Positions 1-64,000 of a stretch of 64,000 nucleotides of DNA are shown here, piece by piece (position 1 is the stretch's first letter; the number at the start of each line of letters is the position of its first letter). The DNA lies in NCBI GenBank assembly GCA_018820765.1, contig JAHJNN010000008.1, positions 62,001-126,000 of the forward strand, read 5' to 3'. Source of the DNA: Gammaproteobacteria bacterium (GTDB lineage: Bacteria > Pseudomonadota > Gammaproteobacteria > Burkholderiales > Thiobacillaceae). Both the position numbers and the translations under genes were made by a program. The notes under the pieces are model-generated. The model was not told where the DNA came from, made no database searches, and was given only the letters and a program-made list of their open reading frames with translations.

Positions 1-363
1 CACGATGATCTGGCGTTCGCCCGGCGGGGCGGGAAAGTGGCGGCGCAGTTCGCCCCATGCGGCGTCCTGCCGGCGTACGGCGTGGCCGCGCCCATACAGG
101 CGCAGGATCAGCGGGGCGGCGTCGAAGCTGCACCACATCAGCGTCATGCGGCCGTCGTGCTTCAGGTGGGCGGCGGTCTCGTTGCCGCTGCCGGTGAGAT
201 CGAGGTAGGCGACGCGGCGGTCGGACAGCACGCGCAGGCTGTCCATGCCCTTGGGCGACAGGTTGAGGCGGCTGTCGGCGGTGCCGCTCGCGGTGAAAAA
301 CAGCTTTTGCGCAGCGATGAAGGCGCGATGTCTGGCCTCGAGCGCAGGGTAGAAGCGCGCCAT
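1..363 (-). CDS. Pyridoxamine 5'-phosphate oxidase-like flavoprotein (partial, C-terminus outside window)
   Basis: The first 121 codons are visible; the gene runs off the left edge. The start [15 protein letters not shown] and the later stretches FFTASGTADSRLNLSPKGMD and TLMWCSFDAAP fit the FMN-binding split-barrel family related to pyridoxamine phosphate oxidase. Members bind FMN or F420, and the substrate cannot be read from sequence. The ATG at 363..361 overlaps the stop of the LON-domain gene by one base (TGATG), so the two are probably translated together. Because the C-terminal half is missing, only the family is called. Confidence 0.75.
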   Translation of the reverse strand, partial: MARFYPALEARHRAFIAAQKLFFTASGTADSRLNLSPKGMDSLRVLSDRRVAYLDLTGSGNETAAHLKHDGRMTLMWCSFDAAPLILRLYGRGHAVRRQDAAWGELRRHFPAPPGERQIIV

Positions 364-959
364 CAGTTGACCTGCTTCTTGAGGAACTCGGTGAGGATGC
401 GCAGGCGCATCACGCTGTCGTTCATTTCCAGCAGGCTTTGCTTGATGCCGAGCTTGAGCGGCAGCACTTCGGACAGCCGGTAGCCGACCCACACGGCGTC
501 GTCGAAAGCGTGCGGCGCGGGGAAATGCGCATCGCCGTATTCGTTGACGATGTGGCGCAGGATTTCGACGGCGAGTTCGAGATCGTCCGGCACGGTGGCG
601 GCGATTTCGCTGCTGACCGCCTCCACGCTGCCGATGAGCAGGCCGCTGGGTTCGGTGCGGGTGTTGCGGATGACGAAGCGCTCCTGCGCCTGCGTGTCGA
701 TGTGCAGGATGCCTGTTTCAGGCATGTCCCAGTCGGTCACGATGACGCGGGTGCCGACGGAATGGGGAACCGCAGGGGTGCCGGTCTCGGTGCCTTCGCG
801 GATGGCGCAGATGCCGAACGGTGTGTCGTCGGCGATGGCCTGCTTGACCATGTCGAGATAACGCTGCTCGAAGATGCGCAGGGGCAGGCGTCCGCCCGGG
901 AACACAACGGCGTTGAGGGGAAACAGCGGCAGGGTGGGGGAAGAGAATACGGCACTCAC
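363..959 (-). CDS. Stand-alone LON substrate-binding domain protein
   Basis: This 198-aa protein contains the motif [20 protein letters not shown] at its N-terminus, typical of the N-terminal substrate-binding domain of Lon protease. No AAA+ or Ser-Lys protease domain follows, so it is the stand-alone form common in proteobacteria; its cellular role is not established. I start at GTG 959 because it overlaps the UbiX stop as GTGA. A longer open frame upstream runs through ubiX in another frame and is not real. The next gene overlaps its stop by one base. Confidence 0.85.
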
Positions 960-1573
960 GGCGCGTCTCCCCAGCGGGCCATCAACTGGTGCTGGATGCC
1001 CAGCTGGTCGAGGATGCGCGCGACGATGAAGTCGACGATGGCTTCGACCGATTGCGGCCGGTGATAAAACCCGGGATTGGCGGGCAGGATCACCGCATTC
1101 ATCCGCGACAGGGTCAGCATGTTTTCCAGGTGCAGGGTGGAAAACGGCGCTTCGCGCGGCACCAGGATCAGTTTCCGCTGCTCTTTCAGCATCACGTCGG
1201 CGGCGCGCTCGATCAGGTTGTCGGACATGCCGTGAGCGATGGCGGCGAGCGTGCCCATCGAACACGGGCACACCACCATCGCATCGGCCGGATTGGATCC
1301 GGAGGCGACCGGCGCATTCCAGTCGTCGCGGCCGAACACGCGCAGCTGGCCGTCGCGTGCGTTCAGGCTTTCGGACAACTGTTTTTCGAGATCGCCGGCG
1401 CGGGCGGGCAGCGCCACTCCGAGCTCCTGTTTGGCGACGATGTGGGCGGCCTGCGAGACCAGCAGGTACACGCGCACCTCGGCCGCCAGCAGACATTCGA
1501 GCAGGCGCAGGCCATAGGCCATGCCGGACGCGCCGGACAGCGCCAGGGTTACGGTATGGACGGGGGGATGCAT
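956..1573 (-). CDS. ubiX: Flavin prenyltransferase UbiX (UbiX/Pad1 family)
   Basis: This 205-aa protein makes prenylated FMN from FMN and dimethylallyl phosphate, the cofactor that UbiD-type decarboxylases need in ubiquinone synthesis. The family signatures are clear: [19 protein letters not shown] at the N-terminus (flavin-phosphate loop), [14 protein letters not shown] in the middle, and [16 protein letters not shown] towards the C-terminus. Length is normal. The ATG at 1573 lies inside the end of the Gx-transporter gene (25-bp overlap), and the stop overlaps the GTG of the LON gene. No ubiD is in the window. Confidence 0.92.
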
Positions 1574-2109
1574 GTCGCGGATTGTCGCCCGGATGGTGCG
1601 GGGCGGGCAAGCAAACGCGCCACGATGACACCGTTCACCGCGCCGAAAATCAGGGCGGCGGCGGCAAATATCGGCAGCAGCTTGAGCAAAGCCGCGCCCG
1701 GCAACAGCCACCACCCGGCCAGCGCGAGTTGTCCGCCGATGTGGCCGAAGGCCGCCAGCACCGACAGGCTGACCGGGCCGAAATGGCGTTGCGGCAGATG
1801 CTGTGCCAATGCCAGGACGGCCAGGCTGACGAGTGCGCCGGAAGCCGACAGCCAGAAGCCCGGCGCGAACAGGCTGCCCAGCAGCAGGCCGCCGGCGAGC
1901 ACGCGCAGGGACGACACCCAGGCTGCGGCGCGCCAGCCGTATTGCAGAAGCACCAGCAGGATGACGATGTTGGCCAGTCCCGGCTTGACCCCGGGAATGG
2001 GGCTGGGGATCGCCGCTTCGGCGAGCGTGAGGCCGATCGCCAGTGCCGCCAGCCGCGCAATGCGGCGGTCGGCGGCCGTGACCGGTAATTCAATAGCCGA
2101 GGGTGTCAT
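1549..2109 (-). CDS. Gx transporter family membrane protein (heptaprenyl diphosphate synthase component I-like)
   Basis: This 186-aa, strongly hydrophobic protein carries the family signature around [19 protein letters not shown] followed by about four to five membrane segments. The family was named after component I of heptaprenyl diphosphate synthase but is now usually described as an ECF-like small membrane transporter. It follows the NusG-II-domain gene with a 20-bp overlap and precedes ubiX with a 25-bp overlap. The NusG-II/Gx pair is a recurrent unit, often near redox or quinone genes, so a link to quinone or isoprenoid handling is plausible but inferred. Confidence 0.8.
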
Positions 2110-2452
2110 AGGCAGCGGTGCGGCCGTGGATTTCGAGGCTGACCTGGTTCGGCAGGCACAGCGCCGCCTGGCCGGACTGCGTGAGCCAGCCCTGCTTCAC
2201 GCACAGCTGGCGCGGCGACGGGTCGGCTGCCACGCGGGCGCGGCCGGGTTCGATTTCGATCCGGGTGGTGCCGAGCGGGCCGTCGACGGAAAAGGCGTGC
2301 GCGTGGGTGAGCGCGGTGGTTTTCACCACCTGGCCGGCGGCGCGGATGACGGCGGTGTCGCCGCGCTGACCGCCCCAGGCCAATACGCTCAGCGCGATGA
2401 CGAGGCCGCCCCCCGCCAGCAACACGCCCACGTCGCCGGCACGAAGCAGCAT
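2090..2452 (-). CDS. NusG domain II-containing membrane-anchored protein
   Basis: This 120-aa protein has one N-terminal membrane segment (about residues 5-27) followed by a small beta-rich NusG domain II-like region with RIEIEPGRARVAADPSPRQL and KQGW. In this family the domain is exported and unrelated to transcription elongation. The ATG at 2452 overlaps the rapZ stop (TGATG), and the end overlaps the Gx-transporter gene. Function is unknown; co-occurrence with the Gx-transporter family is the main clue. Confidence 0.75.
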   Translation of the reverse strand: MLLRAGDVGVLLAGGGLVIALSVLAWGGQRGDTAVIRAAGQVVKTTALTHAHAFSVDGPLGTTRIEIEPGRARVAADPSPRQLCVKQGWLTQSGQAALCLPNQVSLEIHGRTAAYDTLGY

Positions 2453-3288
2453 CAGGCCAGCTCGCGGTGGCGCACCAGTACCTGCTCGCGTTCGCGGAAG
2501 GCGGCGCCCAGCGTTTCGGCGAAGTAGACGCTGCGGTGCTGGCCGCCGGTGCAGCCGATGGCCACCGTCAGGTAGGCGCGATGGTCGCGGATGAAGCACG
2601 GCAGCCAGTTCTCGACGAAGCCGCGGATGTCGGCCAAGAGCGCCATGGCGTTGGGGCTGGATTCGATGTAATCCTTCACCGGCTGGTCGCAGCCGGTGAG
2701 CGGCTTGAGTTCGGCGACGTAGTGCGGGTTGGGCAGGCAGCGCACGTCGAACACCAGGTCGGCATCGAGCGGAATCCCGTGCTTGAAGCCGAAGGACTCG
2801 AACAAGAGCGTGATGCGCGAGCGGTCCTGTCCGAGCAGATCCTTGATCCACATCCGCAGCGCCGCGGCGGACAGGTCGCTGGTGTCGATGCGGTGCGCCA
2901 GCGGCGCAATGTCGGCGAGCATCTCGCGTTCGAGCTGGATGGCTTCCTGCAGCGACACGCTGTCGCTGGACAGCGGATGGCGCCGCCGCGTTTCGGAAAA
3001 GCGCTTGACCAGAGTCAGCGTCTTCGCCTCGAGGAAGATCATGCGCAGGTCGGCGCCCTGCTCGCGCAGCGCTCCGGCGATTTCCGGCAATTGCGAGAAA
3101 CTCGCGCTGCTGCGCGCGTCGATGGCGATGGCGATGCGCGCATGGCCTGCGCGCGTCAGGTAGGCGACCAGCGGCTGCAGCATGGCCAGCGGCAGGTTGT
3201 CGACGCAGTAGAAGCCGATGTCCTCCAGCACCGCGATGGCGATGCTCTTGCCTGAACCCGACAACCCCGAGACCAGAACGATCTGCAT
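2452..3288 (-). CDS. rapZ: RNase adapter protein RapZ
   Basis: This 278-aa protein is a P-loop nucleotide-binding protein with Walker A GLSGSGKS at residues 8-15, a CVDNLP motif and the C-terminal [12 protein letters not shown] signature of the RapZ/YvcJ family. In enterobacteria RapZ directs decay of the GlmZ small RNA and so controls GlcN6P synthesis. In betaproteobacteria only the neighbourhood with PTS regulators is conserved and the target is unproven. Its start overlaps the hprK stop by one base, giving a tightly coupled hprK-rapZ pair. Confidence 0.93.
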
Positions 3289-4238
3289 CAGCCGTCTCCG
3301 TCGATGGCGGCCTGCTGGCGCTGGATGAACTGTTCGAGCGGATTGATGCCGCGGCGTTTGAGCAGGTGGTTGCGCACTGCCACTTCGACCAACACGGCGA
3401 GGTTGCGGCCGGCGGCGACCGGGATGCGCACCTTGGGGATGGCGACGCCGAGGATGGTTTCGGTGGAGGCCACCATGTCGAGCCGGTTGAGCCCGACTTC
3501 GCCGATTTCGTGCGGGTGCACCAGCTCGACGATGAGCTTGAGATTCTTTTTCGGCTTGACCGCCATTTCGCCGAACAGGAAGCGGATATTGAGGATGCCC
3601 AGGCCGCGCACTTCGAGGAAGTCGAGAATCAGCGGCGGGCAGATGCCTTCCAGGGTTTCGGGAGCGACATGCTTGAGGTCGACCACGTCGTCCGCGACCA
3701 GCCGGTGGCCGCGTGTGATGAGTTCCAGCGCCAGCTCGCTCTTGCCGACCCCGGCATCGCCCTTGAGCAGGACGCCGGTGCCGAGGACTTCCAGGAAGAC
3801 CCCGTGTATCGAAGTGGTCTCGGCCAGGCCTTGCGTCAGGTAATGCCCCAGATGGGACATCAGGATGGGACTCGCAAGCGTCGACGTGAACAGCGGCGTT
3901 TCGGTGCGCTCGGCGCTGTCGAACAAGGTCGCCGGAACGGCCTCGCCGTTGGAAACGATGACGGCGGCCAGTTCGGTCGAAAACAGGTGGTCGATCGCAT
4001 CCTGCAGTCCGGATTCGGACAGGCTGCGCAGATAGTCCATTTCGGCAGGCCCCAGCACCTGCACCCGGTTCGGGTGGACGAAATTCAGGTGGCCGATCAG
4101 CGCCAGGGCCGGCTTCTGGATGGTTTCGGAAGACAGGATGCGGCGGCCGCCGTTGCGCCCGGCCACCCACCGCAGGTCGATTTGTCCCGCCATGTCGCGG
4201 AACAGGGTCTCGACCGAAACGTGGCTTGAATGCTCCAT
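3288..4238 (-). CDS. hprK: HPr kinase/phosphorylase
   Basis: This 316-aa bifunctional enzyme phosphorylates and dephosphorylates a serine of HPr. Residues 1-130 form the N-terminal domain. The kinase domain has Walker A GDAGVGKS at about 160-167, a preceding catalytic His in SIHG (about 145) and the signature [15 protein letters not shown]. In proteobacteria without sugar-PTS permeases it acts in a regulatory phosphorelay with PtsN. It lies 16 bp after ptsN and overlaps rapZ. The HPr gene itself is not in the window. Confidence 0.95.
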
Positions 4239-4254
4239 GCGCCGGGCAGCGCGC

Positions 4255-4710
4255 CTAACCCGACCATGCGCCGAGCAGCGCGATCAGTTCGGCGGGGGTG
4301 GCGGTGTCGTGCATTTTCGTGCGCATGGCCTCGTCGCCGAACAGCTGGGCCAGTTCGCCGAGAATCTGCAGATGACGTTCGTTGGCATCCTTGGGAACCA
4401 GCAGGATGAAACACAGCGTGACCGGCTGGTTGTCGGGGGCATCGAATTCGAGCGGCGCCTTCAGGCGGTAGAACGCGCCGCTGGCGTCTTTCAGACCCTT
4501 GATCCGTCCATGCGGAATGGCGATGCCGTAGCCGAGCGCGGTCGAGCCCAGGCGTTCGCGTTCGAACAGGCTGGTGAAAATGTCGGTGGCCTTGAGACCG
4601 TGGGTCTGGGCGAACAGTTCGGCTGCGTGTTCGAACAGTTTTTTCTTGCTGGAAAAGCTGAGATCCAGCAGGGTGGTGTCGGGAGTGAGGAGGGGGGCGA
4701 TTAGGTTCAT
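4255..4710 (-). CDS. ptsN: PTS IIA-like nitrogen regulatory protein PtsN
   Basis: This 151-aa EIIA-Ntr protein has the phosphorylatable His at residue 67 in GYGIAIPHGR, and the usual C-terminal core with LLVPKDANERHLQIL. It receives phosphate from the Ntr PTS chain and adjusts targets such as potassium transport and RpoN-linked functions in other proteobacteria. The gene sits between hpf and hprK in the common rpoN-hpf-ptsN-hprK-rapZ order. Confidence 0.94.
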   Translation of the reverse strand: MNLIAPLLTPDTTLLDLSFSSKKKLFEHAAELFAQTHGLKATDIFTSLFERERLGSTALGYGIAIPHGRIKGLKDASGAFYRLKAPLEFDAPDNQPVTLCFILLVPKDANERHLQILGELAQLFGDEAMRTKMHDTATPAELIALLGAWSG

Positions 4711-4757
4711 GCCGGTTGCAAGGCCGGGAAAGGAGGCCGGTGTCCGAAAATTATACG

Positions 4758-4774
4758 CCCGGAGGGTCTCCGGG
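4758..4774 (-). promoter_or_regulatory. Perfect 7-bp hairpin in the hpf-ptsN gap
   Basis: CCCGGAG at 4758-4764 and CTCCGGG at 4768-4774 form a perfect stem with a 3-base loop. On the minus strand it is followed by CGTATAATTTTC, a short weak U-run, so it could act as a partial terminator or mRNA-stabilising hairpin between hpf and ptsN. The same downstream stretch contains TATAAT, but no -35 box sits at the right spacing. Role uncertain. Confidence 0.35.
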
Positions 4775-4797
4775 CTGCCCTGTCAGAAAGGACTACG

Positions 4798-5133
4798 TCA
4801 GGCGGCACTCTCGGTGGCCTGATGCTTCAGGCCGCCGCCGTCCTGATGGACATCCGAGGTCTTTTCCTTATGCCTGACGATCTGGCGGTCCAACTTGTCG
4901 GCCAGCAGGTCGATCGCCGCATACATGTTGCCGTCTTCGCTGTGGGCGTGGAAATCGTGGCCCTTGACGTGCAGGGTGGCCTCCACTTTATGCACCAGCT
5001 TTTCCACCTGCATGATCACGCTCAGGTTGATGACGTGGTCAAAGTGGCGTTTGACGCGGTCGAGTTTCTCGGAAACGTAGTCGCGGATGGCCGGGGTCAC
5101 TTCCAGGTGGTGACCGGAAATCGTCAAATTCAT
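4798..5133 (-). CDS. hpf: Ribosome hibernation promoting factor, short form
   Basis: This 111-aa protein matches the S30Ae/HPF family from its first residues (MNLTISGHHLEVTPAIRDYV) through HSEDGNMYAAIDLLADKLDR. It lacks the long-form C-terminal dimerisation domain. HPF binds the small ribosomal subunit in stationary phase and promotes 100S dimer formation. The RBS GGAGG lies just before the ATG at 5133. The gene follows rpoN, as in many proteobacteria, and a sigma-70-like promoter lies in the 157-bp gap between them. Confidence 0.95.
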   Translation of the reverse strand: MNLTISGHHLEVTPAIRDYVSEKLDRVKRHFDHVINLSVIMQVEKLVHKVEATLHVKGHDFHAHSEDGNMYAAIDLLADKLDRQIVRHKEKTSDVHQDGGGLKHQATESAA

Positions 5134-5213
5134 AGAGCCTCCATAAGTCTGCTGAAAAACTGAAAACCGGCTTCACATCCCATTTTCAGGGGCGATCCCT
5201 TGCGCCCGATTTC

Positions 5214-5242
5214 ATTGTGGGTCGAAAGCGGAGCGCATTCAA
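5214..5242 (-). promoter_or_regulatory. Candidate sigma-70 promoter for hpf
   Basis: On the minus strand TTGAAT (5242-5237) is separated by 17 bp from CACAAT (5219-5214), about 80 bp before the hpf start. The match is moderate. It would let hpf, ptsN and downstream genes be expressed apart from rpoN. Confidence 0.4.
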
Positions 5243-5290
5243 GCGCGGCCGTGGCGCTTTCTTGCGGCTGTTTTTGAAAAGCCTTTGAGA

Positions 5291-6727
5291 TCAAAGTGCA
5301 CGCCGCATGTTGGCAGGCGGAATCTGCAGCGATTCGCGGTATTTGGCGACCGTGCGGCGCGCCACCACGATGCCCTGCTGGCCGAGCACTTCGGCCAGCT
5401 GTCCGTCGGACAACGGTTTCTTGCCGCTTTCGGCGGCGATCAGCTGCTTGATCAGTGCGCGGATGGCGGTCGAGGAACAGGCGCCGCCGTTGTCGGTGGA
5501 GACATGGCTGCCGAAAAAATACTTCAGCTCGTACAGGCCGCGCGGCGTCATCATGTACTTTTGCGTGGTGACGCGCGAAATGGTCGATTCGTGCAGCTCA
5601 ACCGCGTCGGCGATTTCGCGCAGCACCAGCGGCCGCATTGCCACCTCGCCGTGCTCGAAGAAATGTTTCTGGCGGTCGACGATGGCCTGCGAGACGCGCA
5701 GGATGGTGTCGAAGCGCTGCTGCACGTTCTTGATCAGCCAGCGTGCTTCCTGCAGCTGGCTGGCAAGCTGGCTGCCGCCGTTTTCGCGATGACGTGCCAG
5801 GATGTCGGCATAGACGCGATTGACCCGCAGCTTGGGCATCGCATCGGCGTTGAGGCTGGCGATCCACATGCCCTTGACCTTGCGCACATACACGTCGGGG
5901 ATGACGTAGTGCGTCTCGTCCGCGCCGAAGGCCGCTCCCGGGCGCGGATTCAGCGACAGGATCAGGGCACGCGCGGTACGCAAGGCGGTATCGTCGATCG
6001 CAAGAATCTTTTTCAGCTTGCCGACATCGCGCGCGGCCAACAGGTCGAGATAGTGCGAGGTCAGCCGCATGGCGGCGTCGCGCGCCGGGGTGTCGGGCGG
6101 CAGGGCGCGCAGTTGCAGAGTCAGGCATTCGGCCAGATTGCGCGCGCCGACGCCGGTCGGGTCCATGTTTTGCAAATGCTTGAGCGCGGTCTCGACTTCT
6201 TCCGGCTCGAGTTCCTCGAGTTCGGTTTGCAGGCCGGCGGTGATGTCCGCCAGCGGCTGGGTGAGGAAGCCGGATTCATCCAGATCGTCGATCAGGGCGG
6301 CCACCAGGGTGCGGTCGCGCAGGGTGAGGGGGCTGACGATCAGCTGGTTCAGCAGGTGTTCGCGCAGGGTCGCGCCTGACACCGAGCCTTGTGCATAGTC
6401 GTTGTCTTCGTCATCGCCCCCCGCCGTGCTGTAGTCGTTCCAGTCGGCGTCGTCCAGCGCGGTGGCCGGCTCGGATTCGGTGCTTTCGGCCTGGGGTGTT
6501 TCCGTGCTCTGCGTTTCGGCCTCGGCCGTATGGGCGACCGGCGCGTCGGCCGCAGCAAACTCGGCTTCGTCCTCGTCCTCGCGTTCCAGCAGCGGATTGT
6601 CCTGCAGGATCTGCTCCAGTTCCTGGTTCAGCTCGAGCGTCGACAGCTGCAGCAGCCGGATCGACTGTTGCAGCTGCGGCGTCAGGGTCAGGTGTTGGCC
6701 GAGCTTGAGTTGAAGACTGTGTTTCAT
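5291..6727 (-). CDS. rpoN: RNA polymerase sigma-54 factor
   Basis: This 478-aa protein has the glutamine/leucine-rich region I (MKHSLQLKLGQHLTLTPQLQ), an acidic region II rich in Glu and Asp (about residues 50-115), and the C-terminal RpoN box ARRTVAKYRE that contacts the -24 element. I start at ATG 6727, since the open frame extends six codons further but family members begin MK-SLQL. It recruits RNA polymerase to -24/-12 promoters together with AAA+ activators. One such activator and one strong such promoter lie in the pilus locus of this window. Confidence 0.97.
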   Translation of the reverse strand: MKHSLQLKLGQHLTLTPQLQQSIRLLQLSTLELNQELEQILQDNPLLEREDEDEAEFAAADAPVAHTAEAETQSTETPQAESTESEPATALDDADWNDYSTAGGDDEDNDYAQGSVSGATLREHLLNQLIVSPLTLRDRTLVAALIDDLDESGFLTQPLADITAGLQTELEELEPEEVETALKHLQNMDPTGVGARNLAECLTLQLRALPPDTPARDAAMRLTSHYLDLLAARDVGKLKKILAIDDTALRTARALILSLNPRPGAAFGADETHYVIPDVYVRKVKGMWIASLNADAMPKLRVNRVYADILARHRENGGSQLASQLQEARWLIKNVQQRFDTILRVSQAIVDRQKHFFEHGEVAMRPLVLREIADAVELHESTISRVTTQKYMMTPRGLYELKYFFGSHVSTDNGGACSSTAIRALIKQLIAAESGKKPLSDGQLAEVLGQQGIVVARRTVAKYRESLQIPPANMRRAL

Positions 6728-6796
6728 GGAACCAGAATACGGCAAAAATCGTGCCGACTTGAGCCAAGTGTAGCTGATTTGCTGTGGCTGTCTGTC

Positions 6797-7515
<719 letters not shown>

Positions 7516-7519
<4 letters not shown>

Positions 7520-8049
7520 GGCTGTGCGGCGGGCTGTTGAGTGCGGGGTTTCGGGCGGATGACGGCGCGCACCCGGCCGGACGGAGTTTTTGCATCGGGC
7601 TGGCCGACGACCTTGTAGAACTCGGTGTTGGCGTTGTACGAAATCTGCGCCCCGCGCAGTTCGTCGCTGCCGCGCCGCAGCTGGGCCTGGCCGATCAGTT
7701 CGAGCTGGCTTTTGACGCTGTCGTATTCGATGCGGTTGGCAAACCCCTCGATGAATTCGTCGCGGCCATCGACCTTCTGGCGGAAGGCCACGGGACGGCC
7801 GGTGGCGACGACCTTGTCGAGCCCGTCCTCGGTTTGCGTCACCTGCACGCGGTCGGCGCGCAGCATCAGGGTGCCCTGGCGGAGGATGACATTGCCCTGA
7901 TAGACGCTGACCTTGCGGATGTCGTCGAGGGTGACCGTATCGGCTTCGAGGTTGACCGGCTTGTCGCGGTCGGCCTTTTCGGCGTGGGCGGGCGCGGCCA
8001 GCAGTGCGGCGCACAGCACGGCAAAAAATCCTGATTTCAATGTATGCAT
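7516..8049 (-). CDS. lptA: LPS transport periplasmic protein LptA
   Basis: This 177-aa protein has a signal peptide ending near PAHA|EKAD and an OstA-like beta-jellyroll with [20 protein letters not shown]. LptA bridges inner and outer membrane in LPS transport. It lies 15 bp after lptC and overlaps lptB. The C-terminal tail is Pro/Gln-rich. Confidence 0.93.
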
Positions 8050-8064
8050 GGGAAGTATGATCGC

Positions 8065-8637
8065 TTAGCCTTTTCCGGAAATATAACGGGCCTGCACCCG
8101 TCCAGTCAGTTTGACGATGCGCTGCCGGGCATCGTATTCCATGGCGCCCGCGCGCAAAACCAGGATGTCGTCGCGAATGTCGACTGCGCCCGGCGCGCGC
8201 AACAGGTCGCGATCGGGGTACACCAGCAGTTGCGCCGTGCGCAGGGTCATGGCGGATTGTCCGGGACGGGCGGTGCGTTCCACGACGACCCCCTCGCGCA
8301 GGACCACCTCGTTGCCGTCGGAGGAAACCGTGGCCTGGCGGGCCGCCGCGCTGACGTCGCCGATTTCGGCGTCGAGTTGGACGAAGCGGGGCGACTCCAG
8401 TTCGGTGAGCTTGCTGCCGGAGTAGTGCATGAGCTTTCTGGCCGTCAGGCGGTAATGCGGTTTGCCTTGCGGGTCGGTGCGCAGCGCATCGAAGTTTTCC
8501 ATGATGCCTTCGGGATCGGTTCGGGTTGCCGGGCTGCCGTTGGCCGTCACCTGCACCGAGCGCTCGATCCAGAAGCTGAGGGTGGCCAGCAGCATCAGGA
8601 TTGCCAGCGGCAGCCACAGCGAACCCCGCGTGATCAT
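8065..8637 (-). CDS. lptC: LPS export system protein LptC
   Basis: This 190-aa protein has one N-terminal membrane anchor (about residues 8-24) and a periplasmic domain with [20 protein letters not shown], typical of LptC/YrbK. It docks LptA onto the LptBFG complex. It sits between kdsC and lptA. Confidence 0.92.
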
Positions 8638-8674
8638 GCCGTCCCCGGGCAGGCGATATGCAGCGGAAGTGCCG

Positions 8675-9217
8675 TCATTTCAGATAAGGCGCCAGCGCCG
8701 CGTCCAGCGTGCCCTGCGCCCGCATCAGGAATTCGCAGGCTTCGCGCACGGCGCCGTGTCCGGCTTCGCGCGTGGTGGTGTAATGGCTGTGTGCCTTCAC
8801 CAGTTCGGGCGCGGCGGGCACGGTGATCGCCAGGCCGGTACGCCGCATCACCGGCAGGTCGACCACGTCGTCGCCCATGTAGGCGGTGGATTCGCATTCG
8901 ATATTCAGTTCGCGGCACAGCGCTTCGTACACCGCCAGCTTGTCGTGCGCGCCCTGGTGGATGATCTCGATGCCGAGATTTCTGGCGCGATGTTCCACCA
9001 CGCGCGAACTGCGCCCGGTGATGATGGCCAGTTCGATGCCGCTGCCCTTGAGCATTTTCAGGCCGTGGCCGTCGAGCGAATTGAAGCCCTTGTATTCCTG
9101 CCCGTCGTCGGCCAGAAACAGGGTGCCGTCGGTCATCACGCCGTCGACGTCGAAGGCGATCAGGCGGATTTTCTGCGCACGGGCGATGAGGGCCGTATTC
9201 ATCACACCGGCGGTCAT
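8675..9217 (-). CDS. kdsC: 3-deoxy-D-manno-octulosonate-8-phosphate phosphatase KdsC
   Basis: This 180-aa HAD phosphatase has DVDGVMTDG as motif I, a Thr in IITGRSS as motif II and the Asp pair of YMGDDVVDLPVM as motif IV. It lacks a cap domain, like other KdsC tetramers. It releases phosphate from Kdo-8-P for LPS core synthesis. The ATG at 9217 overlaps the kdsD stop (TGATG), and another ATG at 9202 is possible. The larger open frame that continues upstream is a shadow of kdsD. Confidence 0.94.
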   Translation of the reverse strand: MTAGVMNTALIARAQKIRLIAFDVDGVMTDGTLFLADDGQEYKGFNSLDGHGLKMLKGSGIELAIITGRSSRVVEHRARNLGIEIIHQGAHDKLAVYEALCRELNIECESTAYMGDDVVDLPVMRRTGLAITVPAAPELVKAHSHYTTTREAGHGAVREACEFLMRAQGTLDAALAPYLK

Positions 9218-10203
9218 CACACCACCCCCGCTTTCAGCAGATCGTGCATGTTGAGCGCACCCACCAGGGTGTTGTCGGCGTCGACCACCAGCAGGCCGTT
9301 GATTTTCAGGGTGTCCATTTTTTCCACTGCCGCCACGGCGAGTTCGTCCGCGCGGATCGTCTTCGGATTTGAGGTCATCAGGTCGGCGATTTTCGCCTGC
9401 TGCAGGTCGAGCGCATGCTCCAGCGCGCGGCGCAGGTCGCCGTCGGTAAAGAGGCCAACCACGCGGCCGGCGGCGTCGACCACGGCGGTCATGCCGAGTC
9501 CCTTCTTCGTCATTTCGAACAGGGCGGCCTTGAGCGTGGCGTCGCGGTCGACCCGGGGCAAGGCCTCGCCGGCGTGCATGACGTCGCTCACATGCACCAG
9601 CAGGCGCCGCCCGAGCGTGCCGCCGGGATGGGTGCGGGCAAAGTCGTCGGCCGAAAAGCCGCGCGCGTCGAGCAGCGCCATCGCCAGCGCATCGCCCAGT
9701 GCCAGCGCCGCCGTGGTGCTGGCGGTGGGCGCCAGCTTGAGCGGGCAGGCTTCCTTGTCGACGGCGGCATTGAGGTGAGCGTCGGCCTCGCGTGCCAGGG
9801 TCGAGTTGGGGTTGCCAGTCATCGCGATGAGCTTGGCGCCGCGCCGCTTGATGAGCGGCACGATGCTGACGATTTCGTTGCTCTCGCCCGAATTCGACAG
9901 CGCCAGCACCACGTCGTCGTGCGCGATCATGCCGAGGTCGCCATGGCTGGCTTCGCCCGGGTGCATGAAAAACGCCGGGGTACCGGTAGATGCCAGGGTG
10001 GCGGCGATCTTGCCGCCGATGTGTCCCGACTTGCCCATGCCCGACACCACCACGCGGCCCTTGCACGCCAGGATCAGGTGGACGGCGTCGACAAAGCCGC
10101 CGTCGAGGCGATCGGACAGGGCACGCAGGGCATCGGCCTCGATGTCGAGTACCTGGCGCGCCAATGCAAGCAAATGTTCGGAAGGGGTGTGTGGGGTGAG
10201 CAT
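9217..10203 (-). CDS. kdsD: D-arabinose-5-phosphate isomerase (KdsD/KpsF family)
   Basis: This 328-aa protein has an N-terminal SIS sugar isomerase domain (GKVVVSGMGKSGHIG-type loop: VVVSGMGKSGHIGGKIAATL) and two C-terminal CBS domains with TDGDLRRAL. It converts ribulose-5-P to arabinose-5-P, the first step to Kdo. I use ATG 10203; an in-frame TTG three codons upstream is less likely. The palindrome AGTATACT at 10212-10219 lies in the 47-bp gap to the divergent kef gene and may hold a -10 box for either. Confidence 0.95.
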   Translation of the reverse strand: MLTPHTPSEHLLALARQVLDIEADALRALSDRLDGGFVDAVHLILACKGRVVVSGMGKSGHIGGKIAATLASTGTPAFFMHPGEASHGDLGMIAHDDVVLALSNSGESNEIVSIVPLIKRRGAKLIAMTGNPNSTLAREADAHLNAAVDKEACPLKLAPTASTTAALALGDALAMALLDARGFSADDFARTHPGGTLGRRLLVHVSDVMHAGEALPRVDRDATLKAALFEMTKKGLGMTAVVDAAGRVVGLFTDGDLRRALEHALDLQQAKIADLMTSNPKTIRADELAVAAVEKMDTLKINGLLVVDADNTLVGALNMHDLLKAGVV

Positions 10204-10250
10204 GGTCGGCAAGTATACTAAAGCCTGATCTCTCGACCGCTTTTTCCCTG

Positions 10251-12221
10251 ATGCACAGCAGCCTCCAGCTTGTCCTGATTTTGCTTGCGGTTGCCGTGCT
10301 GGTTACCGCGGCCGCGCGCGCCTTGCGCCTGCCGACCCTGCTCGGCTATCTGGTGACCGGAATCGCCATCGGCCCGTTCGCACTGGGCTGGATTCCGGAC
10401 AGCGAGGAGGCGCGCTACCTGGCCGAATTCGGCGTGGTGTTCCTGATGTTTTCCATCGGCCTGGAATTCAGCCTGCCGCGCCTGATGACCATGCGTATGA
10501 CGGTGTTCGGCTTCGGCGGCGCGCAGGTCGTGCTGACCATCGCGCTCACTGCAGCGATCGCCTGGCTGCTCGACCTGCCGCTGCTGGCCGCATTGGCGCT
10601 GGGCGGGATCATGTCGATGTCGTCCACCGCCATCGTGTCGAAGCTGTTGGCCGAACGGCTGGAAATCCAGACCCCGCACGGACGCCAGATTTTCGGCGCG
10701 CTGCTGTTCCAGGATCTGGCGGTGGTGCCCCTGCTGATCCTGATTCCCGCCTTCGCCCAGGAATCGGATGCGATGGCGGCCATCCTGGCGCTGGCCATGT
10801 TCAAGGCGGTGGTGGTGCTGGGTTTCCTGCTGTTCGTCGGCCAGCGCATGATGCGCCCGTGGTTCCAGTGGGTGGCCGGACGCAAGTCGCCCGAACTGTT
10901 CACGCTGAACCTGCTGCTGTTCACCCTGGGACTGGCCTTCTTCACCGAGAGCGCCGGCCTGTCGCTGGCGCTGGGCGCGTTCCTGGCCGGCATGCTGATC
11001 TCCGAAACCGAATACCGCTACCAGGTGGAAGACGACATCAAGCCCTTCCGCGACGTGCTGCTGGGCCTGTTCTTCGTCACCATCGGAATGCGTCTCGACC
11101 TGATGCAGGTGGTGATGAACTGGGGCGACGTGCTGCTGCTGGTGGCGGCCATCGTGATCGGCAAGGGCCTGATATTCGCCGGGCTGGCGATGGCGTTTGG
11201 CAGCGCCCGTCCCACTGCGGTGCGCACTGCGCTGGGCTTGGCGCAGGCGGGCGAGTTCGGCTTCGTGCTGCTGGCGCAGGCGGCCGACCTCAACCTGCTG
11301 GGTGCCGCGATCACCCAGCCGGTGCTGGCGGCGATGGTGGTGTCGATGCTGATCGCGCCGCTGCTGATCCATCGCATGGATGCGATCACCCGCCTGCTTG
11401 CCGGCAGCGAATGGGCCGGGCGCGCCAAGGAAGTGCACGACATCGCGGTCAAGACCTTCGGCAAGGCCCAGCACGTGATCGTCTGCGGCTACGGCCGTAG
11501 CGGCCAGAACCTGGCGCGCCTGCTGGAGGCCGAGGGCATCACCTTCATCGCGCTCGACGCCGACCCCGAGCGCATCCGCGCGGTGGCCGCGTCCGGCGTG
11601 TCCGTGGTGTACGGCGACGCCAGCCGCCGCGAAGTGCTGGTCGCCGCCGGCCTGTCCCGCGCGCAGGCCATCGTGGTGACCTATTCCGATCTCCATTCCA
11701 GCATGGCCATTCTGCGCCACGTGCGCGAACTGCGGCCGGAGCTGCCGGTGGTCGTGCGCACCATCGACGACACCCACATCGACGAGTTGAAAGCGGCAGG
11801 CGCGGCCGAAGTGGTGTCCGAGGTGATGGAAGGCTCGCTGATGCTGGCGTCGCACGCGCTGATGCTGCTGGGCGTGCCGCTTTCCCAGGTGCTGAAGCGC
11901 ATCCGCGAGGTGCGCGAAACGCGCTACGCCATGATGCGCGGCTTTTTCCGCGGCGCCTCCGACGCCGATGACGAACTGGACCAGCACGCCCAGCCGCGCC
12001 TGAACACCGTGCTGATCACACAGGGCGCGGCCGCGGCAGGGCGTAGCCTGGAAGAGCTGGCGCTGGACGAGTTGCTGGTGGAAGTGGTGGCGATCCGCCG
12101 TCAGGGGATCAAGGGCGTCGATCCGCAACCCGACACCGAAATCCGGGTGGGCGACGTGCTGGTGCTGCGCGGCGCCGCCGATGGGCTGGCGGCGGCGGAG
12201 TTCAGGGTGCTGCAGGGGTGA
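10251..12221 (+). CDS. Kef-type monovalent cation:proton antiporter (CPA2) with TrkA domains
   Basis: This 656-aa protein has about 12 membrane segments in residues 1-385 (CPA2 exchanger fold). A cytoplasmic TrkA-N (RCK) domain follows from about residue 405, with the NAD-binding loop GYGRSGQN, and a TrkA-C domain occupies about 570-656. The layout matches KefB/KefC/YbaL potassium efflux systems. Whether it is glutathione-gated cannot be told from sequence, and no KefF/KefG-like subunit is nearby. It is divergent from kdsD and convergent with the pilin gene. Confidence 0.88.
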   Translation: MHSSLQLVLILLAVAVLVTAAARALRLPTLLGYLVTGIAIGPFALGWIPDSEEARYLAEFGVVFLMFSIGLEFSLPRLMTMRMTVFGFGGAQVVLTIALTAAIAWLLDLPLLAALALGGIMSMSSTAIVSKLLAERLEIQTPHGRQIFGALLFQDLAVVPLLILIPAFAQESDAMAAILALAMFKAVVVLGFLLFVGQRMMRPWFQWVAGRKSPELFTLNLLLFTLGLAFFTESAGLSLALGAFLAGMLISETEYRYQVEDDIKPFRDVLLGLFFVTIGMRLDLMQVVMNWGDVLLLVAAIVIGKGLIFAGLAMAFGSARPTAVRTALGLAQAGEFGFVLLAQAADLNLLGAAITQPVLAAMVVSMLIAPLLIHRMDAITRLLAGSEWAGRAKEVHDIAVKTFGKAQHVIVCGYGRSGQNLARLLEAEGITFIALDADPERIRAVAASGVSVVYGDASRREVLVAAGLSRAQAIVVTYSDLHSSMAILRHVRELRPELPVVVRTIDDTHIDELKAAGAAEVVSEVMEGSLMLASHALMLLGVPLSQVLKRIREVRETRYAMMRGFFRGASDADDELDQHAQPRLNTVLITQGAAAAGRSLEELALDELLVEVVAIRRQGIKGVDPQPDTEIRVGDVLVLRGAADGLAAAEFRVLQG

Positions 12222-12248
12222 ACGTCGGCTTGATTGATGAACGAGAAT

Positions 12249-12272
12249 AAAAAAAGTCCGCCGAAGCGGACT
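12249..12272 (-). terminator. Intrinsic terminator of the pilin gene
   Basis: AGTCCGC (12255-12261) and GCGGACT (12266-12272) form a perfect 7-bp stem with a CGAA loop. A run of A on the plus strand (12249-12254) becomes a U-tract on the minus-strand transcript, right after the pilin stop. Confidence 0.85.
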
Positions 12273-12292
12273 ATTGTCAGGCCGAGGGCAGA

Positions 12293-12934
12293 TTAGATGC
12301 CCATGCAAACAATGTAGGTCGTGGAATCCACAATTGATGCGGTGGCGATGGCAGTGGGTAAGGTGGTACCAACCATCAGGGACCCCGTTGCCGTGTTGCC
12401 GTCATCCAATTGGGTGTCGAGTTGCTTGGCATAGCGGCCCAGAATAGTGCCTGAACAGATGAAATAGGTGCCCGTCATCCCTGTAAAAGGCGCGGCACCT
12501 TGGACACCGATAACGCCACCGACTGCATTGCGTTGTTGATAATCGGCTGCGGTTAATGCTGTAGGTCCGGGAGCCAAGCCGGCCAGCCGGACGTGTTGCC
12601 AGAACAGGAACGACTCATGGGTATTTGTTGTGCTGTCCCAGTTGCCTTCGATGACGCCATCGCCATCGCCCGCTCCTGGGGTGACACTTGTCGTGCCTAC
12701 ATGCGCGACTGAGGCTGAGTCATCGCCAGGCAAGGCCTTGAATTTGTCTTGGTAGCCGTAAATAAACACCGGAACGTTGCGGAAGTCCGCGGCAAGATTC
12801 TTCACCCGGGCGCTATTGATCAGTTCCTGTCCCTTCAGAATGCCGCCGAGCAGCAGGCCGATGATGACCAGAACAATGGCGATCTCGATCAGGGTGAAGC
12901 CTGACTGGCGTCGCGGGAAGCAGGGTTGATGCAT
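12293..12934 (-). CDS. Type IV pilin / MSHA-type major prepilin
   Basis: This 213-aa prepilin has a short basic leader ending in Gly before the processing site (RRQSG|FTLIE), Glu at mature position 5 and the hydrophobic stretch IAIVLVIIGLLLGG. The soluble part has a central DGDGVIEGN motif, which may bind calcium (inferred), and two C-terminal cysteines (YFICSG and YIVCMG). It stands apart from the pilus operon, with its own sigma-54 promoter and terminator, as expected for a highly expressed structural subunit. The start ATG at 12934 is preceded by GGAG. Confidence 0.85.
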   Translation of the reverse strand: MHQPCFPRRQSGFTLIEIAIVLVIIGLLLGGILKGQELINSARVKNLAADFRNVPVFIYGYQDKFKALPGDDSASVAHVGTTSVTPGAGDGDGVIEGNWDSTTNTHESFLFWQHVRLAGLAPGPTALTAADYQQRNAVGGVIGVQGAAPFTGMTGTYFICSGTILGRYAKQLDTQLDDGNTATGSLMVGTTLPTAIATASIVDSTTYIVCMGI

Positions 12935-12972
12935 GATTTGGATCTCCGGTCGTTCTTGTCTGAAGCCCAATA

Positions 12973-12989
12973 TGCAAAATACATGCCCG
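12973..12989 (-). promoter_or_regulatory. Sigma-54 (-24/-12) promoter of the pilin gene
   Basis: Read on the minus strand from 12989, the sequence CGGGCATG-TATT-TTGCA fits the YTGGCACG-N4-TTGCW consensus with exact GG-to-GC spacing of 12 bases. The predicted transcript start is near 12962, leaving a leader of about 28 nt with GGAG before the ATG at 12934. The rest of the 265-bp gap to the kinase gene is AT-rich around 12990-13040 and could hold activator or IHF sites. Confidence 0.7.
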
Positions 12990-13200
12990 CCGCATTGTTA
13001 ATGTAACGTTATGATACATAAAGTTAAATCACGATTAATTTGGCCGGATCCGGCCCCGTTTTGATGAAAACACGACACCCGTGCGGGATTTACGTCAATT
13101 TCCCTGTTCGTGGCGGGTGCCCGTAGGCTCCATTTCCCGGGCAGAATGCCGATAGCACTGTCATGCTGCGCTTTTCCCGCTTTTCACTTGTTTTCCCGAT

Positions 13201-14928
13201 ATGACTGAACACACCGAGACGGTGTCGCGGCTGACGTCGCTGACCGCCCAGTTCGCACGCGTGATGCCCGGGCGCTGGCTGGCCCTGATGCTGCTGGCCC
13301 TGCATGCTGCCGTCGTGTTCGAGGCCGATGCGGCGCTGGCGCGTGCCTTCCTGCTAGCGCACTACGGGCTGTTCCTGCTGTGGCAGCCGCTGGTGCGCAG
13401 CGAGGCGCGCATCGAGCCGCGGCTCGCGCTGCCGGTGTTCGCGATGGCGGCGCTGCTGGTGCTGGCGGACAGCACCTGGGTGATGGCGTTGTGGCTGGCG
13501 ATCCTGGCGGGACTGGTGGGTGCCGTGGCCACGTCGCAAACCGAACGCAGCCAGCGGCTGGCCTATCTGCTCGCGCTGGCCTACCTGCTTTCCCTGTTGC
13601 TGGGCTGGGTGCTGCCGCAGACCTTGGGGGACGCGTCGCTTCCCGATGCGCTGCAGACTGCGGTGCGCTACGGCCTGCCGATGCTGCCGCTGGCGATTTT
13701 GTTCCTGCCCGCCACCCGCCAGCGCGGCGCCTCGTCCACGCTCGATTTCATCTACGGCCTGATGCTGTCGCTGCTCATCATGGTGGTGGCGCTGGGCGCT
13801 TTTGCCGTGGTGGCGGTGGCCAAGGTGAGCTACGCCTGGGCGCTGGTGCAGACCCTGCTGGGGATGGCGATCCTGCTGCTGGCGCTGTCCTTGTTGTGGA
13901 ATCCGCGTGCGGGCTTTGGCGGACTGGGGCAGATCACCTCGCGTTATCTGCTGTCGGTGGGCCTGCCGTTCGAAGGTTGGGCGCAGCGGCTGGCAACCCT
14001 GGCCGAGCGCGAGCGCGACCCCGAATCCTTCGTGCGCGACGCCCTGTCCGACCTGCACGAACTGACCTGGATCCGCGGCGGCCACTGGCGGGCGGCGCGC
14101 GGCGAGGGCTCGTTCGGCGAGCCTGCCGAACATGCCGTCATCCACGCCTTTCATGGCCTGACCCTGACCTGGCAATCGCCCCGTCCGCTCACGCCCGCGC
14201 TGGCGCTGCACGTGCGGCTGCTGTCGCAGCTGCTGGGGTACTTTTACGCCGCCAAGGTGCGCGAGCAGACGCTGCGCGAACAGGCCTACAGCCAGGCGAT
14301 CCACGATACCGGCGCGCGCCTGACGCACGACGTGAAAAACATCCTGCAGTCGCTGAAAACCCTGCTCGCCGCGGCCGACACCTCCACCCCGGAAGACAGC
14401 GAGCGCCTGCTCGCCCTGATGAAACGCCAGTTACCGCAGCTGGCGGCGCGCCTGTCGCAAACCGTCGACAAGCTCAAGCAGCCGGCCGAAATGGATGCCG
14501 CGCATATTCCCGCGCAAGCCTGGTGGACCGCCCTGCAGACGCGCTACGAGCACGACGACGTGCTGTTCTTCGCCGACGGTCTCGACGACACGCCGCTGCC
14601 GCAGGACCTGTTCGACAGCGTGGTCGACAACCTGCTGACCAATGCGCTGCGCAAGCGCCAGGTCGAACCGGATGTGGCAGTGGAAGTGCGGCTGGCGCTG
14701 CAGCCGCTGGTGAGCCTGACGGTGAGCGACAGCGGCGCGCCGGCGCCCGAGCACGTGGCGCGCAACCTGTTCCTGAGTCCGGTGGCGTCGGATTTCGGAT
14801 TGGGGGTGGGGCTGTATCAAGCCGCGCGGCAGGCGGCGCGGTCGGGGTATAGGTTGGAACTGCCCGACAATCAGGCGGGGCGGGTGATGTTCAGATTGCA
14901 GGCTACGGATTGCAGTCCGAGCCCGTAG
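13201..14928 (+). CDS. Membrane sensor histidine kinase (PrsK-like)
   Basis: This 575-aa protein has about seven to eight membrane helices (residues 20-245), a GAF-like linker region (about 265-360) and a kinase core. The phospho-acceptor H-box is RLTHDVKNILQSL, the N-box is DNLLTNALRKR, and the G-boxes are SDSGAP and FGLGVGL. This resembles PrsK, the kinase paired with the PrsR sigma-54 regulator. No regulator is adjacent, but a PrsR-like gene begins the pilus operon at 26901, so the two may pair (inferred). Its last 26 bp overlap the 3' end of the convergent prepilin gene. Confidence 0.82.
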   Translation: MTEHTETVSRLTSLTAQFARVMPGRWLALMLLALHAAVVFEADAALARAFLLAHYGLFLLWQPLVRSEARIEPRLALPVFAMAALLVLADSTWVMALWLAILAGLVGAVATSQTERSQRLAYLLALAYLLSLLLGWVLPQTLGDASLPDALQTAVRYGLPMLPLAILFLPATRQRGASSTLDFIYGLMLSLLIMVVALGAFAVVAVAKVSYAWALVQTLLGMAILLLALSLLWNPRAGFGGLGQITSRYLLSVGLPFEGWAQRLATLAERERDPESFVRDALSDLHELTWIRGGHWRAARGEGSFGEPAEHAVIHAFHGLTLTWQSPRPLTPALALHVRLLSQLLGYFYAAKVREQTLREQAYSQAIHDTGARLTHDVKNILQSLKTLLAAADTSTPEDSERLLALMKRQLPQLAARLSQTVDKLKQPAEMDAAHIPAQAWWTALQTRYEHDDVLFFADGLDDTPLPQDLFDSVVDNLLTNALRKRQVEPDVAVEVRLALQPLVSLTVSDSGAPAPEHVARNLFLSPVASDFGLGVGLYQAARQAARSGYRLELPDNQAGRVMFRLQATDCSPSP

Positions 14929-15643
14929 GACATATTTTGGCGATGAGCTGGGACAACGAAACCCAGGTCAGCAGATCGTCGAATTCGCCGCTGGCGGCTT
15001 CGGGTTTTGTGGGGGTCCGGCTGATGTAGGTCTGGTCGGCATCGAGATTTTCTTTCTCGTCGAGACCGCTGGGTTGGGCCAGGGTCGTGCCGTTGACGTT
15101 GAGTGCGCCCCAGCCGTTCGGGCCGAGCGAGGCCACAACGAACACGACGTCCGATGCGACATCCGCGCTGGCGCAGGTGTTCGTGGTACAGATCCAGAGC
15201 GGGTCGTCCAGCGGGGGAGTGGTGGTAGTGCTTGAAAAGCCACTGACTTTGTTTGAGTAATCGGTATTGACCGCGTACAGCAAGCGATTCCCCCATGCAT
15301 CCTGTGGCGCAACGCCTAGGTCGACCCACGGTATCCTGCCGTGAGACAACCCGCTGCCGACCACTTGCTCTATGCAGGCATTGGTGGCGAGATTTCGATC
15401 TTCTTTTCCGTCGCCGCTGGTGTCGGGGCAGGGCAGGTAACGTTTTCCTGACGTCGCGGCGAGATGCGTCATCGCATAACCGAGAATCGCCTCGCGCGCT
15501 TCTTCCAGCGTCTTCTTCGTTTCCGCAATCCGCCGCGCCTGAATCTGCGCCGACAGCGGCATCGCCAGCCCGCCTATCAGGATGGTGATGATGACCAGCA
15601 CGATGGCCATCTCGATCAGGGTAAAGCCGCGCTGGGTCGTCAT
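14903..15643 (-). CDS. Large prepilin-like protein of the MSHA-type pilus operon
   Basis: This 246-aa protein has the prepilin start MTTQRG|FTLIEMAIVLVII with Glu5. It ends with a Cys-rich tail, ICPTGSDCNP, and contains CPDTSGDGKEDR and the pair WICTTNTCAS. It is bigger than typical minor pilins and may be a tip adhesin or minor pilin such as MshO/MshP types (inferred). It is the last gene of the operon, its ATG overlapping the MshK-like stop (ATGA), and its 3' end overlaps the convergent kinase gene. Confidence 0.78.
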   Translation of the reverse strand: MTTQRGFTLIEMAIVLVIITILIGGLAMPLSAQIQARRIAETKKTLEEAREAILGYAMTHLAATSGKRYLPCPDTSGDGKEDRNLATNACIEQVVGSGLSHGRIPWVDLGVAPQDAWGNRLLYAVNTDYSNKVSGFSSTTTTPPLDDPLWICTTNTCASADVASDVVFVVASLGPNGWGALNVNGTTLAQPSGLDEKENLDADQTYISRTPTKPEAASGEFDDLLTWVSLSQLIAKICPTGSDCNP

Positions 15644-16143
15644 GGTGCGGGGTCCTTTGCTGTGGGCGCTGCGGAGCTGGGCGGTGTCGGGCGCAGCACC
15701 TGGTAGGGTTCGTACACTTTCCCGTTGGCGCGGATCTGGCCCGGCTTCAGGCCGGATACGCCGGAGCCGTCGAGCTGCGGCTTGCCGTCGACCCAGCGTG
15801 TGGTCTTGCCGTCGGAGCGGATTACCATGCCGTCAAACCGCAGGGGCGCCGGCGCGCCATCGGACGAGCCGGGTTGGCTCTGGCGGGCCTGCTGCGAGAC
15901 GTTGCGGGCGCGCACGCTTTCCAGCTGGGCGCGCTGGGCCGGCGTGTAGAACAGGCGGCCTGGCAAGTCGGGTGTGGGTGGCGCTGCAAACCCTGAACCA
16001 CAGAGGCACAGAGGCACGGAGAAAAACAAGACCGAACAAGCACGAACAATCCAGCTCCACGCTGGTTGGATATTCTCCGTGCCCCAAGGGATACCGTCCC
16101 TGCGGGACATATCTCTGTGCCTCTGTGGTGAATAGGTTTTCAT
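15640..16143 (-). CDS. MshK-like pilus biogenesis protein with repeat-derived N-terminus
   Basis: The ATG at 16143 overlaps the MshJ-like stop (ATGA) and the frame reads 167 codons. Residues about 60-167 contain RLFYTPAQRAQLESVRARN and a C-terminal domain with DGKTTRWVDGKPQLD and LKPGQIRANGKVYEPYQVL, fitting its MshK position. Residues 5-49 are encoded by an inverted-repeat element (15997-16130) and include most of a hydrophobic stretch, ACSVLFFSVPLCLCGSGFAA, that looks like a signal peptide. The gene is therefore an ancestral mshK whose native leader was replaced or displaced. Whether it is still exported is unknown. Confidence 0.65.
   Translation of the reverse strand: MKTYSPQRHRDMSRRDGIPWGTENIQPAWSWIVRACSVLFFSVPLCLCGSGFAAPPTPDLPGRLFYTPAQRAQLESVRARNVSQQARQSQPGSSDGAPAPLRFDGMVIRSDGKTTRWVDGKPQLDGSGVSGLKPGQIRANGKVYEPYQVLRPTPPSSAAPTAKDPAP
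15997..16130. repeat. Inverted-repeat (MITE/REP-like) element inside the mshK-like gene
   Basis: ACCACAGAGGCACAGAG occurs at 15997-16013, and its perfect 17-bp complement at 16113-16129, enclosing about 100 bp. A second inner pair (GGCACGGAGAA near 16014 and its complement near 16074-16084) and the palindrome GTCCCTGCGGGAC (16097-16109) add structure. Repeats of this CACAGAG type are scattered in many bacterial genomes. No transposase is present. It is read as codons 5-49 of the MshK-like protein. Confidence 0.85.
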
Positions 16144-16739
16144 TTGACACTCCCTGTTGCAGGCGCCACGGTAAACCACAACAGTTCGCATTCTGCCTGC
16201 AGGCGCGGCAGGTTGACCGCTTCGAACGACGTGCCGCCCAGCCGCGACAGGCGGCAGCCGTGTACGCGATAGACCCCCGGGGCGCGCGTCTTGAGCGCGG
16301 CCAGAAAGCGCGGGAGGTCGGTTTCCACCAGCAGCGGCATGGTCAGGAACATGGCGGTCTGGCCCAGCGGCAGTCCCTGTGCAAGCTCGGGACCGGACGC
16401 AGCACGCGGGGTCAGCCGGTATTCCAGTCCTGCCAGCCCGACCTCGCGGCTGGCCAGTTGCACGGCTTCGATCCAGGCCAGCCGGTCTTCGGCACCGACA
16501 AAGCCGCGCCCGGCGAGCGCCTGGTAATCGGCCAGGTGGGTGTCGATGAGTCTCTGCTGCTGGCGGCTGCGATCGAGTTGCTGCTGGGCCGCATTGAGCG
16601 CGGCTTGCTGCTGAAGCCGGGCGGCCTGGGCGTCGAGCGCCTGCTGCCGGCTCCACAACACGCCGACGCCCGCAAGCAGCAGCGCAGCCAGCACCAGGAT
16701 CAACGACAGCTTTAGCACGGGGAAAGGAGGGCGCGTCAT
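16140..16739 (-). CDS. MshJ/PilO-like pilus assembly protein
   Basis: This 199-aa protein has one N-terminal membrane segment (about residues 10-29), a long Gln/Ala-rich coiled coil (about 31-70) and a small ferredoxin-like C-terminal domain with LGQTAMFLTMPLLVETDLP. This is the PilO/MshJ/GspM-type layout, which joins PilN-like proteins in the inner-membrane alignment complex. It overlaps MshI upstream and the MshK-like gene downstream. Confidence 0.75.
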   Translation of the reverse strand: MTRPPFPVLKLSLILVLAALLLAGVGVLWSRQQALDAQAARLQQQAALNAAQQQLDRSRQQQRLIDTHLADYQALAGRGFVGAEDRLAWIEAVQLASREVGLAGLEYRLTPRAASGPELAQGLPLGQTAMFLTMPLLVETDLPRFLAALKTRAPGVYRVHGCRLSRLGGTSFEAVNLPRLQAECELLWFTVAPATGSVK

Positions 16740-18235
16740 GGCGTAGCCTCGCGATAGCTCAGCTCGATACTGAAGCGGGCAACCGGATCTGCTGCCGACT
16801 GGCTGTTCAGCGTCTTGCCGCTCAGGGTGCTGCTGGAGTCGGCGTTCACCGGGCTGGTGCGCAAGCGCACGTCGTACAGCGAAGGCACCATCCGCAGGGC
16901 CTGCATGAAGTGCTGGATGCGCTGCATGGCCGCGCGGTAATTGCCGTCGAACGGGATCAGGGCGGCATCCAGCGTGATCGTCACGCTGCCCGCGGGTGTC
17001 AGCATGCCGTCCGTCCAGTCGAAACTTTCCAGCGTGATCCCGGGGGCGGCGTTCAGGCCCTGGCCGACGGCGGCGAGCAGCGCGGTGACATCGGTCGGCT
17101 GGCCGCCCAGCTGGCGGGACAGCGACACCGTTTGCGCCAGCTGCTCAGGGGTGGCGGCCTGCACGGGAAAGGTCCGGGCGATGGTCTGATAACGGGCGTC
17201 GAGTTGCTGCTGTTGCTGGGCCATCTGGCGGGTCTGGTCGTTCAGGTCCTGCGCATACAGCCAGTAAGCCGCCGTGACACCGAGCCCGAGCAGTGCGATG
17301 GTCCCGGCGATCGCGTGGAGACTGCGCCGCCAGCGGAATTCGGTGTGGTGCTGCAGCAGTTCGGGGGGCGCCAGGTTCAGCTGCACGAGTTCCCCCGCAA
17401 TGGCGGCCAGCGGCGCGACCTCCGGCGTGGCAGCCAGGAAGTCGTCCGGAATCCGCAACGCCCGCGCGAGACTCGGCATGTCGATGAGCCGTGTGCTGAA
17501 CGCAGGGTCGGCATTGAGTTGCGCCTGGGCGCTGTCGAGCTGTCCGCCGGGATCGAGCAGCAGCACATGCAGGCGCGCTTCGCGCGGCAGGATGCGCTGG
17601 CCGGTGAGATAGAGCTGGGTCTTGGCGATTTCGTCGGCCGCATTGCCCGGCGACTGGGCCGGCGTATCGCTGCCGATCAGGCGCGAAAAACGCAACAGGC
17701 CATCGTGATAGTAGGACAGCCGCAGGCGGTTGTTGAGGCGATAGGCGAGCAGCGTGTGCGGCTCATGCGGCCGCAGCCGGGCCAGCAGGTGCTGGCACGC
17801 CAGCGCCAGCGGGGTGATGCCGTAAAGCGGCACGTGCTCGCGGTGCAGCACGCTGATCCAGGGCATCAGCCAGTCGGCGTCGGTCAGCGCCGCGAGCAGA
17901 TAGCGGTCGTCGCGGCGCCCCTTTGTTTCGCGCGCCTGCCGCCATGCGCCGGTGAAGCGGGCATTGCGGAATACCTGCTTGAGCTTGCGTGCCAGCATTT
18001 CGCTGCGCGCGCGTCCCTGAACGTGCGGCAGGATTTCGCTGCGGTAATCCTCGTCCACCGTGTCGGCCACCAGCAGCACCGGCAGCTGCGCATGCCGGGC
18101 CACGACCGCGCGAAATGCCGCCAGCCCCGCTTCGGTGGCGTCAAACTCACCCAGCCAGTGCATGTGGCCGGGACGCCAGTTGAGCACGCCGATCTGGCGT
18201 GGCGTGGCAAGCAGGATCAGGCGGTGATCGAGCAT
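16736..18235 (-). CDS. MshI-like protein (PilM/PilN-type fusion)
   Basis: This 499-aa protein has a cytoplasmic N-terminal part of about 310 residues, which fits the actin-like PilM/GspL fold, then one membrane helix near residues 315-330 (GTIALLGLGVTAAYWLYAQ) and a PilN-like periplasmic part with a coiled coil. The start may be ATG 18235 or GTG 18238; both overlap the mshG stop. It belongs to the inner-membrane platform of the MSHA-like pilus. Confidence 0.75.
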   Translation of the reverse strand: MLDHRLILLATPRQIGVLNWRPGHMHWLGEFDATEAGLAAFRAVVARHAQLPVLLVADTVDEDYRSEILPHVQGRARSEMLARKLKQVFRNARFTGAWRQARETKGRRDDRYLLAALTDADWLMPWISVLHREHVPLYGITPLALACQHLLARLRPHEPHTLLAYRLNNRLRLSYYHDGLLRFSRLIGSDTPAQSPGNAADEIAKTQLYLTGQRILPREARLHVLLLDPGGQLDSAQAQLNADPAFSTRLIDMPSLARALRIPDDFLAATPEVAPLAAIAGELVQLNLAPPELLQHHTEFRWRRSLHAIAGTIALLGLGVTAAYWLYAQDLNDQTRQMAQQQQQLDARYQTIARTFPVQAATPEQLAQTVSLSRQLGGQPTDVTALLAAVGQGLNAAPGITLESFDWTDGMLTPAGSVTITLDAALIPFDGNYRAAMQRIQHFMQALRMVPSLYDVRLRTSPVNADSSSTLSGKTLNSQSAADPVARFSIELSYREATP

Positions 18236-19440
18236 CACAATGGCAGGTTCCCGATCAGGTCATAAACCGGCAGCAGCACCGACACCAGGATGCCGCCAAG
18301 CAGAATGCCGAGGATGGCAGTCAGCAGCGGCTCCAGGACCCGGAGCCCGTTTTCGATCGAATCCAGCACTTCGCGATTGTAAAAATACGTCACGTTATCC
18401 AGCGCTTCGTCGAGCGCGCCGGTGGTCTCGCCCACGCGCAGCATGCGGATCACCAGCGGCGGAAACAGCGCCAGCGACTGGAAGCTTTCCGACAGCCCGC
18501 GCCCGTCGGCGATCTGCTGCGCGGCGCGGCGGATGCCGCCGGCGATCACCCGGTTGCCCGCCACCATTTCGCCCGCCCGCAAAGCATCCAGCACGGTGAC
18601 CCCCGAGCGGTACATCATCGCCAGCGTGTTGGTGAAGCGCGACAGCACGATCTTCTGCACGATCGGTCCGATGATGGGCAGCCGTAACTGGGTGCGGTCC
18701 CACCATTCGCGTCCCGCCTCGGTCTGCCGCACCCACAGCGGCAGACCGATTCCCAGCGCCAGCATCAGCAGCAGGCCGATCAGCCAGTACGACTGCATCG
18801 CGTTCGATATCGCCATCAGGATCAGCGTCGGCAGCGGCAGTACCACGCCCATCGTCTCGACCAGGGAGAGCACCTGCGGTACCAGGTACAGCATCAAGAA
18901 CAGGATGGCGACGCCGACGACCACCAGCACCATCGCCGGGTAGATCATCAGCCGTTTGGCCTTGGAGGCGACCTCCTCCTGCCACTTGAGCGATTCGGCC
19001 AGGCGATCGAACACCGTATCCAGCAGCCCGGTCTGCTCGCCTGCGCGCACGCTGTGGACGAACACCGCGCCGAACACCGCCGGGTGCGCGGCCAGCGCCT
19101 GCGACAGCACCTTGCCGCCCTCCAGGTCTTCCAGCAGCGCGGTCAGCACATCGCGAAAGCCGGGCTTTTCCATGCTGTCGCGCAGATCGCGCAAGCCTTC
19201 CAGCAGCGGAATCCCGGCGCGCGTGATGTAGCGCATGTGGATGCAGAAGGTGACCAGGTCGCGCCGCGTGACGCGCTCGCGTCCACTGGGCGCATATTGC
19301 CGCGACAGCTCGGCCAGCGTGACGAGATCCAGCCCCATGCGCTTCAGGCGCAGTTCGAGGTCGACGTCGTTGACCGCCGACAGCGTGCCCTTGACGCTGC
19401 GGCCGGTTTGGTCGATGGCGCGGTAGTCGAAGAAGGGCAT
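18235..19440 (-). CDS. MshG/PilC/GspF-type inner-membrane platform protein
   Basis: This 401-aa protein has two repeated T2SS-F domains, each with helical cytoplasmic parts and membrane segments (around 165-190, 215-240 and 370-395). Signatures are FCIHMRYITRAGIPLLEGL in the first half and RFTNTLAMMYRSGVTVLDAL in the second. It transmits force from the MshE ATPase to the growing pilus. A cruciform repeat separates it from mshE. Confidence 0.88.
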   Translation of the reverse strand: MPFFDYRAIDQTGRSVKGTLSAVNDVDLELRLKRMGLDLVTLAELSRQYAPSGRERVTRRDLVTFCIHMRYITRAGIPLLEGLRDLRDSMEKPGFRDVLTALLEDLEGGKVLSQALAAHPAVFGAVFVHSVRAGEQTGLLDTVFDRLAESLKWQEEVASKAKRLMIYPAMVLVVVGVAILFLMLYLVPQVLSLVETMGVVLPLPTLILMAISNAMQSYWLIGLLLMLALGIGLPLWVRQTEAGREWWDRTQLRLPIIGPIVQKIVLSRFTNTLAMMYRSGVTVLDALRAGEMVAGNRVIAGGIRRAAQQIADGRGLSESFQSLALFPPLVIRMLRVGETTGALDEALDNVTYFYNREVLDSIENGLRVLEPLLTAILGILLGGILVSVLLPVYDLIGNLPL

Positions 19441-19456
19441 GGCTGTTTCCAGGGGG

Positions 19457-19569
19457 CAGGGGTCAGGATTCAGGGGTCAGGGAATGAGCGGCTTTGCCGC
19501 ACTCGACGAATTCATGAAACGCGGCGAAGCCGCACAAAGCCCCCCCTGATCCCTGAATCCTGACCCCTG
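19457..19569. repeat. Cruciform repeat element between mshE and mshG
   Basis: A 26-bp arm at 19457-19482 pairs with 19544-19569 with one mismatch. The arm is itself built of GGGGTCAGG/ATTCAG units. Inside lie two GC hairpin halves, GCGGCTTTGCCGC (19488-19500) and GCGGCGAAGCCGC (19521-19533). It fills most of the 138-bp gap between mshE and mshG, while other genes in this operon overlap or lie within a few bases. No coding capacity or transposase is seen. Confidence 0.85.
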
Positions 19570-19578
19570 AATCCTCCA

Positions 19579-21276
19579 TCACACCCGCCCCGTCAAATCC
19601 ACCACTCGCGCCACTTCCGCCAGCGAGGTCACGCCATCGAGCACGCGCTTGACGCCGTCTTCGGCCAGCGGGTGATAGCCGTGCTCGAACGCGGCGCGGC
19701 GGATTTCGTGCAGGGGGGCGTGGTTGGCGACCAGTTCGTCGAGCTCGGGATCCATCCGCAGCAACTCGATCAAGGCGAGCCGTCCCCGGTAGCCTTTGTT
19801 GCTGCATGCCGGACAGCCGGTCGCGCGAAAGATCCACGGCGGCTCGGCGGGATCGACACCGAGGATGAGCGACTCATGTTCGTCCGGCGTGTAGGCCTCC
19901 CTGCAGTGCGGGCACAGCTTGCGCACCAGGCGCTGGGCGACGACGCCGATGATGTTGCCGGACAGGATGCCGGGCTGTACGCCAATGTCCATCAGGCGCG
20001 GAAACACGCCGAGGGCGGAGTTGGTGTGCAGGGTGGTGAACACCTGGTGGCCGGTCATGGCGGCGCGAAAGGCCATTTCGGCGGTGTCCTTGTCGCGGAT
20101 TTCGCCGACCAGGATGATGTCCGGATCCTGCCGCATGATGGAGCGGATGCCGTTGGCGAAATCAAGCTTCAGCGTTTCGTTGACCGAGCTCTGGCGCATC
20201 AGGGTGACCGGGTATTCGACCGGGTCTTCCAGCGTCATGATATTGACGGTCTCGTTGTTCAGATGCGACAGCATCGAGTACAGCGTGGTGGTTTTGCCGG
20301 AACCGGTCGGGCCGGTCACGACCAGGATGCCTTCGGGGCGCGCCATCATCAGCTGCAGTTCGCGCAGGGCGTCGGTGGTGAAACCCATCTGCTCCAGCGG
20401 CACGATGGATTTCTCGCGGTCGAGGATGCGCAGCACCAGGTTTTCGCCGTGGATGCCGGGCTGGCTGGATACGCGAAAGTCGATCGGGCGGCCGTTCAGG
20501 GTGAGCGACATGCGGCCGTCCTGCGGCGCGCGCGTTTCGGCGATGTTCATCCCGGACAGCACCTTCAGCCGCACCAGAATGCCCGGCCAGTAGGTCTTGT
20601 GCAGGCTGCGGATCTGTTCCAGCACGCCGTCGATGCGGTAGCGGATGCGCAGGAAGGCGTGCTCGGGCTCGAAGTGGATGTCGGACGACTCGCGCTTCAC
20701 CGCATCGGTGAGCAACGCGCCGACCAGCCGCACCACCGGCTGGGTGTATTCCTCGGTTTCGGGATTGAGGCTGGCGTAATCGACTTCGCCGGTCTCGATT
20801 TCGCGCAGGATGCCGTCGAGCGAGAGGTCGAAGCCGTAGAACTTGTCGATGCATTCCAGCAGCTGCGCTTCGCTCGCCAGCAGGGTGTCGATTTCGAGCT
20901 GGCCGCCGAGCGCGGCTTTCAGCTGATCGAGCGCAACGACGTTGAACATGTCGGTGGTCGCCAGCGTCAGCACGTTGCGCGCGGCGTCGTGGGCGATCGG
21001 CAGCAGATGGTGGCGGCGGGCGAATTCCTCGGGCACCAGTTGCAGCGCTTCGGGGTCGGCCACCACCTGGGTGAGGTCGATGCCCTGGCTGCCGAGCGCG
21101 TTGGCGAGCTGGTCGCGCAGCACCGCCTCGGTCATGAAGCCCAGCGCCACCAACTGGCGGCCGATCGGCAGGCCGGTCGCCTTCTGTTCCTTCAGGCCGA
21201 TGCGCAGCTGGTCGAGGGTGATGAGACCCTGCGAGACCAGGGTTTCGCCCATGCGGAGTTTTTTTCTGCGCTCCAT
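19579..21276 (-). CDS. MshE-like pilus assembly ATPase
   Basis: This 565-aa GspE/PilB-family ATPase has two N-terminal MshEN repeats (MGETLVSQGLITLDQLRIGL and IGRQLVALGFMTEAVLRDQL). It also has Walker A GPTGSGKT (around residue 325), an Asp box, Walker B-type ILVGEIRDKDTAEMA, a His box TLHTNSA and a CPHC...CPAC zinc motif. It powers pilus extension. The MshEN motifs in known proteins bind c-di-GMP, so the pilus is probably under c-di-GMP control (family knowledge). I start at ATG 21276, within the spacing after mshN. Confidence 0.92.
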   Translation of the reverse strand: MERRKKLRMGETLVSQGLITLDQLRIGLKEQKATGLPIGRQLVALGFMTEAVLRDQLANALGSQGIDLTQVVADPEALQLVPEEFARRHHLLPIAHDAARNVLTLATTDMFNVVALDQLKAALGGQLEIDTLLASEAQLLECIDKFYGFDLSLDGILREIETGEVDYASLNPETEEYTQPVVRLVGALLTDAVKRESSDIHFEPEHAFLRIRYRIDGVLEQIRSLHKTYWPGILVRLKVLSGMNIAETRAPQDGRMSLTLNGRPIDFRVSSQPGIHGENLVLRILDREKSIVPLEQMGFTTDALRELQLMMARPEGILVVTGPTGSGKTTTLYSMLSHLNNETVNIMTLEDPVEYPVTLMRQSSVNETLKLDFANGIRSIMRQDPDIILVGEIRDKDTAEMAFRAAMTGHQVFTTLHTNSALGVFPRLMDIGVQPGILSGNIIGVVAQRLVRKLCPHCREAYTPDEHESLILGVDPAEPPWIFRATGCPACSNKGYRGRLALIELLRMDPELDELVANHAPLHEIRRAAFEHGYHPLAEDGVKRVLDGVTSLAEVARVVDLTGRV

Positions 21277-21287
21277 TGCGGCGTGTC

Positions 21288-22382
21288 TTAGCGAACCGCT
21301 TTCAGTTGCTGCACGCGCGCTTCGGCTTGGGCGCGGTCGAAGCGGTGCGCGCCGCCGCTGACGAGCGCTTTTTCGTAGTACGTCAGCGCGGCCGGATATT
21401 GGCGCAACTGGTCGAGACTGACTGCCAGGTTGAAGGCGTAGTCGGCGTTGCCGGGTGCGCCGCGCCAGGCCTCGAAATAGGCGGCCTGGGCGTCGTGCCA
21501 GCGGGACGTGTCGGCGTAGAGATTGCCGAGGGTCTGGTAGAGCTGCGGACTGGGATCGCGATCGATCAGCGTCTTGAGGCGGCTTTCGGTCGCCTGGCTG
21601 TCGGTGTTGCCGAGCAGGTCGAGCAGCGCACCCTGCGCGGCGGCATTGCGCGGGTCGAGGTCGAGCACCTCGCGATAAAGACGCTGCGCGTCCGCCTCGC
21701 GATTCTGCACGCTGGCAATCGCCGCCAGCCCCAGCAGGGCATCGACGCTGCGCGTGCGGGCGGCGGCCTGGCCGTAGAGCCGCTGCGCTTCGCTCAGCGC
21801 GCCGCGCTGATAGGCGGCATAGGCCTGGGCGAGCACCGTGGTTTGCGCGTCGGGCTGGAACAGCGGCAGCGCCGTGGGCGCGGGCGCAATGCTGCGCGCG
21901 GCCGGCTCGCTGCGGGCAGGCCGCGGTGCAGTTTCGGCAGGGGCCGTGGCGGCCGGCTCTGGCTGGGTGAATGCGGGCGCGGGCAAGGCGGCCGGCGCGG
22001 GTTCGGTTACGACGGGTGTGACAAGCGGCGCGATGGGCGCCGCGGCAATCGCAGGGGCAGGCGCGGGGGCGACCGCGGCCGGTGGCTGCAGGGCGAAGTA
22101 GAGATAGATGCCGTAACCCAGCGCGACCAGCGCGGCCAGCAGGGCGGTGAGCGGCACCAGCGAAAGTCGCGGCCAACGGAAAGCGGGCGCACGGCGCGCT
22201 TCGGGGGACAGTCCAATGCTGCCGAACAGCAGGGGCGGCGGCTCCACCCATTCGCGTGCCTGGGCGACGCCTTGCGCGCCCAGGGGCTCCAGTTCGAGAT
22301 CGCTCTCATCCCGGTTGCCGGCCGCGGACTTGTCTGCATGGGCGGCTTCGGCCAGCTTCAGGGCTTTGAGCAGCAGGCTCAA
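21288..22382 (-). CDS. MshN-like TPR protein
   Basis: This 364-aa protein has one membrane helix (about residues 75-95), a Pro/Ala-rich linker, and a periplasmic series of TPR-like repeats from about 185 with LRLYGQAA-type helices such as YREVLDLDPRNAAAQGALLD. It occupies the mshN position, overlapping mshL upstream by ATGA and lying 11 bp before mshE. It probably helps localise or assemble the secretin (inferred from MshN/PilF-like roles). Confidence 0.78.
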   Translation of the reverse strand: MSLLLKALKLAEAAHADKSAAGNRDESDLELEPLGAQGVAQAREWVEPPPLLFGSIGLSPEARRAPAFRWPRLSLVPLTALLAALVALGYGIYLYFALQPPAAVAPAPAPAIAAAPIAPLVTPVVTEPAPAALPAPAFTQPEPAATAPAETAPRPARSEPAARSIAPAPTALPLFQPDAQTTVLAQAYAAYQRGALSEAQRLYGQAAARTRSVDALLGLAAIASVQNREADAQRLYREVLDLDPRNAAAQGALLDLLGNTDSQATESRLKTLIDRDPSPQLYQTLGNLYADTSRWHDAQAAYFEAWRGAPGNADYAFNLAVSLDQLRQYPAALTYYEKALVSGGAHRFDRAQAEARVQQLKAVR

Positions 22383-24163
22383 GGCGAGCTCCGGGCATTG
22401 CTGGGCAGCAGGCGCTGGAACTGGCGCAGCTCCTCACTTTCCAGCGTGGGGTTGGAGACGACGATGGGACGCAGGAAGATCACCAGCTCGGTCTGGCTGT
22501 TGATGCGTTCGTGCTGGCCGAATATGGCCCCGACGCCTTCCGGGCGCGACAGGACCGGCAGGCCGTCGCGCGCGTTGTTGGTGTCGTCCTGGATCAGGCC
22601 GCCGAGCATCACGGTCTGGCCGCTCCTCACTTGCAGCAGGGATTCCATTTCGCGCACCTGAATGACGGGGACGAGATTGGCGACATCTTTTAGTTCAGGA
22701 TTGGGGTCGGACACATCGCCCACCTTGCGTGAGATGGTGGGGCGCACGGTGAGCGAGACCATGCCGTTTTCACTGATCTGCGGCAGCACCGACATCACGA
22801 TGCCGACCGGGACGGCCCGCGCTGTGGTCGTGTATACAGCTGGCGACGTTAGAAATCCGCCTGAGTAGCTGGCGGGGGTGACTTCGACAGAGAAATACAC
22901 CAGATTGTTGACCACTTTCAGCATCGCGGTCTGGTTGTTCAAGGCCATCAGTTTGGGGCTGGAAAGCACTTTGGTGTTGCCGTAGGACTCCAGCAGGTCG
23001 ATCGCAGCTTTGAAGCCATTGCTGCCAGTATTGGTGTAGGTGGCCTGGATGAACGGTGTAAGTGTTCCCGCCAAGGCGTTGGTGCCGGCGCCGAGTGCCG
23101 CGATCTCCCAGCCGCTTGCTCCGACAGCCAATGCTTTTGACCAGTCGATGCCGGCGCGGTATTGATCCTTGAGCGTGACTTCGACGATGGTGGCTTCGAT
23201 CAGTACCTGGCGCTGAGAAGCGTTGGAAACCGTGTCGAGATACTCACGGACGAGTTCGTGTTGGCGTTCAGTTGCAAAAACCGAAACTGTGCCCGCGATG
23301 ACATTAACAATGACCTCGCGCTCACTATCGCTTAGTTGTGGCGTGGCACTTTGCGGAATGGTAGCGCGAACGCGGTCTTCGTCTCTTCCATACCTTCCGG
23401 TGACGTCGGCTTGATCGGTTTTCCGATATTGATCACGGGTGTATTCGGCGAAGGCGACGCGTTCTGCACGTTCTTCAGCCTTTTTCTTCTCGATTTTGGT
23501 GGCATACAAGATGTTCGCGAGATTGTCTTTAAGTGCCGCCCAGTAGTCATTGTTGGAGGTGGTGATGACGCTGGTGTTGGAATTGTTGCCGGCATTGTTG
23601 CCGCCGGATGTGGCTCCTCCACCTGCCTGCGAAACATCGCTGGAACCTGTCGCGGCGATTTGTGAAGCAACGCCAATACTCGAAGCAGTATTGCGTGACA
23701 GGTTCACATAGTTCACCTTGTAAGTCTTGAGGTAAGGCGTGTCGGGCATGATCGACACGGTGCGGCCGTTCATTTCGTAGCGCAGGTCGGCCTGCCGTGC
23801 GATGCGGTCGAGGATGGCGGGCAGCGGCTCCTGCACCGCGTTGAGCGAGACGTTGCCGGATATTCCCGGATGCAGGTCGATGTTGTACTGGGTGTCGCGC
23901 GCGATGGAAAACAGCAGGTCTTTCACCGGCACGTCGTTGACCACCACGGTGTAGGTTGGCACCGGCGCGCCCGGCTTGGGCGGCGGCAGCGCGGGCGCGG
24001 CCTTCACCGGCGCGGGCGGCGGCGCCAGCACGGCGGGCTGGCTGGGCTGGGTGATGTGGCCGGACGAGGTGTCGAACGCCTGGGGCGGCACGCAACCGCC
24101 CATCATCACCAGGCTGGCGAGGGCCAGGGTTGTCGATCGCGGGCGTTTCAACACAGCGTTCAT
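22379..24163 (-). CDS. MshL-like secretin lipoprotein
   Basis: This 594-aa outer-membrane secretin has a lipoprotein signal with the lipobox Cys at residue 24 (LVMMGGC). It also has STN/N-domain repeats with VNDVPVKDLLFSIARD, and a C-terminal secretin core containing VLSSPKLMALNNQTA and VRSGQTVMLGGLIQD. It forms the pore through which the pilus leaves the cell. It overlaps mshM by ATGA. Confidence 0.9.
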   Translation of the reverse strand: MNAVLKRPRSTTLALASLVMMGGCVPPQAFDTSSGHITQPSQPAVLAPPPAPVKAAPALPPPKPGAPVPTYTVVVNDVPVKDLLFSIARDTQYNIDLHPGISGNVSLNAVQEPLPAILDRIARQADLRYEMNGRTVSIMPDTPYLKTYKVNYVNLSRNTASSIGVASQIAATGSSDVSQAGGGATSGGNNAGNNSNTSVITTSNNDYWAALKDNLANILYATKIEKKKAEERAERVAFAEYTRDQYRKTDQADVTGRYGRDEDRVRATIPQSATPQLSDSEREVIVNVIAGTVSVFATERQHELVREYLDTVSNASQRQVLIEATIVEVTLKDQYRAGIDWSKALAVGASGWEIAALGAGTNALAGTLTPFIQATYTNTGSNGFKAAIDLLESYGNTKVLSSPKLMALNNQTAMLKVVNNLVYFSVEVTPASYSGGFLTSPAVYTTTARAVPVGIVMSVLPQISENGMVSLTVRPTISRKVGDVSDPNPELKDVANLVPVIQVREMESLLQVRSGQTVMLGGLIQDDTNNARDGLPVLSRPEGVGAIFGQHERINSQTELVIFLRPIVVSNPTLESEELRQFQRLLPSNARSSP

Positions 24164-25461
24164 GGTGATCCAGTGGGTAGGACTACGGTGCGCATTTTGC
24201 CGACCGTGCGCAGAAACGGGTCGCTTGCGGGCATGGTCGGCAGCGTGCGCAGTGCCGCCATCGCCGCCTCGCGGTCGGGGAACTCGCCTGCCAGGATCAT
24301 CCAGGCGGGCGACCCCTGGCTGAGGCCGTGCAGTACCCGCACCGGTTGCGGCGTGGCGGCGTTCAAACTTCCCAATAATACGGCTGCCTTGTCCGCTTCT
24401 TTAGCCGATGCTACCTGGATCACGTGGGTATCGGGCGCAGCCGCGGCGAGCCAGCGCTGGGTCTGTCGCGCCAGGTCGGTGACGTCGGGCGCGGGTGGCG
24501 CCGGCGGTGCGTGCGAAACGGCTGCCTTGACCGGCGTGGCGGACGGCAGCGGCTGCCAGGCGACGAAGGCCAGCAAGCCCAGCGCGGCCGTCAGGCCGAG
24601 GCCTGGCCAGGCCCAGCGACGCAGCGCGGGCCGCGCGGCCGCCTGGCCCGATAGCGGCTGCATGTCGGCATCGTTTGCCGCGGCCTCCAAGTGAGCCGCG
24701 GTCAGGGTGTGGGTTTGTCCGGCATAGGCCGCCAGCAGGGTTTTGTCGGCCAGCACGTTGATGCGGCGCGAGAGGCCGCCGGACAGTCGCGTCATGCGCG
24801 CGACGAGCGACGGCGGAAACAGGTCGGGGCCGCGGTAGCCCGCCACGGCGAGCCGCGCGCGCAGGTAGGCCGCCACCTCGGTTTCTGCCAGCGGCGACAG
24901 GTTCAGGCTCAGGGTGATGCGGTCTTTCAGCTGGCGGATGCGCGGGTCGGCCAGTTGCGCGTCGAGTTCGGGCTGGCCGAACAGCACGATCTGCAGCAGC
25001 TTGTCGGTGGCGGTTTCCAGGTTGGTCAGCAGGCGCAGGAACTCCAGGTTGTCGAGCGCAATGCCCTGCGCCTCCTCGACGAACACCACCACGCGCCGCC
25101 CGGCCTGGTGGCGCGCCAGCAGGGTGGTGTTGAGCTGCGCCAGACGGGCTTGCCGCCCGCTCTCCGGCGCCTCGACGCCGAGGTCGGCCAGGATCGCCGC
25201 CAGCATGTCGTCGGGCGACAGGCTGGGGTTGCCGAGGTAGACGCTGTCGACGCTGCCGGGCAGCTGGGCGACCAGCTTGCGGCACAGCATGGTTTTGCCG
25301 CTGCCGACTTCGCCCACCACCTTGATGATGCCTTCGCCCTGGCCGATGGCGTAGAGCAGGGCGGCGAGCATTTCTCCGCGCTGGCCGCCGGCATACCAGT
25401 ACTCGGTATTCGGCGTGATGCGGAAGGGGGCTTCTTTCAGACCGAAATAGTCGAGGTACAC
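24160..25461 (-). CDS. MshM-like AAA+ ATPase with C-terminal SPOR-like domain
   Basis: This 433-aa ExeA-family protein has Walker A GEVGSGKT at residues 50-57, Walker B VVVFVEEAQG, a membrane segment near 280-300, and a C-terminal part with HVIQVASAKEADKAAVLLG that looks like a SPOR/peptidoglycan-binding domain. Relatives insert secretins through the cell wall. It lies 9 bp after the sigma-54 activator gene and overlaps mshL. Confidence 0.82.
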   Translation of the reverse strand: MYLDYFGLKEAPFRITPNTEYWYAGGQRGEMLAALLYAIGQGEGIIKVVGEVGSGKTMLCRKLVAQLPGSVDSVYLGNPSLSPDDMLAAILADLGVEAPESGRQARLAQLNTTLLARHQAGRRVVVFVEEAQGIALDNLEFLRLLTNLETATDKLLQIVLFGQPELDAQLADPRIRQLKDRITLSLNLSPLAETEVAAYLRARLAVAGYRGPDLFPPSLVARMTRLSGGLSRRINVLADKTLLAAYAGQTHTLTAAHLEAAANDADMQPLSGQAAARPALRRWAWPGLGLTAALGLLAFVAWQPLPSATPVKAAVSHAPPAPPAPDVTDLARQTQRWLAAAAPDTHVIQVASAKEADKAAVLLGSLNAATPQPVRVLHGLSQGSPAWMILAGEFPDREAAMAALRTLPTMPASDPFLRTVGKMRTVVLPTGSP

Positions 25462-25470
25462 GGAGGTGGT

Positions 25471-26901
25471 TTATTCGGTTCCGTACGTTTGCATACGGCT
25501 ATAGAGCGTGGTGCGGTTGATGCCCAAGAGCTTGGCCGCCTGCGACAGGTTGCCGTGGGTCATGTTGAGCGCCGCCTCGACGTAGGCTTTTTCCCACTGG
25601 CGCAGGGTGACGTCGAGGTTGAAGTTGGCCAGCGTCTGCAGCTGCTTGCGCGCCAGTTCGATCAGCGCCCTGCCGTCGTTGGCCAGCGGAATTTCCTGCG
25701 GGTAAGCCTGATCGGTGTCGAGCTCGTCTTCCAGCTGCTGGGCGTTGACCGCCATGCCGGGGTATTTGGTGGTGAGGCGGATGGCGATGTTGCGCAGTTC
25801 GCGCACGTTGCCGGGGAAGTGGTAGTCCTCCCACATCTGCTGCGCGCGCGCGTCGAGCGAGAACGGCTGGCTCTTGGCTTCGCGGGCATAAAAGTCGCGG
25901 AAGTGGTTGAGCAGGGTGAGCTTGTCCTGTCCCATCTCGCGCAGCGGCGGCACTGCGATGGAAAATACCGACAGCCGGTGGTAGAGGTCGGCGCGGAAGC
26001 GTCCGGCCTTGATCTCGGCGCGCAGGTCGCGGTTGGTGGCGGTCACCACGCGGGCGTTGGAAAAGCGCGGCTGGGTTTCGCCGACGCGCTGGTATTCGCC
26101 GTTTTCCAGCACGCGCAACAGCTTGGCCTGCAATTCCAGCGGCAGTTCGCCGATTTCGTCGAGGAACAGGGTGCCGTTCTCCGCTTCCTCGAAGTAGCCG
26201 GCGCGCGCGCTGGTGGCGCCGGTGAAGGCACCCTTGGCATAACCGAACAGCGTGGGCTCGACCAGCGTCGGCGAAATCGCGGCGCAGTTGAGCGCGAGAT
26301 AGGGCTTGGCCGCGCGCGGCGACAAGCCGTGCAGGCTGGACGCGACGCGCTCCTTGCCGCTGCCGGACTCGCCCTCGATCAGCACCGGGAAGGGTGCGGC
26401 GGCGTATTGCTTGATCTGCTGGCGCAGCTTGTCCATCGCCGGGCTTTCGCCGACGATGCCGGAATCCTTGACCGGCGCGGGTGCCTTGTCGGCGCTGCGC
26501 TCGGCGTCCTGCACCAGAAGCGCATTGAACAGCAGGGATTTCAGCCGCTCGGGCTCGCACGGCTTGGCGACGAAATCGATCGCGCCGAGCGCGCGCGCGT
26601 GGCGCGCGTTGGCCTCGTCGCTCTGGCCGGAGAGCACCAGGATCTTGATGCTGGGGGAAATGCCGAGGAGGTCGGCGATCAGGGCGAAGCCTTCGTCGGG
26701 CTTGTGCGGCTGCGGCGGCAGGCCGAGGTCGACCAGCGCCAGTTGCGGCGGCTCGTCCAGCTGCATCAGCAGGCTTTTCACCTGGGCGCGCGATTCGGCA
26801 GCCGAGATGTCGAAGTCCTTGCTCAGCACATAGGTCAGGGTGTCGGAAATCAGCGGATCGTCATCGACGATCAGCAAGCTCGGTTTGTTGGTTTGGACCA
26901 C
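25471..26901 (-). CDS. Sigma-54-dependent response regulator (PrsR-like)
   Basis: This 476-aa protein has a receiver domain with acidic pocket DDDP and phospho-Asp in [10 protein letters not shown], an AAA+ domain with Walker [15 protein letters not shown] loop (sigma-54 contact) and Walker B-type [11 protein letters not shown], and a Fis-type HTH at the C-terminus with [18 protein letters not shown]. It resembles PrsR/PEP-CTERM-box regulators. It is the first gene of the pilus operon, so it may activate it and the distant pilin promoter. The 158-bp gap upstream holds a -24 TGGCAC (26989-26984) but no proper -12. Confidence 0.88.
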
Positions 26902-27059
26902 ATGTCCTCCTGGTCGAATGGTGCCGAAATCGCGCCTCTCTTTTTGGAGTGATGTCTGGGCGTGTGTCGGATTTTCGACGATTGTGCCAGAGACCCGATG
27001 AAAGTAAAACCGGGTCGAGCCGGCCGGACGGCGGCGGGACGAACGACAGGAGGGGCTGG

Positions 27060-28745
27060 TCAGCTGATCACGGGCTCGGCAACGACGCGCATCCAGCCTT
27101 CGCTGTGCTCAAGCGGGTTGCCCAGGGCGATGAACTTGCGTTCCGTTGCGCCATGCACTTCGAATACCTTGCCGGGGGCGAAATGAACCGGGTCGATCAG
27201 CAGGCTGCTGGGGGTGCTCTCCAGCCACAGGCTGGGGTGCGGGATGCCGTTGTTGTCGAGCCCGTTGACGGTATAGCCCGGCGTCGCGGTTTCGTGCAGC
27301 ATGGCCAGCGTGGGCATTTCGGCCAGCGTTTCGATGCCGATCGAGCTGGTGTCTTCGTCGATGCGCAAGATGCGCCGGACGAAGCCGATTTTCCATTTGT
27401 CGGCGTCGTGCGTCTTGATGCCGATCAGGGCGCCGACGCGGAGCCAGTCCTTGTCGCGCGTCTCGATGATGGCGCCGTAGCCGTATTCGCTTTCGTCATG
27501 CATGACCCAGCGTTCGACGTCGGGCGAAGTCGGGCTGGGCGGCAAATGCATCTGCGAGGCGCGTTCCCGGGTGCGGTCGGTGATGAAACCATACACCTGC
27601 ACATCGTCGGCCTCGTTGTAATTGATGCCGATGCCGTAAGGCGAGACGCCGGCGGGCCGGTCGGCCGCCTTGATCTGGTTGACGATGGCCTTGAGGCCAT
27701 GCGCCACGTCGACCAGCCGTTTGACCGACGCGCGCGGCGCGCGCCGCTGTTCGCGCGCTTCCAGCGCAGCCCACTGATGCTGCAGGTAATCCAGCAGTTC
27801 GAGGCTTTCGCCGGAGCGGGTGATTTCGCTCAGGCCGAGCGGGAGGGACGCGCCGCCTTCCCGCAGGGCGGTTCGCGTGTCCTGTATTTTCTGCAGCAGG
27901 TCGGCGGTCGCCCAGTATCGCAAGGGCTTGGCGCTTTCGGGTTTGCGCACGTGGCGCGGCCCGTGGTCGGCCGAGAGATCGACGACGAAGGTATGGACCT
28001 TGGCGTCGAAATGTTCGTCGAGTTGCAGCATGCCGTGCCAGCCGCACAGCCAGCGGTCGAGCAGGTCGAGCTGTCTGGGGTAGAGCGAGCCGGAATTGGC
28101 CAGATCCATCATCAGGATGTGCAGATAGGCGGTTTCGCAGTTGCACTCGGACGCATCGTCGGCATAGATCCGCTGGGGCTGGCGATGAAAGCCTTCGGTT
28201 TCGGCGATGCGGTAAAGATTGTGCAGCCGCTGCCAGAGTTTTTCGGCCGTCGGCAGGTAGCGTATCGCGCGCCATTTCAGCAATTGGCCCATGGCGCGGA
28301 GGGCGCGCAGGGTGATCAGCGGGATCGAGCCGTCCTGATGGTGATGCCTGCCCCCTTCGCGGGACAGGTGCAGCACAAAGGTGTGATAGCCGCGCGCGGT
28401 TTCCCAATAGAGGCCATAGACGGCGTGCCAGAGCTGGCTTTCCACCGTGCGCGACATGCGCGGATTGCGCAGGTACTGGCGCGCCAGCGTGTCCTGCAGG
28501 TCGCGCGACTTTTCGTCCAGCAGCATGAAAATGGCCAGACGATCTTTCGTGTATAGCGCCGAATGCTCGTTGAAACGCTTGAGTTCGTTGGCGATCGCCT
28601 GCTGGCACTTGAAGGCGTCGCCGAGGGGCAGGCTCTCCACCCAGCGGGTGGCAGTCTTGAGGTTGGCCAGCGGGCCGTCGTCGCGCTTGCCGGAAGGGGC
28701 AAACCGGGCGAGCTGCGAGGTGATTCTATCGACCAGTGAAATCAT
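27060..28745 (-). CDS. Conserved hypothetical protein, about 561 aa
   Basis: No family is recognised with certainty. The protein is soluble, mostly helical in the first 370 residues (LYWETARGYHTFVLHLSREG, CETAYLHILMMDLANSG). It ends in a beta-rich region of about 100 residues (DEDTSSIGIETLAEMPTLAM, FAPGKVFEVHGATERKFIAL), which could be a PilZ-like beta barrel. It has no signal peptide or obvious catalytic motif. I start at ATG 28745. It lies between alaS and the pilus operon, on the same strand, 82 bp after alaS. A link to pilus or c-di-GMP control is only a guess. Confidence 0.55.
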   Translation of the reverse strand: MISLVDRITSQLARFAPSGKRDDGPLANLKTATRWVESLPLGDAFKCQQAIANELKRFNEHSALYTKDRLAIFMLLDEKSRDLQDTLARQYLRNPRMSRTVESQLWHAVYGLYWETARGYHTFVLHLSREGGRHHHQDGSIPLITLRALRAMGQLLKWRAIRYLPTAEKLWQRLHNLYRIAETEGFHRQPQRIYADDASECNCETAYLHILMMDLANSGSLYPRQLDLLDRWLCGWHGMLQLDEHFDAKVHTFVVDLSADHGPRHVRKPESAKPLRYWATADLLQKIQDTRTALREGGASLPLGLSEITRSGESLELLDYLQHQWAALEAREQRRAPRASVKRLVDVAHGLKAIVNQIKAADRPAGVSPYGIGINYNEADDVQVYGFITDRTRERASQMHLPPSPTSPDVERWVMHDESEYGYGAIIETRDKDWLRVGALIGIKTHDADKWKIGFVRRILRIDEDTSSIGIETLAEMPTLAMLHETATPGYTVNGLDNNGIPHPSLWLESTPSSLLIDPVHFAPGKVFEVHGATERKFIALGNPLEHSEGWMRVVAEPVIS

Positions 28746-28828
28746 GTTAAACGGGCTACTCCGGAATGGCGGGTCGTGTTCCCATGTCAATTTACGGTAT
28801 ATGTAGCAAATTCTGTACCCGTGTACCG

Positions 28829-31447
<2,619 letters not shown>

Positions 31448-31532
31448 TTTTGAAAGAGTGTGCGGGAACGACGGACAATAAGGCATTGTATCCGTTAAAG
31501 TTCCGGCCTTACAGGCAGCAGGGGCAGGGAAC

Positions 31533-32078
31533 ATGAGCGACGAGGACGTGATCGCGGCGATGCGGCAATGGATCGAAAAGGCGGTGATCGGGCTGAACCT
31601 GTGCCCGTTCGCCAAGGCGGTCTACGTGAAAAACCAGGTGCGCTACGTGGTGAGCCACGCGCCGCATCTCGATGGCCTGCTGGAAGACCTCGACCGCGAA
31701 CTGGATTTTCTGGCCGCGGCCGACCCCGAGGCCGTCGACACCACGCTGCTGATCCACCCCACGCTGCTGCCGGATTTTCTCGATTTCAACGACTTCATGC
31801 AGCTGGCCGAGGCCGCGGTGGACGAGCACGGGCTTGAAGGGGTGATCCAGGTGGCGAGCTTTCACCCGCAGTTCCAGTTCGAGGGCACCGAACCCGACGA
31901 CCTCGGCAACTATACCAATCGCGCCCCGTTCCCGACCCTGCATCTGCTGCGCGAAGCGAGCATCGAGCGCGCCGTGGCGGCGTTCCCGCAAGCCGGGACC
32001 ATCTACGAACGCAATATCGAAACGCTGCGGGCGCTGGGCCATGCGGGGTGGCAAGCCCTGTGGCACGACAAGGCCTGA
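31533..32078 (+). CDS. DUF1415 domain-containing protein
   Basis: This 181-aa soluble protein has the DUF1415 signature: [20 protein letters not shown] near the start, and later [20 protein letters not shown] and [18 protein letters not shown]. The family has no proven function. The CPF and HPQFQF motifs are strongly conserved and may form a metal or redox site (inferred). It is divergent from alaS with an 85-bp gap. Confidence 0.8.
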
Positions 32079-32106
32079 CGTCCCACTCATCGATAGAGGT
32101 TCGAAC

Positions 32107-32328
32107 ATGCAGTTCATCGACAGAATCCCTTTTATTGTGCTGCTTCTCTCCACGCTTTTCATGTTGGGCGCGCCCTTCGTGCCGGAGCCGCACCTGGTCG
32201 AAAAAATGCGCATGCTGGCGGAGGGAACCCTGACAAAACCGCTCGATATTTTCGACGTGTTCTGGCATCTGTTGCCGGCCACGCTGCTCGCGCTGAAGAT
32301 TGTTCGGCTGAAGCAGGGTAGCCACTAG
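32107..32328 (+). CDS. Small membrane protein, 73 aa
   Basis: Two hydrophobic stretches (about residues 8-25 and 52-66) flank a hydrophilic loop with PEPHLVEKMRML. The gene has an RBS-like AGAGG before its ATG and lies 28 bp after the DUF1415 gene. Similar small proteins exist in proteobacteria near transporter genes; function is unknown. It overlaps the convergent 106-aa gene by 4 bp. Confidence 0.6.
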   Translation: MQFIDRIPFIVLLLSTLFMLGAPFVPEPHLVEKMRMLAEGTLTKPLDIFDVFWHLLPATLLALKIVRLKQGSH

Positions 32329-32645
32329 CCTGCTTGCTTCAGCATCGCGTCCAGCGGCGCTTGCAGCGCCTCGGTCAGACCTGCCATCGTTTCCGCGGCA
32401 ACGCCCTGTGCGGCGAGCGCGGCGGTGATGTCGGCGGGCGTGACGAGAAAGCAGTCTTCGGGCGCGATCGCGACGCCGTTCAGCCAAAGGCTGGGAAAAC
32501 CCTCGCCGTGGGCATCGCGCATCGCGCTGAAAACCACGTCCGGCGTCACCGCGAAATGGCGCGCGAGCACGTCGGCATAGCCGGTATACAAGCTGCAGCG
32601 GCCGCCAGGCGGCTGCTGGGAAATGACCTGCACCTTCAACTTCAT
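32325..32645 (-). CDS. Small Cys-containing hypothetical protein downstream of TauE
   Basis: This 106-aa protein starts one base after the TauE stop, so it is translationally coupled to it. Features are PPGGRCSLYTGYADVLARHF near the N-terminus, GEGFPSLWLNGVAIAPEDC in the middle and a helical tail. A small ferredoxin- or thioredoxin-like fold is possible, but no CxxC is present. I do not recognise the family. Context suggests a role with sulfite or thiol export. Confidence 0.5.
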   Translation of the reverse strand: MKLKVQVISQQPPGGRCSLYTGYADVLARHFAVTPDVVFSAMRDAHGEGFPSLWLNGVAIAPEDCFLVTPADITAALAAQGVAAETMAGLTEALQAPLDAMLKQAG

Positions 32646-32646
32646 A

Positions 32647-33450
32647 TCAGACTCCGATCACGCTCTTGAACAGGATGTAGGTGGCCACCACCACCAGGAA
32701 CCAGGCGAATGCCTTTTTCAGGGTGTCGTGGGAAATGCGCGTCGAAAAGTGGGCGCCGGCGAAGCTGCCGATGATCGTCACCGCCGTGAAGCTGCCCATC
32801 ACAGCGTAATCGATCGGCACGCCGCCCATGTAGCCGGCAAACCCAGCGTAGGACTTGGCGGCGACGATGGCGAGTGAGGTGCCCACGGCGGTCTTCATGG
32901 GGATGCCGGAGAGCAGCACCAGGGCCGGCACGATCAGAAAGCCGCCGCCGACGCCGACCAGCCCGGTGAGCACCCCCACGCCGATGCCGTGCAGTGCGAT
33001 ATGGCCCATGCAGGGCGAGAAGAACGCCCGGCAGCCGTCGATCGCCAGCGTGCCGCCATCGGTGCTCAATGCCCCGCCGGCCGCCGGCACCGCCACCTTG
33101 ACGGGCTTCAGCATGCGCCAGGCCGCGGCGTACATCACCAGGGCGAACAGGCCGAGCTGGATCACCACGGGCGTCAGCAAGCCGAGGCGCGCACCGGCGA
33201 AGGTGCCCGCCACGCCGAACAGGCCGAATACGAAAGCGATCCGGACATCGACCCGCCCGCGGCGCCAGTTGTCCAGGGCGGAAACCGTGGCGGTGACCGC
33301 CACCACGCCCAGGCTCATGGCGATGGCCGACTTCGGCTCCACGTGCAGCAGGTACAGCAGCGCCGGCAGGGCGATGATGGAGCCGCCCGATCCGAACAGT
33401 CCAAGCACCAGACCGGTGACCAGACCGGCGAAAATGGCGGATAACTCCAT
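32647..33450 (-). CDS. Sulfite exporter TauE/SafE family protein
   Basis: This 267-aa protein has about eight to nine membrane helices, with the repeated motif [21 protein letters not shown] at the N-terminus and [20 protein letters not shown] in the second half. TauE/SafE proteins export sulfite, sulfoacetate or other anions. AAGGGGAA lies before the ATG at 33450. It is divergent from the ArsR-rhodanese gene, which probably controls it. Confidence 0.88.
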
Positions 33451-33473
33451 GGTGTTCCCCTTGAGAAAAAAGC

Positions 33474-33502
33474 TTGACGGTGGCTGTGAAGTCCGTTCTA
33501 AT
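33474..33502 (+). promoter_or_regulatory. Sigma-70 promoter of the ArsR-rhodanese operon
   Basis: TTGACG (33474-33479) is separated by 17 bp from TCTAAT (33497-33502), five of six matches in each box. The imperfect palindrome TCAAACGTTCGTTGGA (about 33505-33520) lies just downstream, in a position suited to repression by the ArsR-type protein encoded next. The operator reading is inferred. Confidence 0.6.
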
Positions 33503-33527
33503 AATCAAACGTTCGTTGGAGTATGCG

Positions 33528-34205
33528 ATGGAAAATTCCGGAAGGCAAGTAAAAGATCTGCTGTATGCCCAGGTGGCCCGCATCGGCAAGGCCGTGTGCA
33601 GTCCCAAGCGGCTGGAACTGATCGATCTGTTGTGCCAGGGCGAAAAGCCGGTGGAACGGCTGGCAGCCGAGGCCCAGATTTCGCTCAAGCTCGCCAGTGC
33701 GCACCTGAAGGAATTACGGCAGGCCCATATGGTGGAAGCCCGCAAGGAAGGCAAGAACGTCTACTACCGGCTGACCGGTGAGGCGGTCGCCGACTTCTGG
33801 GTGGCGATCCGTTCGCTGGCGGAAGACCGCTTGCTCGATTTGCGCGCGGCGCTGGCCAAACTGGCCGAACACGCGCACGAACTGACCCCCATGAGCCGCG
33901 AAGAGCTGCTGGCGCGCGCGAAGAACGGCGACGTGGTGGTGCTCGACGTGCGGCCGCCGAGCGAATTCGCCAGCGGCCACTTGCCCTACGCCCAGTCCAT
34001 GCCGCTCGACCAACTGAAAAAACGCCTGGCCGACCTGCCGCGCGACAAGCCGGTCGTCGCCTACTGCCGCGGCCCGTTCTGCCTGATGTCGAAGGAAGCC
34101 GTCGAATACCTGAACCAGCAAGGCTTCCATGCCTTCCGCTTCGAGGACGGCGTGGCCGAATGGCGGGCGCATGGCCTGCCGGTTGAAACCGCGCCTCCGC
34201 TCTGA
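33528..34205 (+). CDS. ArsR-family repressor fused to a rhodanese domain
   Basis: This 225-aa protein has an ArsR-type winged helix (residues 1-105, recognition helix [18 protein letters not shown]) and a rhodanese domain (about 120-225) with the active-site loop YCRGPFC. The classic arsenite-binding ELCVC motif is absent; two Cys (24 and 36) are the sensor-domain candidates. Such fusions may sense persulfide or related sulfane species. I start at ATG 33528 because GGAG precedes it; a longer frame would include the promoter. It opens the seven-gene plus-strand operon. Confidence 0.85.
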
Positions 34206-34249
34206 AAAAGAGTCAGACAACTCATTCAACAACACCAAGGAAAGACGCC

Positions 34250-34705
34250 ATGATCAAAACCCTTGCCGCCCTCTTCGCCAGCCTCGCCCTGATCACCGCG
34301 CCGGTTCACGCCGACGAGAACCCGGCCGTGGTTGACGTGCTGTCCGGCTACATGGACTTCGCCGAATACGGCAGCAGCCTGATCTGGCCGGAACAAATCC
34401 CGAAGGACGACTGGAAAAAAGTCTTCATCGTCGACGCGCGCGACGCCGCCCAGTACGCCAAGGAGCACATCCCCGGCGCGGTCAACATCGACTGGCGGCA
34501 GGCAGTGGCACGCCGCGCCGAGCTGCCGAAGGATCGCATGGTGGTGATGTACTGCAACTCCGGCTCGTTGTCCGCACAGGCGGTGTTCGCCCTGCGTCTG
34601 CTGGGCTACGAAAACGTGAAGGTGCTGCAGGACGGCATCGAAGGCTGGAAAGCCAAGGGCGGCTTCGAGGCCCACGCGCGTGCCAGCCAGCCAGCGGGGC
34701 ACTGA
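34250..34705 (+). CDS. Exported rhodanese-like sulfurtransferase
   Basis: This 151-aa protein has a signal peptide ending near PVHA|DENP and a single rhodanese domain with the catalytic loop MYCNSGSLSAQAV and the C-terminal GIEGWKAKGG motif. It is likely periplasmic and moves sulfane sulfur between thiols. RBS AAGGAAAG precedes the ATG. It lies 44 bp after the ArsR-rhodanese gene. Confidence 0.85.
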   Translation: MIKTLAALFASLALITAPVHADENPAVVDVLSGYMDFAEYGSSLIWPEQIPKDDWKKVFIVDARDAAQYAKEHIPGAVNIDWRQAVARRAELPKDRMVVMYCNSGSLSAQAVFALRLLGYENVKVLQDGIEGWKAKGGFEAHARASQPAGH

Positions 34706-34760
34706 TCAGGGTCATCTCGGGTAACAAAACGTAATTCTGCAAAAATAAGGAGAGAGAACC

Positions 34761-35621
34761 ATGGACTTCGAACAATTCGTACTCGCCCACGAGCCGACCA
34801 TCCGGCTCGGCTTTTTTCTGGGTATCTTCGCCCTGGTCGGCCTCTGGGAGCTTGTGGCACCCCGGCGCGCCCTGACCGTATCCAAGGCCTTGCGCTGGAC
34901 CAGCAACCTCGGACTGGTAGTGCTCAATACCGTGCTGCTGCGGCTGCTCTTTCCGCTGGCGGCGGTCGGTCTGGCGGCCTTCAGCGCGGAAAACGGCTGG
35001 GGCTTGTTCAACCACTTCGATGTGCCGTTCTGGGTGGCGGTGCCGCTGGCGGTGATCGCCATGGACTTCGTCATCTGGGTACAGCACGTCATGGTCCATG
35101 CCGTGCCGGCGCTGTGGCGGCTGCACCGGGTGCACCATGCCGATCTGGACTACGATGTGACCACCGGGGCGCGCTTCCATCCCCTCGAAATCGTGCTGTC
35201 CATGCTGATCAAGTTCGCCACCATCGTCGTGCTCGGGCCGCCGATGGTCGCCGTGGTGATCTTCGAAGTGATGCTGAACGCCACCGCCATGTTCAACCAC
35301 GGCAACATCCGCCTGCCGGCAGGCGTCGACCGCGTGCTGCGCTGGGTGCTGGTGACGCCGGACATGCACCGCGTGCACCACTCGGTGGAAGACGACGAGA
35401 CCAATTCCAACTTCGGCTTCAGCCTCACCTGGTGGGACCGCCTGTTCGGCACCTATCGCGCGCAGCCGCGCGCCGGCCACGTGGGCATGACCATCGGCAT
35501 CCACGGCCACACCGACCCGCGCGAAGTCGACCGCCTGGACGGCATGCTGCTGCTGCCCTTCAAGGGCGAGGTCACGGACTACGCGATCAACCGGCGCAAC
35601 TACTCCGAGGCCGCACAATGA
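34761..35621 (+). CDS. Sterol desaturase/fatty acid hydroxylase family membrane protein
   Basis: This 286-aa protein has about four membrane helices and the His clusters of the di-iron hydroxylase family: HVMVH, HRVHH (first), FNHGN and HRVHH (second, after TPDM). The enzyme probably hydroxylates a lipid chain. A clear RBS (AAGGAGAGAG) precedes the ATG. Its stop overlaps the next start (ATGA). In this arsenic module the substrate could be a lipid carrying the product, but this is inference only. Confidence 0.85.
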   Translation: MDFEQFVLAHEPTIRLGFFLGIFALVGLWELVAPRRALTVSKALRWTSNLGLVVLNTVLLRLLFPLAAVGLAAFSAENGWGLFNHFDVPFWVAVPLAVIAMDFVIWVQHVMVHAVPALWRLHRVHHADLDYDVTTGARFHPLEIVLSMLIKFATIVVLGPPMVAVVIFEVMLNATAMFNHGNIRLPAGVDRVLRWVLVTPDMHRVHHSVEDDETNSNFGFSLTWWDRLFGTYRAQPRAGHVGMTIGIHGHTDPREVDRLDGMLLLPFKGEVTDYAINRRNYSEAAQ

Positions 35622-36595
35622 ACAAGACAGTCCTGCGCATCCTGTTGGGCTTGGTCCTGCTGGTGGCGGTCGGCGCGGCCGTCGCCCTGCGCGAGCATTT
35701 CGATGCCGCCGCCCTGCAGGCCTGGGTGGAAGGCGCCGGCGCCGCCGGGCCGCTCGTGTTCATGGCCCTGTATGCACTGGCCACCGTGCTGTTCCTGCCC
35801 GGTTCGGTGCTGACGCTTGCCGGCGGCGCCCTGTTCGGCCCCGTCTGGGGCACGCTGTGGAACCTCACCGGCGCCACCCTCGGTGCGTCACTGGCCTTCC
35901 TCATCTCCCGCTACCTGGGCGCCGACTGGGTCACGCGCCGCGCCGGGCCGCGCCTGCAGCGGCTGAACGACGGCGTGACGTCGGAAGGCTGGCGTTTCGT
36001 CGCCTTCGTGCGGCTGGTGCCGGTGTTTCCGTTCAACCTGCTGAACTATGCGCTCGGCCTCACCCGCATTCCCTTCGTCGCCTATGTGCTCGCCTCGTGG
36101 GTGTTCATGCTGCCGGGTGCCTTCGCCTACACCTGGCTCGGCTTCGCCGGACGCGAGGCGCTGGGCGGCGGCGAAGGCATGATCCGCAACATCCTCATCG
36201 CGCTGGCCCTGCTGGCTGCCGTGGCCTTCCTGCCGCGCTTCGTGCGCAAGCTGCGGGAAAAACCCATGCTGGCCGTGGACGCGCTGAAGCAGCAACTGGA
36301 TGCCGGCGACGCGGTGCTGATGCTGGACGTGCGCTCCGCCGCCGAATTCACCGGCGAGCAGGGCCACATCGCCGGCGCGCGCAATGTCCCGCTCGATGAA
36401 CTGGCCGGGCGCCTGGCCGAACTGGAAGACTTCAGGCAGCGCCCCATCCGCCTGCTCTGCCGCACCGACCGCCGTTCCGCCCAGGCCGCGCGGCTGCTGG
36501 CCGAGGCCGGCTTCGCCGACGCCCAGGTCATCCAGGGCGGCATGACGGCGTGGCGCACGAAAGGCTGGCCGGTGCAAGGCGCCACCCCGCCGTAA
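35618..36595 (+). CDS. VTT/DedA-type membrane protein fused to a rhodanese domain
   Basis: This 325-aa protein has a TVP38/TMEM64 (VTT) membrane domain (residues 1-215) with FLPGSVLTLAGGALFGPVWG and FVRLVPVFPFNLLNYALG, and a C-terminal rhodanese (about 225-325) with active-site loop LLCRTDRRSAQAA. VTT proteins move lipids or are linked to selenite/metal handling. The fusion is found with sulfur and selenium genes. The start at 35618 overlaps the desaturase stop. Confidence 0.85.
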   Translation: MNKTVLRILLGLVLLVAVGAAVALREHFDAAALQAWVEGAGAAGPLVFMALYALATVLFLPGSVLTLAGGALFGPVWGTLWNLTGATLGASLAFLISRYLGADWVTRRAGPRLQRLNDGVTSEGWRFVAFVRLVPVFPFNLLNYALGLTRIPFVAYVLASWVFMLPGAFAYTWLGFAGREALGGGEGMIRNILIALALLAAVAFLPRFVRKLREKPMLAVDALKQQLDAGDAVLMLDVRSAAEFTGEQGHIAGARNVPLDELAGRLAELEDFRQRPIRLLCRTDRRSAQAARLLAEAGFADAQVIQGGMTAWRTKGWPVQGATPP

Positions 36596-36613
36596 CATTA
36601 TTCGGAAATCACC

Positions 36614-37657
36614 ATGTACGACCTCGTCAAAGACTACTACGGCAATCAACTGAAGGGCACGGCCGATCTGCGCACTTCTGCCTGCTGCGACGCCAGCCAG
36701 ATGCCGGACTGGCTCAAACCCCTGCTCGCGCGCATCCACCCGGATGTGATCGCACGCTACTACGGCTGCGGCCTGGTCTGTCCGACCCTGCTCGACGGAC
36801 TGAAACTACTCGACCTCGGCTGCGGCTCCGGCCGCGACGTCTACGCCCTCGCGCAACTGGCGGGCGAAGCGGGTGAAGTGGTCGGCGTCGACATGACCGA
36901 GGCGCAACTGGCCGTCGCCGAGGCGCACCGTGAACACCATCGGCAGGCCTTCGGCTACGCCCGCGACAACGTGGCGTTCCGCCTCGGTTACATCGAGCGC
37001 CTGGACGAGTTGGGATTCGAAGACGCCCGTTTCGACGTGGTCGTCTCCAACTGCGTGGTCAACCTCTCGCCGGACAAGGACGCCGTGCTGCGCCAGGTTC
37101 ACCGCCTGCTCAAGCCCGGCGGCGAACTCTATTTTTCCGACATCTACGCCGACCGCCGCGTGCCGTCCGAACTGCGCGACGACCCGGTGCTCTACGGCGA
37201 ATGTCTGGGCGGAGCCCTGTACTGGAACGACTTCCTGGCGCTGGCCCGGCGCGCGGGCTTCGCCGATCCGCGCCTGGTGGAAGACCGTCCCATCGCCATC
37301 ACCGACCCGACCCTGGCGGCGCGGGTGGGCAACATCCGCTTCCATTCCGCCACCTATCGGCTATTCAAGCTGGACGGCCTGGAGCCCGAGTGCGAAGACT
37401 ACGGCCAGGCGGTGATCTATCGCGGCGGCATCCCCGGCCAGGAACAGCGCTTCGTCCTCGACAAGCACCACGCCATCGAGGCTGGGCGCGTGTTCCCGGT
37501 GTGCGGCAACACCTGGCGCATGCTGCGCGACACCCGCTTCGCGCCGTATTTCGATTTCATCGGCGACTTCTCGCGGCATTACGGCATCTTCGCCGGCTGC
37601 GGCGGCGGCCTGCCGTTCGATGACCAAGCGGCGGGCACAGCTTCCTCGTGCTGCTGA
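36614..37657 (+). CDS. arsM: ArsM-like arsenite S-adenosylmethionine methyltransferase
   Basis: This 347-aa protein has the SAM motif LDLGCGSGRDVY and the ArsM hallmark SNCVVNLSPDK. Candidate As(III)-binding Cys are 24, 52, 147 and 197. Spacing between 147 and 197 (50) and between 24 and 52 (28) equals that of the four Cys of the algal ArsM (44/72 and 174/224, from memory). A C-terminal part of about 100 residues follows, ending in a Cys pair (SSCC). It would methylate As(III) to mono- and dimethyl forms. It lies 18 bp after the VTT-rhodanese gene. Confidence 0.88.
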   Translation: MYDLVKDYYGNQLKGTADLRTSACCDASQMPDWLKPLLARIHPDVIARYYGCGLVCPTLLDGLKLLDLGCGSGRDVYALAQLAGEAGEVVGVDMTEAQLAVAEAHREHHRQAFGYARDNVAFRLGYIERLDELGFEDARFDVVVSNCVVNLSPDKDAVLRQVHRLLKPGGELYFSDIYADRRVPSELRDDPVLYGECLGGALYWNDFLALARRAGFADPRLVEDRPIAITDPTLAARVGNIRFHSATYRLFKLDGLEPECEDYGQAVIYRGGIPGQEQRFVLDKHHAIEAGRVFPVCGNTWRMLRDTRFAPYFDFIGDFSRHYGIFAGCGGGLPFDDQAAGTASSCC

Positions 37658-37687
37658 AAGCAACCATGGACAGACAAGGAGCCGCCC

Positions 37688-38431
37688 GTGAACGACACTT
37701 TCGGTGCAAGTGACAAGCGCTTTTCCTGGCCCGCCTTGCTGGGCCTGATCGCCGCCGCGTCCGCGATCGGCGCCCTCGTGGCGGAGGGCATCGGCACCCG
37801 GCAGGCATGGTGGCACTTCAGCCGCGGCATTACGATTGCCGAGTGGGCGGCCTACGGCGCCGGACTCGCGCTCGTCCTGTCGCTGATCGGCTTGATCCAG
37901 GTGTGGCCGGGCGCGAGGCGGCGCGGTTTTGTCCCAGCCACCCTGGGCGTGCTGCTGGCCCTGCCGCTGGCGGTGATGGCCGTCCAGTGGGAATACGCCG
38001 CCCGCAGCTATCCGCCGATCAATGACATCAGCACCGACATCGAAGACCCGCCGGTGTTCTGGGACATGCCCACGCCTACCGACTATCCGGGCGGAGAAAA
38101 GGCCGAGTTGCAGCGCGCTGCCTATCCCGACCTGGCGCCGCTGGTGCTGGCGATGCCGGCTGACAAGGCATTTGCTGCGGCGCTCGCGCTGGTGGAAAGC
38201 CGGGGTTGGGAGATCGTTGCCAAGGTGCCGGAAGAAGGCCGCATCGAGGCCACCGCGAGCTCGCGGCTCTTCGGCTTCAAGGATGAGGTGATCGTGCGCG
38301 TTGTAGCGGAAAATGGCGGCGCCAAGGTCGACGTGCGCTCCCGTTCTCGCCTTGGGCTCATTGATCGCGGCGTCAATGCCAAGCGGATTCGTGCCTATCT
38401 CGCGGACCTGAAGCGGCGCGCGGCGACTTAA
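37688..38431 (+). CDS. DUF1499 domain-containing membrane protein
   Basis: This 247-aa protein has about three N-terminal membrane helices (residues 16-105) and a DUF1499 domain with INDISTDIEDPPVFW and VDVRSRSRLGLIDRGVNAKR. The function of the family is unknown. It lies 30 bp after arsM and 3 bp before the PiT gene. Confidence 0.8.
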   Translation: MNDTFGASDKRFSWPALLGLIAAASAIGALVAEGIGTRQAWWHFSRGITIAEWAAYGAGLALVLSLIGLIQVWPGARRRGFVPATLGVLLALPLAVMAVQWEYAARSYPPINDISTDIEDPPVFWDMPTPTDYPGGEKAELQRAAYPDLAPLVLAMPADKAFAAALALVESRGWEIVAKVPEEGRIEATASSRLFGFKDEVIVRVVAENGGAKVDVRSRSRLGLIDRGVNAKRIRAYLADLKRRAAT

Positions 38432-38434
38432 GCG

Positions 38435-39562
38435 ATGACCTGGAGCCTCGCCCTGGTGCTGCTCGGCGCCCTGTGGCTGGCCTGGAGCAACGGCGCCAAT
38501 GACAACTTCAAGGGCGTGGCCACGCTCTACGGGAGCGGCGTGCTCGGCTATCGCAGTGCGCTGTGGCTGGCGGCGATCGCCACGCTGGCGGGCAGTCTGC
38601 TTTCAGTGTGGCTGGCCAACGGCCTGGTGCAAACCTTCAGCGGCAACGGCCTGCTGAGTTCCGGCGCGATGACGCCTGCCATGCTGGCCGCGGCCGGGAT
38701 CGGCGCCGGCGCCACGGTGCTGCTCGCCACCTGGTTCGGCATGCCCACGTCTACCACCCATGCGCTCACCGGCGCGCTGCTGGGCGCCGCGCTGTCGGCG
38801 CACGGCAGCGTGAACTGGGCGGTGCTCGGCGGCAAGTTCGTCCAGCCGCTGTTGCTGAGCCCGTTGATCGCTATCGCCTCGACCATGGTGCTGTATTACG
38901 CGCTGCACCGGCTGCGCGTGGCCCTGGGGCTGGGCATGGACAGTTGCCTGTGCGTTGGAGAGAAGCGTGAAGCAGTGGCCGGCTTCTTCGCGCCGGTTGC
39001 AGCGGTCGCCGCCGCGCCCTCTCTGGAAGTTGCACAGGGAAGGCTGGCGAGTTGCTCAGCGCGCTACGGCGGCCGCTTCGTCGGCGTGGACGTGGATTCG
39101 GCGGTGAACGCGCTGCATGTGCTGAGCGCGGGCAGCGTCTGCTTCGCCCGTGCCGTCAACGACACCCCCAAGATCGCCGCCCTGCTGCTGGCGGGCGCCG
39201 TGGGCGGTGCGCTCGATGCGGAGTCGGCGCTTGTGCTGGTCGCAGCAGTGATGGTGTTGGGCGGGCTCATCCAGGCGCGGCGCGTGGCCGAGACCATGAG
39301 CCATGGCATCACAGCGCTCAATCATGGCCAAGGGCTTTCCGCCAACTTGGTGACCGCCGGGCTGGTGCTGGGCGCCTCCAATTTCGGCCTCCCGGTTTCC
39401 ACCACGCACGTCGCAACCGGCTCCATCTTCGGCATCGGCGCGGTCAACGGCAAAAGCGACTGGCGCACCATCGCCCGCATCCTGCTGACCTGGGCGGTGA
39501 CCCTGCCTTTGGGCCTGGTGCTGGGCGCGGGCGTGTTTCGAGTGCTTGTCGCGCTGGGTTGA
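38435..39562 (+). CDS. PiT-family inorganic phosphate transporter
   Basis: This 375-aa protein has ten or so membrane segments with the PiT signatures WSNGANDNFKGVATLYGSG at the N-terminus and ASNFGLPVSTTHVATGSIFG near the C-terminus, plus TWFGMPTSTTHALTGALLG. PiT carriers bring in phosphate with protons, and arsenate as well. Placed next to arsM, it may replace arsenate-leaky phosphate uptake or move an arsenic compound (inferred). Its end is convergent with the SelD-fusion gene, 18 bp apart. Confidence 0.88.
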   Translation: MTWSLALVLLGALWLAWSNGANDNFKGVATLYGSGVLGYRSALWLAAIATLAGSLLSVWLANGLVQTFSGNGLLSSGAMTPAMLAAAGIGAGATVLLATWFGMPTSTTHALTGALLGAALSAHGSVNWAVLGGKFVQPLLLSPLIAIASTMVLYYALHRLRVALGLGMDSCLCVGEKREAVAGFFAPVAAVAAAPSLEVAQGRLASCSARYGGRFVGVDVDSAVNALHVLSAGSVCFARAVNDTPKIAALLLAGAVGGALDAESALVLVAAVMVLGGLIQARRVAETMSHGITALNHGQGLSANLVTAGLVLGASNFGLPVSTTHVATGSIFGIGAVNGKSDWRTIARILLTWAVTLPLGLVLGAGVFRVLVALG

Positions 39563-39580
39563 GGAGGCGCGGACGGGCGC

Positions 39581-41866
39581 CTACCAGACGAGAGCGATGG
39601 GCTCGATGGCCTCGCTTCGGGGCAGTACGCGGCCGATGCGGGCGGCGTGGACGTAGCCCAGGCGGTGCAGTTCCGCGAGGCAGTCGTCCGCCCGCTCCGC
39701 CGGCACGCCGGCGAGCAGGCCGCCGGCGGTCTGCGGGTCGAACAGCAGGAGATAGGCGGGATGAGCTAGCGCTGCTTCCTGGTTGCGCAGGGCGCGCCGC
39801 AGGCGCGCGTTAGCGGGCTGCAGGGAACTGAGGATGCCTTCCGCCGAGGTTTCCCGGGCGCCTTCGAGCAGGGGCAGCGCGCCCATATCCAGTTCCGCGT
39901 CCACGCCCGAGGGCTTGGTCATCTCGACCAGATGGCCGAGCAGGCCGAAGCCGGTCAGGTCGGTGCAGGCGCGGGCGCCGTGGGCGATCAGGCAGGTGGC
40001 GGCGGCGCGGCTGGAGACCTGCATCGAAGCGAGCGCGGCGTCGATCCAGCGGCCCTTGGCGGCCAGCCGCATGTGCGCGGCGAAGAGGGTGCCGGTGCCG
40101 ATGGGCTTGGTGAGGATGAGCGCGTCGCCGGGGCGCAGCCCGCCCTTGGTCATCGCGGTCGCCAGGGACGCGTCGACGAGGCCGTTGACGGCGAAGCCCA
40201 GCGCCAGCTCGCGGCCTTCGCCGGTGTGGCCGCCGACCAGCGCGCAACCGGCTTCGTTCAGCACCGACACGGCGCCGGACATCATCTGGAACAGAGTGTC
40301 TTCCACCTTGGCTTCCAGCCCCGGCGGCACGGTGGCGATGGCGGCGGCGGACTGCGCTTCGGCCCCCATGGCGAACACGTCGCCCAGGGCATGATTCGCG
40401 GCGATGCGGCCGAATACCCAGGGGTCGTTGACGAAGGCGCGGAAAAAATCCACGGTCTGCACCACTGCCTTGCCCGGCGGTACGCGCAGCACGGCTGCGT
40501 CGTCGGGGTCGGCAAGGCCGATGAGCACGTCGTCGCGCGCGACCGGCTCGACCCGTGCGAGCGCGCGCGACAGTACGCTGGCGCCGACCTTGGCGCCGCA
40601 GCCGCCGCAGCGCATGGCGAGCGCGGAGATCGCCTGGGTCTTTTCGCTTGCTTCGAGCGGGATCGCCGCGGCTTCGGGTTTGGACTTGGTCTCGGCATCG
40701 TCCATGGCGGGCAAGTCGTCGAAGCGCCTCATGAAGCGGCGGTCGATCCAGTCCTTCCAGCGCCACACCCAGTCGCCGCGCGCGAACAGGGCGCCGCGCG
40801 AGGCGATGGCATGGCGGTCGCCGGTGCTGATCAGCGCGAGCCAGCGGCGCTGCGGCCGGTAGGGTTTGAGCGGCTGGTCGAGCACGGCGCGGCGCAGGTT
40901 GTCGGCGAGCACCGGACCCATGCGCACGGCGAACACGCCGGCCTTCTCGAGGGGGTGGCCGATCATCGACGCGCAGTCGCCGGTGGCAAAGATGCGCGGG
41001 TCGGTTTCGGTTTGCAGGGTGTCCGCCACGCGGATGAAGCCGGCGTCGTCGAGTGCGAGGCCAGTACAGGCGAGCCACGCGGCGCCGCCGGCCTGGGTGA
41101 CCCAGATGGTTTCGTCCGCCGCCACGGTGTCGCCGCGCCGGGTTTTCAGGGTGCCTGTACTGACCTCCACCACTTCCGCGTCGCGGTGCACGACGATGCC
41201 GCGTTCGGTCAGCACGCCCTCGAAGATACGGCGCACGGCGCGGTTATGGGTGGGCAGGATGTTGGCGTCGGCGCCGAACAGATGCACGGACAGCGTGTCC
41301 GGGTCGCGGCCCTGCGCCCGGATTTCCTGGCGCAGGCGGGTATGCAGCGACAGGGCCATTTCGACGCCGCCGGCGCCGGCGCCGACCACGGCGAGGGTGA
41401 AGCTGCCCGGATGCGTGCGCACCCGTTCCACGAGATCGCGCAGGCGCCGGGTGAACTGGCGGATGGGTTTGACCGGCACGGCGTTGGCGTCGGCACCGGC
41501 CACGTCCGCCAGGTGCGGCGTGGAGCCGATGTTGATGGAGAGCAGGTCGTAGGCCACCGGCGGATGGTTGCGGCAGATCACCCGCTGTGCGGCGCGATCG
41601 ATACCTACTGCTTCGTCCTGGTAGTAGCGGGCGCCGGCGAATTCGGCCAGGCGGCGCACGTCGATGTGCACGTCCTCGCAGCTGTAGTGGCCGGCGATGA
41701 AGCCGGGCAGCATGCCCGAGTAGGGCGTTTCGGTGTCGGTGCAAATCAGCGTGAGGCGCGCGCCGGGCAGCGGGTTCATCGCCCACATGCGCAACACGAC
41801 CACATGGCTGTGGCCGCCGCCGATCAATACGATGTCCCGCAATACGGGGCTTTCAGTCGCTTGCAT
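39581..41866 (-). CDS. selD: FAD oxidoreductase-selenide, water dikinase (SelD) fusion
   Basis: This 761-aa protein has an N-terminal NDH-like pyridine nucleotide-disulfide oxidoreductase (residues 1-390; FAD loop IGGGHSHVVV, second loop VGAGAGGVEM, FATGDCA) and a C-terminal SelD domain from about 415, with RCGGCGAK at 419-426 (catalytic Cys 423 and Lys 426 by alignment to the E. coli enzyme, from memory). SelD makes selenophosphate from selenide and ATP. The fused domain probably reduces a selenium species or supplies selenide. It is the last gene of the minus-strand operon, 47 bp after the glycosyltransferase. Confidence 0.93.
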   Translation of the reverse strand: MQATESPVLRDIVLIGGGHSHVVVLRMWAMNPLPGARLTLICTDTETPYSGMLPGFIAGHYSCEDVHIDVRRLAEFAGARYYQDEAVGIDRAAQRVICRNHPPVAYDLLSINIGSTPHLADVAGADANAVPVKPIRQFTRRLRDLVERVRTHPGSFTLAVVGAGAGGVEMALSLHTRLRQEIRAQGRDPDTLSVHLFGADANILPTHNRAVRRIFEGVLTERGIVVHRDAEVVEVSTGTLKTRRGDTVAADETIWVTQAGGAAWLACTGLALDDAGFIRVADTLQTETDPRIFATGDCASMIGHPLEKAGVFAVRMGPVLADNLRRAVLDQPLKPYRPQRRWLALISTGDRHAIASRGALFARGDWVWRWKDWIDRRFMRRFDDLPAMDDAETKSKPEAAAIPLEASEKTQAISALAMRCGGCGAKVGASVLSRALARVEPVARDDVLIGLADPDDAAVLRVPPGKAVVQTVDFFRAFVNDPWVFGRIAANHALGDVFAMGAEAQSAAAIATVPPGLEAKVEDTLFQMMSGAVSVLNEAGCALVGGHTGEGRELALGFAVNGLVDASLATAMTKGGLRPGDALILTKPIGTGTLFAAHMRLAAKGRWIDAALASMQVSSRAAATCLIAHGARACTDLTGFGLLGHLVEMTKPSGVDAELDMGALPLLEGARETSAEGILSSLQPANARLRRALRNQEAALAHPAYLLLFDPQTAGGLLAGVPAERADDCLAELHRLGYVHAARIGRVLPRSEAIEPIALVW

Positions 41867-41913
41867 TCAACACCCTAATCCGTCATGAGACAACGAGCGG
41901 CTCAAGCATACCG

Positions 41914-42531
41914 TTATACAACCCGGAAGCCGGGAATGGCGCCGCGCAACAGGTCGGCGGGCTCGTCGATGTCGCTGAGCGTGTCGCCCACCCACACTTT
42001 CCAGCCCAGGGCCGCGAGGCGTTTGAGGGTGAGATCGGCGACCGCCGGGGTGCTCCACGGCATGTCCTCGAACAGGCTGGCGTCGAAGGCGCGCAAGCCC
42101 AGCAGCGGATAGCCGCCATCCGCGGCCGGGTACAGAACGGCGTCATGCCCGGCCAGCTCGGCGGCGGCGAGGCGCAGGCGGGCGGCGCTGAGGTCGGGGC
42201 AATCCGTGCCGGTCAGCAGCACCGCCTCGCCCCGCGCGACGGCGCGTTGCGCGGGACGGGCCATGCGCGCGCCGAGATCGCCTCCGCCCTGATCGCTGAC
42301 GTCGATGCCGGCCGGGAACGGGATGCCCGTCCACTCGGGCGCATCCGGCGCCGGGCTCATGCACAGCTCCACCGGGCCGACGGTGGCTGTGAGCGCCTGC
42401 GCCAGTGCCCGATCGAGCATGCGCGCCGCCAGTTGCGCCGCCCCCGCTGCGCCCAGCACCGGAATGAGGCGGGTCTTGACCCGGCCCGGCACGGGCGCCT
42501 TGGCGAAGATCACGATGCGGACAGGCGTCAT
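41914..42531 (-). CDS. rSAM/selenodomain-associated transferase 1 (TIGR04282-like glycosyltransferase)
   Basis: This 205-aa protein starts MTPVRIVIFAKAPVPGRVKT and has LLTGTDCPDLSAARL and AADGGYPLLGLR, fitting the TIGR04282-type nucleotidyl/glycosyltransferase family often found with ArsS. It overlaps transferase 2 upstream by ATGA. Its sugar donor and acceptor are unproven; it may decorate an arsenosugar. Confidence 0.85.
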   Translation of the reverse strand: MTPVRIVIFAKAPVPGRVKTRLIPVLGAAGAAQLAARMLDRALAQALTATVGPVELCMSPAPDAPEWTGIPFPAGIDVSDQGGGDLGARMARPAQRAVARGEAVLLTGTDCPDLSAARLRLAAAELAGHDAVLYPAADGGYPLLGLRAFDASLFEDMPWSTPAVADLTLKRLAALGWKVWVGDTLSDIDEPADLLRGAIPGFRVV

Positions 42532-43217
42532 GACTCGGCGTGGTAGCGCAAAACCAGCCGTGCCGGCGGCACGCCGCGCCAGTAGTCGAAACGTAGCCGC
42601 CACATGAGCAGGATGGTGCGCCAGACGCCGTGCCTGTCCCAGCGCCGGCCCGAGGTCGCGACCCGCGCGCGCAGGCAGGCCGGCGGACCGAGACGCTTCA
42701 GGCGCTTCGACAGTTCGATGTCTTCCATCAGCGGCTGCTCCGGAAAGCCGCCCGCCGCTTTGAAGGCGGCACGCGTCACAAAAATCGCCTGATCGCCGGT
42801 GGCGATGCCGGTGAGGCGGGAGCGCAGATTCATCGACGTCGCGATGACCGGCAGCCAGGCCGAACGGCCTGCGATCGCCACATCGAAGCGGCCCCAACTG
42901 TGGCCGGCGAGCGCCCGTTCGACGAGCGCGGGCGCGTGCGGCGGCAGGCGGGTGTCGGCGTGCAGGAACAGCAGCGTCCTGCCGTGAGCCTCGGCCGCGC
43001 CGGCATTCATCTGGCGGGCCCGTCCGCACGACGCTTCCAGCACGCGGTCCGCCAGGGGCCAGGCTGCGGCCCGCGTGCCGTCGCTGCTGCCGCCGTCGAC
43101 GACGATCACTTCCGCGCCGCTTTCCCTGAGCGGCGCCAGCGCCGCGAGCGCCGCAACGATTTCCGTCGACTCGTTCAGCACCGGCATGACGATGGAGAGT
43201 TGCGGCCGGGGGCTCAA
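42528..43217 (-). CDS. rSAM/selenodomain-associated transferase 2 (TIGR04283-like glycosyltransferase)
   Basis: This 229-aa GT-A (family 2) protein has LSIVMPVLNESTEIVAALAA, VVDGGSSDGT, FLHADTRLPP and GDQAIFV, matching TIGR04283-type proteins. I start at TTG 43217, which overlaps the DUF3047 stop as TTGA; no ATG lies at the proper place, and the next ATG would cut the first strand of the fold. The gene is followed by transferase 1 with ATGA overlap. Confidence 0.82.
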   Translation of the reverse strand: MSPRPQLSIVMPVLNESTEIVAALAALAPLRESGAEVIVVDGGSSDGTRAAAWPLADRVLEASCGRARQMNAGAAEAHGRTLLFLHADTRLPPHAPALVERALAGHSWGRFDVAIAGRSAWLPVIATSMNLRSRLTGIATGDQAIFVTRAAFKAAGGFPEQPLMEDIELSKRLKRLGPPACLRARVATSGRRWDRHGVWRTILLMWRLRFDYWRGVPPARLVLRYHAES

Positions 43218-43933
43218 CAGGCTTCGTCCTTGCCGACAAAGCGGAAATCGGCGAAACCGGCGCGTGCCGTTTCGCCGGTGTTGTCGGTATCGCTGGCGAG
43301 GGCCAGACCGGTGAGGCGGCCTGGCGCATGGCCGAAGGCGTGCCGGAAGTCGGCGGCGACGTCGCGGCGCTCGTCCACCCAGCGTCCGGCGTGACTTGCG
43401 CCGGATCGCAGCACCAGCATGCGTGTGTGCCTGGAATAGACATTGGTTTGCCAGGTGCCGACCGCATGGCGGTTGTCCCAGATGTAGTTGATTGCCACAT
43501 CCGGCACCGGCCTGCCGCGCAGCGAGCGCGTCAGCTCCTGCCTTATGCGGGAGCCGCGCCCAAGCGTCCCGGGCGATACGTCGAAGCCGAGATGGATGTG
43601 GGCGGCATAATCGTCGCCGGTCCGGGCCGTCATGTCGGCGCTTTTCAGAGGCGCGTCGATGCGCCAGCGCCAGCACAGCACCGGCGTCGCGGCGAGGTCG
43701 ATGTCCAGCGGCCGCGCCAGCAGCGCCATGCTCTTCACTGCATGGGCTTCGACGGCCGCGACGCCGTCCCATTCGCGCAGGCGATAGCGGGTCGGCGGAA
43801 TGTCCTGGTCCAGTTGCACGACGCGCCAGGGCGGCGGCAGGCCGTCGTCCGCGGGGGGAAAGCGGCCCACCCAGACCGGATCAGCCAGACCGATCGCCGG
43901 CAACAGCGCCGCCAGCGGAAGCAGGCGTTTCAT
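43214..43933 (-). CDS. DUF3047 domain-containing exported protein
   Basis: This 239-aa protein has a signal peptide ending near GLA|DPVW and a DUF3047 domain with VLCWRWRIDAPLKSADMTAR, AHIHLGFD, NYIWDNRHAVGTWQTNVYS and a C-terminal TGLALASDTDNTGETARAGF. This last stretch resembles jelly-roll sugar-binding domains. The function is unknown. The ATG at 43933 overlaps the oxidoreductase stop, and the stop overlaps the TTG of transferase 2. Confidence 0.8.
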   Translation of the reverse strand: MKRLLPLAALLPAIGLADPVWVGRFPPADDGLPPPWRVVQLDQDIPPTRYRLREWDGVAAVEAHAVKSMALLARPLDIDLAATPVLCWRWRIDAPLKSADMTARTGDDYAAHIHLGFDVSPGTLGRGSRIRQELTRSLRGRPVPDVAINYIWDNRHAVGTWQTNVYSRHTRMLVLRSGASHAGRWVDERRDVAADFRHAFGHAPGRLTGLALASDTDNTGETARAGFADFRFVGKDEAC

Positions 43934-45408
43934 CCTCGCCACGCGCCCCGTCTCCAGGTATGGAAACGCTCGACCCAGCGCAGCAGTCTTTCCGGCGCAT
44001 GCGCCTTCTTCCACACGCCGGCGGCGTACTTGTTGGCCTCCGCCAGCGTCGGATAGATGTGGATGGTGCCGAGGATCTTGTTGAGCCCGATGCCGTGCTT
44101 CATCGCCAGCACGTATTCTGCGATCAGGTCGCCGGCATGCTCGCCGACGATGGTGACGCCGAGAATGGTGTCCTTGCCCGGCACGGTCAGCACCTTGACG
44201 AAGCCGTGCGCCTCGGCATCGACGATCGCGCGGTCGAGCTCGGCGAGGTCGTAGCGGCTGATCTCGAAAGGAACGCCTTTCTCCTTCGCCTCCTGCTCGT
44301 TGAGGCCGACGCGCGCCACTTCCGGATCGACGAAGGTCGCCCACGGGATCACCGAATAGTCGGCCTTGAATTTTTTGAACGGATCGAACAGGGCGTTGAC
44401 CGCCGCATACCAGGCCTGATGCGCGGCGGTATGGGTGAACTGGAACGGTCCGGCGACGTCCCCCGCCGCATAGATGTTCGGGTAGTTGGTCTGCAGGAAG
44501 GCGTTGGTGCCGATCGTGCGCGACGTTTTCACGCCCAGTTCCTCCAGCCCGTAGCCTGCGAGGTTGGCGGCGCGGCCGACGGCGACCAGCACGGCGTCGA
44601 AGGGAATGCGCACGTCGTGACCATCGTGTTCGGCGACCAGGGTCTTCTCGCCGTTCTCGATGAGGAACTGCTTCGCCTTGTGTTCGACCCGCACGTCGAT
44701 GCCCTCGTCGCGAAAGCGTCGGGTCACGAGTTCGGACACCTCAGGATCTTCGCGATTGAGGATGCGCGGTCCCTGCTGGAGCAGCGTCACCCTGGCGCCG
44801 AAGCGGGCGAAGGCCTGGGCGAGTTCGGCGCCGATCGGCCCGCCGCCCAGTACCACCAGACGCCGCGGCAATTCGCGCACATTCCACACCGTATCGGAGG
44901 TGAGATACCCCGTCTCTTCGATGCCGGGAATCGGCGGCACGAAGGGCCGCCCGCCTGCCGCGATGACGATGCTGCGTGTGCTCAGCCGCTGCGTGCCGCC
45001 ATCGTGGCGGACGACGTCCACTTCCCAGGGCGACACGATCTTCGCCGTGCCTGCGATCACCTCGACGCCGAGGCCGCTGTAGCGCTCGGCCGAGTCGTGC
45101 GGTTCGATCGCCTGCACCACGCGCTGCACGCGCTCCATCACGTCGGCGAAGTCGAATTCGGCATGGGCTTCGCGGATGCCGAATTCCTTCGCGCGCGCCG
45201 CCTGCGACAGGAATTTCGCCGAGCGGATCAGCGCCTTCGAGGGCACGCAGCCGGTGTTGAGGCAGTCGCCGCCCATCCTGTGCTTCTCGATCAGCGTGAC
45301 CTTCGCCTTGAGCACGGCGGCGATATAGGCCGTCACCAGCCCGGCCGAGCCGCCGCCGATCACCACCAGATTGCGCTCGAAGCGGCGCGGTTTTTTCCAG
45401 CGGCTCAA
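43930..45408 (-). CDS. FAD-dependent disulfide oxidoreductase (mercuric reductase/lipoamide dehydrogenase-like)
   Basis: This 492-aa class I flavoprotein has the FAD loop VIGGGSAGLVTA, redox Cys 49 and 54 in GGDCLNTGCVPSK, NAD loop VLGGGPIGAELAQ, and the C-terminal TIHIYPTLAEANK. It lacks the N-terminal HMA domain and the C-terminal Cys pair of true mercuric reductase. The C-terminal His-Glu dyad of lipoamide dehydrogenases is not clear either, so the substrate is probably another disulfide or metalloid thiol. Start TTG 45408 overlaps the ArsS stop (TTGA). Confidence 0.85.
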   Translation of the reverse strand: MSRWKKPRRFERNLVVIGGGSAGLVTAYIAAVLKAKVTLIEKHRMGGDCLNTGCVPSKALIRSAKFLSQAARAKEFGIREAHAEFDFADVMERVQRVVQAIEPHDSAERYSGLGVEVIAGTAKIVSPWEVDVVRHDGGTQRLSTRSIVIAAGGRPFVPPIPGIEETGYLTSDTVWNVRELPRRLVVLGGGPIGAELAQAFARFGARVTLLQQGPRILNREDPEVSELVTRRFRDEGIDVRVEHKAKQFLIENGEKTLVAEHDGHDVRIPFDAVLVAVGRAANLAGYGLEELGVKTSRTIGTNAFLQTNYPNIYAAGDVAGPFQFTHTAAHQAWYAAVNALFDPFKKFKADYSVIPWATFVDPEVARVGLNEQEAKEKGVPFEISRYDLAELDRAIVDAEAHGFVKVLTVPGKDTILGVTIVGEHAGDLIAEYVLAMKHGIGLNKILGTIHIYPTLAEANKYAAGVWKKAHAPERLLRWVERFHTWRRGAWRG

Positions 45409-46373
45409 GTCCGGACTCCCGCTTCGTCCAGCGCGCCGCCGCAACTGCTGCCTTGGCCGGCGGTGCAGCCGTAACAGTGGTCGGCGATCCGGATGGGCTG
45501 TCCGCTCACCTCATGGGCCAGCAGGTCGGCCAGCGTGGTCGGCCCGGGCAGGGACAGTCCCAGCATCTGGTTGAAGTCGCAGTCGTAGAGACGCCCGCGC
45601 CAGTCCACGCTGACCAGCTCCCGGCACATGACCTGTTCGAGGTTGTCGGGGTTGTGGCTGGACTTGAGCAGCTGCATGTAGCCGGCGAATTCCCCCCTCG
45701 ACACCAGCGTGCTGCCGAAGCGCAGGATGGGCATGTTGGCCAAGCTGTAGAGCCGGTTGAAGACGATGCCGTAGCGGGCCTGCAATTCCTGTTTGTAGGC
45801 GGCTTCCAGGCCGGCCTGGGCCGGCGGCAGGCTGGGGCCGAGCGGGTTGTAGACCAGATTCAGGTCCAGCCCGCTGCCCGCCTGCCCGTAGCCCAGGGCG
45901 TTGAGCTGCATGAGGCCGGCGATGCTGCGCTCGAACACCCCCTTGCCGCGCTGCCCGTCGACGTTCTCCTCCAGGTAGCACGGCAGCGAAGCCACGACTT
46001 CGACGCCCTGCGCGGCGAGGAAATCAGCCAGATCGTCCTGGCCCGGCTCGGACAGGATGGTGAGATTGCAGCGGTCGACCACCCGGGTTCCCAGCGCCCG
46101 CGCTTCGCGCACCAGCCAGCGGAACCGCGGATGCAGTTCCGGCGCGCCGCCGGTGAGGTCCAGCATGGCGAGGCCGCGCGCCGCCAGCACGCGCGGGATG
46201 CGCTCCACGTTGGCGTCGTCCATCGCCTCGGTGCGGTTCGGGCCTGCGTTGACGTGGCAGTGCAGGCAGGTCTGGTTGCAGCGGTAGCCCAGATTGACCT
46301 GCAGGGTGGCGAGGCGGCCGCGGCGCAGCGCGGGAAAATCCGTTGCCTGAAGAAGGGGTAAGGTGTTGTGCAT
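45405..46373 (-). CDS. arsS: Arsenosugar biosynthesis radical SAM protein ArsS
   Basis: This 322-aa radical SAM protein has CNQTCLHC (Cys 32, 36 and 39), the SAM-site stretch LTGGAPELHP, and the C-terminal Cys-rich selenodomain CYGCTAGQGSSC (Cys 300, 303 and 311). The tail is Cys-containing, not Sec. ArsS adds a 5'-deoxyadenosyl group to dimethylarsenite, giving the precursor of arsenosugars. I start at ATG 46373 on family grounds (MHNTLPLLQATDF); an in-frame ATG also exists at 46409. First gene of the minus operon. Confidence 0.9.
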   Translation of the reverse strand: MHNTLPLLQATDFPALRRGRLATLQVNLGYRCNQTCLHCHVNAGPNRTEAMDDANVERIPRVLAARGLAMLDLTGGAPELHPRFRWLVREARALGTRVVDRCNLTILSEPGQDDLADFLAAQGVEVVASLPCYLEENVDGQRGKGVFERSIAGLMQLNALGYGQAGSGLDLNLVYNPLGPSLPPAQAGLEAAYKQELQARYGIVFNRLYSLANMPILRFGSTLVSRGEFAGYMQLLKSSHNPDNLEQVMCRELVSVDWRGRLYDCDFNQMLGLSLPGPTTLADLLAHEVSGQPIRIADHCYGCTAGQGSSCGGALDEAGVRT

Positions 46374-46546
46374 GGGACAGCGAACGGGCGTATTGCGCGA
46401 TAGGTACATTTTGCACCAGGCCCGCGCGCTTGCGCGGATTTCCGTAGGAAGAGGTGCGAGACATCAGGGTGTCTACGTCGATTCGCGCTATTGCCGATTT
46501 TGCGTGGCGCGGCGATCATTCGGGCAGCCCTGAAGGAACAACCCTC

Positions 46547-47107
46547 ATGAAAAAAATCTTGATGGCCCTCGTCGCCGGTCTGCCCGCCGTTGCGCCGGCC
46601 GAAGCGCAGAGCCATCGGGCCGATCCGGCGACCGGCACCGAGACCTGGGAGACCCGTGCCCACGGCGTCGCCCTGCGCCTGACGCAGATTCTGCCGGATC
46701 AGGCGCGGGCGTTTTATCTCAGCCGGGGCTTCGCCGCCGAAGACGCCGAGTTGTATGCCACGGACTGCGTCTTCATGACCGTGTTGCGCAACGACGCCGC
46801 GCCGGGGGCGCTGGGTTTCCGGCTGGCGGATTGGCAGGTGCGCGTGCGCGGCGAGCGCCGCGCCTTACGGCCGGTTGAAGACTGGCTGGCGCTTTGGCGG
46901 GAGCGCGGCGTGCCGCAGCCCGCGCGCATCGCCTTCCGCTGGGCCCAGTTTCCGCCCGAGCAGGAATACGAACGGGGGGAGTGGAACCAGGGCATGCTGG
47001 CAGTGGGCCTGCCTCCCGGCGAGCGGTTCGATCTGGCGGCACGCTGGCAGGTTGCCGGAAAAGCCTACGAAGGCGTCCTGACCGATGTTCGCTGCGCTTC
47101 GCGTTGA
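46547..47107 (+). CDS. Exported hypothetical protein upstream of TlpA-like gene
   Basis: This 186-aa protein has a signal peptide ending near AEAQ|SHRA. A mostly alpha/beta domain follows with TDCVFMTVLRNDAAPG, QPARIAFRWAQFPPEQEYER and a C-terminal DVRCAS; two Cys may pair in the periplasm. An RBS (AAGGA) precedes the ATG. It lies next to a TlpA-type thioredoxin that could oxidise or reduce it. I recognise no named family. Confidence 0.6.
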   Translation: MKKILMALVAGLPAVAPAEAQSHRADPATGTETWETRAHGVALRLTQILPDQARAFYLSRGFAAEDAELYATDCVFMTVLRNDAAPGALGFRLADWQVRVRGERRALRPVEDWLALWRERGVPQPARIAFRWAQFPPEQEYERGEWNQGMLAVGLPPGERFDLAARWQVAGKAYEGVLTDVRCASR

Positions 47108-47111
47108 ATTG

Positions 47112-47642
47112 ATGCGCTTCGCGCGTGCCGCGGCCCTGGCATGGCTGGCTGCGACGCCGGCCGCAGCCGAAGACCTGCCGCCGCTCACTCATGCGCTCAC
47201 GCCCATCGCCACGCCGCAGCCGGCCCCGGCGCTGAAACTGCGCGACCTGGACGGCAAGGTGCACGACCTGGCCCGCCTCAAGGGCAAGCTGGTCGTGGTC
47301 AACTTCTGGGCCACCTGGTGCCCGCCCTGCCGGCGCGAAATGCCCTCGCTGGAGCGCTTGCGCCAGCGCCTGGAGAACAAGGGACTGGCTGTGCTGGCGG
47401 TGGACGTGGGCGAAGACGTCGAAACGGTGTTCTCCTTTACCGGCCAGTTGGACCCGGCGCCCGCCTTTCCCTTGCTGCTGGATCAGGACAGCGCTGTCAT
47501 GCAAGGCTGGAAGGTGAGGGGCCTGCCGACCACCTTCGTGGTGGATGCCGAAGGACGCGTCGTCTACCGGGCCATCGGCGGCCGCGCGTTCGACCACGAG
47601 GCTGTTGTGAACCAGTTGCAGCCCCATCTGCCGGTTCGTTGA
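47112..47642 (+). CDS. TlpA-family periplasmic thiol-disulfide reductase
   Basis: This 176-aa protein has a signal peptide (LAWLAATPAAA|EDLP) and a thioredoxin fold with WCPPC and the cis-Pro loop GLPTTFVV. Such proteins keep apocytochrome or substrate Cys reduced. I use ATG 47112; an ATG at 47085 would overlap the previous gene by 23 bp and is possible. It lies directly after the exported protein. Confidence 0.88.
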   Translation: MRFARAAALAWLAATPAAAEDLPPLTHALTPIATPQPAPALKLRDLDGKVHDLARLKGKLVVVNFWATWCPPCRREMPSLERLRQRLENKGLAVLAVDVGEDVETVFSFTGQLDPAPAFPLLLDQDSAVMQGWKVRGLPTTFVVDAEGRVVYRAIGGRAFDHEAVVNQLQPHLPVR

Positions 47643-47658
47643 GACGGGCAGGCCGAAC

Positions 47659-48300
47659 GTGAATCCCGCCGACTACGACGCCTGGTACGACACCGCGCGC
47701 GGGCACTGGGTCGGCGAAACCGAATACCGGCTCGCTGCAAAAGGATTGGCAGGGAAGCCCGGCGAATCGCTGCTCGACGTCGGCTGCGGTACCGGCTGGT
47801 TCACCCGTCGCGCCGCTGCCGACGGGTTTCAGGCGACCGGGCTCGACCCCAATCCCGACTGGCTGGGTTTTGCGCGCGCCCGCAGCAGCCCGGCATTGAC
47901 CTGGGTAGAGGGCGATGCCCACACGCTGCCGTTCGCCGACGCCAGCTTCGATCACGTGCTGTCGATCGCCGCGCTGTGTTTTGTCGACGACGAGCGGCAG
48001 GCCGTGGCTGAGATCGTACGGGTGGCGCGCCGCCGCTTCGCCATCGGCTGGCTCAATCGGGCCAGCCTGCTGTATTGGCAAAAGGGCCGGCACGGCGGCA
48101 GCGGCGCCTATCGCGGCGCACGCTGGCACGCCGCGCGCGAAGTGCGCGCACTGTTCTCGGGATTGCCGGTGCAAAATCTGGCGCTACGCTCGGCGATTTT
48201 TCTGCCGTCGGGAACGGGGGGAGCCAGATGGGTGGAGCGAAGCATGTCCAAGGTGCTGCCATGGGGTGGAATGCTGCTGATGACAGGAGAAAAAACCTGA
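47659..48300 (+). CDS. Class I SAM-dependent methyltransferase
   Basis: This 213-aa protein starts with GTG and has the SAM motif LLDVGCGTGWFTRR, acidic GLDPNPDWLG and LPFADASFDHVLSIAALCF. It resembles UbiE-like small methyltransferases. Its substrate is unknown. It lies 17 bp after the TlpA-type gene. The 139-bp gap that follows, before the moxR-like gene, holds nothing clear. Confidence 0.82.
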   Translation: MNPADYDAWYDTARGHWVGETEYRLAAKGLAGKPGESLLDVGCGTGWFTRRAAADGFQATGLDPNPDWLGFARARSSPALTWVEGDAHTLPFADASFDHVLSIAALCFVDDERQAVAEIVRVARRRFAIGWLNRASLLYWQKGRHGGSGAYRGARWHAAREVRALFSGLPVQNLALRSAIFLPSGTGGARWVERSMSKVLPWGGMLLMTGEKT

Positions 48301-48439
48301 TTTGGCATGCAATACGAATCAGGCGGCGTGACACCAGCGGGTTTTTCCATCAACCTGAACCGAAATTTGGGCCTAAGCACCCATTGCCGCCAACGGGTCT
48401 CGCCATTAATGTTGGCCCCTTTCAATGACCGGATGTCCC

Positions 48440-49395
<956 letters not shown>

Positions 49396-49396
<1 letters not shown>

Positions 49397-50358
49397 TGCC
49401 GGCAGGGCTCAAGCGGCTGGCGCGCTGGCGTGCGCAGCCTGACGGGCCGGATGCGGCGGTCCATGCACCGCTGATCGCGGCGGCCGATCTTGCCGCGCTG
49501 GCCGCGCAGGCAGGCCTGCTGGCGACGCTGCCGGTGCGCGAGGTGCACGACCATCACGCCGGCGACTGGGCCTCGCGCTGGCTCGGGCGCGGGCTGGATT
49601 TCGAGGAATCGCGCCTGTACAGCCCGGGCGACGACATCCGCGACATGGACTGGCGCACCACCGCGCGCACCGGTCGTGCGCACCTGAAAATTTACCGCGA
49701 AGAGCGCCAGCCGACGGTGCATCTGGTGGTCGATCGCGGCGCGACCATGCGCTTCGGCACGCGCAAACGCCTCAAGGTCGCCCAGGCGGCGCGCGTGGCG
49801 GCCGTGCTGGCGTTCGCCGCAGCAGGGCGCAACGGCGTGATCGGCGCCACGCTGTGGGATGTGCAGGATCAGGAGCTGCCCGCGCGGCATGGCCGGCTGG
49901 CGGCGCTTGCGCTGATCGAGCAGGCGGCGGCGCCGTGCCCACCGCTCACCGACCCGGCATCGACCGAACCCCTGCATCATGCCGACCGCCTTGCCGCGCT
50001 GGAAGCGAGCCTGCCGCGCGGCGCGCAGCTGGCGCTGATCAGCGATTTCAACTGGCTCACGGCCGAACACGAGCCGCTGCTGGCGCGCCTGGCTGCACGC
50101 TTCGAGGTGTGGGCGATCCAGGTTGTCGACGCGGCCGAGCGCGCCCTGCCGGATATGGGACTGGTGCGTTTCCACGACATGGCGAGCGGGCAGGGCGTGT
50201 GGCTCGACACCGCGCAGGCCTCGGCGCGTCGTGCCTGCCAGTCGGCCATGGCCCGCCGCCTCGACGCGCAAGCCGCCAGCCTGGCCCGAGCCGGGGTGCG
50301 GCATCTGCGGGTGGGCAGCGAGGCCGACGATCTCGTGGCGTTGTTGGCGCATGGCTGA
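49396..50358 (+). CDS. DUF58 domain-containing protein
   Basis: This 320-aa protein carries the DUF58 signature FEESRLYSPGDDIRDMDW followed by a degenerate VWA MIDAS (DRGATM). It is the usual partner of MoxR. The longer open frame upstream belongs to moxR in another frame. Its stop overlaps the DUF4381 start by eight bases. Confidence 0.9.
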
Positions 50359-50776
50359 CCCGCGCAACGAACTCGCCGACATCATCGCGCCGGTCGCACC
50401 CGATGTCGCGGCAAGCGGCAGCAGCTTGCTGCTGTGGGGGGCTGCGGGAATGGCGTGCGTGGTGGCCATCGCGCTGGCGGCCTGGCTTTGGCGGCGCCGC
50501 CGCCTGGCGCGGGCGCTGCGGGGCCTGGCGTCTGCCGTGGCCCGGCGGCAGGACTCCGTGCAGGCGCTGGCCGCGCGGCTCGACGCCTGGACGCGCGCAC
50601 GCTATCGCCTGCCGCGGCTGGACACCGCGCGCTGCCCTTCCGGACTCGATCCCGCCGTCTGGGCGGACTGGGCGACGACCCTGACGCAGTTGCGCTTCGC
50701 CCCGCCGCAGCCCGATGGCTACGCGGTACTGGCAGCGCTGTGCGGCACCGCGCGTGCCTGGGAACGCCATGTCTGA
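50351..50776 (+). CDS. DUF4381 domain-containing membrane protein
   Basis: This 141-aa protein has one membrane helix (about residues 26-48, LLLWGAAGMACVVAIALAAW) and a short cytoplasmic helical part with RYRLPRLDTARCPSGL. DUF4381 is found between DUF58 and BatA-type genes in many proteobacteria. It overlaps both neighbours by eight bases. Confidence 0.78.
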   Translation: MADPRNELADIIAPVAPDVAASGSSLLLWGAAGMACVVAIALAAWLWRRRRLARALRGLASAVARRQDSVQALAARLDAWTRARYRLPRLDTARCPSGLDPAVWADWATTLTQLRFAPPQPDGYAVLAALCGTARAWERHV

Positions 50777-51785
50777 ATGGAGTCTGCCGCTCGGGCTGGA
50801 ACTGGCGCAGCCGCTGTGGCTGGGCCTGTTGCTGCCGCTTGCGGGCTGGGGCTGGCTGGCGTGGCGCCGGGCGTCGGGGGCAAACCAGGGCGGCGACGCG
50901 GCGGGCGTGGTGCTCAACCACCCCGCGCTGCCGCTGGCGGCGGTGGGTCAGCTGCCCGCGCCCAGCCTGCGCCGGCCGGTCCTGTTGCGCGTGCTGGCGT
51001 TTGCCCTGCTGGCACTGGCGCTGGCGCAGCCGCGCCAGGTCGGCGACTGGATCACGCCGCCGCCGGAAGGGCGCGACATGGTACTGCTGATCGACACCTC
51101 GCTCACCATGAGCATCCGTGATTTCCGGCAGGGCGACCTCGAAGTCGAGCGCATGACGGTGCTGAAGGACACGTTGCGCCGTTTCATCGAAGGCCGCCCC
51201 GGCGACCGCTTCGGCGTCATCGTGTTCGGCAGCGAGGTGGCGACGCTGACCCCGCCGACCTTCGACCGCCTGCACGCCGTCGCGCAGATCCAACGCCTGC
51301 AGGTTGGCATGGCGGGGCCGGACACCGCGCTGGGCGATGCGCTCGGCATGGCGCTGAAGCAGGTGCGCACGCGCCGCCTGCGCCCCGCCGTGATCCTGGT
51401 GAGCGACGGCGCCGACAACAACGCCGGCACGCTGACGCTCGCCGAATCGCTGGCGGTGGCGCGCCAGGTTGGGGTGGCGATCCACACCCTGCAGTTCGGC
51501 AGCGATCTCTTCGCGGCAGGGCGCGCCGCGCGTGGCGGCAACGTCGCCGGGCTCGATCCGCAACCCGATCTCATCGATCTTGCGCGGCTCAGCCGCGGCC
51601 GGCATTTCGCGATCGCCAGCGCCGACGACGCCACGCGCGTGATTCGCGCCATCGATGCGCTCGAACCGACCCTGTCGCGCCCGGCACAGCAGCGCCAGGT
51701 GCGCGAAGGGTATTGGGTGCTGCTGGCGCTGGCCGCGTTGATGCTGGCGTGGGCGCGCTGGCTGAGCTTGAGGCACACGGCATGA
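50769..51785 (+). CDS. BatA-like VWA domain protein
   Basis: This 338-aa protein has membrane helices at both ends (about 16-32, 75-92 and 315-332) and a VWA domain with MIDAS DTSLTMS, where the usual second Ser is Thr. It also has VSDGADNNAGTLT. BatA works with MoxR and other Bat proteins at the membrane, in stress tolerance in some bacteria. Start ATG 50769 overlaps the DUF4381 stop by 8 bp. Confidence 0.85.
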   Translation: MSEWSLPLGLELAQPLWLGLLLPLAGWGWLAWRRASGANQGGDAAGVVLNHPALPLAAVGQLPAPSLRRPVLLRVLAFALLALALAQPRQVGDWITPPPEGRDMVLLIDTSLTMSIRDFRQGDLEVERMTVLKDTLRRFIEGRPGDRFGVIVFGSEVATLTPPTFDRLHAVAQIQRLQVGMAGPDTALGDALGMALKQVRTRRLRPAVILVSDGADNNAGTLTLAESLAVARQVGVAIHTLQFGSDLFAAGRAARGGNVAGLDPQPDLIDLARLSRGRHFAIASADDATRVIRAIDALEPTLSRPAQQRQVREGYWVLLALAALMLAWARWLSLRHTA

Positions 51786-53512
51786 TGGCCGAACTGCTGC
51801 ATCTGCACTGGCGCGAACCGCTGTGGCTGTGGCTGGCGGCGCTTCCGCTCGTGTTCGGCTGGTGGCGGCGGGCGCGGCATGCGCGGCTGCTGCGCTATGC
51901 CGATGCGGCGCTGCTGCCGTGGGCGGCGAACCCGCCGGGCGCGCAGGCGCATCGCCGCGGGCGCACGTGGGGGCATGCGCTGGCGTGGCTGCTGCTGGCG
52001 CTGGCCGCGGCCGGTCCGCGCCTGCCGCTGGAGGTGCAGGACGGCCAGACCGTGCCGCGCCATCGGGTGACGGTGATGGCGGTGCTCGACGTGTCCGCCT
52101 CGATGCGTGCCGCCGACATCGCACCCGACCGCTTGACCCGCGCGCGCCTCGAACTGCTGGACTGGCTACCGCGGCTGCAGGGCGAACGGGTGGGCCTTGT
52201 CGTCTATGCCGGCGAGGCGGGCGTGCTGCTGCCGCCCACCGACGATGCGGCGCTGCTCGCGCGCGCGCTCGACCAGGTCGATCCGCGCCTGATCGAAGCG
52301 CAGGGTACCAACCTGGCGGCCGCGCTCGACCTGGCGCGCGCGCAACTCGATGCGGCGCCCGGCCGCGCCAAAGCCATCCTACTGCTGACCGATGCCGACA
52401 GCGTCGGCGAAGCAGCCCAGGCCGCGGTGGACGGCTTGCGCGACGCCCGGCTGCCGCTGTTCGTGCTGGGCGTGGGCAGCGAGGCGGGCGCGCCGGTGCC
52501 GCTGCCGGACGGCGGATTTGCCGAACTGGACGGGGTGCAGGTGCAAAGCCGCATGGTTGCCTCGGCCTATCGTCAGTGGGCACACACAACGGGCGGGCGC
52601 TTTGCCGCCGTGAGCGATGGCGATGCCGACTGGTCGGCCTTGCATGACGGCGGCATCGCGGCCCTGCCCGGCGACCCCGTCGAGGCGCTTGCGGCCACGG
52701 CGTGGCGCGAGCTCTACGCCTGGAGCCTGGCGCCCGCGCTGGCGCTGTTCATGATGGTTTACCTGCCGCGCCGGGTGGCGGCCTTGATCGCGCTGGCTGT
52801 TTGCGGCGCAGCCTTGGCGCCCCCCGCGGCCTGGGCCGCCGAAGCCGCCGCCTGGCAGGCCTGGCAGCAGAAACAGTATGCCAGCGCGCAAACCCTGTAT
52901 GCCCAGGCCGGCGGTTACAGGGGGCAGATGGGCGCGGGCGCCGCCGCCTGGCGGCAGGCCGGGTATGCCGCGGCGGCGCGCCATTTCGGCGCCGCCCTGC
53001 TGCTGGCGGAAAACGACGCCCAGCGTGCGGATGCGCTCTACAACCTGGGCAATGCGCACTACGGCCGCGGCCAATGGCAGGCCGCCTGGGAGGCCTTCGA
53101 AACCGTGTTGCGCCTGCGGCCGAATGACGCCGGCGCACGCACCAATCGCGAGCTGGCCTGGCAGCGGTTACGTCGCCAGCGCGCCGATGCGCCGCCGATG
53201 CAAAGCGACCTCGGAGGGCGGCGCGGCTTCCTGGCCGAAGGCCGCATCCAGCTGGACGGGCAAAGCGGCTCGACCCCCGACGATCCGGAGTCCGAAGCCG
53301 CCGGCATGCAGGTCGAGCGCAATGCACCGACGGACGGCGCCGCGCATCGGCAGGGCGCCGCCGCGCCGCGCCCCCGGGTGACGGTCGATCCGCGGCTGGC
53401 GCTGTCGGGGATGAAAAAACTCGAACGCCTGGAGGACCGTCCGGCAGGTCTACTGAAGAACCTGCTGCAACAGGATGTCCGTCACGACGACACGGAGCGC
53501 CCGCCATGGTGA
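51782..53512 (+). CDS. BatB-BatC fusion: VWA and TPR protein
   Basis: This 576-aa protein has a membrane-anchored VWA domain (canonical MIDAS DVSASM) followed by further membrane segments (about 320-355), then a TPR domain (about 375-470) with ADALYNLGNAHYGRGQWQAA, and an acidic/Gly-rich tail. BatB and BatC are usually separate, so this is a fused form. It starts at ATG 51782 overlapping the BatA stop and ends overlapping the BatD start. Confidence 0.85.
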   Translation: MMAELLHLHWREPLWLWLAALPLVFGWWRRARHARLLRYADAALLPWAANPPGAQAHRRGRTWGHALAWLLLALAAAGPRLPLEVQDGQTVPRHRVTVMAVLDVSASMRAADIAPDRLTRARLELLDWLPRLQGERVGLVVYAGEAGVLLPPTDDAALLARALDQVDPRLIEAQGTNLAAALDLARAQLDAAPGRAKAILLLTDADSVGEAAQAAVDGLRDARLPLFVLGVGSEAGAPVPLPDGGFAELDGVQVQSRMVASAYRQWAHTTGGRFAAVSDGDADWSALHDGGIAALPGDPVEALAATAWRELYAWSLAPALALFMMVYLPRRVAALIALAVCGAALAPPAAWAAEAAAWQAWQQKQYASAQTLYAQAGGYRGQMGAGAAAWRQAGYAAAARHFGAALLLAENDAQRADALYNLGNAHYGRGQWQAAWEAFETVLRLRPNDAGARTNRELAWQRLRRQRADAPPMQSDLGGRRGFLAEGRIQLDGQSGSTPDDPESEAAGMQVERNAPTDGAAHRQGAAAPRPRVTVDPRLALSGMKKLERLEDRPAGLLKNLLQQDVRHDDTERPPW

Positions 53513-54954
53513 AGCACTTCATGCTGGTGGCCTGGCTGGCGGGCAGCGTGGCCCACGCCGCGTCGCTGAGCGCGCAGCTGGACCGGTCTGCCGTGGCGCT
53601 GGGCGAGCCGCTCAGCCTGACGGTTGAGGCGCGCGGACTCGATCTCGACGCGCTCGACCTGGCGCCGCTCGACGCCCGTTTCGAGGTGTTCGCGCGTACC
53701 CGCAGCCGGAGCACGGACAGCGAAACCCTGGTGCTGACGCTCTACCCGCGGCTTGCTGGCGCCACGCCGGTCCCGCCGCTGCAACTCGACACGCGGCGTA
53801 CCCGCGCGCTGCCGCTCACCGTCAGCGACGGCAGCGAGGCCGTACCGCGGGTGACGGCGAACTGGGTACTCGAGCCGGCTGTGCCGCAGGTGAACCAGCC
53901 GGCGCGCCTGAGCCTGGACATCTGCGACGACGGCAGCCTGCAATGGCAGCGCCCGGCCTTGCCGACCCACGCCGGTCGCGTGCTGCGTATCCTGGGCGAA
54001 GAGGCGGGCGAAGGCGAACGTGCGGGCGAAGCCTGCACCCTGCAGCGCTTCCACTGGGCGCTGCTGGCCACCCGCGAAGGGGCGGCCACGCTCACCGTGC
54101 CCATGCTCGACGCCAGCCGCTTCGGCCGGCGCCTGCGTTTCCCCGGGCCGTCTCTGGACTTCGAGGCGGTTGCCTTGCCGGCCTGGCTGCCGGCTTACGT
54201 GCCGCCGGTCGCTCCCCGCGTTCAGGCCGACCCCTTGCCTGCGCGCTGGCCGCTGCAGCGTCCGCTCAGCTGGCGTTTCGAGGTGGCGGGCGGCTACAGC
54301 GCGGAGGGACTCAAAGCGCTGCTTGACCTGCAACTGCGCGAGTCGTCTACGCTCGGCGTGTATCCGCCGCTGATCGAGGCGATCGCGCCGGACGATGTCA
54401 ACTCGCCGCTGTCGCGCTACGCCGTCACCCTGTTCCTGCAGCCGCGCGCCAGCGGTGAAGTCACGCTGCCGACGCTGAACCTGCCCTGGTACGACCCCAC
54501 GCGCCGTCAGCTGGCCGGCACGGCATTGGCCGGGAAGACGCTGACGGTGTTCGATCCGCGCTGGCAACTTGCCGCATGGGGGGCTGGCGGTCTGGCTGGC
54601 GCTCTGCTGCTGGCTGGATTGGCCTGGCAGGTCCGCCGCATGGCACGCTGGCGCCTGGCGCGGCATCGCGGCCTGCGCGCGATCCGCCGGGCGCGGGACA
54701 TTGCCGAACTGGCGCAGGCGGTGCGACGGTTTTCGCTGACGGGACAAGCCGCCGCGCCCAGCCTCGGCGAATGGCAACGCCGCCTGTTGCAGGAAACCCG
54801 GGCGTGCGCAGTGGCGGACGCCGTACGCCAACTGGAACAGCAGGCGTTCGGGCTCGCCTCGCCCGATCTGGCTGCGTTGCAGTTGTCTTTTTGGCGTGAG
54901 CTGTCGCGGGTCAGCCCGAGATCGCGCTTCCGGAGGTCCGGGCCTCCGCGTTGA
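53506..54954 (+). CDS. BatD-like membrane protein
   Basis: This 482-aa protein has a signal peptide (VAWLAGSVAHA|ASLS), repeated beta-sandwich domains (LSLTVEARGLDLDALDL, LSWRFEVAGGYSAEGL), a membrane helix near residues 355-375 and a short cytoplasmic part. It has the layout of the BatD/DUF-type oxygen-tolerance proteins. It closes the operon. Confidence 0.82.
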   Translation: MVKHFMLVAWLAGSVAHAASLSAQLDRSAVALGEPLSLTVEARGLDLDALDLAPLDARFEVFARTRSRSTDSETLVLTLYPRLAGATPVPPLQLDTRRTRALPLTVSDGSEAVPRVTANWVLEPAVPQVNQPARLSLDICDDGSLQWQRPALPTHAGRVLRILGEEAGEGERAGEACTLQRFHWALLATREGAATLTVPMLDASRFGRRLRFPGPSLDFEAVALPAWLPAYVPPVAPRVQADPLPARWPLQRPLSWRFEVAGGYSAEGLKALLDLQLRESSTLGVYPPLIEAIAPDDVNSPLSRYAVTLFLQPRASGEVTLPTLNLPWYDPTRRQLAGTALAGKTLTVFDPRWQLAAWGAGGLAGALLLAGLAWQVRRMARWRLARHRGLRAIRRARDIAELAQAVRRFSLTGQAAAPSLGEWQRRLLQETRACAVADAVRQLEQQAFGLASPDLAALQLSFWRELSRVSPRSRFRRSGPPR

Positions 54955-55241
54955 TGGATGCCGGCCGGGCTCCATGACGATGCCTGCTTTGCCGCCTTTT
55001 TACTTTCAACCGGCGCCTGATCCAGACTGATTCTGGACAGGAAGCGGGCGATAAAGGGATAATTCCTCGCCTAGTCTGAGCACACACCTGCAGTCCCATG
55101 TAACTTTCCCCCGTCTCCTTTCCTTCGCCCTTGATGTCCTTGGCATCGGTGCGACTTGCCTGCTCTTAACGCTGATTCTGGTTTTGCTCCATCCTCCGGG
55201 TGGAAGGCGCCCGCATTGCGTATTTCATTTTTGGTAGTCCA

Positions 55242-56720
55242 ATGATCAGCTCGATTCGACAAAACTGGTTCTCGAACATCCGCGGGGACCTCCTGGCCGG
55301 CATGGTGGTGGCTCTGGCCCTGATCCCCGAAGCCATCGCCTTTTCCGTCATCGCCGGGGTCGACCCCAAGGTGGGGCTGTATGCCTCGTTCTGCATCGCG
55401 GTGGTGATTGCCTTCGTCGGCGGCCGCCCCGGCATGATTTCTGCCGCTACGGCCGCGATGGCGGTGCTGATGGTGACGCTGGTGAAAGAACACGGCCTGC
55501 AATATCTGCTGGCCGCGACCCTGCTGACCGGTGTGCTGCAGATTGCCATGGGCTACCTCAAACTGGGCTCACTGATGCGTTTCGTCTCGCGCTCGGTGGT
55601 CACCGGCTTCGTCAACGCGCTGGCGATCCTGATCTTCATGGCGCAGCTGCCCGAGCTGACCAACGTGACCTGGCACGTCTACGCCATGACCGCCGCCGGC
55701 CTGGCGATCATCTACGGCTTCCCCTACGTCACCAAGGCGATTCCCTCGCCGCTGGTGACCATCGTCGTGCTGACCGGGCTGGCGATGTTTTTGAACCTGG
55801 ATATCCGCACCGTGGGCGACATGGGTGAGCTGCCGGACACGCTGCCGGTCTTCTTGTGGCCCGAAGTGCCGCTCAATTTCGAGACGCTGGCGATCATCTT
55901 TCCGTATTCCGTTTCGCTCGCCGTGGTGGGCCTGCTCGAATCGATGATGACCGCGACCATCATCGACGACCTCACCGACACCCGCAGCGACAAGAACCGA
56001 GAATGCAAGGGCCAGGGCGTTGCCAACATCGCCTCCGGCCTGATCGGCGGCATGGCCGGCTGCGCGATGATCGGCCAGTCGGTGATCAACGTGAAATCGG
56101 GGGGGCGCACCCGGTTGTCGACTTTCGCTGCGGGCCTGTTCCTGCTGTTGATGGTGGTGTTCCTTGGCGAATGGGTCGGGAAAATCCCCATGGCGGCGCT
56201 GGTTGCGGTGATGATCATGGTGTCGATCGGCACCTTCAGCTGGCAGTCGCTGGCGAACCTGAAAACACATCCGCTGAGCACCAGCACGGTCATGGTGACG
56301 ACGGTGGTGGTGGTGGTCGCCACCCACAATCTCGCCTTCGGCGTGTTCGTCGGCGTGCTCCTGGCGGCGATGTTCTTCGCCAACAAGGTGGCGCAGTACA
56401 AATACGTGACTTCGACTTTGAGCGAAGACGGACTCACCCGCACCTACAAGGTCGTTGGCCAGGTGTTCTTCGCCTCGGCCGACAAATTCGTCGACTTCTT
56501 CGATTTCAGGGAAGCGGTGGACAAGGTGACGATCGACCTCACCCAGGCACATTTCTGGGACATCACCGCCGTTGCCGGGCTCGACAAGGTGGTGCTCAAG
56601 TTCCGACGCGAAGGGACGACGGTCGAGGTCATCGGGCTGAACGAAGCCAGTGCCACCATCGTCGACCGTTTCGCGGTGCACGACAAGCCGGGCGCCGTGG
56701 ATAATCTGATGGGCCTCTAG
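55242..56720 (+). CDS. SulP-family anion transporter with STAS domain
   Basis: This 492-aa protein has the SulP fold of about 12 membrane segments ([38 protein letters not shown]) and a C-terminal STAS domain (about 405-490) with [19 protein letters not shown]. It may carry sulfate, bicarbonate or another anion. I use ATG 55242 because family members start there; the 287-bp gap before it shows no clear promoter. The stop TAG lies at the edge of a MITE. Confidence 0.88.
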
Positions 56721-56974
56721 GGCGTGTTAACACTAATTTCACGCCCGCGACGCGAGGCGCGCCGCAGTGTCGTTCACTGCAAGCGGCTCGTGACAAAGGC
56801 ATGCGCCCGGCCGGATTTAAGCTTGGCCGGCCCGTCCCTCCGGGTTGCCGCGAGAAAGCGCGTCTGCGGCGTTGCGCCGCTTGGCAAGGGATGCCCCTTG
56901 CCTGCGCACCGCGCCTTGCATCCATCGCTTTCTCGCGGCAACGCGGACGCGAAATTAATGTTAATACGCCCTAG
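56717..56974. mobile_element. Non-autonomous MITE with 27-bp terminal inverted repeats and TA target duplication
   Basis: Arms at 56717-56743 and 56948-56974 match at 24 of 27 positions, beginning CTAGGGCGT. The element proper is 56720-56971 (252 bp), flanked by TA at 56718-56719 and 56972-56973. An inner perfect 17-bp repeat (56844-56860 and 56926-56942) and other GC hairpins add structure. It has no transposase gene. A TA duplication is usual for IS630/mariner-type elements, but the family is not assigned. Confidence 0.85.
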
Positions 56975-56984
56975 GGGAGACACG

Positions 56985-57839
56985 ATGTCACACGTAATCG
57001 CATGTATTGACGGCTCCAGAATCACCCTCGCCGTGTGCGACTATGCCGCCTGGGCCAGCCGGCAAATGGACGCCCCCTTGAACTTCCTGCATGTGCTGGG
57101 CAGATCGGAATATCCGATCCCCGCCGACCTCAGCGGCAATATCGGGCTCGGCAGCCGCGAACACCTGCTGCAGGAACTGGCCGAACTCGATGAAAAGCGC
57201 AGCAAGGTGGCGCTGGAGCAGGGCCGGCTCATGCTCGATGCGGCCAAGGCGCGCGCGCTGGCCGACGGCGTCGCCAGCCCCGTCACCAGCCGTCAGCGCC
57301 ACGGCGAACTGGTCGACACCCTGCTCGAACTCGAAAGCGACGTCCGCCTGCTGGTGATGGGGCGCCAGGGCGAGCAGGGCGACAGTGCGGGCGAGCACAT
57401 CGGCAGCCACCTGGAGAACATGGTGCGCACCCTGCACCGCCCGATCCTGGTTATCCCGGCCGACTACAACGAGCCGCGCCGCATCTTGATCGCCTTCGAC
57501 GGCAGCGCCACCACCAGCAAAGCGGTCGAGATGGTCGCGGCAAGCCCCTTGTTCCGCGGCCTGCCTTGCCATGTGGTTATGGTCGGTGCCGACAAGGCCG
57601 AAGCCCGCGAGCAGCTGAACTGGGCGCAAGCGACGCTGGAGGGGTCAGGATTCGAGGTGACGGCAAGCCTGCGCGCCGGCCAGGTCGAAGAAGTGCTGTG
57701 CGGCTACCGGACCGAACACGACATCGACCTCATCGTGATGGGCGCCTACGGCCACTCCAAGATTCGCGAGTTCCTGGTCGGCAGCACCACCACCAGGCTG
57801 ATTCGCCAGTCGAAAATCCCCTTGCTGCTGTTGCGCTGA
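56985..57839 (+). CDS. Tandem universal stress protein (UspA family)
   Basis: This 284-aa protein has two Usp domains (residues 1-155 and 160-284). The second has the ATP loop VMGAYGHSKIREFLVGSTT, the first a shorter MGRQGEQGDS loop. GGGGAG before the ATG survives next to the right end of the MITE. Without the element the ATG would lie 10 bp after the SulP stop, so the two genes were one operon. Confidence 0.88.
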   Translation: MSHVIACIDGSRITLAVCDYAAWASRQMDAPLNFLHVLGRSEYPIPADLSGNIGLGSREHLLQELAELDEKRSKVALEQGRLMLDAAKARALADGVASPVTSRQRHGELVDTLLELESDVRLLVMGRQGEQGDSAGEHIGSHLENMVRTLHRPILVIPADYNEPRRILIAFDGSATTSKAVEMVAASPLFRGLPCHVVMVGADKAEAREQLNWAQATLEGSGFEVTASLRAGQVEEVLCGYRTEHDIDLIVMGAYGHSKIREFLVGSTTTRLIRQSKIPLLLLR

Positions 57840-58042
57840 GTTCGGCCCGGCACTGGAATATTCAGTCTTCATCAGGCCTTCCAGGGCGCAGAAAGCGGTC
57901 GGCAGGGGGATCAAGGATGAAATTGAAGTGCGGAGCGCAACGAGGCGATGGGCCATCCCTGGCCCGCGTGCAAAGCACGCTATCGTGGGCGCGGTTTCGA
58001 CTGACCCCAGGCATTGAGGGCGAGTTTCCCTTTCGGGTGCGC

Positions 58043-58073
58043 AAAAAAAGGGGCCTGCGCCTGCGCCCCTTTT
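58043..58073. terminator. Bidirectional terminator between usp and soxB
   Basis: AAAAGGGGC (58046-58054) and GCCCCTTTT (58065-58073) form a 9-bp stem. The A-run to the left (58043-58049) gives a U-tract for minus-strand soxB transcripts and the T-run on the right serves plus-strand usp transcripts. Confidence 0.85.
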
Positions 58074-58092
58074 CCTGTTTGCGTAACCCGAA

Positions 58093-59835
58093 TCAGGACA
58101 CGCTGCCCTGGTAACCCGAAATCCCCGGGTTCTTGGTGCCGACCCCGACGATCTTGGGCTCGTTCAGCTTCAGGCCCTTGATCACCTTCTTGTCGCGCAG
58201 GTAGCTGGCGACGACGTCCCAGATCGGCTCACCCTGTGCGCCTTCGGCGACCGGTGCCCAACCCGCGACCTTGTAGGTCTTGTTGGCGACCACCGGCTTG
58301 CCCTTGATGGACATGCTGGTGATCCGGCTGCCGATCTTGGCATTGGGGGCGATGGTGTATTCGATACCGCCCACGCGCACCATGTCGCCGCCCTGCTGGT
58401 AATAGGGATCGGCATTGAACAGGTTGTCGGCGACGTCTTCCATGATGGTCTTGATCATCTCGCCGCTCATGTTGGTGAGCGTGGTCTGCGGGTAGGTGAT
58501 CGCGGTCTGGTCCATCAGGCGTTCCATCGTGATGGGGTCGCCCGGCAGCAGTGTGGTGCCCCAGCGGAAGCCCGGCGAGAAGGCCGCGTCCGCGCCCTTG
58601 ACGTCCATCATCGCGTCGACCAGCAGTTGGTCCCAGGTGCCGTTGAAGTTGCCGCGGCGATACAGGAAATCATCCGTGACGGCGAGCGTCTCGCTGAGCT
58701 TGCTCTCGTACGGCGCGCGCACCTTCTTGATGTAGGCGTCCATCGCCGCATCGGCCGGCAGCAGGTTGGAGAACACCGGCAGCAGGCGGTACTTGTAGCT
58801 TTGAACCTTGCCGCCGCGAACGTCGAAGTCCATCACGCCGAGGAACTTGCCGTTGGAACCGGCGTTGGTCACCAGGGTGATGCCCTTGGCGTTCTTGACC
58901 TTGACCGGCTGCGGCACGCCGTCGTGCGTGTGGCCGCCGAAGATGGCGTCGATGCCGGTGACGCGGCTGGCCATCTTGAGGTCGACGTCCATGCCGTTGT
59001 GCGACAGCACGATCACGACCTTGGCCCCCTTGGCACGGGCGTCATTCACCCATTTCTGCATGTTGTCGTCGCGGATGCCGAAGCTCCAGTCCGGCACCAT
59101 GTGGCGCGGGTTGGCAATCGGCGTGTAGGGGAAGGCCTGGCCGACGATGGCGACCTTGACGCCGCCCATTTCCTTCATGGTGTAGGGCTTGAACACCTGG
59201 TCGCCGAAGTCGTTGGTGATGATGTTCTGCGCGACGAAATCGATGTTGGCCTTCTTGAAGTCCTTGTTGACGATTTCCATCACGCGCTCGGCGCCGAAAG
59301 TCGATTCCCAGTGCGGGGTCATGACGTTGACGCCCAGCTGGATGCAGGCGTCGACCATGTCCTGCGCATTGGTCCACAGCGAGGTGGCCGAACCCTGCCA
59401 GGTGTCGCCGCCGTCCAGCAGCAGGGCACCCGGGCGCTGCGCGCGAATCTTGTCGACCAGGGTCTTCAGGTGGGCGAAGCCGCCGACCTTGCCGTAGACC
59501 CTGGCCGCTTCGGTGAAATCGAGGTAGGTGAAGGCGTGGGCCTCGGCGCTGCCCGGCTTGATGCCGTAGGCCTTCAGCAGATGCTGGCCGACCAGATGCG
59601 GCACCTTGCCGACGGCATCCCCGACACCCAGGTTGACGTTGGGTTCGCGGAACCACACCGGCAATAGTTGGGCGTGGCAGTCGGTGAAGTGCATGAACGA
59701 AACATTGCCGTGTCGCGGTACATCGTAGAAGTTGGCGGGCGCGTTGCCGGCCAGGGCAGACTTGCTGTCCAGCGCCATACCGGACGCGGCGGCGACGGCC
59801 AGCAGTTGCAGAAACTCGCGACGGTTCATGTGCAT
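58093..59835 (-). CDS. soxB: Thiosulfohydrolase SoxB
   Basis: This 580-aa protein has a Tat-type leader (MNRREFLQLLAVAA near the start) and a metallophosphatase fold with FTDCHAQLLP, GGDTWQGSAT, VVIVLSHNGMDVD and GGHTHDG. It removes the terminal sulfate from thiosulfate-derived SoxY adducts with two manganese ions. The RBS AAGGAG suits ATG 59835, although an ATG at 59829 follows. A terminator lies between it and soxA, so soxB may have its own promoter. Confidence 0.96.
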   Translation of the reverse strand: MHMNRREFLQLLAVAAASGMALDSKSALAGNAPANFYDVPRHGNVSFMHFTDCHAQLLPVWFREPNVNLGVGDAVGKVPHLVGQHLLKAYGIKPGSAEAHAFTYLDFTEAARVYGKVGGFAHLKTLVDKIRAQRPGALLLDGGDTWQGSATSLWTNAQDMVDACIQLGVNVMTPHWESTFGAERVMEIVNKDFKKANIDFVAQNIITNDFGDQVFKPYTMKEMGGVKVAIVGQAFPYTPIANPRHMVPDWSFGIRDDNMQKWVNDARAKGAKVVIVLSHNGMDVDLKMASRVTGIDAIFGGHTHDGVPQPVKVKNAKGITLVTNAGSNGKFLGVMDFDVRGGKVQSYKYRLLPVFSNLLPADAAMDAYIKKVRAPYESKLSETLAVTDDFLYRRGNFNGTWDQLLVDAMMDVKGADAAFSPGFRWGTTLLPGDPITMERLMDQTAITYPQTTLTNMSGEMIKTIMEDVADNLFNADPYYQQGGDMVRVGGIEYTIAPNAKIGSRITSMSIKGKPVVANKTYKVAGWAPVAEGAQGEPIWDVVASYLRDKKVIKGLKLNEPKIVGVGTKNPGISGYQGSVS

Positions 59836-59962
59836 GGGGTGCTCCTTGGAAATTGAATCATGCGTAAATTAATTGATGCTGATATTGTCGAATACAGTGC
59901 AAAGCCCGTAAATGGTAGCTCCTGCTCATGATATCCGGTCAATTCGCACGGCTTCATAAATA

Positions 59963-59988
59963 AAAAAGCCCGGTTGCCCGGGCTTTTT
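59963..59988. terminator. Terminator between soxA and soxB
   Basis: AAAAAGCCC (59963-59971) and GGGCTTTTT (59980-59988) form a stem with GGTTGCCC in the loop. It lies between the soxA stop (60005) and the soxB start (59835) and works on both strands, ending the soxXYZA transcript. Confidence 0.85.
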
Positions 59989-60004
59989 CACGCGGTGACG
60001 CTGT

Positions 60005-60850
60005 TTACTTGCGGAACACCGAGGCTTTCAGCGGCAGGCCGTTGGACAGCGCGGAGTGGAAGTACTCCAGGTTGTTCAGCTTGGTGCTGCCTTGCGGGGC
60101 CGAGATGGCGCGCACCGACTTGAAGCAGCCTACGTAGCGCTGCTGCAACTGCACCAGGTTGTCGCCGCCGCGGAACACCGGCCAGTGCACGGTGTGGCCG
60201 ACTGCGGGCGAGATCAGCTCGGAGCGCAGGCGGACGCCGGCATTCTGCACGTGGCAGCTGGAGCAGGCGAAGTTGAGCTGGCCCGCGCGGCTGAAGAAAG
60301 TCTTCTTGCCGTCCTCGTACGCGGCCGTTGCCTTGGGACCTTCGACCTTGACGTTCGACAGCATGCCGTCGGACAGCGTGCGCATGTAGGCAGTCAGCTG
60401 GCCAAGAGTGGCCTTGTCGCCAATCTTGTAGGCGGCCTCGCCATTGGCCACGCGGCAGTCGTTGATGGCATCGATCAGCGTCACGACCTTGCCCTTGGCT
60501 TCGTCGAACAAGGGATAGTTGCCGGCGATCATCTTGCCGCCGTTGGGCAGGCAGTCTGCATAGGTCTTGCCGTTCTTGAACGGGGTTTCCCACAGCTTGC
60601 GGCCAGCCTCGACCTGCGAATCGAAAGGCGGGAATTCCATGATGGCCTCGTACTGCGCCTTGCTGTCGGCATCGAATGCCAGCGCGCCGTAGACGTAATC
60701 CTCGACCTTGATGTTGGGATACTTGTCCGTGTAGTACTTGATCATGTCCTGCCGATCCTTCTCGGGCGAAGCGTGAGCGCTGACTGCGCCCAGTGCGATA
60801 CCCAGACCAGCCACACCTGTCAGCAGTTTCATAATGATTTGTTGTTTCAT
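60005..60850 (-). CDS. soxA: Sulfur-oxidation diheme-type cytochrome SoxA (single CxxCH form)
   Basis: This 281-aa exported protein has one heme motif CSSCH in the second half and the Cys-containing stretch YVGCFKS, the expected Cys ligand of the active heme. Paired Cys in YADCLP and INDCRV would form a disulfide where the second heme is lost. It joins SoxX to couple thiosulfate to SoxY. The RBS GGAGG fits ATG 60850. Its stop is followed by a terminator. Confidence 0.94.
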   Translation of the reverse strand: MKQQIIMKLLTGVAGLGIALGAVSAHASPEKDRQDMIKYYTDKYPNIKVEDYVYGALAFDADSKAQYEAIMEFPPFDSQVEAGRKLWETPFKNGKTYADCLPNGGKMIAGNYPLFDEAKGKVVTLIDAINDCRVANGEAAYKIGDKATLGQLTAYMRTLSDGMLSNVKVEGPKATAAYEDGKKTFFSRAGQLNFACSSCHVQNAGVRLRSELISPAVGHTVHWPVFRGGDNLVQLQQRYVGCFKSVRAISAPQGSTKLNNLEYFHSALSNGLPLKASVFRK

Positions 60851-60918
60851 GCCGTCCTCCAGAAACCTGATGAAAAAAGCGGGAGCGGGGCCTGACGCCC
60901 CGCTCGTGTGTTGCCTGA

Positions 60919-61233
60919 TTAGCCGATGGTGGCTTCGGCGCTGTTCTTGTCGCCGGTGTTGTCGGCCCAGCTGACGACGACCTTGTCGCCGGCCTTGGCG
61001 CCCTTGACCTTGAAGCCCAGGTAGGGGTTCTTGGATACGGCGCCGCCGATGTTGGCGTTCAGCACCGGGGTGCCGTTGAGGGTGGCGCTCACTTCCTGGA
61101 TGAAGTGGGCGGGCACCAGCTGGCCGGTCTTCGCATCTTTGCGGGTCCCGGTTTCCATCGGGTGGTTCATCAGCACTTTGACGTCGGCGACGTCGCCTGC
61201 CATGGTGGCACGGATACGCATGGGTTGAGCCAT
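60919..61233 (-). CDS. soxZ: Thiosulfate oxidation carrier SoxZ
   Basis: This 104-aa protein starts MAQPMRIRATMAGDVADVKV and has the SoxZ beta-sandwich with NIGGAVSKNPYLGFKVKGA and a DKVVVSWADNTG end. It forms the SoxYZ carrier that holds sulfur intermediates. It lies 49 bp after soxY. Confidence 0.95.
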   Translation of the reverse strand: MAQPMRIRATMAGDVADVKVLMNHPMETGTRKDAKTGQLVPAHFIQEVSATLNGTPVLNANIGGAVSKNPYLGFKVKGAKAGDKVVVSWADNTGDKNSAEATIG

Positions 61234-61282
61234 TTGGCTTTCCTTTCCTGAATAAGAATGAGTGGGGTCGCGAGCGGATCGA

Positions 61283-61750
61283 TCAGCCGCCGCAGCCGCC
61301 GATGGTGACTTTCACTTCCTTGGCTGCCGTGTAGGTCTTGCCGCCGGCATTGACGACAGCACGGACGAGTGAGGTCTGGCCCATCTTGATGCGGGTGGAA
61401 ATGAAGCCCTGGGCGCCGCCGGTCAGGTCGAAGGTGCCGACCAGGGGCTGGCCGTTCTTTTCGGCGAGGATGGCGATGCTGCTGGTGCCGGCGATACCGC
61501 TGGTCACTTCCACCGGCACGACGGCGCCGTTTTCGGCGATGTCCGGTGCCTTGATGGTGATGTCCTTGCTGTCGGCTGGGCTGGCAGCGCCGATGCCCTT
61601 CATCGCGTCGCCGACGTTCTTGGCTTCGAAGGCAGCCTTGTTCCAGGCGGCCATCGCCTGGGTGGGCTTGAGCAGGCCGGCGGCCACGGCAACCGCGACG
61701 GCGCCTGCGCCTGCTGCGCTTTTCAGTACGTTTCTACGAAGTGCGTTCAT
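61283..61750 (-). CDS. soxY: Thiosulfate oxidation carrier SoxY
   Basis: This 155-aa protein has a Tat leader (RRNVLKSAAGAGAVA) and ends in GGCGG, the swinging arm whose Cys carries the sulfur substrate. I prefer ATG 61750, because AGGAG lies 8 bases before it, rather than the ATG at 61756, which is only 2 bases from it. It lies 35 bp after soxX. Confidence 0.95.
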   Translation of the reverse strand: MNALRRNVLKSAAGAGAVAVAVAAGLLKPTQAMAAWNKAAFEAKNVGDAMKGIGAASPADSKDITIKAPDIAENGAVVPVEVTSGIAGTSSIAILAEKNGQPLVGTFDLTGGAQGFISTRIKMGQTSLVRAVVNAGGKTYTAAKEVKVTIGGCGG

Positions 61751-61785
61751 GGGCATATCTCCTGATTGAACAATGCAACTAATAA

Positions 61786-62172
61786 TTACAGGCCGTGTAC
61801 GAAGTCGGCCACTTTATCGATTTCAGCGTCCGTCAATACGCCATGCTTGCCGTAGGGAATCATGGTGCTGGACGGATTGGCCGCGGTCGCGTCCCAGATC
61901 TGGGCGCGCAGTTTGGCCTTGTCGGGATAGCGTGCGCTCATTGCGATCAGCGGCGGGCCGTACATGCCGGCGGACACTGCATCGGGCTGGGTCGGCATGG
62001 CATGGCAGGCGAGGCAGTTGCCTTTCTTCCTGTCGAACGCGATGTCCTTGCCGGTCAGTTCTTTTTGGGGCGCAGCGGCTTCTTCAGCCTCCTGTGCCAG
62101 CACAGTACCCGTACCCGACAACATGATCGCGCTGAACGCGCAGGCCGCTGCTACATGATGCAACTTTCGCAT
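61786..62172 (-). CDS. soxX: Monoheme cytochrome SoxX
   Basis: This 128-aa protein has a signal peptide (AAACAFSAIMLSGTGTVLA), one heme motif CLACH, and a C-terminal Met-containing STMIPYGKHG stretch that fits the sixth ligand. It pairs with SoxA. AGGAGG suits ATG 62172; the frame is open further upstream but those starts lack an RBS at the right spacing. Confidence 0.93.
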   Translation of the reverse strand: MRKLHHVAAACAFSAIMLSGTGTVLAQEAEEAAAPQKELTGKDIAFDRKKGNCLACHAMPTQPDAVSAGMYGPPLIAMSARYPDKAKLRAQIWDATAANPSSTMIPYGKHGVLTDAEIDKVADFVHGL

Positions 62173-62263
62173 GGTCATCCTCCTAATTTTTGACGTCGTG
62201 ATGAAAGCGCTTTCCACTTGGGGGTGCCTTGCGGGGAACGCTATCCAGTGATGGATGAGACGA

Positions 62264-62293
62264 AGCATAGTGGAATTCGTTTTTTCCTTGCAA
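62264..62293 (-). promoter_or_regulatory. Candidate sigma-70 promoter of soxXYZA
   Basis: TTGCAA (62293-62288) and TATGCT (62269-62264) are separated by 18 bp on the minus strand, about 90 bp before soxX. They lie in the 202-bp gap after the BepA-like gene. No clear operator palindrome is seen next to it. Confidence 0.5.
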
Positions 62294-62374
62294 GGCCAGG
62301 CGCGATTTTTTACGGGCAGATTGCGGGGTAAATTCCTACCAGCCGCGTCAAATCGGGGCTTTCGCGGCCTCCGC

Positions 62375-63811
62375 CTACTTTTTTCGCTGCGATTTCTCGG
62401 CCTCCTGCCATTCGCGTCGTCGCGCTTCCGCCGCCGATAATTCGTGAAAACTGCCGTCCCCCGCCTTGATGCCGAGGCTGACCTGCTCGATGGCGGCGAC
62501 CAGATTGCCGCTCAGGGCGGCCGCTTCGGCCTGGGCGCGATGACTGAGCAGACGATGCCCCTGTTGGGCGTGGGTCTGGGCGGCCAACCGCCACAGGCGG
62601 CGGTCGAGCGGATACAGCGCAAGCTGGCGGTCGACCAGCGCCAGCGCATCCTTGCTGCGGCTTGCCGCCAGCAGGGCCTCGATCTGGCCAAACTGCAGCG
62701 GCCGGTAGCCGGGGTGGGCCGTGCTGCCCGCCTGATAGCGCTGCAGGGCGAGCGCCTGATTGCCGGCGGCCAGTGCGGCGCGGGCGGCGAGTTGCTGGAT
62801 CATCGGGTGCACCGGCTTGTCGGCCAGCAGTTTTTGCACCTCGGCCTCGGCTTCCCTGAACTGGCGTGCGCGCAGCAAGGCGGTGACGAGGCCGTAGCGG
62901 GAAGCGGTTTCGCTGCTGTAGCGCTTTTCCTTCAGCGCGTTGCGTGACGCCAGCACGGCGTCCTGCGGGCTATCCTCCTGCGCGCGCAGGCGGGCGCGCA
63001 GGAGCTGGAAATCGAGGCTGTCCTGCACCTGCTGATAGGAGGCCGCTTCGGCGCGCGCCTGCATATCGGCAATGCGGTCGCTGGTCAGCGGGTGGGTGCG
63101 CAGATAGGCCGGCGCGCTGCTGTCGTAAAACCGGTTGGCGCGCTCCAGCCGGGTGAAAAACCCGCTCATGCCGCGCGGATCGTAACCGCCGCGGGTCAGC
63201 ATCTCGTAGCCGAGGCGGTCGGCCTCGCGCTCGTAGTCGCGGCTGTAGTTGAGCTGGTTCTGGATCGAATAGGCCTGGGTCGAGGCGATTGCCGCGCTGG
63301 CCACATTGGGGTTGGAGCGCGATGCCAGTAGCGCCAGTGCGAGCGCGGCCATGGTTGGCCATTGGCTCTGGCTTTGCGCGGCGACCATGCGCGCGATGTG
63401 GTCCTGGGTGACGTGGGCGATTTCGTGCGATACCACGCTCGCCAGTTCGGATTCGCTTTGCGCGGCGAGCAGCAGGCCCGTGTGCACGCCGATGTTGCCG
63501 CCCGGCATGGCAAAGGCATTGATGCTGGGGTCGCTGACGACGAAGAAATTGAATTCTCGCTGGTTGCGCGTGCTGACCGAGACCAGCTTGTAGCCGAGCT
63601 GGTTGAGGTAGCTTTCGATTTCGGGGTCGTCCAGGTAGCGCGGATCGGTGTAGACGTCGCGCATGATGGCGCGCCCCAGCGCCTGCTCTTCCTGATCGGA
63701 AAAGTATTGGCGCGACACCTCGCCCAGATCGGGCAGGTCGGCGGCGAGAGCCGGCTGGACGGCCAGGGCGAGCGCGAGCCAGCAGGGAAGGATGAGGGCA
63801 GGAAACGGCAT
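62375..63811 (-). CDS. BepA/YfgC-like M48 metalloprotease with TPR domain
   Basis: This 478-aa exported protein has a signal peptide (LALALAVQPALA|ADLP), an M48 zinc protease domain with HEIAH and YEREADRLG, and a TPR-rich C-terminal half. BepA-type proteins mature or degrade outer-membrane LptD/BAM complex parts. I start at ATG 63811. It is divergent from moaC. Confidence 0.9.
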   Translation of the reverse strand: MPFPALILPCWLALALAVQPALAADLPDLGEVSRQYFSDQEEQALGRAIMRDVYTDPRYLDDPEIESYLNQLGYKLVSVSTRNQREFNFFVVSDPSINAFAMPGGNIGVHTGLLLAAQSESELASVVSHEIAHVTQDHIARMVAAQSQSQWPTMAALALALLASRSNPNVASAAIASTQAYSIQNQLNYSRDYEREADRLGYEMLTRGGYDPRGMSGFFTRLERANRFYDSSAPAYLRTHPLTSDRIADMQARAEAASYQQVQDSLDFQLLRARLRAQEDSPQDAVLASRNALKEKRYSSETASRYGLVTALLRARQFREAEAEVQKLLADKPVHPMIQQLAARAALAAGNQALALQRYQAGSTAHPGYRPLQFGQIEALLAASRSKDALALVDRQLALYPLDRRLWRLAAQTHAQQGHRLLSHRAQAEAAALSGNLVAAIEQVSLGIKAGDGSFHELSAAEARRREWQEAEKSQRKK

Positions 63812-63873
63812 TTCGATTACGATGCGCAGATTGACGACAAGGTTCCCACTCCATTCATTGATCGAGCCCAAGC

Positions 63874-64000
63874 ATGAGCGAATTCACCCACTTTGATGAA
63901 CGCGGCCGTGCCGTCATGGTCGATGTGGCCGGCAAGGACGATACCCGGCGCATCGCCGTGGCGAGCGGACGGATCAGCATGTTACCCGATACCCTGGCGC
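63874..64000 (+). CDS. moaC: Cyclic pyranopterin monophosphate synthase MoaC (partial)
   Basis: The first 42 codons are visible before the right edge. [20 protein letters not shown] and the following [16 protein letters not shown] match the start of MoaC, an early enzyme of molybdenum cofactor synthesis. The rest lies beyond the window. Confidence 0.88.

Follow-up and report, generated by a model that had tools for sequence, protein, structure and literature searches.

Arsenosugars and arsenolipids are major forms of organic arsenic in aquatic life, and the activity on record in the literature for the radical SAM enzyme ArsS is the transfer of 5-deoxyadenosyl to dimethylarsenic. Two glycosyltransferase families, TIGR04282 and TIGR04283, presumably owe their older name "selenodomain-associated" to ArsS, the selenodomain being, as we take it, the Cys/Sec-rich domain within ArsS. 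According to the available part of a 2020 review (PMC7533571), where bacterial arsenolipids come from is an open question. In the available portions of the literature covered, which included PMC12159101, PMC10456119, PMC13077682, PMC8801600, PMC11237643, PMC3597751, PMC13171826 and PMC5029168, we found no assignment of bacterial steps beyond ArsM and ArsS. Likewise, no hydroxylase, VTT protein or DUF3047 protein tied to ArsS appeared among the matches listed (the best 20 of 423, 20 of 53 and 10 of 49 in some searches), a scope that left subscription journals mostly outside. A fusion of a FAD protein (COG1252-like) to SelD was described in a 2008 selenium survey, as far as its available text goes (PMC2432076).

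The window, by which we mean the whole 64,000-nucleotide stretch analysed here, holds a locus in which two operons converge. Gene calling and Pfam/NCBIfam searches recovered 15 of 15 genes at the coordinates, and in the families, given by an earlier sequence-only reading. The 18-bp convergent gap that it described was also confirmed (39563-39580, between a plus-strand PHO4/PiT permease gene and a minus-strand FAD-SelD gene). The genes inside its span of 32325..46373 stand, but the right edge moves from 46373 to about 48300, because a SAM methyltransferase gene (47662-48300, plus strand; PF08241) and a pair encoding a 186-aa protein (46547-47107, plus; apparent signal peptide by eye, no family match) and a TlpA-like thiol-disulfide protein (47085-47642, plus; PF00578/PF08534) recur in a few loci. 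The methyltransferase gene lies near ArsS in loci L049, L080 and L084 and occurs in 8 of 80 hydroxylase loci; L049 carries 12 of the window's gene families inside about 14.5 kb. The 5' ends of the methyltransferase, oxidoreductase and TIGR04283 genes were set by homology and not by a start codon. Homologues of the 186-aa protein are found in L049, L095 and L168, and a TlpA-like gene adjoins its gene in L095 and L168. Across the window there were no RNA families at gathering scores, and promoter and terminator patterns showed no excess over shuffles.

At the level of protein families, this is very probably an arsenosugar biosynthesis locus. ArsS (45405-46373, minus strand), a Cys form, passes the TIGR04167 cut-off (450.9 vs 300 bits), and its radical SAM CX3CX2C motif (C32/C36/C39) is conserved in 97% or more of 70 sequences. 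The TIGR04282 CofC/FbiD-like transferase (41914-42531, minus; 197.6 bits, cut-off 134; PDB 3cgx match) and the TIGR04283 GT2 glycosyltransferase (42528-43199, minus; 273.7 bits, cut-off 182) had been regarded as unexplained by the arsenosugar pathway; at annotation level this view is not upheld, since NCBIfam calls both arsenosugar biosynthesis glycosyltransferases. In L065 the two are fused into one protein. ArsM, the arsenite methyltransferase (36614-37657, plus; PDB 5evj, 351.8 bits), has five cysteines, C24, C25, C52, C147 and C197, that are invariant across 23 sequences and some of which we take to be known arsenic ligands; it falls outside the NCBIfam AsSugarArsM subtype NF038099 (89.5 bits vs a cut-off of 400). 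Across 59 ArsS loci, TIGR04282-like genes recurred in 45, TIGR04283-like genes in 40, ArsM in 19, the oxidoreductase in 15, the hydroxylase in 14, the VTT-rhodanese in 9 and other module genes in at most 6. No further recurrent ArsS neighbour, such as an adenine-removing enzyme, emerged from 94 other ORFs (94 of 107 selected, from crude ORF calling; best 25 of 140 and of 456 families), among which no Pfam family had more than 5 members. Pfam and NCBIfam recognised no adenine-removing enzyme among the module proteins either. At the E-values used, FAD-SelD, DUF3047 and DUF1499 were all missing from the genome of Synechococcus elongatus, a control with ArsS.

The accessory gene tied most tightly to ArsS is that of a membrane di-iron hydroxylase (34761-35621, plus). 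The protein matches PF04116 (102.6 vs a cut-off of 31 bits), and ten histidines (H109, H113, H122, H125, H126, H140, H180, H203, H206 and H207) are invariant in 43 hydroxylase sequences. It scores well below the curated cut-off for the ornithine lipid hydroxylase OlsE (89.5 vs 475 bits), and no solved relative was found by sequence or fold (best PDB match of the model, E 2.4; model pLDDT 89.7). Among 229 genomes of the window's class, ArsS was present in 71 of the 78 that carry this hydroxylase clade, and with one genome per family in 53 of 56 (OR 40, p 2e-16). The phylum sample, counted by genus, gave the same direction, with ArsS in 27/46 hydroxylase genera vs 9/90 others (OR 12.8, p 3e-9). 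The hydroxylase is not required for ArsS, since 46 of 117 ArsS genomes lack one at 400 bits or more and 20 of 117 lack one even at E 1e-40.

These counts bear on whether the two operons are merely adjacent, brought together by a shared lifestyle and a chance neighbourhood, a reading that we strongly disfavour as improbable. What speaks for it is that ArsS co-occurs with DUF1499 and DUF3047 too (OR 6.9 and 6.7), which points to a lifestyle background, that the convergent layout is uncommon, and that hydroxylase and ArsS show weak clustering beyond the class. Of the 30 class-sample pairs of hydroxylase and ArsS less than 20 kb apart, 29 share one strand, the window being the sole exception, and 8 of 10 named loci with both genes do so as well; opposite strands in L102 and L136 led us to drop the idea that the convergent layout is unique to the window. 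Outside the class, the clustering did not recur clearly: of 82 same-genome pairs, 3 lay less than 20 kb apart where 1.1 would be expected, all in one genus. Against chance, however, 28 pairs lie within 20 kb in the class sample, window genome excluded, where about 1.5 are expected, with a closest spacing of 68 bp. Furthermore, ArsS adjacency changes repeatedly on the hydroxylase tree (19 changes needed, of which well-supported branches force at least 10), and the odds ratio is still 15.7 after stratification by DUF1499. Other ArsS neighbours showed no comparable recurrence, nor did window ORFs of at least 150 aa outside 31500-48400: in 159 loci of ArsS, hydroxylase or related type, none came up more than 3 times at E 1e-15 and 40% coverage, which is stricter than the E 1e-8 applied to module genes. 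The window genome also holds a second hydroxylase-ArsS pair, with a hydroxylase from another clade. The sequence-only reading had staked the link between the operons on co-occurrence beyond chance; within the class, the hydroxylase, VTT-rhodanese and DUF3047 do accompany ArsS beyond chance, so the two operons are not merely neighbours.

Immediately downstream of the hydroxylase gene lies that of a VTT (TVP38/TMEM64-like) membrane domain fused to a rhodanese (35618-36595, plus; PF09335 + PF00581). Of 41 full-length VTT-rhodanese genes, 40 were found within 1 kb of a hydroxylase and 16 no more than 20 kb from ArsS. The left part of the locus encodes an ArsR-type HTH fused to a rhodanese (33528-34205, plus; PF01022 + PF00581), a rhodanese with an apparent signal peptide by eye (34250-34705, plus; PF00581, 76.5 bits), a TauE/SafE membrane exporter (32647-33450, minus; PF01925, 160.5 bits) and a small Cys protein of 106 aa without Pfam, NCBIfam or PDB match (32325-32645, minus). 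Homologues of the small Cys protein adjoin TauE/DsrE or ArsR-rhodanese in L093, L095 and L157, and TauE is also close to ArsS in L049 and L084. A CxC-type metal site in the HTH is one of the arsenic sites of arsenic-sensing ArsR proteins; this was absent from 8 aligned ArsR-rhodanese sequences, in all of which a YCRGPxC loop is invariant. The ArsR-rhodanese is likely a sulfane-sulfur responsive regulator.

These features suggest another explanation, possible but on balance rather improbable, in which a sulfane-sulfur or envelope-stress unit, made up of hydroxylase, VTT-rhodanese and ArsR-rhodanese along with TauE, DsrE and IscS, modifies ordinary membrane lipids and accompanies the arsenosugar genes only because both respond to thiol/arsenic stress. 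In 80 named hydroxylase loci, ArsR-rhodanese occurred in 39, DsrE in 15 and plain rhodanese in 6, vs ArsS within reach in only 10, on contigs that are often short; the nearest partners of the hydroxylase are thus sulfur-type genes. The HTH without CxC fits this explanation, as do L095, where the hydroxylase unit sits among DsrE, TauE, IscS-like and flavoprotein genes, and the phylum sample, where hydroxylase and ArsS co-occur yet mostly lie apart. It accounts less well for L031, L048 and L063, which have the hydroxylase beside ArsS without the window's rhodanese and TauE genes in the stretch examined, or for L037, L043, L064 and L089, in which the hydroxylase sits between the two glycosyltransferase genes next to ArsS.

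The remaining genes differ in their ties to ArsS. DUF3047 (43214-43933, minus; PF11249, 218.5 bits; apparent signal peptide by eye) is linked to it, with 7 close pairs vs 0.7 expected; the 16 DUF3047 loci taken as unlinked were chosen with earlier results known and are a weak control. A single-sequence structure model of DUF3047 was unusable (pLDDT 30.7). DUF1499 (37688-38431, plus; PF07386), which the earlier reading had included, is weakly linked: its closeness to ArsS is not above chance (2 vs 1.2 expected; 4 vs 1.3 near the hydroxylase), and we rejected it as a core member. The pyridine nucleotide-disulfide oxidoreductase (43930-45384, minus; MerA/Lpd-like) scores 510.5 bits against NF004991, below the cut-off of 620. 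A possible role of the PHO4/PiT permease (38435-39562, plus; PF01384, 198.9 bits) is arsenate/phosphate uptake; a partial match to PiT, over 36% of the query, adjoins ArsS in L039, L050 and L057.

The FAD oxidoreductase-SelD fusion (39581-41866, minus; TIGR03169, 508.1 bits, over its cut-off) belongs to SelD by TIGR00476 (286.7 vs a cut-off of 125 bits). SelD proteins carry an N-terminal Cys/Lys loop, and alignment revealed a CGGCGAK loop in the fusions of the window, L171 and L091. The product might be a selenium-containing sugar or lipid, with FAD-SelD as selenium donor enzyme, an explanation that we regard as very improbable. A canonical SelD, separate from the fusion, is also encoded in the window genome, which may leave the fusion free for another use. 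Besides the window, ArsS has FAD-SelD, or the FAD half of it, no more than 4 kb away in two class genomes (G121 and G213), and L091 has FAD-SelD near ArsM and the hydroxylase. As a linked partner of ArsS, however, FAD-SelD held up weakly: the association over all 229 genomes (22/30, OR 3.0, p 0.01) was not significant with one genome per family (OR 2.1, p 0.17; 1 close pair vs 0.2 expected), and the fusion was the sole SelD found in 19 of 26 other genomes examined. Selenoneine (Sen) clusters are marked by SenA/SenB families, and none resembling these was among the matches listed for 19 module proteins (best 25 for three). The window ArsS has Cys, and no inner stop was seen among the over-cut-off class matches listed. 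With a separate canonical SelD and Cys in ArsS, a selenium product is poorly supported; of the proposed "arsenic- or selenium-containing sugar or lipid", a lipid-type arsenic product remains plausible.

Taken together, an arsenosugar locus plus an envelope/lipid branch is the best explanation, which we hold tentatively, at a shade below even; for the lipid branch itself the prospects are about even. Judging from family membership and conserved residues, ArsM would methylate arsenite and ArsS would add 5-deoxyadenosyl to dimethylarsenic. The adenine would then be removed, the TIGR04282 protein may act as a nucleotidyltransferase that converts arsenoribose to a nucleotide sugar, and the TIGR04283 GT2 enzyme may move the activated arsenoribose onto glycerol or a lipid as acceptor. 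Within the membrane, the di-iron hydroxylase would work with its VTT partner to modify the lipid-linked product and translocate it, the oxidoreductase could supply electrons or thiol reduction, PiT could bring in arsenate, and the ArsR-rhodanese might make expression depend on sulfane sulfur or on thiol state. The hydroxylase-VTT pair most likely acts on a lipid-linked arsenosugar and is probably sulfur-regulated. Because both often accompany ArsS in other bacteria, they are candidates for the steps from arsenosugars to arsenolipids, and the hydroxylase clade, carried by 53 of 84 ArsS genomes at one per family, gives the arsenolipid question named genes. A bolder proposal, which we consider somewhat unlikely, is that the hydroxylase and VTT-rhodanese are dedicated sulfur-regulated machinery for converting the arsenosugars made by ArsS into (thio)arsenosugar lipids of the membrane and for carrying these lipids across it, as a general bacterial arsenolipid route.

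Compared with the FAD-SelD fusion in the available text of PMC2432076, both halves here pass NCBIfam cut-offs, and the gene is an extra copy inside an arsenosugar locus. The hydroxylase resembles the FA_hydroxylase/sterol desaturase superfamily (e.g. OlsE) in its PF04116 domain and His clusters, whereas the window clade is tied to ArsS. Oxidoreductase homologues are fused to a VTT domain in L041, L102 and L172, and the C-terminal part of these VTT-FAD oxidoreductase fusions is what the window protein aligns to; in the window the oxidoreductase is separate, and VTT is fused to rhodanese instead. With the known arsenosugar genes (ArsM, ArsS, TIGR04167/TIGR04282/TIGR04283) the locus shares ArsS and both glycosyltransferases above curated cut-offs and a clear ArsM, but this ArsM falls outside the NCBIfam arsenosugar subtype, and the window adds the hydroxylase, VTT-rhodanese, ArsR-rhodanese, DUF3047 and oxidoreductase.

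Gene coordinates and family matches bore out the position and strand of every gene named in the sequence-only reading, as well as the end-to-end meeting of the plus- and minus-strand gene sets across an 18-bp gap (39563-39580). In three adjacent pairs, hydroxylase/VTT-rhodanese, TIGR04283/TIGR04282 (the two glycosyltransferase genes) and oxidoreductase/DUF3047, the genes overlap by 4 bp, as in operons. The hydroxylase, a membrane di-iron protein of the FA_hydroxylase superfamily (PF04116; plus strand, 34761-35621), has its closest named relatives among betaproteobacteria (Rhodocyclales, Burkholderiales, Rubrivivax, Thiobacillus), the best six at 81-86% identity. The window genome (G000) measures 3.44 Mb in 18 contigs. 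To the right of the module's former edge at 46373, a methyltransferase, TlpA and a 186-aa protein (46547-48300) turn up again in the vicinity of certain ArsS or hydroxylase loci.

ArsS (450.9 bits against an NCBIfam cut-off of 300), TIGR04282 (197.6 against 134) and TIGR04283 (273.7 against 182) are alike named arsenosugar biosynthesis proteins by NCBIfam, and therefore the glycosyltransferases, previously held to be unexplained, are explained as annotation, although we found no paper demonstrating their function. The one solved relative of TIGR04282 was 3cgx, a putative nucleotide-diphospho-sugar transferase (E 0.001), and PMC8801600 gives the name fbiD to one TIGR04282 gene. ArsM matched solved arsenite methyltransferases with up to 351.8 bits, and its C24, C25, C52, C147 and C197 are retained in 23/23 sequences; C32, C36, C39 and seven more cysteines of ArsS are retained in at least 97% (n=70 sequences). 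According to PMC12159101, which refers to the ArsS study, a radical SAM enzyme adenosylates arsenic during the biosynthesis of oxo-arsenosugars.

ArsS was present in 117 of the 229 class genomes searched (114 above cut-off and 3 with sub-cut-off pieces). It accompanied the hydroxylase clade (at least 400 bits) in 71 of 78 genomes (odds ratio 23, p 1e-19) and, with the hydroxylase at E 1e-40, in 97/113. When one genome per family was kept and the window genome excluded, 53/56 hydroxylase genomes had ArsS (odds ratio 40); this set held 158 genomes, 84 with ArsS, and the 131 checked by family were all different. In a second, phylum-level sample (n=259 genomes), which is weighted towards one large family, ArsS was found in 79/110 hydroxylase genomes and in 27/46 hydroxylase genera (odds ratio 12.8, p 3e-9). 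Because DUF1499 and DUF3047 co-occur with ArsS too (odds ratios 6.9 and 6.7), lifestyle accounts for part of any co-occurrence; after stratifying by DUF1499, the hydroxylase-ArsS odds ratio is still 15.7.

Thirty hydroxylase-ArsS pairs lay within 20 kb in the class sample, the window genome contributing two; the remaining 28 compare with about 1.5 expected under random gene placement in a 3-Mb genome, and all expected numbers assume a single genome size and take no account of phylogeny. Of these thirty, 29 are same-strand, and the window is the sole exception. Full-length VTT-rhodanese (41 copies in 40/229 class genomes) lay at most 1 kb from the hydroxylase in 40/41 copies and at most 20 kb from ArsS in 16/41, the window counted, and 36 of its 40 genomes had ArsS. 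DUF3047 was close to ArsS in 7 pairs against 0.7 expected (p 1e-5; 6 against 0.5 with one genome per family). FAD-SelD, a fusion of an FAD oxidoreductase and SelD, gave 2 against 0.3 (p 0.04; 1 against 0.2 per family, not significant), and DUF1499 gave 2 against 1.2 (2 against 0.8 per family), neither significant. In the class, the expectation that plus-strand genes co-occur with arsS beyond chance held for the hydroxylase and VTT-rhodanese, and the closeness of DUF1499 to ArsS was not above chance.

In the phylum sample this closeness was not clearly repeated: outside the window genome we found 82 same-genome pairs, 9 sharing a contig, and 3 within 20 kb against 1.1 expected, all from a single genus. 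The class and phylum counts together therefore indicate that co-occurrence is general and clustering mainly a class feature. The weak closeness in the phylum sample also slightly raises the strongest rival, in which the hydroxylase unit would be a system for sulfur/envelope stress that merely accompanies arsenosugar synthesis, and so slightly lowers our confidence in an arsenosugar locus with an envelope branch; the module link itself is real and above chance. On the hydroxylase tree, whose bootstrap is not fully settled, the ArsS-adjacent label (24/113 rows) required 19 changes, of which well-supported branches force 10 or more, against 22 for shuffled labels, and ArsS adjacency is therefore only mildly clustered. 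The window genome has a second ArsS, 71% identical by tblastn (about 9520-10431 of L031, G000:C1:124700-137874); a hydroxylase from a different clade (8554-9390) lies 136 bp from it, and this 13-kb stretch yielded no further module gene.

Other genomes have 115 ArsS places above cut-off; within 10 kb of 59 of these, chosen from among the better-scoring ones, we counted TIGR04282 45 times, TIGR04283 40, ArsM 19, oxidoreductase 15, hydroxylase 14, VTT-rhodanese 9 (part of the matches covering the VTT portion), ArsR-rhodanese 6, DUF3047 4, methyltransferase 3, DUF1499 and TauE 2 each, the 186-aa protein and TlpA 1 each, and FAD-SelD 0. One locus (L049) held twelve gene families of the window inside about 14.5 kb, and in four (L037, L043, L064, L089) the two glycosyltransferase genes flank the hydroxylase. 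Named hydroxylase loci numbered at least 583; the top-scoring 80, selected by hydroxylase alone and many on short contigs, had ArsR-rhodanese in 39, VTT-rhodanese in 25, DsrE in 15, ArsS in 10 (8 same-strand; L102 and L136 opposite), and an IscS-like gene and the methyltransferase in 8 each. TIGR04283 and TIGR04282 share a single reading frame in L065, as do VTT and oxidoreductase in L041, L102 and L172; the latter fusions couple a plus-operon-type VTT domain to the minus-operon oxidoreductase. Window ORFs of at least 150 aa outside 31500-48400 recurred at most 3 times among 159 fetched loci, under stricter thresholds than for module genes, and the most frequent Pfam families in a set of 94 further ORFs neighbouring ArsS had only 5 members each. 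Sixteen of 20 fetched DUF3047 loci had no other module gene, a weak control, since they were picked with DUF3047 neighbourhoods already seen; oxidoreductase and VTT genes occurred without ArsS in L199, L200 and L201, and with it in L204.

In a Thiobacillus locus (L095), hydroxylase and VTT-rhodanese lie amid DsrE, TauE, an IscS-like gene and ArsM, with a flavoprotein resembling SQR by eye, a ferredoxin-flavin reductase and a multihaem cytochrome. A PiT-type permease, a possible arsenate importer, directly adjoins ArsS in L039, L050 and L057, the last two from the same genus. A Campylobacteraceae hydroxylase frame (L159, 7412-8260) contains one stop codon.

The window's FAD-SelD passed both half-models and retains the CGGCGAK loop, and its genome elsewhere encodes canonical SelD (431.4 bits), SelA and MnmH. 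Twenty-nine other genomes have the FAD part, and SelD was sought in 26 of them (G038, G171 and G225, omitted, were below cut-off). It was matched in 24: the fusion was the sole SelD in 19, G154 and G218 had both, and G107, G074 and G108 had FAD part and SelD separate; G157 and G213 gave no SelD match. PMC2432076 proposed reduction of a selenium compound as the role of the FAD part. FAD-SelD or its FAD half adjoins the cluster in G121, G213 and L091, and the FAD half adjoins DUF3047 in G107 and G074; we read this as an occasional passenger. At the latter two loci (L199 in G107, L200 in G074), the FAD half lacks SelD and is accompanied by oxidoreductase and VTT genes, and no ArsS above cut-off was found in either genome; this set is perhaps a separate cassette.

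Our best explanation, which we rate just short of an even chance, is an arsenosugar locus with a hydroxylase-VTT envelope/lipid branch. From their families, ArsM would carry out the methylation step and ArsS the adenosylation step; adenine would then be lost, TIGR04282 may provide nucleotide activation and TIGR04283 the transfer step, the hydroxylase might oxidise a membrane-bound product, and the VTT protein could serve in translocation. Lipid scrambling is known for proteins of the VTT type. The His clusters of the hydroxylase are invariant in 43 sequences, and its structure model is confident (pLDDT 89.7). The rhodaneses, the DsrE-type neighbours and the ArsR part of ArsR-rhodanese, which is without CxC, suggest sulfur-linked regulation or a thio-arsenical. 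In the literature searched, we found no description of the link of hydroxylase and VTT-rhodanese to ArsS; the arsenosugar names of the glycosyltransferases are already known.
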